Assembly: GCA_004151065.3 (NCBI GenBank)
Contig: NWUY0300099362.1
Coordinates: 1-20,781 of the forward strand
DNA length: 20,781 bases
Source: Larix sibirica
Taxonomy: Eukaryota; Streptophyta; Pinopsida; Pinales; Pinaceae
Reading direction: 5' to 3'
Every line of letters starts with the position of its first letter. Within the stretch, counting starts at the first letter, position 1. The notes beneath the pieces were generated by a model. The model searched no databases, was not told the origin of the DNA, and worked only from the letters and a program-made list of their open reading frames with translations. Position numbers and translations under genes: made by a program. Shown piece by piece: positions 1-20,781 of the stretch.

Positions 1-299
1 ATTTCTCATCAATCTCATTATATTTTCTCTTTGTTTTTATTATATGGGTTGTTCAATTCCTCAGATGGATCCACAAATTCTCAACTTTAGGTGGAAGGGA
101 ATGTTTAATTGTTATATGCCTAAGTATATTAAAGGGGATTCTTATTTGTTATAAGCGTAAGTATATGAAGCCCTTCAAGTGAGTTGAAATAAGGAAAGAG
201 GTGGGTTCCACTAATTGTAACCTAATTGGGTTCTCTTGATTTATAATGTAGATGATAGAATATTATTGAGCCATGGATTGACCATATGAAGTTTATGCC
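1..299. other. Unassigned AT-rich flank with a short direct repeat
   Basis: I recognise no gene here. The one structure I see is a short imperfect direct repeat: gttatatgcctaagtatat at 111-129 recurs as gttataagcgtaagtatat at 148-166, a 37-bp offset. It could be a relic of tandem duplication. Confidence 0.4.
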
Positions 300-688
300 A
301 TGGAGGTTTATCAGTATGTCAGGATTTATTCTTTATTTGTAAAGGATGTTAATGGGGTACAATCTTTGTGCTTTCTCGTTATCTCGGGAAACACTAGTAG
401 ATCTTTTGTATCTCCACATTTAAAGGCCATTTTCAAATCGTTTGATCCCCTAGACACATGGCCCACTCAAGGGGTGTTTGTTGACTCGAGGTTTATCCTG
501 CCCAAGGAAGTAGTTTCTTTGAGGGTTTAGGACATTGTACTCTCTCTCCCTCTCCAGAAAATCCTAGATTTCTTTCTTTGTCGGTGGAGCTGGAGACTCT
601 ATGAGTATTTGAATATCACCCAAGAAGCATATACCAAGAGGGTATCAACGAGATCTCAAAGGATGACATTGGTACTTCTACGAGGTAA
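300..688 (+). other. Unrecognised open stretch upstream of the LINE ORF1 relic
   Basis: A 76-codon ATG-initiated frame is open at 300-530 and is followed by stop-containing sequence up to the LINE relic. I recognise no domain. It lies on the same strand as the LINE ORF1 relic, so it may be the 5' untranslated or N-terminal part of the same decayed LINE, but nothing in the sequence proves that. The 14-mer gatgttaatggggt occurs at 345-358 and again at 725-738, inside the LINE relic, a faint hint that the two stretches are related. Confidence 0.2.
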
Positions 689-1435
689 TTGAATTGGTTT
701 AGGAAGGGCCCCACTATGTGGTCAGATGTTAATGGGGTGGATTGTCAACAATTGGAACCCGGTAAGCTCAAACCTTGTAAATGTGTCCATAAAAAGAATT
801 CTATGAAAAAACTTGCATTAGGAGAGGATGTTCTTATGAATGAAATGGTTTCCAAGGAAAAGCTTGCTCTATTAGGAAGGCTTGCAGGGAAGAATATGAG
901 CATGGCCATGCTCCAGTTTTGGGTATCCTTCAATTGGGAAGAGAAACTGGGTTGTCTCCCATGGATGTAAATTCTGGAAAAAGGGTGGCTAGGTTTTATC
1001 TTTAGGGCTCCGAAGGACATATTGTTTGTATTGGGGTGGACGTGGATGTGGGGCTCATCTCCCCTCAAAATTAAGTATTGGACCCCTCTTTTTGATGCAC
1101 AGAGTGAAAATAACTTTATTTAACCCATATGGGTGAAACTATCTAGACTCTCGACTGAATTTTGGTTGTTGGAAGTGTTCAGCAGTAACTCTTTAGGGTC
1201 TTTCTTATATGCAGATTTTAGCTTCCAGGAGATCGATATTATGAATTATACACGTATCTTAGTATATTTGGACCTGAGAGAGGATTTGTTTGTGGATTTG
1301 AATATTTATGTGGTTCATTCATCACATATTCATAGGCTAGACTACTATGGATTCCCCTTCCGACGTAAATGATTCCACAAGCATAGGAATTTGGTCTATG
1401 AATGCTCTCTTCCTTTCAGCAAAATGTGCCAACAA
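689..1435 (+). pseudogene. LINE ORF1 relic (DUF4283-type domain plus degenerate zinc knuckle)
   Basis: Plant L1-type LINEs encode an ORF1 nucleic-acid-binding protein with a DUF4283-like region followed by a CCHC zinc knuckle. One frame carries that series here: EKLALLGRLAGKNMSMA, GWLGFIFRAPKDILFVLGW, SPLKIKYWTPLFDAQ, PIWVKLSRLSTEFWLLEVF, then TRILVYLDLREDLF and LDYYGFPFRRK. These match the family order (basic helix, W-rich strands, WxPLF, PVWVKL-type and LDYEGxPFRC-type motifs). The zinc knuckle survives as FHKHRNLVYEC, with its first cysteines lost to K and a stop. Stops interrupt the frame at 968-970, 1121-1123 and 1370-1372. It lies on the strand opposite the large retroelement and has probably been split by it. 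The family match is from motif recall, not a search. Confidence 0.75.
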
Positions 1436-2092
1436 ATATTATCCGTTGTTGGCTAATTTTGATAATCAATTTCATAATATTTTGTTTTTTAAGAAGAACC
1501 ATAGTTCCTTGGCGGAGGATATTGGTTTATCGACATCCACGTGGGCCCACTCTCGCTCCAGATCCTACAGTATCAACTAGTAAGGTTGATATCCCAAAAG
1601 TGGTGTTCATGGATGAAGAAGGATTTTCTCCTACTCGAAGACTCTTGTTGGCTATGACCTCTGTAGACGAAGAGCTAAAGATAAACGACACCTATAATAT
1701 ATACTTTTCCCATGTCCTTGAGGATTTGATGGCTGCAAATATGTTCAATATTATAGCATCTCAAAAGGTATGTATCCCACGCCTCCTTTCCCAAGTCCTT
1801 CTTTAAAAGGCATTATGGAAGTTTCGAAGTTTTGTGGACAGTGTTTTTCTGCTATTTAGGGATCAAAGAGGGACTTCCTAGGAAAGAGTTTTGTGGGGTT
1901 TTCTTTTGGTGGCATATGATTTTCGCTTGAAGTCTTATCCTTGATATTTACTCATGATTTTTGTGGGTTTGGTGATTTCATTTTTGGAGGTTGGGATTTT
2001 TGTGGCTTTCCTTTGTTCGAGTCTTGTGGGAATTTTAGGACATTCCCTTTTCTATGGGGTGAAGGGTCTAATCCTCTAATGTCTAGTTTCGG
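1436..2092 (+). other. Decayed coding-like tail after the LINE ORF1 zinc knuckle, up to the insertion edge
   Basis: Open stretches occur in shifting frames: 1347-1580, then 1402-1806 (including the acidic stretch TSVDEELKINDTYNIYF), then a frame open from about 1922 to 2092 with repeated DFCGFG/GGWDFCG-like aromatic and glycine residues. They are on the same strand as the LINE relic and could be its variable ORF1 C-terminal part after indels. No domain is recognised. The last frame runs straight into the retroelement edge at 2093. Confidence 0.3.
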
Positions 2093-3028
2093 TGTTAATG
2101 CAAAGGAAACAGTCTAATACGAAGGTGTCAGAAAACCCTATGCAAGAGTTATCACATACCTTAGTTGTTTGGTGTGACTATTCCCGATGGGTTTTACAGC
2201 TTCATTAGCCACTAAGTGAGGTTATCTGTTTTAAAGGAAATTTTAATTGTTAATAAAATCATATTTTACTAGGTTAGACCTAATCTGTTTAAAATAAACT
2301 GAGGTGAAACTCAAACTGAGTTAGGTTAAATAGGAAAACCTGCCTAATAGTAAGAAGTTATTTTATTTGATCTATTTATTGGCATAAAATGTGATAGGAA
2401 TAATTAGAACAAATTCTTAACAATTCCAGGACAAATCCACTATTTTATAAATGAATGAAAACACCATTAAATTATAAAAGACAGTTGCAGATACAACATC
2501 AAATTAAAGAACTATGATATCTATTTAAAATGAAATGATTACAACTTCTAAACTATCAAAGTATGTCAATTAAAGATTAATTAAAGAGGTGATTACCATA
2601 AATAAAAGTATAGGAAATATCCAAACACTCTGCTCATGATAATCAAATAACTCAATGCAAAAATGCATTGTTAGCAACTTTAATCTCTGTAATAATAAGC
2701 ATTAATGAATAAGACTATTGTAAAGCATAATTGGAATATCAAGAAAACTCATGAAAGCTTAAGAAAACTCAAACTCTCATCAAGCCAAACAAATGTGCAG
2801 AACCACCTCCATCTTTCATTAACAGGTTTGTAAATCATTACAAAGCTTTCTTCCAAAAGACATGAACAATTCAACAGAGTCTAGTACAACAATCCACTAG
2901 AGGTTCCGACTGGATTTTTCCCCTTTTCCCCCTTTCTTCATTCCTATGATCAGTGGGAAATAAATATAACAAAATAGGATAATCGTAGAAAGAAAAAAAG
3001 GACAGATCACTTATATCTAAGAAAAATA
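2093..3028 (-). other. Noncoding distal part of block A (R/U5-like)
   Basis: No gene is seen. The sequence parallels 13915-14849 throughout, for example acaaattcttaacaattcc near 2409 and acaaattcttaacactttc near 14241, and taaatcattacaaagc near 2831 and taaatcattaaatgac near 14659. Low coding potential, conserved length and position just before gag in the other copy suggest the R and U5 part of an LTR. Confidence 0.5.
2915..2970 (-). promoter_or_regulatory. TATA-like site and polypurine tract, block A
   Basis: On the minus strand, a TATA-like stretch (GTTATATTTATTTCCC, at about 2955-2970) is followed after about 17 nt by a long purine run complementary to 2915-2939 (GAAGAAAGGGGGAAAAGGGG and on). 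Block B has the same pair at the equivalent place, just after the ORF stop. It could be the promoter of the gag-pol RNA. Alternatively, the purine run could be a plus-strand primer site (polypurine tract), which would put a short LTR start here. Function is inferred from position only. Confidence 0.35.
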
Positions 3029-5670
3029 CTAACTACCCTGACCAAGACTAGTAAGATAATCCCTCCACTTGGCATAGACTTCCCACATTTCGGTAACAAC
3101 AAGATAATTAGCATGTTCCAACTAGAGTTGTGCTTTACACAAGTAATACCTAACCTCTTTGCTTCAGAATCTAGACCAAGTGTCCAAAAATACTTGCAAG
3201 GTATATTTCAGGTGGATTAGGTAGAAATAAATGATATGAAGCCGAAAATATCAAGTTGAGTGGTGTCTCGGATCAATGCTAATTCGTCTCTTTGTTCATC
3301 CACCTCAGCAATCCTCAACTTCGCTGTCACTAAGTCTTCTAGCTCAGCAAAATCATGCATTCTAAGAGCTTCCATGTGGCCATCAGTCAACATCCATTAT
3401 CGTGCACAAATTTTCTACCCCTTTTCGATCATTTGGAACACTTCATCACAAGCGAGTTCCCATGATTTAACCGATATCTAATTTCTCATCAATTTGTTCG
3501 AATCCAAGTGGAGAACAGTATGAGGAACATTTTTTAGATGAGCTTGCCACTCATAAAGGTTCTCATAGGTTAAATTAGCCTTCTTCCTCTTCTCCACATG
3601 GTCTGCCAAAAGGTCTGACAAATGCTCAAAATAATTAAAGTCATCTTGTATTCCATTCAAACCTTGGAAGAACAGGGTCTGTGTTTGTTTCAAACTTTCA
3701 TTTGTGTCAATGGCTTCATCCTTGAATTCATGTATTGTCAACTTGAAAAAGAAATAGGAATCATAATGTTCCTTACATTGCTCCAATTGCAACTTCATAT
3801 CAACAAGATTAGAAGCTCGCTTGATCACTTTATTTTCCTCTATCCCCTTTTGTTGTAAGAGTTGTTGGATCTGGTCCTGTAGAGCATGCAACTGCAAATG
3901 GTGTTGAGTTTTAAGTTCCTCAACCTACTTGTTGAAATTCTTATCAGGAGAATCCTTTTATTTTTTAAGCACAACATTCTTAGCTTTCTCTTCATCCAAC
4001 AACTTAGTTAAAGTGGAGATTGAATCATAATTTTCCCCAGCAAAGGATCCCATATATGCAATAGTTTCCATAGCTTCCCTCTGTGGGTCATAGGTGGGAT
4101 GTCTACATGTGATTTGATTTGTAATTGGCCCAACCAGTACTTCTCCTTCTCTAGTTCTCTTAGAGCATTTTCTAAGCACAAATTTTTGCCTTCTGATGAA
4201 AAAATCATCTGCAAGCACAACCGCTGCATCTTCTCCAAAGTCAGTTGAATCTTCAATTGTGGAAACCAAAATTTTTACAGTGTTGGAAATAGGAAATGGA
4301 TGACTGATAGTAGTGACAACTTCCTCAGATAGGTTTTGGATAACTGATGGGATGGCTTGAGAAGAAGAGTTTAGAGGCAAATTTTCTATTAAAGGTTCAG
4401 TAGGATGAGGAGAAGGTGAATTGGCTTCAGAATATGGAAGGGTTCTATGAATATTATATTGAGCCACTAGAGTGCCTTGACGGAGAACTTGTGTTTCCTG
4501 TGAGACTAGAGAATCAGCTGGATAGTTTACCACATCCTTAGAAATTGGTTGAATGGATGGATTAGGAGATTGTAAGACTAAATATGAAGGATTGGTGTGA
4601 GGGGGTGAGTGTGGTAGTAAATTGTGAGTGTACTAAATAATAGAGTAATCAATAGAATGAATTCCTAATAAGTTAATGTCGGGTGAGGAATGGTGTATAG
4701 GACTAGTTGAAGTGCCATTAACAACTTGAGTATTTTCTAGAAAAGGCGTTTGTTGATGTTTTTGTAATACTGGAGTTGGATGAACTACTTCTAGGGGTTG
4801 CTCTTTCTCCAAATCAATAAAATTATCAACAAAGGATTGAGAAGGAGGATTATTAGCTAGTTTTTCCTTATCCCTGGTCTTTACAGACACTATAGGTACA
4901 GTAATATGGATAGATTCAGTACAATAAATAGATTTACCTTGAAGAGATTGAGTTTGCTTAATCAAGGCATTGCGAGTCTAGATAGGAGTAGAAGGATGAG
5001 AAGCTACTATGGGTTGCTTTACTTGTTGTTTGACCAAATTTGCATGCACCAAACTTAAGGGGATTTGGACTAACCACTATGTCTTTATTAGCTGCCTCCA
5101 TTGCCTCCTTATTAGATTTATGTTGTTCTTGAAAGATCCTATCCCTTTCCTCTATCACCTTAATATTCTGATGTTTTTGAGCTTCATGCACAAGGATTCT
5201 TTGAGCTGCATCGTCTATCCTTCTTAATACTTCTTCAAAATTGAGAACACCTTGATATAAAGAATCATCTGGTTGTTCTTCATGCTCATATGAGCTCTTT
5301 AAGTGTGGCTGCACAAAATGATCTTCTATGAAACATTTTGGGTCATGGATCCTTTTCATTGGAAACCCTTACTGCAACTTATTTAATTATTTTGCTAGGA
5401 TGCAGCCATGTGTTGCAATATGGATAACAAGTTGTCCCATGTGTAAAGGAAACTTTGGCCATGCTCTTCTTTTCAAGGAATGGCACTGGCCATGGACTCC
5501 ATCAAACACAGTTTGAAAATATACCTTTGCAAGGATCAATATGTCTAGAACAAACTTGGGTAACAAGTATACTGATTTGATGCCCCATATCCTAAGATAG
5601 GTGAAGAATTCTCCAACATACCAGTTACCCATAGGTGCTATCAAATAAATAGAATCCTCTGATTAAGTAC
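3029..5670 (-). pseudogene. Unknown-function retroelement ORF, 5'-truncated copy in block A
   Basis: This is a decayed copy of the ORF at 14850-18414. Matching segments in order are GNWYVGEFFTYLRIWGIKSV (near 5625), KRIHDPKCFIEDHF (near 5355), DDAAQRILVHEAQKHQN with a Glu/Lys/Arg-rich helix (5200-5060), a Ser/Pro/Thr-rich linker (4965-4350), ISTIEDSTDFGED-like acidic and RRQKFVLRKC-like basic stretches (4270-4150), a Gln/Leu/Lys-rich coiled coil with FKDEAIDTNESLKQTQTLFF (3897-3650), FEHLSDLLADH, YEWQAHLKNVPHTVLHL (to about 3490), and a conserved end KWRDYLTSLGQGS before the stop at 3029-3031. Frames change several times. The first roughly 300 codons and the start are missing. No membrane anchor typical of an envelope protein is visible. 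Function unknown. Confidence 0.7.
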
Positions 5671-5810
5671 AAAACCATGTTAATACCAAATTCAATTAAC
5701 ATTTAATGCAAAATAGCTAGTAAGAGATTGGCGGTTAAATAATGATTAACCATTAAGTGTATTTATTTTGACTAGTTTCTCGAGGCAGTTTGGCGCATGC
5801 AAAGGGAATA

Positions 5811-6270
5811 CCGACTTTTGATTGAAAAATATAAATGTTGAGGTGGGACTAACAAAATTCAGGATTCAGGATTCGAGAGTCAAGGAGAGAATTTATAACG
5901 TGGTAAACAACATGCTGACTCCTGACATCCAAATTCCATATGGGTGATTGATTTTGGAGTCGGTGCACCAAAAAGTAGTGAGAAATAAGCACATTACCGA
6001 CTTCTGAACTCCAAGATTCATAAAGCTAAAACATCTGCGTCGTGATGTCAGGGAACAAAATGTAAAGATAAATAATTGGCATGCCAACTCCCAACTTCTA
6101 ACTAAAATCACAAACGTAGGGATTAGAATGTCGGGATTGAACTTAAATAATAAATGATTTGCTGACTTCTGACTTCCGATAATTTTAATTTAGATAATAG
6201 AAATGTTGGGATCGGAAAGTCGGGAAGAGTAATATCGATGTATGAACATCCTGAATTCTGACTCCCAATT
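5811..6270 (-). repeat. Degenerate tandem array, about 86-bp period, block A
   Basis: Read on the plus strand, units begin with ccgactt/ctgacttctga-like words at about 5811, 5915, 5997, 6084, 6162 and 6251 (spacings 104, 82, 87, 78, 89). Each later contains a gtcggg-like word, such as tgtcgggat near 6130 and gatcggaaagtcggg near 6210. It is the counterpart of the array at 18880-19260 and lies upstream of the ORF on the minus strand, as a U3 enhancer array would. Confidence 0.6.
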
Positions 6271-6702
6271 TTATTTTATATTAGCTAAAAAAATAAATTA
6301 AGGTGTCGGAAATGTCAAAAGTAACTTAATCAAAGGCTTAATTTGTTTCATATTGACCCCAAAGTACTTCTAAAACAAAATAATGGATAAAATCAAGTAA
6401 AAATGGAAAAAAGAATTGTTTTTCAAAAATAAACTAAGGAATTTAATTCTAGCATGGGTTTCCCATCTTCTCCTAAAAAGATGGGATCATTGTGGCTACA
6501 ACAAGTGGTGGATCAATAGGAAGAAGCAGTTATCATTGTTTAGTTGGCAGCAATTCATTAGTTTTGTAGAGGCTATATAAAGTTTGGGATTACGGCCTGC
6601 TTGATCTATCCTCCGCGGGAAATAAATCCACTAGCTTTTTAGAAAGAATTTCCAATTTTCAAAGGAAGAATGTTCAATTACAAGAAATGGCTCAATTACA
6701 AG

Positions 6703-6776
6703 AATGGAAGAATAATATCAGAGAGTTACCTTTGCTAGGAATGGAAGAATAGTATCAGAGAGTTACCTTTGCTAGG
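6703..6776. repeat. 37-bp tandem duplication
   Basis: Two adjacent units, 6703-6739 and 6740-6776, begin aatggaagaat and end acctttgctagg. They differ at one base (aatatcag versus agtatcag), and a partial third copy (aatgga) follows. The near-identity means this duplication is much younger than the element around it. Confidence 0.9.
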
Positions 6777-6996
6777 AATGGAAAATATCGGAGAATAAAT
6801 GAACATGGTTCTAAGCCACCCTAAGATAGAATCACAATATCACACTCATTGCCACTGCTGCTAGCAGGAATCTATAACCTCGGCGAGGTTTCCTTTTGAC
6901 CCAATATTAGTCGCTTTGTTCCCATCTACTAGTTATAGATATACAATTTCCATACTCATACAATAAGTAATTCTAATAGTTAACCAAGGCACACTG

Positions 6997-7200
6997 CCCT
7001 GGCTTGGTAACCAGATAGCGGTAGAGTCATTCACAGAAGATTAGAGAAGTGAACAAGTTGGCTTGTGATAAGACCTCATGTCCCTTGCCCATGTGGGAAA
7101 TGGCCATTACCCTGGCTTGGGAACTAGATAACGGTAATGTCATTCCCTAAGAAACCATGAACATGATGGACTGGATCGTGATGAGACCTCCCATCCCTTA
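6997..7200. repeat. Diverged tandem repeat of about 113 bp
   Basis: ccctggcttggtaaccagat at 6997 recurs as ccctggcttgggaactagat at 7110. Both copies continue with a(a/g)cggta(a/g)tgtcatt-like words and end in gtgat(a/g)agacctc(a/c)(t/c). The second unit fades near 7200. Tandem repeats in the pol-to-LTR spacer are common in plant Ty3/gypsy elements. Confidence 0.75.
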
Positions 7201-7749
7201 ACTAACGCATAACTTTATCATTAAGAGCAGGATTGTATTTAGATGCTAACCTCTTAAGAGGTCACTCAGAGGTTGGGGAGGCATGACTAAACTCCTTAAG
7301 AGTAAGGGAAGACGTCAAGGATTTAAGTGTTAACAACTTGTCACCATATACTATCTTCTCTACAGTTGAGGGCATTCCTTTCAAATAAAATTCAATCTCA
7401 CCGAAACGTCTGACATCAAATTTTATTTTGTTCGGGATGAGGGAAAGTTCCTGTAAATTGATGATTAATAACTTGGTAAATATATCTCAGAAGCTAATAG
7501 AAAAATGGCTCACAAAGGAAGACCACAAAGTTGGTGGGTTGCCTAAAGATATTATGTAACACTTTTATGCCTACTTCTAACTTCTTAGAAACAAAAACAA
7601 ATGCTTGTCCAATGATAGTCCATTGTTGAGACCAATTTATTGAAAATAAAATATTGAAAACATGGTTGGAAAACAAGACACAATATATACAAACTTAGTA
7701 AAACCAAATAAAATACACGCCATGCTATATACAAGCCTAGTCAGAATGA

Positions 7750-8975
7750 CCAAGCAAAATATTTCTTTAGAAATTATGTGTTCACTGGATAGGTCTCCAA
7801 AGAGCCTTCTAGTGTCTACAATCAAAAAGTGCCAGGGCCTAATTTTTCAGAGATGGTGTATGGCCCTAGCCACATACATTGTAACTTGGTATGCACACCT
7901 TTATCCTCATGGGATTTGTCCCATTTTAGAACCAAGTTTCCTAATTGAAAGTATCGACTGGAAGAGGACTTCTCATCAAACCAATGTTTGACAAGTTATT
8001 GATGTTGGTAGAGCTGGTTTTTAGATTTCTGTCTCTCTTCTTCTAATTTGAGTAAGGCATTTATTATGTGTTCTAGAGCAGAGTAATCATCCTCCTGAAC
8101 ATATTGAGACAATTGATGTGAAGGTAAGGCCAAATTAGGAGGCAAGATAGTTTATTTCCCATAAACTAGACAAAAAGATGAGTTACCAATGGCAGCCTTA
8201 GGTGTCACCCTGTCTGCCCAAAGTGCATTGAAAAGTTGGGTGTGCCAATTTTTATGATGACTTGCTACAGTTTTCTTCAAAAAATTAATTAAGTTCTTAT
8301 CGGTAATATTTTTTTGAATATTTTATTTTGATACCTTTGTCTAACCCATACCGAGTAATATCTACATAAGATAAATACGACGCATTATCGAAGACCAAGG
8401 ACTTAAGAACACCAAACCTGGTTACAATATTACCTTCTAGGAATGAGATCACCTGGTTTGTGTTGACAACTCAGAGTGGAATTTCCTCCACCTGTCTAGT
8501 GAAGTAATTTGTAGCAGTAATAATGTATTTCTGTTGCAGCGAGGAAGTTGGATTAATTGGACCGATAATGTCCAAGACCCACTATTGGAAAGGAGTGTCC
8601 ATGATAACCAACTGAAGAGGAACATTGAGTTTCTTTATCCTACCAGAAGCCTTCTAGAATTCTTCGCATCTGTGAGCCAAAGCGAGGGCATATTTGAACA
8701 AGGTTGGCCAACAGTAACCAGCCCTAAGAATCTTATGAGTTGTGTTCTCTCCACCAAAATGTCCACCAACAGCACCTACATGGAATTCCATCAAAATTAT
8801 GTCAGCATCGTTTTCCTCCATACATCGAAGCAAAACTCGATCCTGGTTTCTTCTAAAGAGTACATTATCAATCCACTGAAAATGTGAAGCTTAAAATCTA
8901 GGAGCTCTTCTTTTTTTAGGTTCAAGGTTTTCAGGAGCATACCCATGTGTTAAGAAAAAATTAATATCATCTTAC
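7750..8975 (-). pseudogene. Integrase domain of the pol polyprotein (inactivated)
   Basis: Integrase joins element cDNA to host DNA. The HHCC zinc domain is readable as GGHFGGENTTHKILRAGYCW...HRCEEF: the first Cys codon is at 8666-8668, the second Cys has become Phe (8657-8659), and a stop follows (8654-8656). The first catalytic Asp is in WVLDIIGP (8570-8572). The second is in VFDNAS (8387-8389), about 61 residues later, as the family requires. The catalytic Glu segment is missing: GLDKGIKIKYSKKYY runs into a frame break near 8300-8320 and resumes at DKNLINFLKKTVA. A GPY/F module (WLGPYTI, near 7850-7876) and a final LETYPVN-like end close the domain. It follows the RT-RNase H in one frame, so it belonged to the same polyprotein. 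Confidence 0.85.
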
Positions 8976-9480
8976 CAGGAATACGGAATTGCAGGGATAA
9001 AATAGATATGATCATGATTAGATGCTTCTTCACTAGTCCATTCTACTTCAACATCGCATGTGTTATCTGAATGTGTCGATAGCTTACATGACCCTTGACC
9101 TCGAACAATATTTGCCAGCCTAACCTCCATATCATATTTTTGTGGTGAAGTCATCCAATGAGCTCGTTTCTCCTTGAGTTCCTTCTAAATAAATACATTC
9201 TGAATGGCCGAATACTGAACTATAAATTTGGTTCGGGACTTGAGGATTTAAGGTCTGAAGTGTTTAACTGCTTTATACACTGTGTAGGATTTTTTATCAA
9301 CCTCTAGATAATTAATCTCAACTCCCTTCAAGGTGGAACTCATGAAGGATATTGGAATTTCATCGCCTTCAGGATTTCATTCTGTTAGGACTGCAGCATA
9401 TGAGATGCGAGAAGCATATGTATACAAGATAAAATCTTTTGAGAAATCAGGGGACATTAAGGCAAGTGATTATGTGATTG
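8976..9480 (-). pseudogene. RT-linked RNase H and connector (inactivated)
   Basis: This is the Ty3/gypsy RNase H-like domain that follows RT and degrades the RNA of the RNA:DNA hybrid. The readable order is LMSPDFSKDFILYTYAS, then YAAVLTE, EIPISFMSSTLKGVEINY, VDKKSYTVYKAVKHFRP, RAHWMTSPQKYDMEV, then NIVRGQGSCKLSTHSDN. These match the FxLxTDAS, EKEAYAVV-like and HWxxxLxxYDF-like landmarks. The usual Asp after LYT is changed. Stops fall after AIT, after LTE, after HFRP and within the FI-KELKEKR stretch. It is read in the same frame as the end of RT and the start of integrase. Confidence 0.8.
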
Positions 9481-10330
9481 CTTCCCTAATGCTACAAAAA
9501 TATTCTCTATGTGCATCATTCCATTTGAATCCAACATACTTTTTAATCATGTCTTGTAAGGGTTTAACAATCTGGTCAAAACTAGGAACAAACTGCCTTA
9601 CAAAATTGATTTTCCCTAAAAAAGATTGCATAGACTTTTTCGAGTTAGGGAAATTAATTTTGGCAATGTCTTGTTCCCTTTTAGGGTCGATCACCATTCC
9701 ATGCTTAGGAACGACAAACCCAAGCAACCTACCCTCTGTTATAGTGAAAAAATGACATTTTTGGGTTTAATGAAATACCATACTTTCTGCATCGTTCAAG
9801 AACCCGTCTCAAGTGCAAAAGATGGTCATTCATGCTCTTCGAAAAGATAGCGACATCATACAAATATACCACAACAAAATTATGAATAAAACCGTATAAG
9901 GCTATGTCCATCGCTCTCTAGAATGTGGCACCTTCGTTTATTAATCCAAAGGGAATCTTTCTATATGTGAAAGTACCCCATGGATTTCTAAAGGCAGGTT
10001 TTAATTGATCTAGGTGAGAAAGTAAAACCTGTTTATAACCAGAAAATCCATCTAACAAAGAGAACATCTCAAACCCAGATACTTTTTGTAAAATTTGTTT
10101 CATTGAGGGTATTGGTTAATTATCCTTTTCAGAGGCTTTATTCAAATTTCTAAAATCATCACACAGATGAATGTCCCTATTTTTCTTCCGAATTGGTACT
10201 AGGTTAGCCACCACTTGGGTATGTCTTACAGGAAAAATAATCCTAATAGACAGGAGTTTATCAAGCTCCTTCTTTACTAATGGTTCCAAACTAGGGTGCA
10301 TTTTCCTAAGTTTTTACTGATAAGGCTTAA
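9470..10330 (-). pseudogene. Reverse transcriptase domain (inactivated)
   Basis: The fingers and palm motifs are recognisable in order: KKELDKLLSIRIIFPV, NLVPIRKKNRDIHLC with DDFRNLNKASEKDN, FSLLDGFSGY with the motif A Asp at 10050-10052, FRNPWGTFTYRKIPFGL, then VVVYLYDVAIFSK. The last is the YxDD catalytic box with its first Asp changed to Tyr (codon 9858-9860); the second Asp is kept (9855-9857). The thumb reads LGFVVPKHGMVIDPKR, FLGKINFVRQFVPSF and KYVGFKWNDAHREYF. Stops fall between the motif blocks. A one-base slip in an A-run (plus strand 9747-9752) shifts the frame between GISLNPKMSFF and LLGFVV. This is clearly Ty3/gypsy type. Confidence 0.9.
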
Positions 10331-10829
10331 CCTAGGGTTTCATTAGGATATTATGTTGCTTTATGTTTGTGTCAAACATCTTTAAATCATCATAGGTCCA
10401 TGAACACACATTTTCATACTCTTTGAATAGTTTAATAAAATAAAATCTCTTAGTAGGGGTACATTCAGTTCCAAGGTTGATTGAGGATTATGCTCAGTTC
10501 CTAGGTTTATGATTTGATAGTTCATACAATAACTATTGGTCTTACAACTGGTAACTTTTTAAAATTTATCCTATAAGTCATAGAATTTTTCAAGCCTAAC
10601 AATTGATTTAGGCACTAGAGTAGTAGGTGTTTGTGGGTCGGATGTGGACCAAAAAGGATTTATCATGTTCATATTCATTAATGGAAATATCCTTGAAAGT
10701 ATCCTGAGAAATGAGAAAATCCAATATTTGTTGATCATCATTAAAAACTTTCCAATTAGTGATGTTGTCAGGGAATGAGGGTCTATACATTAATTCAATT
10801 AAAAGGCATCAGGTGTAAAACCCTCAACA
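10331..10829 (-). pseudogene. Conserved pol linker between the extra RNase H and RT (degenerate)
   Basis: The readable pieces are LMLVEGFTPDAF, then MYRPSFPDNITNWKVFNDDQ, then, after a stop-rich part, INLGTE, FIKLFKEYENVCSWTYDDLK and the run-up to RT. The 'xxVNLGTE... LxxFKDVFAWSYDD' pattern is the standard lead-in to RT in plant Ty3/gypsy polyproteins. The pieces sit in different frames, so indels have occurred. It has no enzymatic role I can name. Confidence 0.65.
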
Positions 10830-11361
10830 AGCATTAACTTGGGTGTAATATTAGTGAGCAAGTTAGCATCATTCTTTTGTGATTGGGGCACAAAATTTAT
10901 ATTGAAGGCTTGAAAATGATTAATAAATTCCATACTTCCCTCTGATAATTTTTTAAGTGAGTAGAAATACAATTAATAGAGTTCCTCACTTGTCTAACGA
11001 TTATATTAGAGTCACCATAAACTTTAATTACCTGTAACTTTAAGTCAATTGCTTTCCTTAGACCTTGTATCAGTGCCTCATACTCAACTACATTGTTTGT
11101 ACATTCAAACTCTAATCTAAAAGCTATCATGATCTTGTTACCAGTTGGATCTATTAGAACACAACTGGTTCCATCCCCTTCCTTGGATCTTGAGTCATCA
11201 AAAAATAGATTCCAACAAGATTTATCTAACCTGAAATTAATATTTACATTATATATATTATGAAGAATGGTTTGAGTTGATTCTAACCAAGAAAAATTCA
11301 TAATCTCAAATTGGTTTCCTGATTTAGCATAGGGGAAAACATCTATAGGCAAGTTACACAA
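10830..11361 (-). pseudogene. Extra RNase H domain located upstream of RT (archaeal-like type)
   Basis: The domain starts near CWNLFFDDSRSKEG and continues CVLIDPTGNKIMIAFRLEF, NNVVEYEALIQGLRKAI, KVYGDSNIIVRQVRNS and THLKNYQREVWNLL. After a frameshift it ends FVPQSQKNDANLL. The four acidic catalytic positions are all present: Asp55 and Glu93 and Asp117 counted from the ATG at 11361, then Asp in KNDANLL (10868-10870). The expected Gly after Asp55 is Asp. The WxLFFDGS...NNxAEYEAL...VxGDSxxV signature is that of the additional RNase H of Tat-group elements, distinct from the RT-linked one. Its position between protease and RT is notable, because in the Tat/Ogre elements I know it lies after the RT-linked RNase H. 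Confidence 0.8.
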
Positions 11362-11855
11362 AATGTATCCATGGTATAATTTCTTGTGTGGGTATTGAGA
11401 AACAAAGTAGGCTCACTTGGTTCATAAATGTCAGTAACTGTTTGTTTGAGATAAGGTTCTCTATTGATTTTAAGTTTGTTTGGATTGCCATTATATGGAA
11501 ACCACAAGTGTGACCAATCGATAGCGAAGTAGCCATTGATATTTTTAGACCAATCTAGAATTAGTCGCATCCCATAGGCCTCTGGGAAATTTTCCACCAC
11601 AATATCGATAGTCTAATAAATCCTAGGGTTGGAGGGGAGTTGGATCAATACATTTTTTAGTTCTACTTCTACTTTCACCCTGTATCTATCCAACTACACA
11701 ATTTGTGTAGGTGAAAGTTCCATGTTTTCTTTATGTTTCTTACAGACTGAAAAAGGCATAACATTTGAAGACGCACCAGAATATATCATACAATTATGAA
11801 CATTCCTGTTAAAGATTGCAAATGATAATAGAAAAGGAGGTGTTCGAATTTTATT
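11343..11855 (-). pseudogene. Aspartic protease (retropepsin) domain, active-site Asp lost
   Basis: The frame reads RTPPFLLSFAIFNRNVHNC then MIYSGASSNVMPFSV. The retropepsin active site is normally D-S/T-G; here Asp has become Tyr (codon 11781-11783), a single-base change from GAT to TAT. Downstream are LSPTQIV, a stop, VKVEVELKNVLIQL, another stop, then VENFPEAYGMRLILDWSK, NGYFAIDWSHLWFPYNG and a tail of about 50 residues. The domain sits between gag and the extra RNase H, as expected for gag-pro-pol order. The protein would have cleaved the polyprotein; this copy cannot. Confidence 0.8.
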
Positions 11856-12419
11856 TCCAGTTGATGAGGAAGTATGAGACTATTAATCATTTCCCTGAAC
11901 ATGGGTTTCTAGATTATTGTTTTCGATAGTCTTACTTTTCTTTGGAATTAAACCATTAAGGAACTTTTATTGAATTAGTGGGATCTTCAGTGGCTCAAAA
12001 TATGAAATATTAACACTAGAATTTTTTAGATCTTCCATTGGATCATATTCTAGGTCAGGTATGTTTAATTCCTTTTGAGTATCGACCCTAGTGCTTGAGG
12101 AAAGATTCTTGTTGGAATTGCAAGTAGATGGATGATCCTGATTCAATTGCCACTTCCCACAAGTGTTATAGGGGTGTTGTATGGAATATACGGTTTTAGG
12201 GTCGTCTTCTTCATAATTCCTTGGAAATTATGAAAACTGATTAATAGTAGTTAATGATCTTGCTCTTCAGGTAATTTCTCATCATATTCAAGATTTTCAG
12301 TAAATATTGTCTCTTTATGTCAGAGGGAGGTTGAGGAATTCCTAGTAGGGATTTAAGGACAAAGACTATATTGTCAATATTCATCCCCTCTGAAGGAGGT
12401 GTCTGTTGATTTTGGGGAG
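11856..12419 (-). other. Stop-rich gag-protease junction
   Basis: About 560 bp joins gag to protease. A short readable piece, PPQNQQTPPSEGMNIDN, lies near its gag end; the rest is broken by stops in all minus-strand frames I read. It is expected to encode the gag C-terminal linker or nucleocapsid part. I could not find a CCHC zinc knuckle in it. Confidence 0.5.
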
Positions 12420-13856
12420 GCTAATAAGGTATCATGTAGGGATTCTTGAAAAACCCCCGATTGGATGGACATTCATTTACATTCTTCTTCAAATATACTA
12501 CTTAATTAGAAACCTTTTGTATGAATTTCTGGAGGATTTCCAGATCTAAGGATGATTGGTACTTCTTAGGAACAATGGGCTTAGGAGGAGACTCTGGTTT
12601 CTTTTAAGAAGTTATATGTTGATCATTATCAGTGTTGGGATTTCCTTTAAGGCTCATCATGTCTTTATCAATCAAGATAGCCTCGCTAAAGGCTTCTCGA
12701 AGAGTGGCTTTATGAGACCTTTTAACCCACATGGCCATGGAAATAGGAAGAGACTTAGCATAATATGCTATGATGAGGTTTTTAGCTGGAATAGACTCAG
12801 CTGGGATTTTTTCTTTAAATTAAGGAATCTCTATTTGAAATATTTAATGTGTTCCTTACTTCCCATTTTCATGGTAGAAAGTTCCATAACTAAGTCTTCA
12901 AGTGTTTTATCATCACCAAATTTCTCAAGAAAGATTTTTTCAAATTGATCCCAAGATTGAATTATCTGAGGTTGTTGCACAAAGTACCATGTTGAGGCCC
13001 TACCCTCAAAAGTATAAGGGAAAATCCTACACATGACATATCCGTGTTCGATATTGTGCAATCAGATAACCAAAATAATTTTTTTAATGTGGTCATTGGT
13101 TGGCTATTTATTGTATGGATTGAACTTAAGTAAGAACTTCTTAGGGTTCTTCGGCGAAGGGTGTTATGGGATAGGGATCACCATGGCATCTTGATCTAGC
13201 CATGGTTTGTTCTGATTTTTAGCCATACATTGGTGATATTCTTCTGTTCCAGTCCCGTCTGATGAACTATCAGTATGATGATTTGAAGATTTTCCCTCAG
13301 AATTATCCAAACGAGGAGAATCGGGTGGGGATGGTGGTTGGCCTAACCCGATTGACTCAAGGATTAATATCAAGTGATTGGGCGATGAAGTTTCGTTGAA
13401 CTGATAATCTGATTGAAATAAAGGGTTACTCCGCTTGCTAGTAGAGTTATGATCTGCTTGACTTGTCAGAATGTTATGCAATGAATGATTAGGGCCATTT
13501 AACCATGGTAATTTCTCTGCTGATGAACCAATTGCAAGATCCTCATTGTTTTCAATAGAATGGTTAAGGTGACAAGCTATCTTCTATTGGAGTTATTGGC
13601 TTCTTACTAGTCTAGTCTGAGATATTTCCAATGCACATTGAGAATTCTCAATATGGTTTCGAAGCTCATAATATTCGGTTAAAGATGTAAGAATCACGGT
13701 ATTTCCTATAGGCTGAGTTGAATGTTGAAGCAGGGTGGAAATGGATTCAGATTATGGAGTAGCGACAGTAGTGGATGTGACTAGTGGACTGGAGCGACCA
13801 CGAGTTGTGATTGGGGAATGAGTGGGAGCATATTTCTTATGATTCCATTTAGCCAT
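12420..13856 (-). pseudogene. Gag polyprotein (degenerate)
   Basis: The likely start is the ATG at 13856-13854 (MAKWNHKKYAPTHS), 58 bp inside block B. The N-terminal third is Ser/Pro/Asn-rich. The capsid core (retrotransposon gag domain) reads GYVMCRIFPYTFEGRASTWY, then QPQIIQSWDQFEKIFLEKFG and EDLVMELSTMKMGSKEHI (13040-12840). It continues in another frame as EKIPAESIPAKNLIIAYYAK, VKRSHKATLREAFSEAI and KDMMSLKGNP. These match the family pattern FPxTLxGxAxxWY, W..F...F...F and the E.I..YF..F stretch. Stops interrupt the N-terminal part, and at least one frameshift follows KEHIKYFK. Gag would assemble the particle that holds the RNA. Confidence 0.85.
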
Positions 13857-13914
13857 TAATTTGCAAGTGGCCCTCTGTCTAGCACCATTTGTTGATTCCC
13901 ACAACTGGTCCAAT
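13857..13914 (-). other. Short gag leader; candidate primer-binding region
   Basis: Only 58 bp separate block B from the gag ATG. On the minus strand they contain two words starting TGG, as a tRNA primer site would: TGGACCAGTTGTGGGAATC just inside the edge and TGGTGCTAGACAGAGGGCC about 30 nt on. Neither matches a plant tRNA 3' end that I can name, so the primer site is not established. Confidence 0.3.
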
Positions 13915-14849
13915 CGTCAATGCAAAGGAAATTTTCCGATCTGAAGGTGTAAGACAACCCTACGCAAGATTTATCCTAGTCCTCAGTCGTTTAGTGTAAC
14001 CATTCCTAACAGATATAAGGCCTTCGTTGGAAACGAGTGGGGTTGTTCTCCTTCAAAAGGAGATTTTAAGGTTAATGAAAACCTAATTCAGCTATGTCAA
14101 TTCTAATCTGGTCAAAAGAAACTAAGATAAATATTAAAATTAAATTAGGGTAAATAGGGAAACCGGCCTGACAGTAAAATTCTCTCTTACTTGATCTCTT
14201 AATTAAAATAAGATGTACTGAAAATAATCAAAACAAATTCTTAACACTTTCAGGACAAATTAAATCATCATAACTAAATGAAAACACCATCAAATTATGG
14301 AACCAATTTACAAGTGCATAATCAAATATGAGGAACTTCGCTAACTAATTAAAATGTAGTAATTTAAATTCTAGAATGCTAAAATATATCAATTATAGAT
14401 CGATTACAGAGGTAAGCATCATAAACAAAGATGTTAAAAATATCCAAGTATTGCTCATAATATTCCGAACCAATTAATGCATACATACACTAATACCAAT
14501 TTCACCCTTTGCAACAATGATCATTAATAACAATGAGTAATGTGTTAGAAAAACAACAATTTGAATATAAGGAAAACTCATGAAAGTCAAGAAAACTCAA
14601 ACTTGAATTAGGCCGAGAACCATGTGTAGAACCATCTCCATCTTTCATTAACAAGTTTGTAAATCATTAAATGACTTGCTCCAAAATACATGGAAAGTTC
14701 AACAAAGTCTAGTACAATAAAATTCCACCAGAGGTTCAGCTAGAATCCCCCCCCCTCTACCTCTGGTTGATTCAATTATAAATACAACAAAATGGATAAC
14801 ATAGATCCAACAAATTATCTAGAAGATCTCCTAAGCATGGGGAATTTCT
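13915..14849 (-). other. Noncoding distal part of block B (R/U5-like)
   Basis: It is colinear with 2093-3028 and virtually the same length (935 versus 936 bp). No gene is seen. It ends beside the gag leader, the place of U5 in a minus-strand element. Confidence 0.5.
14747..14787 (-). promoter_or_regulatory. TATA-like site and purine tract, block B
   Basis: On the minus strand, TGTATTTATAATTG (14787-14774) is followed by AACCAGAGGTAGAGGGGG, with an uninterrupted run of nine G (complement of 14747-14755). The pair lies just downstream of the ORF stop, as in block A. A gag-pol promoter with the RNA start near here would make the following approximately 0.8 kb R plus U5. The tract could instead mark a polypurine primer site. 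Confidence 0.35.
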
Positions 14850-17800
14850 AACTATCCTAATTGGGATTTGTAATGTAGTCCTTCCATTTCAAATAAGCAT
14901 CCCACATATCATAAATATCAGGCTAGCCGATACGTTCTAATTGGAGCTGGGATTTACATAGGTAGGATCTGACCTCTTTACTCCTAATTTTAGACCAATT
15001 ACTTAGTAAATTTTCCAAAGTAATTTTCAAATGGACAGGATATTAAATGAACGTCCTCAATGTAAAAACATCAAATTGAGAAACATTTTGGATAAGTTCG
15101 ACTGACTGATCTCTTTTTTCTTCCACCTCAACCATTCTTAACTTATCTGGTACCAAGTCTGCCATCTCAACAAACATGGGAATGCTGAGCATATCCATAA
15201 ATTTATCAGTCAACATCCATTTCCTCATGAAAATGTTTGTCCATTTTCAATCATGCTCGAAACCGCATCGCATATTGCAAATCCTCGAGACTTGATTGAT
15301 ATGCGAATTCTCATGATTTGAAGTGCATTAAGGTGGGGAATAGATTGAGGAGCATTTTTCAGGTGAGTCTTCCACTCACACAATTGTTCATATGCTGAGT
15401 GGGCCTTCTTTTTCTTATCATTGTGCTCTAATAGAATATCAGACAGATGTTCAAATGCATTGTACTCATCTTGTACTTCCCTTAACCCATGCAAAAAAAA
15501 TGATTGAGCCTGTTTGAGATTCTCATTAGGAAAGACTGCTTCATCCTTGAATTCTTGGGAAGTGAGATTAAAGAAATCAGAAGAATGTCCTTGGTATTTA
15601 AAGTGTTCAATTTTTTGCTTGATGTATTCAAGTTGTGTAGCTTGCTCAGATATCTTGCTATCTGGAACATCTTTCTGCTCCGTGGCTTTATGGAGTTGAT
15701 CCTGCAAGCTCTGCATTTCTTGTTGATGTTGTGTTCTCAACTCTTCCATCTTCTTGTGAAGTACTTCTTGTAGAGAGTCATTATCCAATTGAAAGGTAGC
15801 ATATTCTTCTTCTTTTTCTTCTTCAATTATATTGTCTAAGGTGGAAACAAAGTCATAATTGGTTGCTACAAAGGCCCCATAGCAGCTACAACTTCAACAG
15901 CTTCCCTCCTGGGGTCAATAGTGTCCTACTTCCAAATAAATTGATTTTCTATAGGGCCAACAATGATGTTCCCTTCTTTTCCTCTTTTAGTGCCTTTCCT
16001 GAGTACAACCTTTCTTTCTAAAGCAATAATCACCTAAAACTACTACAACATTTTCACCAAAATATGTAGAGTCTTCAGCTGTAGAGACTAGCAATCCAAC
16101 AGATCTAGTTATTGGTATAGGTTGACTCATGTAAGTTAATGGTAATTGAGGAGGGCCTTGGGGTGTTTCTGATAAATTTTGAGCAAAATTAGTTGTAGGA
16201 AGGACCCCTACTTGAGACTCTATAAGCTGGGTGGAAGAAAAAACACACTTCAGACTAAGGGAGAGTACTAGGAGCACTATCCTCAACTCTCTATTGAGAT
16301 GTCTAGGCTAATTGTAGAGGTAAAGTATTTGTTGAAGAGCTCACTCCCTTATATGTTAACAATTGAGTAGTATAAGTGGCCTGTAATAAAGGGAATTATG
16401 GGAGATTGGTATGAGGAGGTGAAGAAGGCAATGAATTGTGGACTAAATGAGAGACAGGGTTATCCACAAGGGGGAGTTGTGAAAAATTGTGATTGAGAGA
16501 AGGTTGATTATTTTTGTAAGGTAAGTTGTCATTAAAAATAGATTTATCATCCTAAGGTGGTGATTGAGTAGGCTCTTGGATCACTTGAGTAGGATTGATA
16601 ACCTCTGTTGGTTGCTCCTTTTCCAAGTCAATGAAACTAACATTTGGCTATGAAGAAATGACATATGGGACTATTTTTGAATGTGGCCTAGCTTTAGCTG
16701 TGATAGTATATGGCATGGTAGGCATAGAAATAGAAACAACAGTCTAAATACACTGATTAGACCTACCTTAGAGAAATCCTGCCTGTTGGGTCAGTTCATT
16801 CAAATGTTGGATAGGGTTGAGAGGTTGGATGGATGGCATAGGCTACTTCCCCTATTGCTTGTCCAATTTCTTCTCTGTTGTAGATTGAGGTTGACTTGCA
16901 CTGACTTCCAATTCCTTATTTGATGCCTCCATGGCTTCCTTAGCAGCTTGCTCTTGCCGCTAGAATATCATGTTTCTTTCATCCATTACCTTGATATTTT
17001 GTTTCTTTTGGGGTTCATGAATGAGATTCTAATATCAGGGTCAGTAACCCTACTCAATACGTCTTCAAAACTTTAAGCACCCTAATAAAGGAAATCATCA
17101 GGTTCTGTCTCATGAGCATATGAGCTTCTTAACTGGACCTGAATGAAATGATCAACCAAAAAACCTTTTGGGTCATGCATTCTTTTGAACCCGACCCCTA
17201 GTTTTAGATCATTTATCCCTTTGGATAACATATGGGCATGGATAGCATTCCGAATCACTAAATTATATACATACAAAGGAAAATTTGGCCATGCTCCCCT
17301 CTCCTGAGAATGACATAGGCTATATACTCCATTGGTGACTGTTTGATAGGCCACTTTTGCAATAACCAATCTATTGGTAATAAAACTTGGCAATAAATGC
17401 ACTGACCTGCTACACCATATCTTGAAGTAAGTGAAAAAATCACCAACATAATAGTTATCCTTCGTTGATACCAATGATATAGCTTCTTCATAATTTTGGG
17501 GGGCATCCTTCTTAAATATGATCAAGTAAACAACACTAAAAAAATGTCACATATTTCATAAAGGTGAGGCTTGTAATTATCTTCCCACAAAATAGAACAA
17601 TAAATATGCACATGAGGGTTCTATGGAGTCCAATGCTAGTTCATTGAAGGGAATGCAAACGAAGCACAAAGAATATCTACCAAGTATGCAGATAGAAAGA
17701 ACCTGGGTTTCCAGGTGGTTGGAACTTTTAATGCCTGAGCAATTGCATCTTTGACTATGATGGAGAAAATTTGGGCCTAGTTTAAAACTTGCCTTGTAGT

Positions 17801-18414
17801 TGCTACATGATGACGAGCTAAAGGAGTCCATTCTAGCCTGAAATATGAAAAAATATCAGCACCATAAAACTACAGAGCATGGCGATAAGGAGCTTATAAG
17901 GTTCCCTGAGCAGAAAAATTGGGTATTGTCTGTTAGGTTGAAGTACAAATGTGTCAGGGTCAACCATCAAGTTTTTTACAAGTATATCTACCTCGTACTT
18001 CTGCTTGAAGGACCTTAGGAATTCTTGTGTCAAAATCTGTTGCAGAGTCTTGATGGCGTATATCCTTGCAAATGTATCCAGTTTGAAGGTGGCATATGGA
18101 GTTTGGTTAGAATCCCTGAATGTGCTCGTGGGAATGTGTGCATGATCCATCATCCACTTCACCAAGTTAGTGAATGGCATGATAGATGGCCGGGAAGCAA
18201 TGACGTGAAGAATGGACTTGCTTATGTTTTGGTATAACATGGCCTCTTCACAAAATTATGAGAATTAATCATTGTCGAAAATACTGTGAATCCTAGCCCA
18301 GTCCAGGAATAGGGTGTCACAAAATTGGGCATCAGTGTCTTAGTAAATGCCTAGGTTAGGGTCTTTTACCTTTAATTCTTCTAGCACAACTTTGGATATG
18401 GTTTTGCGAGCCAT
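14850..18414 (-). pseudogene. Unknown-function retroelement ORF inside block B (about 1,190 codons, decayed)
   Basis: The start is ATG at 18414-18412 in a good context (CCACCATGG), reading MARKTISKVVLEELKVKD. In order: a helical N-terminal part (18414-17833; CDTLFLDWARIHSIF, FTNLVKWMMDHAHIP, FLRSFKQKYEVDILV); a hydrophobic/aromatic part (17830-17530; FPSMNWHW-like); DNYYVGDFFTYFKIW, SVHLLPSF, KRMHDPKGFLVDHF and LRSSYAHETEPDDF (17460-17085); a charged helix; a Ser/Pro/Gln-rich linker (about 16900-16200); an acidic patch with STAEDSTYFGEN (near 16070); a Gln/Glu/Lys coiled coil (15790-15590; QHQQEMQSLQDQLHKATEQK); FKDEAVFPNENLKQAQSFF, FEHLSDILLEH, CEWKTHLKNAPQSIPHLNA; and a C-terminus KWMLTDKFMDML to DYITNPN. 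An early stop lies at 14857-14859; the stop shared with block A is at 14850. At least three in-frame stops lie in the first 60 codons, with several frameshifts. No known domain, signal peptide or clear membrane anchor is seen. Confidence 0.7.
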
Positions 18415-18431
18415 GGTGGTTAGGAGTAGCT

Positions 18432-18506
18432 CTACAAAAAGAAGATAGTGATATAAACAAATTTATATAAAAAACTGAGATAAAAGCAAAACATAATGGA
18501 GAATAC
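18432..18506 (-). other. Candidate 75-nt intron in the 5' leader of the block B ORF
   Basis: On the minus strand the sequence reads TTCTTCAG|GTATTCTCC ... TTCTTTTTGTAG|AGCTACTCC, followed 13 nt later by the ATG. It has GT-AG ends, a CAG exon edge and a strongly U-rich body, as in plant introns. At 75 nt it is near the lower size limit for plants. It would give the ORF its own spliced transcript. The equivalent part of block A is deleted, so there is no comparative support. Confidence 0.45.
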
Positions 18507-18879
18507 CTGAAGAAAATATCAACTAATCCTGTAGAAGTAAAATGAAAAAGCTTAGAAGGCACAGTTCTAGTGGTTCTACGATTCCAACTTCAGCTCTGAG
18601 GTGGCGAAGTAATTTAAAAATGTGATAAAAACATATTTAATTACCGCTAAATTCATTTATTACCAGCCATAAATGAGTTTATTGATGATTGGTAGTTAGA
18701 CCATCATCAACCATTAATGTTAGTGGACTTAAATGAATTTTCGGACCAATTTTTAACTCACGTATGAAAATAGATCAGTCTTGATGTTAGAAGGATGATT
18801 CCGAAGTAGATTCGCCGAGGTTGGAGGATAGTCGCAAGTCAGGATTCAGAGTGACATTTGAACGGTAAACATGTGGGAT
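18507..18879 (-). other. Upstream leader and candidate promoter region of the block B ORF
   Basis: This is noncoding sequence between the repeat array and the candidate intron. Nothing firm can be assigned. An AT-rich TTAAATATG word on the minus strand near 18630-18640 could serve as a TATA element for the ORF transcript, but this is weak. The stretch around 18660-18740 resembles 5690-5770 in block A, close to the edge of the block A deletion. Confidence 0.3.
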
Positions 18880-19260
18880 GCCAACTTCTGAAATTACAAG
18901 GTTATTAAAATTTAAAACATCGACGTCGGGACATCGGGAACAAGTTTGAAATAATGAAGGGAGTGCCGACTTCTTAGGTTGCAAAGTTCCTGGGTTGAAA
19001 ACGTCGGCATCGGAACGTCGGGGTGGAATGTCGTAGCACAAATAAATTACTGATTTCCAAAGTAAATAGGGATCGCGATGTCGACACAGGGACATCGACA
19101 GGTAATTTATGAAGTGAAAATAACTTGTTGAATCCCAAAGTTTGAAGTTTATAGATTTTAAAATGTTGGGATCATAACTTCTGCATTGAGACGTCAGGAT
19201 CGACATGTCGACAACTTAACTATGAAAATATAAAATATCGATTCCTGAGGTCGATGATTT
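18880..19260 (-). repeat. Degenerate tandem array, about 83-bp period, rich in ACGT/GTCGG motifs
   Basis: On the plus strand, units begin with gccaacttctg (18880), tgccgacttct (18964), ttactgatttcc (19047) and ttgttgaatccc (about 19126), a spacing of 81-84 bp. Each unit carries paired GTCGG/ACGTC words: cgacgtcgggacatcggg at 18921, aacgtcggcatcggaacgtc near 19000, gatgtcgacacagggacatc near 19077, and gagacgtcaggatcgacatg near 19188. ACGT cores are the binding core of plant bZIP factors. CpG-rich words are unusual in this AT-rich surround. The array lies in the U3-like part, upstream of the ORF, and is shared with block A. Confidence 0.65.
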
Positions 19261-19484
19261 TCTCATAAGCAAGATAATTAAAACATTGGAAACATAAAAA
19301 ATGGCCAGAAGTTGAAAGGTAATTAATTTAAATTGCCTCAGAGTACTTATCATAAGGAATACTCAAAGAATTGTCTAAAAATACTAAATAACAATACTTG
19401 GTGAAAAGAAATTGATAGAATACAAAATTTGAAAGGGGATCCCATATTTTTAATAAAATGGTGGGATCTGTTGTGGCTACAACA

Positions 19485-20272
19485 CGTTTTAATGGGTACT
19501 CACATCAAAACCTCACAAGGACTAATAGTCCAAAAAACTTGACCAACAAAAGTTCAGATTTTGGAAATTCTAGAAAAAAAATTGATATTCTATTTACTAA
19601 GTCACAAAGGAAATGGTATTCCCAATATATTAGTAAGAACAAATGGAATTTCAAGTTCTCTTTATTTCAATGGAAAAATTAACTCAGTTTCATTGCAACA
19701 TCTAACTACCCAAGCAAGAAAACCATCTAGGAAGAAACATTATTTCCCCTCCACCCCTGTGCTAAGGAAAATGGGGAAAAGTGTATTAGTTCCAACAAAG
19801 TGGGGGAATTAAGAAAGCATTGTAACAAGCAATGGAAATATCATAAATTTCTCCAATCAACCAACAACCTCTTCACAAGAACATGCCAATTCCTTTCATT
19901 CATCAGGGTTAATGGAGAGGAGTCCAAGGGAAACATTTTCTAGCACTGAAAGGTTGTTTAAGGGTTCATAATCCATTCAAGATAGCATGTGTATGAATGA
20001 ACAAATCATGAATTCAATAAAACCAATACCTCTTGTTCCAAGTTCAGGTCTTCTGGGAATTATGCATCAAATGGGAACTCTGGAATTTCCACCCCTTATT
20101 CCTCAGCCCCCAATAATGTTGATGTTTCCCTGGAATCCTCTTTGTTGAGGACCAAATATCCCTTCCAAGGTACACTATTGTCTAGAAAAAAAATGAAGAA
20201 GGGATTGCAATGCACAAATGATTACAATGGAAATCTAAAAAGTTTATCTGCTACTCCTCTTGCTTGTCAATA
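19485..20272 (+). pseudogene. Unrecognised decayed reading frame in the right flank (S/N/K-rich)
   Basis: A frame open at the insertion edge reads NGYSHQNLTRTNSPKNLTNK and on to 19682. Another frame, starting near 19561, continues to 20272 with only two stops (19810-19812 and 19969-19971). It includes KMGKSVLVPTKWGN, NQPTTSSQEHANSFHSSG, ERSPRETFSSTERLFKGS, NYASNGNSGISTPYSSAPNN and LRTKYPFQGTLLSRKKMKKG before ending PLACQ. The low-complexity basic and polar composition would suit the variable C-terminal part of a LINE ORF1, and the strand matches the LINE relic on the left. I recognise no domain, so the assignment is tentative. Confidence 0.35.
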
Positions 20273-20314
20273 ACGAATCCACAAGATTCGCCCCCTCTCC
20301 AATTCCATTGAAGT

Positions 20315-20496
20315 CTTAGAGGCCACTATTTCCTCCACAAAGCAATTCATCCCTTCTTGCAGTCAAACCCTCGGCCCTCCTCTTCCTCATGAGGCCAAAG
20401 CAAGGCTTAGAGGCCACAATTTCCTCCATAAAGCAATTCATCCCTTCTCAAAGTCTAACTCCTCGACCCTCCTCTTCCTCATGAGGTCAAAGCAAA
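20315..20496. repeat. 91-bp tandem duplication
   Basis: Unit 1 (20315-20405) and unit 2 (20406-20496) both begin cttagaggccac and share tttcctcca(c/t)aaagcaa, ttcatcccttct and ccctcctcttcctcatgagg. Differences are scattered substitutions, so the duplication is moderately old. It lies just downstream of the decayed frame and shows no coding domain. Confidence 0.9.
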
Positions 20497-20781
20497 GAGG
20501 AAATAAATAAATGTTTAGATTAATTCTTTTAAATAGGGTGAGTAAATTCTTTTCAAAGAGGAATTATATAATGTGTAAAATTAAGTAAATTGTACATTTC
20601 TAGTAAATTAGGTAAATTGGTTTTTTAATCATTTGTAATTGTGTGGTTAAGTATTTAATTGTATTTTTTATCCGGTGACTAAATTAGTCATTTAATATAG
20701 TAATTTTTAGTTGTGTTGCTCTAATTTAATTTTTTTTAGCTTAAAAGCACTCTGGTGACTAACTTTTTTAGTCACCTAGTC
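20497..20781. other. AT-rich end of window with two TGACTAA palindromes
   Basis: No gene is seen. Two inverted repeats stand out: TGACTAA-A-TTAGTCA, a perfect palindrome around one central base at 20676-20690, and GGTGACTAA/TTAGTCACC with a 5-nt loop at 20754-20776. Their starts are about 80 bp apart. The preceding sequences resemble each other loosely (both end ...ttttt..., then ggtgactaa), so this may be a diverged approximately 80-bp tandem repeat or the end of a small inverted-repeat element that continues past the window. Confidence 0.5.

Follow-up and report, generated by a model that had tools for sequence, protein, structure and literature searches.

Can the long terminal repeats (LTRs) of a plant retrotransposon carry a gene of their own? 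A locus in the Siberian larch, Larix sibirica, raises this question. The window considered here is the whole 20,781-nucleotide stretch of contig NWUY0300099362.1, in which a gag-pol region lies between two very long repeats, and the same large ORF is found in each repeat, outside gag and pol. Below we refer to these repeats as blocks A and B; all features are encoded on the minus strand.

Two long repeats around a Tat-type gag-pol region

The first-pass annotation of the window described A and B as colinear direct repeats on either side of gag-pol, and this arrangement is borne out by BLASTN and by global alignment. BLASTN aligns 2094-3732 with 13916-15557 (67.5% identity, E 1e-128) and 5082-5652 with 16913-17482 (65.2% identity, E 2e-29), and in the global alignment the homology extends, more weakly, to both outer edges. 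Self-alignment, which had been suggested as a means of fixing the block edges, revealed sharp limits at which similarity ends: 14 of 14 bases match inside the 5′ edge and 5 of 30 outside it, and at the 3′ edge (set at 2093/13915) the corresponding values are 21 of 30 and 8 of 30.

Block B, which is likely a 5′ LTR, spans 13890..19484 (5,595 bp, TGTTGTAGCCACAAC...AATCAACA), as judged from its homology edges with A, its inverted repeat and a neighbouring primer-like site. Its 3′ end is certain to approximately 25 bp (13890 or 13915), and the better choice is the CAACA at 13890, which is 25 bp past the edge noted first. The earlier statement that B stops 58 bp before the gag start codon is correct for the edge at 13915 relative to the ATG at 13856. 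Block A, which is likely an LTR from a related but diverged lineage, is placed by its alignment with B at 2093..6503 (4,411 bp, TGTTGTAGCCACAAT...CATTAACA), where 6503 is a corrected start. Approximately 1.15 kb present in B (about 17,490-18,640 in the global alignment), comprising the ORF leader and some 300 codons, is missing from A; with 13890 taken as the end of B, A also lacks 25 bp close to its 3′ end.

The outer ends match in the TGTT...AACA manner originally proposed, with TGTTG...CAACA in B, forming a 5-bp terminal inverted repeat, and TGTTG...TAACA in A. Two base pairs after the CAACA of B is a sequence resembling a primer-binding site (13868..13887) that is complementary to the 3′ end of what we take to be tRNA-Asn. 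In a scan with seven tRNAs, this site ranks best among 688 TGG sites on both strands, and random TGG sites score as high at a frequency of 5e-5. A tRNA-Asp-like site is located 2 bp past the alternative end at 13915, and ranks first of 318 over 24 nt and second over 18 nt.

Between the blocks, domains are arranged in the order typical of Ty3/gypsy elements, wherein integrase follows reverse transcriptase (RT) and RNase H. The gag gene (12834..13856, ATG at 13856) matches Retrotrans_gag (PF03732, E 6e-9 in 12834-13061), and is followed by an open, protease-like piece (11697..11879) that has no Pfam match and that carries the motif SGASSNVMP. Next is an extra, archaeal-type RNase H (aRH; 10900..11412) upstream of RT, which is recognized by PF13456 (RVT_3; E 3e-12) and by the RNase H structures 3u3g, 4h8k and 4e19 in the PDB (E 0.0003-0.0025); the SGASSNVMP motif also precedes aRH in a database protein (P0069). 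RT is present in pieces (9732..10313) with PF00078 matches at 9732-9917 (E 2e-6; 28.0 bits, cut-off 29.6) and 9921-10115 (E 0.02), and no Pfam match for 10119-10313. The native RNase H remnant (9251..9469) matches PF17919 (E 3e-6, below the cut-off) and PF17917 (E 8e-6, above the cut-off) in 9251-9376, and one of its catalytic positions reads Y (TYAS in place of the usual TDAS), in a copy that is decayed throughout. Integrase, likewise in pieces (8300..8890), is represented by its zinc domain (PF17921, E 5e-6 in 8657-8890), with no Pfam match for 8300-8470. A spacer of 6504..7700, with 37-bp tandem repeats at 6702-6787, separates pol from block A.

These domains and their order identify the region between the blocks as a decayed Tat-type Ty3/gypsy element, in which an extra RNase H precedes RT. 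An aRH in this position has been published for gymnosperms and clubmosses, and the complete order of gag, protease-like piece, aRH, RT, native RNase H and integrase is that of the Tat clade (structure #2, Biryukov and Ustyantsev 2023; TatI/TatII, Neumann 2019). The present locus differs in that a gene appears to reside inside the LTR, whereas none is described in the portions of those two papers available to us.

A formerly selected gene within the repeats

In block B, the ORF runs from an ATG at 18414 to a TAG at 14848 (14848..18414) and is nominally 1,189 codons long, counting the stop and ignoring indels. The remnant in block A (3029..5659) represents the same ORF without approximately its first 300 codons. 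Thus, the description of a decayed ORF of about 1,190 codons at full length in each block is accurate for B but not for A, which lacks both the leader and these codons.

The decayed ORF retains a record of purifying selection when A is compared with B. Among 692 aligned codons, taken from eight frame-consistent segments, mismatches fall at codon positions 1, 2 and 3 in 37, 26 and 57% of cases, and the copies differ at 58 of 88 fourfold sites. The set excludes segments that overlap these in other frames, as well as a 36-codon segment (4092/15920) that would have contributed 22 new mismatches, 12 at third positions. The synonymous proportion (pS) is 0.76, which is saturated, and the nonsynonymous proportion (pN) is 0.30. 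This pattern is absent from shifted-frame controls (0.40/0.40 and 0.33/0.43) and from the adjoining non-coding 3′ part of approximately 0.8 kb, which differs by 26% between the blocks and distributes its mismatches over the three positions as 61, 63 and 69 in the four best segments (77, 75 and 94 in all segments listed). Given that saturated pS accompanies a lower pN in the ORF and in neither comparison, we conclude from the sequence that the ORF was a gene formerly under purifying selection.

The same comparison bears on the history of the repeats. Over the 692 codons, in-frame stops number 10 in one ORF copy and 8 in the other, from which simulation yields a neutral decay of approximately 0.10-0.12 per copy, far under the synonymous distance. 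A and B must therefore have split long before both decayed, and they cannot have been the LTR pair of a single insertion. A single insertion with merely aged LTRs was rejected, since repeats that were identical when inserted would not have diverged so far, nor with such codon structure. One could suppose instead that both LTR genes of a single insertion were domesticated, diverged under host selection and decayed only recently, which would explain codon-structured divergence within one LTR pair. However, pol would have been unprotected by such selection, and yet it has about the stop density of the ORF (a count by eye gave about 7 in-frame stops over about 606 codons) and still matches Pfam models; the non-coding 3′ part shows a divergence of only 26%, and a target duplication is missing. 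We find this scenario scarcely credible.

The outer edges of A and B carry no 5-bp target duplication (AAACG versus CCGAA, 0 of 5), and for this reason the two blocks are not regarded as the LTR pair of one insertion. Likewise, no polypurine tract directly precedes A, where the last 60 nt contain at most 9 purines per 12 nt. Together with synonymous saturation, these findings contradict a simple LTR pair. They also led us to set aside a birth from two templates, in which different U3 regions were joined by intermolecular plus-strand transfer, because a target duplication and a polypurine tract would be expected from that process.

The missing tract and duplication, as well as the distance between the U3 lineages of A and B, would also be accounted for if A were a separate LTR, either solo or from another element, that happened to lie beyond a gag-pol element whose 3′ end is truncated, such that LTRs with a U3 gene never flanked one element. 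This we judge quite improbable, since A's own flanks match at only 2 of 5 positions (CCACT versus CCGAA) and A, B and pol share their orientation and a similar degree of decay. Chimeric assembly of two different elements, as might occur in a large, repeat-rich genome, agrees with the hybrid nature of the locus and meets no strong contrary result, but it would leave a selected gene inside a TGTTG/CAACA block unexplained; we consider it more improbable still.

In a protein database, one of two ORF pieces produced four candidates, none significant, and the other produced no candidate. For the aRH piece, 109 of 116 candidates were found at E ≤ 1e-3, with identities of 36-72%, from the sources ena, jgi, lgn and ncbi and including one from Humulus lupulus. 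The database therefore contains relatives of the element, and yet none was detected for the two ORF pieces. One PDB search gave no structural match for an ORF piece, and the predicted structures of two ORF pieces have mean pLDDT values of 36.5 and 38.9. Pfam matches of ORF pieces to HopJ, AVR-Pik_HID, DUF1690, Sec10_N, DUF3584, RNA_pol_Rpc82, TreT_GT1 and SKI (E 0.004-0.09) were below cut-offs and are taken as chance, some reflecting coiled coil. Among viral contigs, the two ORF pieces, the aRH piece and the aRH alignment recovered no confirmed locus; the aRH alignment likewise recovered none among genome contigs, and a conserved 30-base LTR pattern matched neither contig set. Within the window, Rfam models gave nothing at gathering score and no tRNA genes were found.

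Non-coding architecture and the limits of the LTR

Each block was said to carry a repeat array upstream of the ORF and a TATA/purine region downstream of it, and both features were recovered. In B, the upstream array (18874..19213) consists of short families of diverged repeats, several of them spaced at 77-85 bp (77, 78, 84, 85 and 85 bp, with other spacings from 32 to 458 bp), and it was not detected by Tandem Repeats Finder at score 30. The matching array in A (5904..6266) is a single family of five copies with spacings of 82, 87, 78 and 89 bp; the copies are diverged here as well. Very large LTRs with repeat arrays resemble those of non-chromoviruses, for which the part of PMC6317226 available to us reports repeat arrays and LTRs reaching about 5 kb.

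Between the array and the ATG of B is a predicted leader intron region (18431..18528) with TATATAAA at 18469 and acceptor-like sites at 18528, 18431 and 18474. These rank 2, 3 and 5 of 263, with ties, in a scan with a rough consensus that ranks sites at 20181, 6369 and 17837 equally.

Beyond the ORF, 14563..14832 of B likely contains the U3/R junction and R. This is the most conserved non-coding stretch, with 82-86% identity to A outside gaps, and it includes TATTTATA (14784) and a purine tract (14758-14746). Identity climbs to this level from 14832 and drops again after 14563 to 65-78%, although 14832-14739 is rich in gaps (35 of 120 columns). The counterpart in A (2741..3013, approximate limits) has a 25-nt purine tract (2939-2915) and TATATTTATT, the latter spotted by eye where a pattern scan gave no match.

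This 25-nt tract is the strongest G-rich polypurine tract, and it is located inside block A, about where an LTR of 0.8 kb would begin. Given this placement, the LTRs could be short (A about 2093-2891, B about 13890-14720), with the purine tract serving as polypurine tract and the ORF being internal, in an env-like position between pol and the 3′ LTR; the portion of B that is 5′ of the short LTR would then belong to a second element in tandem, as its 3′ end. Tracts just before the better conserved 0.8 kb in both blocks (25 nt in A, 13 nt in B) agree with this arrangement, as does the lack of a purine tract adjoining the long block. In A, a TGTTG is present at 2891, and TATAAAA at 2449 with AATAAA at 2380 and 2367 could provide a promoter and poly(A) signals. 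Moreover, plant elements with a sense ORF situated between pol and the 3′ LTR are well known, according to the section of PMC7264820 consulted.

Other characteristics fit short LTRs poorly. The bases that follow the purine tracts are TCC and TTC rather than TG; the TGTTG is 23 bp past the tract and reads TATTG in B; and a pattern scan found neither TATAWAW nor AATAAA in the last 0.8 kb of B. The left edge of the long block is abrupt and starts with TGTTG, and no pol-like sequence is found beyond it in B, where eight minus-strand open pieces of at least 30 aa have no Pfam match. Furthermore, the LTRs of two diverged elements should differ most at their left end, which is instead where the 0.8-kb stretches are most similar. 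We therefore regard short LTRs as unlikely, but as less so than the alternatives discussed above.

A candidate U3 gene and its implications

That the long repeats are LTRs is likely: the sharp edges, inverted repeat, primer-like site, adjoining Ty3/gypsy gag-pol and once-selected gene within the repeat uphold this portion of the initial interpretation, and the position of the ORF suggests that it belongs to U3. The explanation we favour, and consider probable, is that A and B are LTRs with a gene in U3, derived from two diverged lineages and now present at one locus. U3 would start at TGTTG, take in the repeat array and the ORF, and reach as far as the TATA-like motif; R would be the most conserved stretch directly after this motif, and U5 would form the last 0.6-0.7 kb. 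The ORF might be expressed from its own predicted U3 promoter (TATATAAA, 55 bp 5′ of the ATG) or by predicted splicing onto an acceptor just 5′ of the ATG. Because each LTR receives a copy of U3, two copies of the gene would be present in a full-length element, and even a solo LTR would retain the complete gene together with its promoter.

The hybrid locus would combine U3 regions of two lineages whose separation long predates the decay of both. R-U5 stayed much closer than U3, which is the outcome anticipated if U3 and R-U5 are reassorted by strand transfer at R. A and B may then have come to surround one gag-pol either because insertions recombined or because two insertions were neighbours. 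The observations that run counter to a U3 gene in long LTRs are the absent polypurine tract beside A, the target duplication score of 0 of 5, the internal 25-nt tract, the TATAAAA and AATAAA of A, the tRNA-Asp-like site at 13915 and the lack of a second locus in the databases searched.

The closest parallel in architecture is the superantigen gene sag of mouse mammary tumour virus, which is a sense ORF in U3 and thus in both LTRs. The U3 promoter of sag, noted in the excerpt of PMC9412291 at hand, offers an analogy for the first of the expression routes suggested here. The larch ORF differs in its nominal 1,189 codons, in its host being a plant Ty3/gypsy element and in a U3 placement that is deduced. 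Plant aORFs and eORFs (Ogre, Athila, SIRE, Retand) are also extra sense ORFs beside gag-pol with no known domain, but these examples sit in the internal region, as described in the consulted section of PMC7264820, whereas the larch ORF would, provided that the repeats are LTRs, belong to the terminal repeat.

As a more tentative proposal, which we advance as a possibility and do not rate as probable, a plant Ty3/gypsy lineage may maintain a large, selected U3 gene, such that each solo LTR is a gene cassette with promoter, and U3 genes reassort at R independently of gag-pol. A further implication concerns dating. Given that the divergence of A and B largely precedes their decay, the divergence of LTRs cannot in every case be read as the time since insertion. 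This caveat is relevant to conifers, where very old LTR ages are reported (for Cryptomeria japonica SIRE elements, a median of 143 million years in the portion of PMC11539532 available). If the U3 reading is true, the locus would be a rare case of a gene inside retrotransposon LTRs and would parallel, independently and in a plant, the U3-borne gene of mouse mammary tumour virus. The plant LTR itself would be a gene carrier, with a selected accessory protein encoded outside gag-pol, and solo LTRs, commonly treated as regulatory scars, would be copies of a gene.

Layout and ends of the two repeats

The entire element lies on the minus strand, with block B (13890-19484) upstream of gag and block A (2093-6503) downstream of pol, past a spacer of ~1.2 kb. 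The first-pass annotation described these blocks as colinear direct repeats flanking gag-pol, and this is borne out by two BLASTN matches of the window against itself (2094-3732 versus 13916-15557, 67.5%, E = 1e-128; 5082-5652 versus 16913-17482, 65.2%, E = 2e-29) and by a global alignment in which weaker homology reaches both edges. The ORF reported as full length in each block is so in B only, given that A lacks ~1.15 kb and its ORF consequently has no start. The spacer holds tandem 37-bp repeats (6702-6787; 2.4 copies, 96% matches), which are far less diverged than A and B are from each other, and 36-bp direct repeats (6997-7032 and 7110-7145, 86% identical by BLASTN).

The first bases of both blocks are TGTTGTAGCCACAA (14 of 14 identical), and outside this edge 5 of 30 positions match. 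The other edge (2093/13915) shows 21 of 30 identical positions on its inner side against 8 of 30 on its outer side. Thus, a single unit with the same two ends is found in four different contexts. The outer flanks of the blocks have nothing in common at E = 1e-3 (BLASTN, window against itself). The flank beyond block B carries a 91-bp tandem duplication (20311-20495, 89% identical by BLASTN), and a weak Pfam match to DUF4283 (1124-1369, plus strand; E = 0.004, below cut-off) falls within a flank of 2 kb where several stretches are open on the plus strand; this may be the remains of another retroelement.

The 3′ end of B, previously placed at 13915, is probably 25 bp further on, where the sequence reads ...AATCAACA, AA, then TGGTGCTAGACAGAGGG. 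Among 688 TGG sites on both strands, TGGTGCTAGACAGAGGG best fits the complement of the tRNA-Asn 3′ end (seven tRNAs tried), and 5e-5 of random TGG sites score equally well. The terminal TGTTG and CAACA are inverted repeats of each other (5 bp). A tRNA-Asp-like site also lies 2 bp past the older edge, ranking first of 318 when scored over 24 nt and second over 18 nt, and therefore the end of B is certain only to about 25 bp.

A selected ORF and its proposed placement in U3

Over 692 codons in eight frame-consistent segments, the ORFs of A and B mismatch at 37, 26 and 57% of codon positions 1, 2 and 3, with pS 0.76 and pN 0.30 overall, pS exceeding pN in all eight segments, and 58 of 88 fourfold sites differing. 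The other two frames of the same DNA give pS/pN of 0.40/0.40 and 0.33/0.43, and mismatches by position in the non-coding 3′ part number 61, 63 and 69 in its four best segments (77, 75 and 94 summed over all listed segments). This codon pattern reflects purifying selection on a protein and would not arise in a chance ORF.

Past the stop codon that closes the ORF (14848 in B, 3029 in A, minus strand) come a TATTTATA motif (14784 in B, minus strand, by pattern scan; its counterpart in A, by eye, is TATATTTATT, unmatched by the scan), a purine tract and the stretch with the highest conservation. A/B identity is 82-86% from 14832 to 14563 (gap-rich in the first 120 columns), then 65-78% to the end. 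If the motif is taken as the promoter and the best conserved stretch as R, the ORF would reside in U3, which is where we place it. The chief competing reading, an LTR of only 0.8 kb that starts near the purine tract and leaves the ORF internal, would account for that tract, for the step in identity and for TATAAAA (2449) and AATAAA (2380, 2367) in A. We judge this rather unlikely, since the bases past the tract are TCC/TTC rather than TG, B lacks these motifs, the TGTTG edge of the long block is abrupt, no Pfam match lies beyond that edge (8 minus-strand and 2 plus-strand pieces), and the direction of the identity gradient fits badly.

A model for an ORF in U3 is MMTV sag, which can be driven by the U3 promoter P2 (PMC9412291). 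Upstream of the ATG (18414, minus strand, context ACCACCATGG), we predict TATATAAA at 18469 as well as acceptor-like sites at 18528, 18431 and 18474 (all minus strand). These acceptor-like sites take ranks 2, 3 and 5, ties included, among 263 in the window by a rough score under which sites elsewhere rank equally high.

Separate histories of the two blocks

The LTRs of a single insertion are identical at the start. In-frame stops (10 in A, 8 in B), together with simulation, indicate neutral decay of ~0.10-0.12 per copy, and stop density in pol is similar (~7 in ~606 codons, counted by eye). Synonymous sites between A and B are nevertheless saturated, which implies that their U3 lineages separated long before decay. 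Furthermore, a target duplication is absent at the outer edges and there is no polypurine tract ahead of A. A and B are thus not the LTR pair of one insertion.

Across the 3′ 0.8 kb, in contrast to the synonymous sites of the ORF, mismatches amount to just 26% of the aligned positions (209/805), and we read this as different histories for U3 and R-U5, which strand transfer at R would yield. Alternatively, constraint on R-U5 could explain its lower divergence.

Assignment to Tat and the architecture

Pfam matches occur in the order gag (PF03732, E = 6e-9), extra RNase H (PF13456, E = 3e-12), RT (PF00078, E = 2e-6, slightly below its cut-off), native RH (PF17917, E = 8e-6; PF17919, E = 3e-6 but below its cut-off) and integrase zinc domain (PF17921, E = 5e-6); several further pol pieces have no Pfam match. 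Upstream of RT, the extra RNase H has matches to three RNase H chains (3u3g, 4h8k and 4e19). This arrangement is shared with TatI and TatII of clubmosses and gymnosperms, of which it is characteristic (Neumann 2019, PMC6317226), and with structure #2, reported from three clubmosses and every gymnosperm studied, and the most abundant type in gymnosperms except two Gnetophyta species (Biryukov and Ustyantsev 2023, PMC10508981). The host is accordingly likely to be a gymnosperm. The extra RNase H (10900-11412, minus strand) has 109 protein-database relatives (identity up to 72%), 12 of them on contigs >10 kb that may contain less decayed copies of the element together with its LTR.

Among titles and abstract openings from a literature set with few subscription papers, figures or supplements, none described a plant LTR that encodes a protein, so a published case is possible. 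According to a review, additional ORFs are internal to the element, and searching its text returned no mention of ORFs within LTRs (PMC7264820), whereas the ORF described here, if the LTR reading holds, lies in the LTR. The architecture is real and unusual, and most likely represents a Tat-element LTR that carries a gene, here at a hybrid locus that has decayed.
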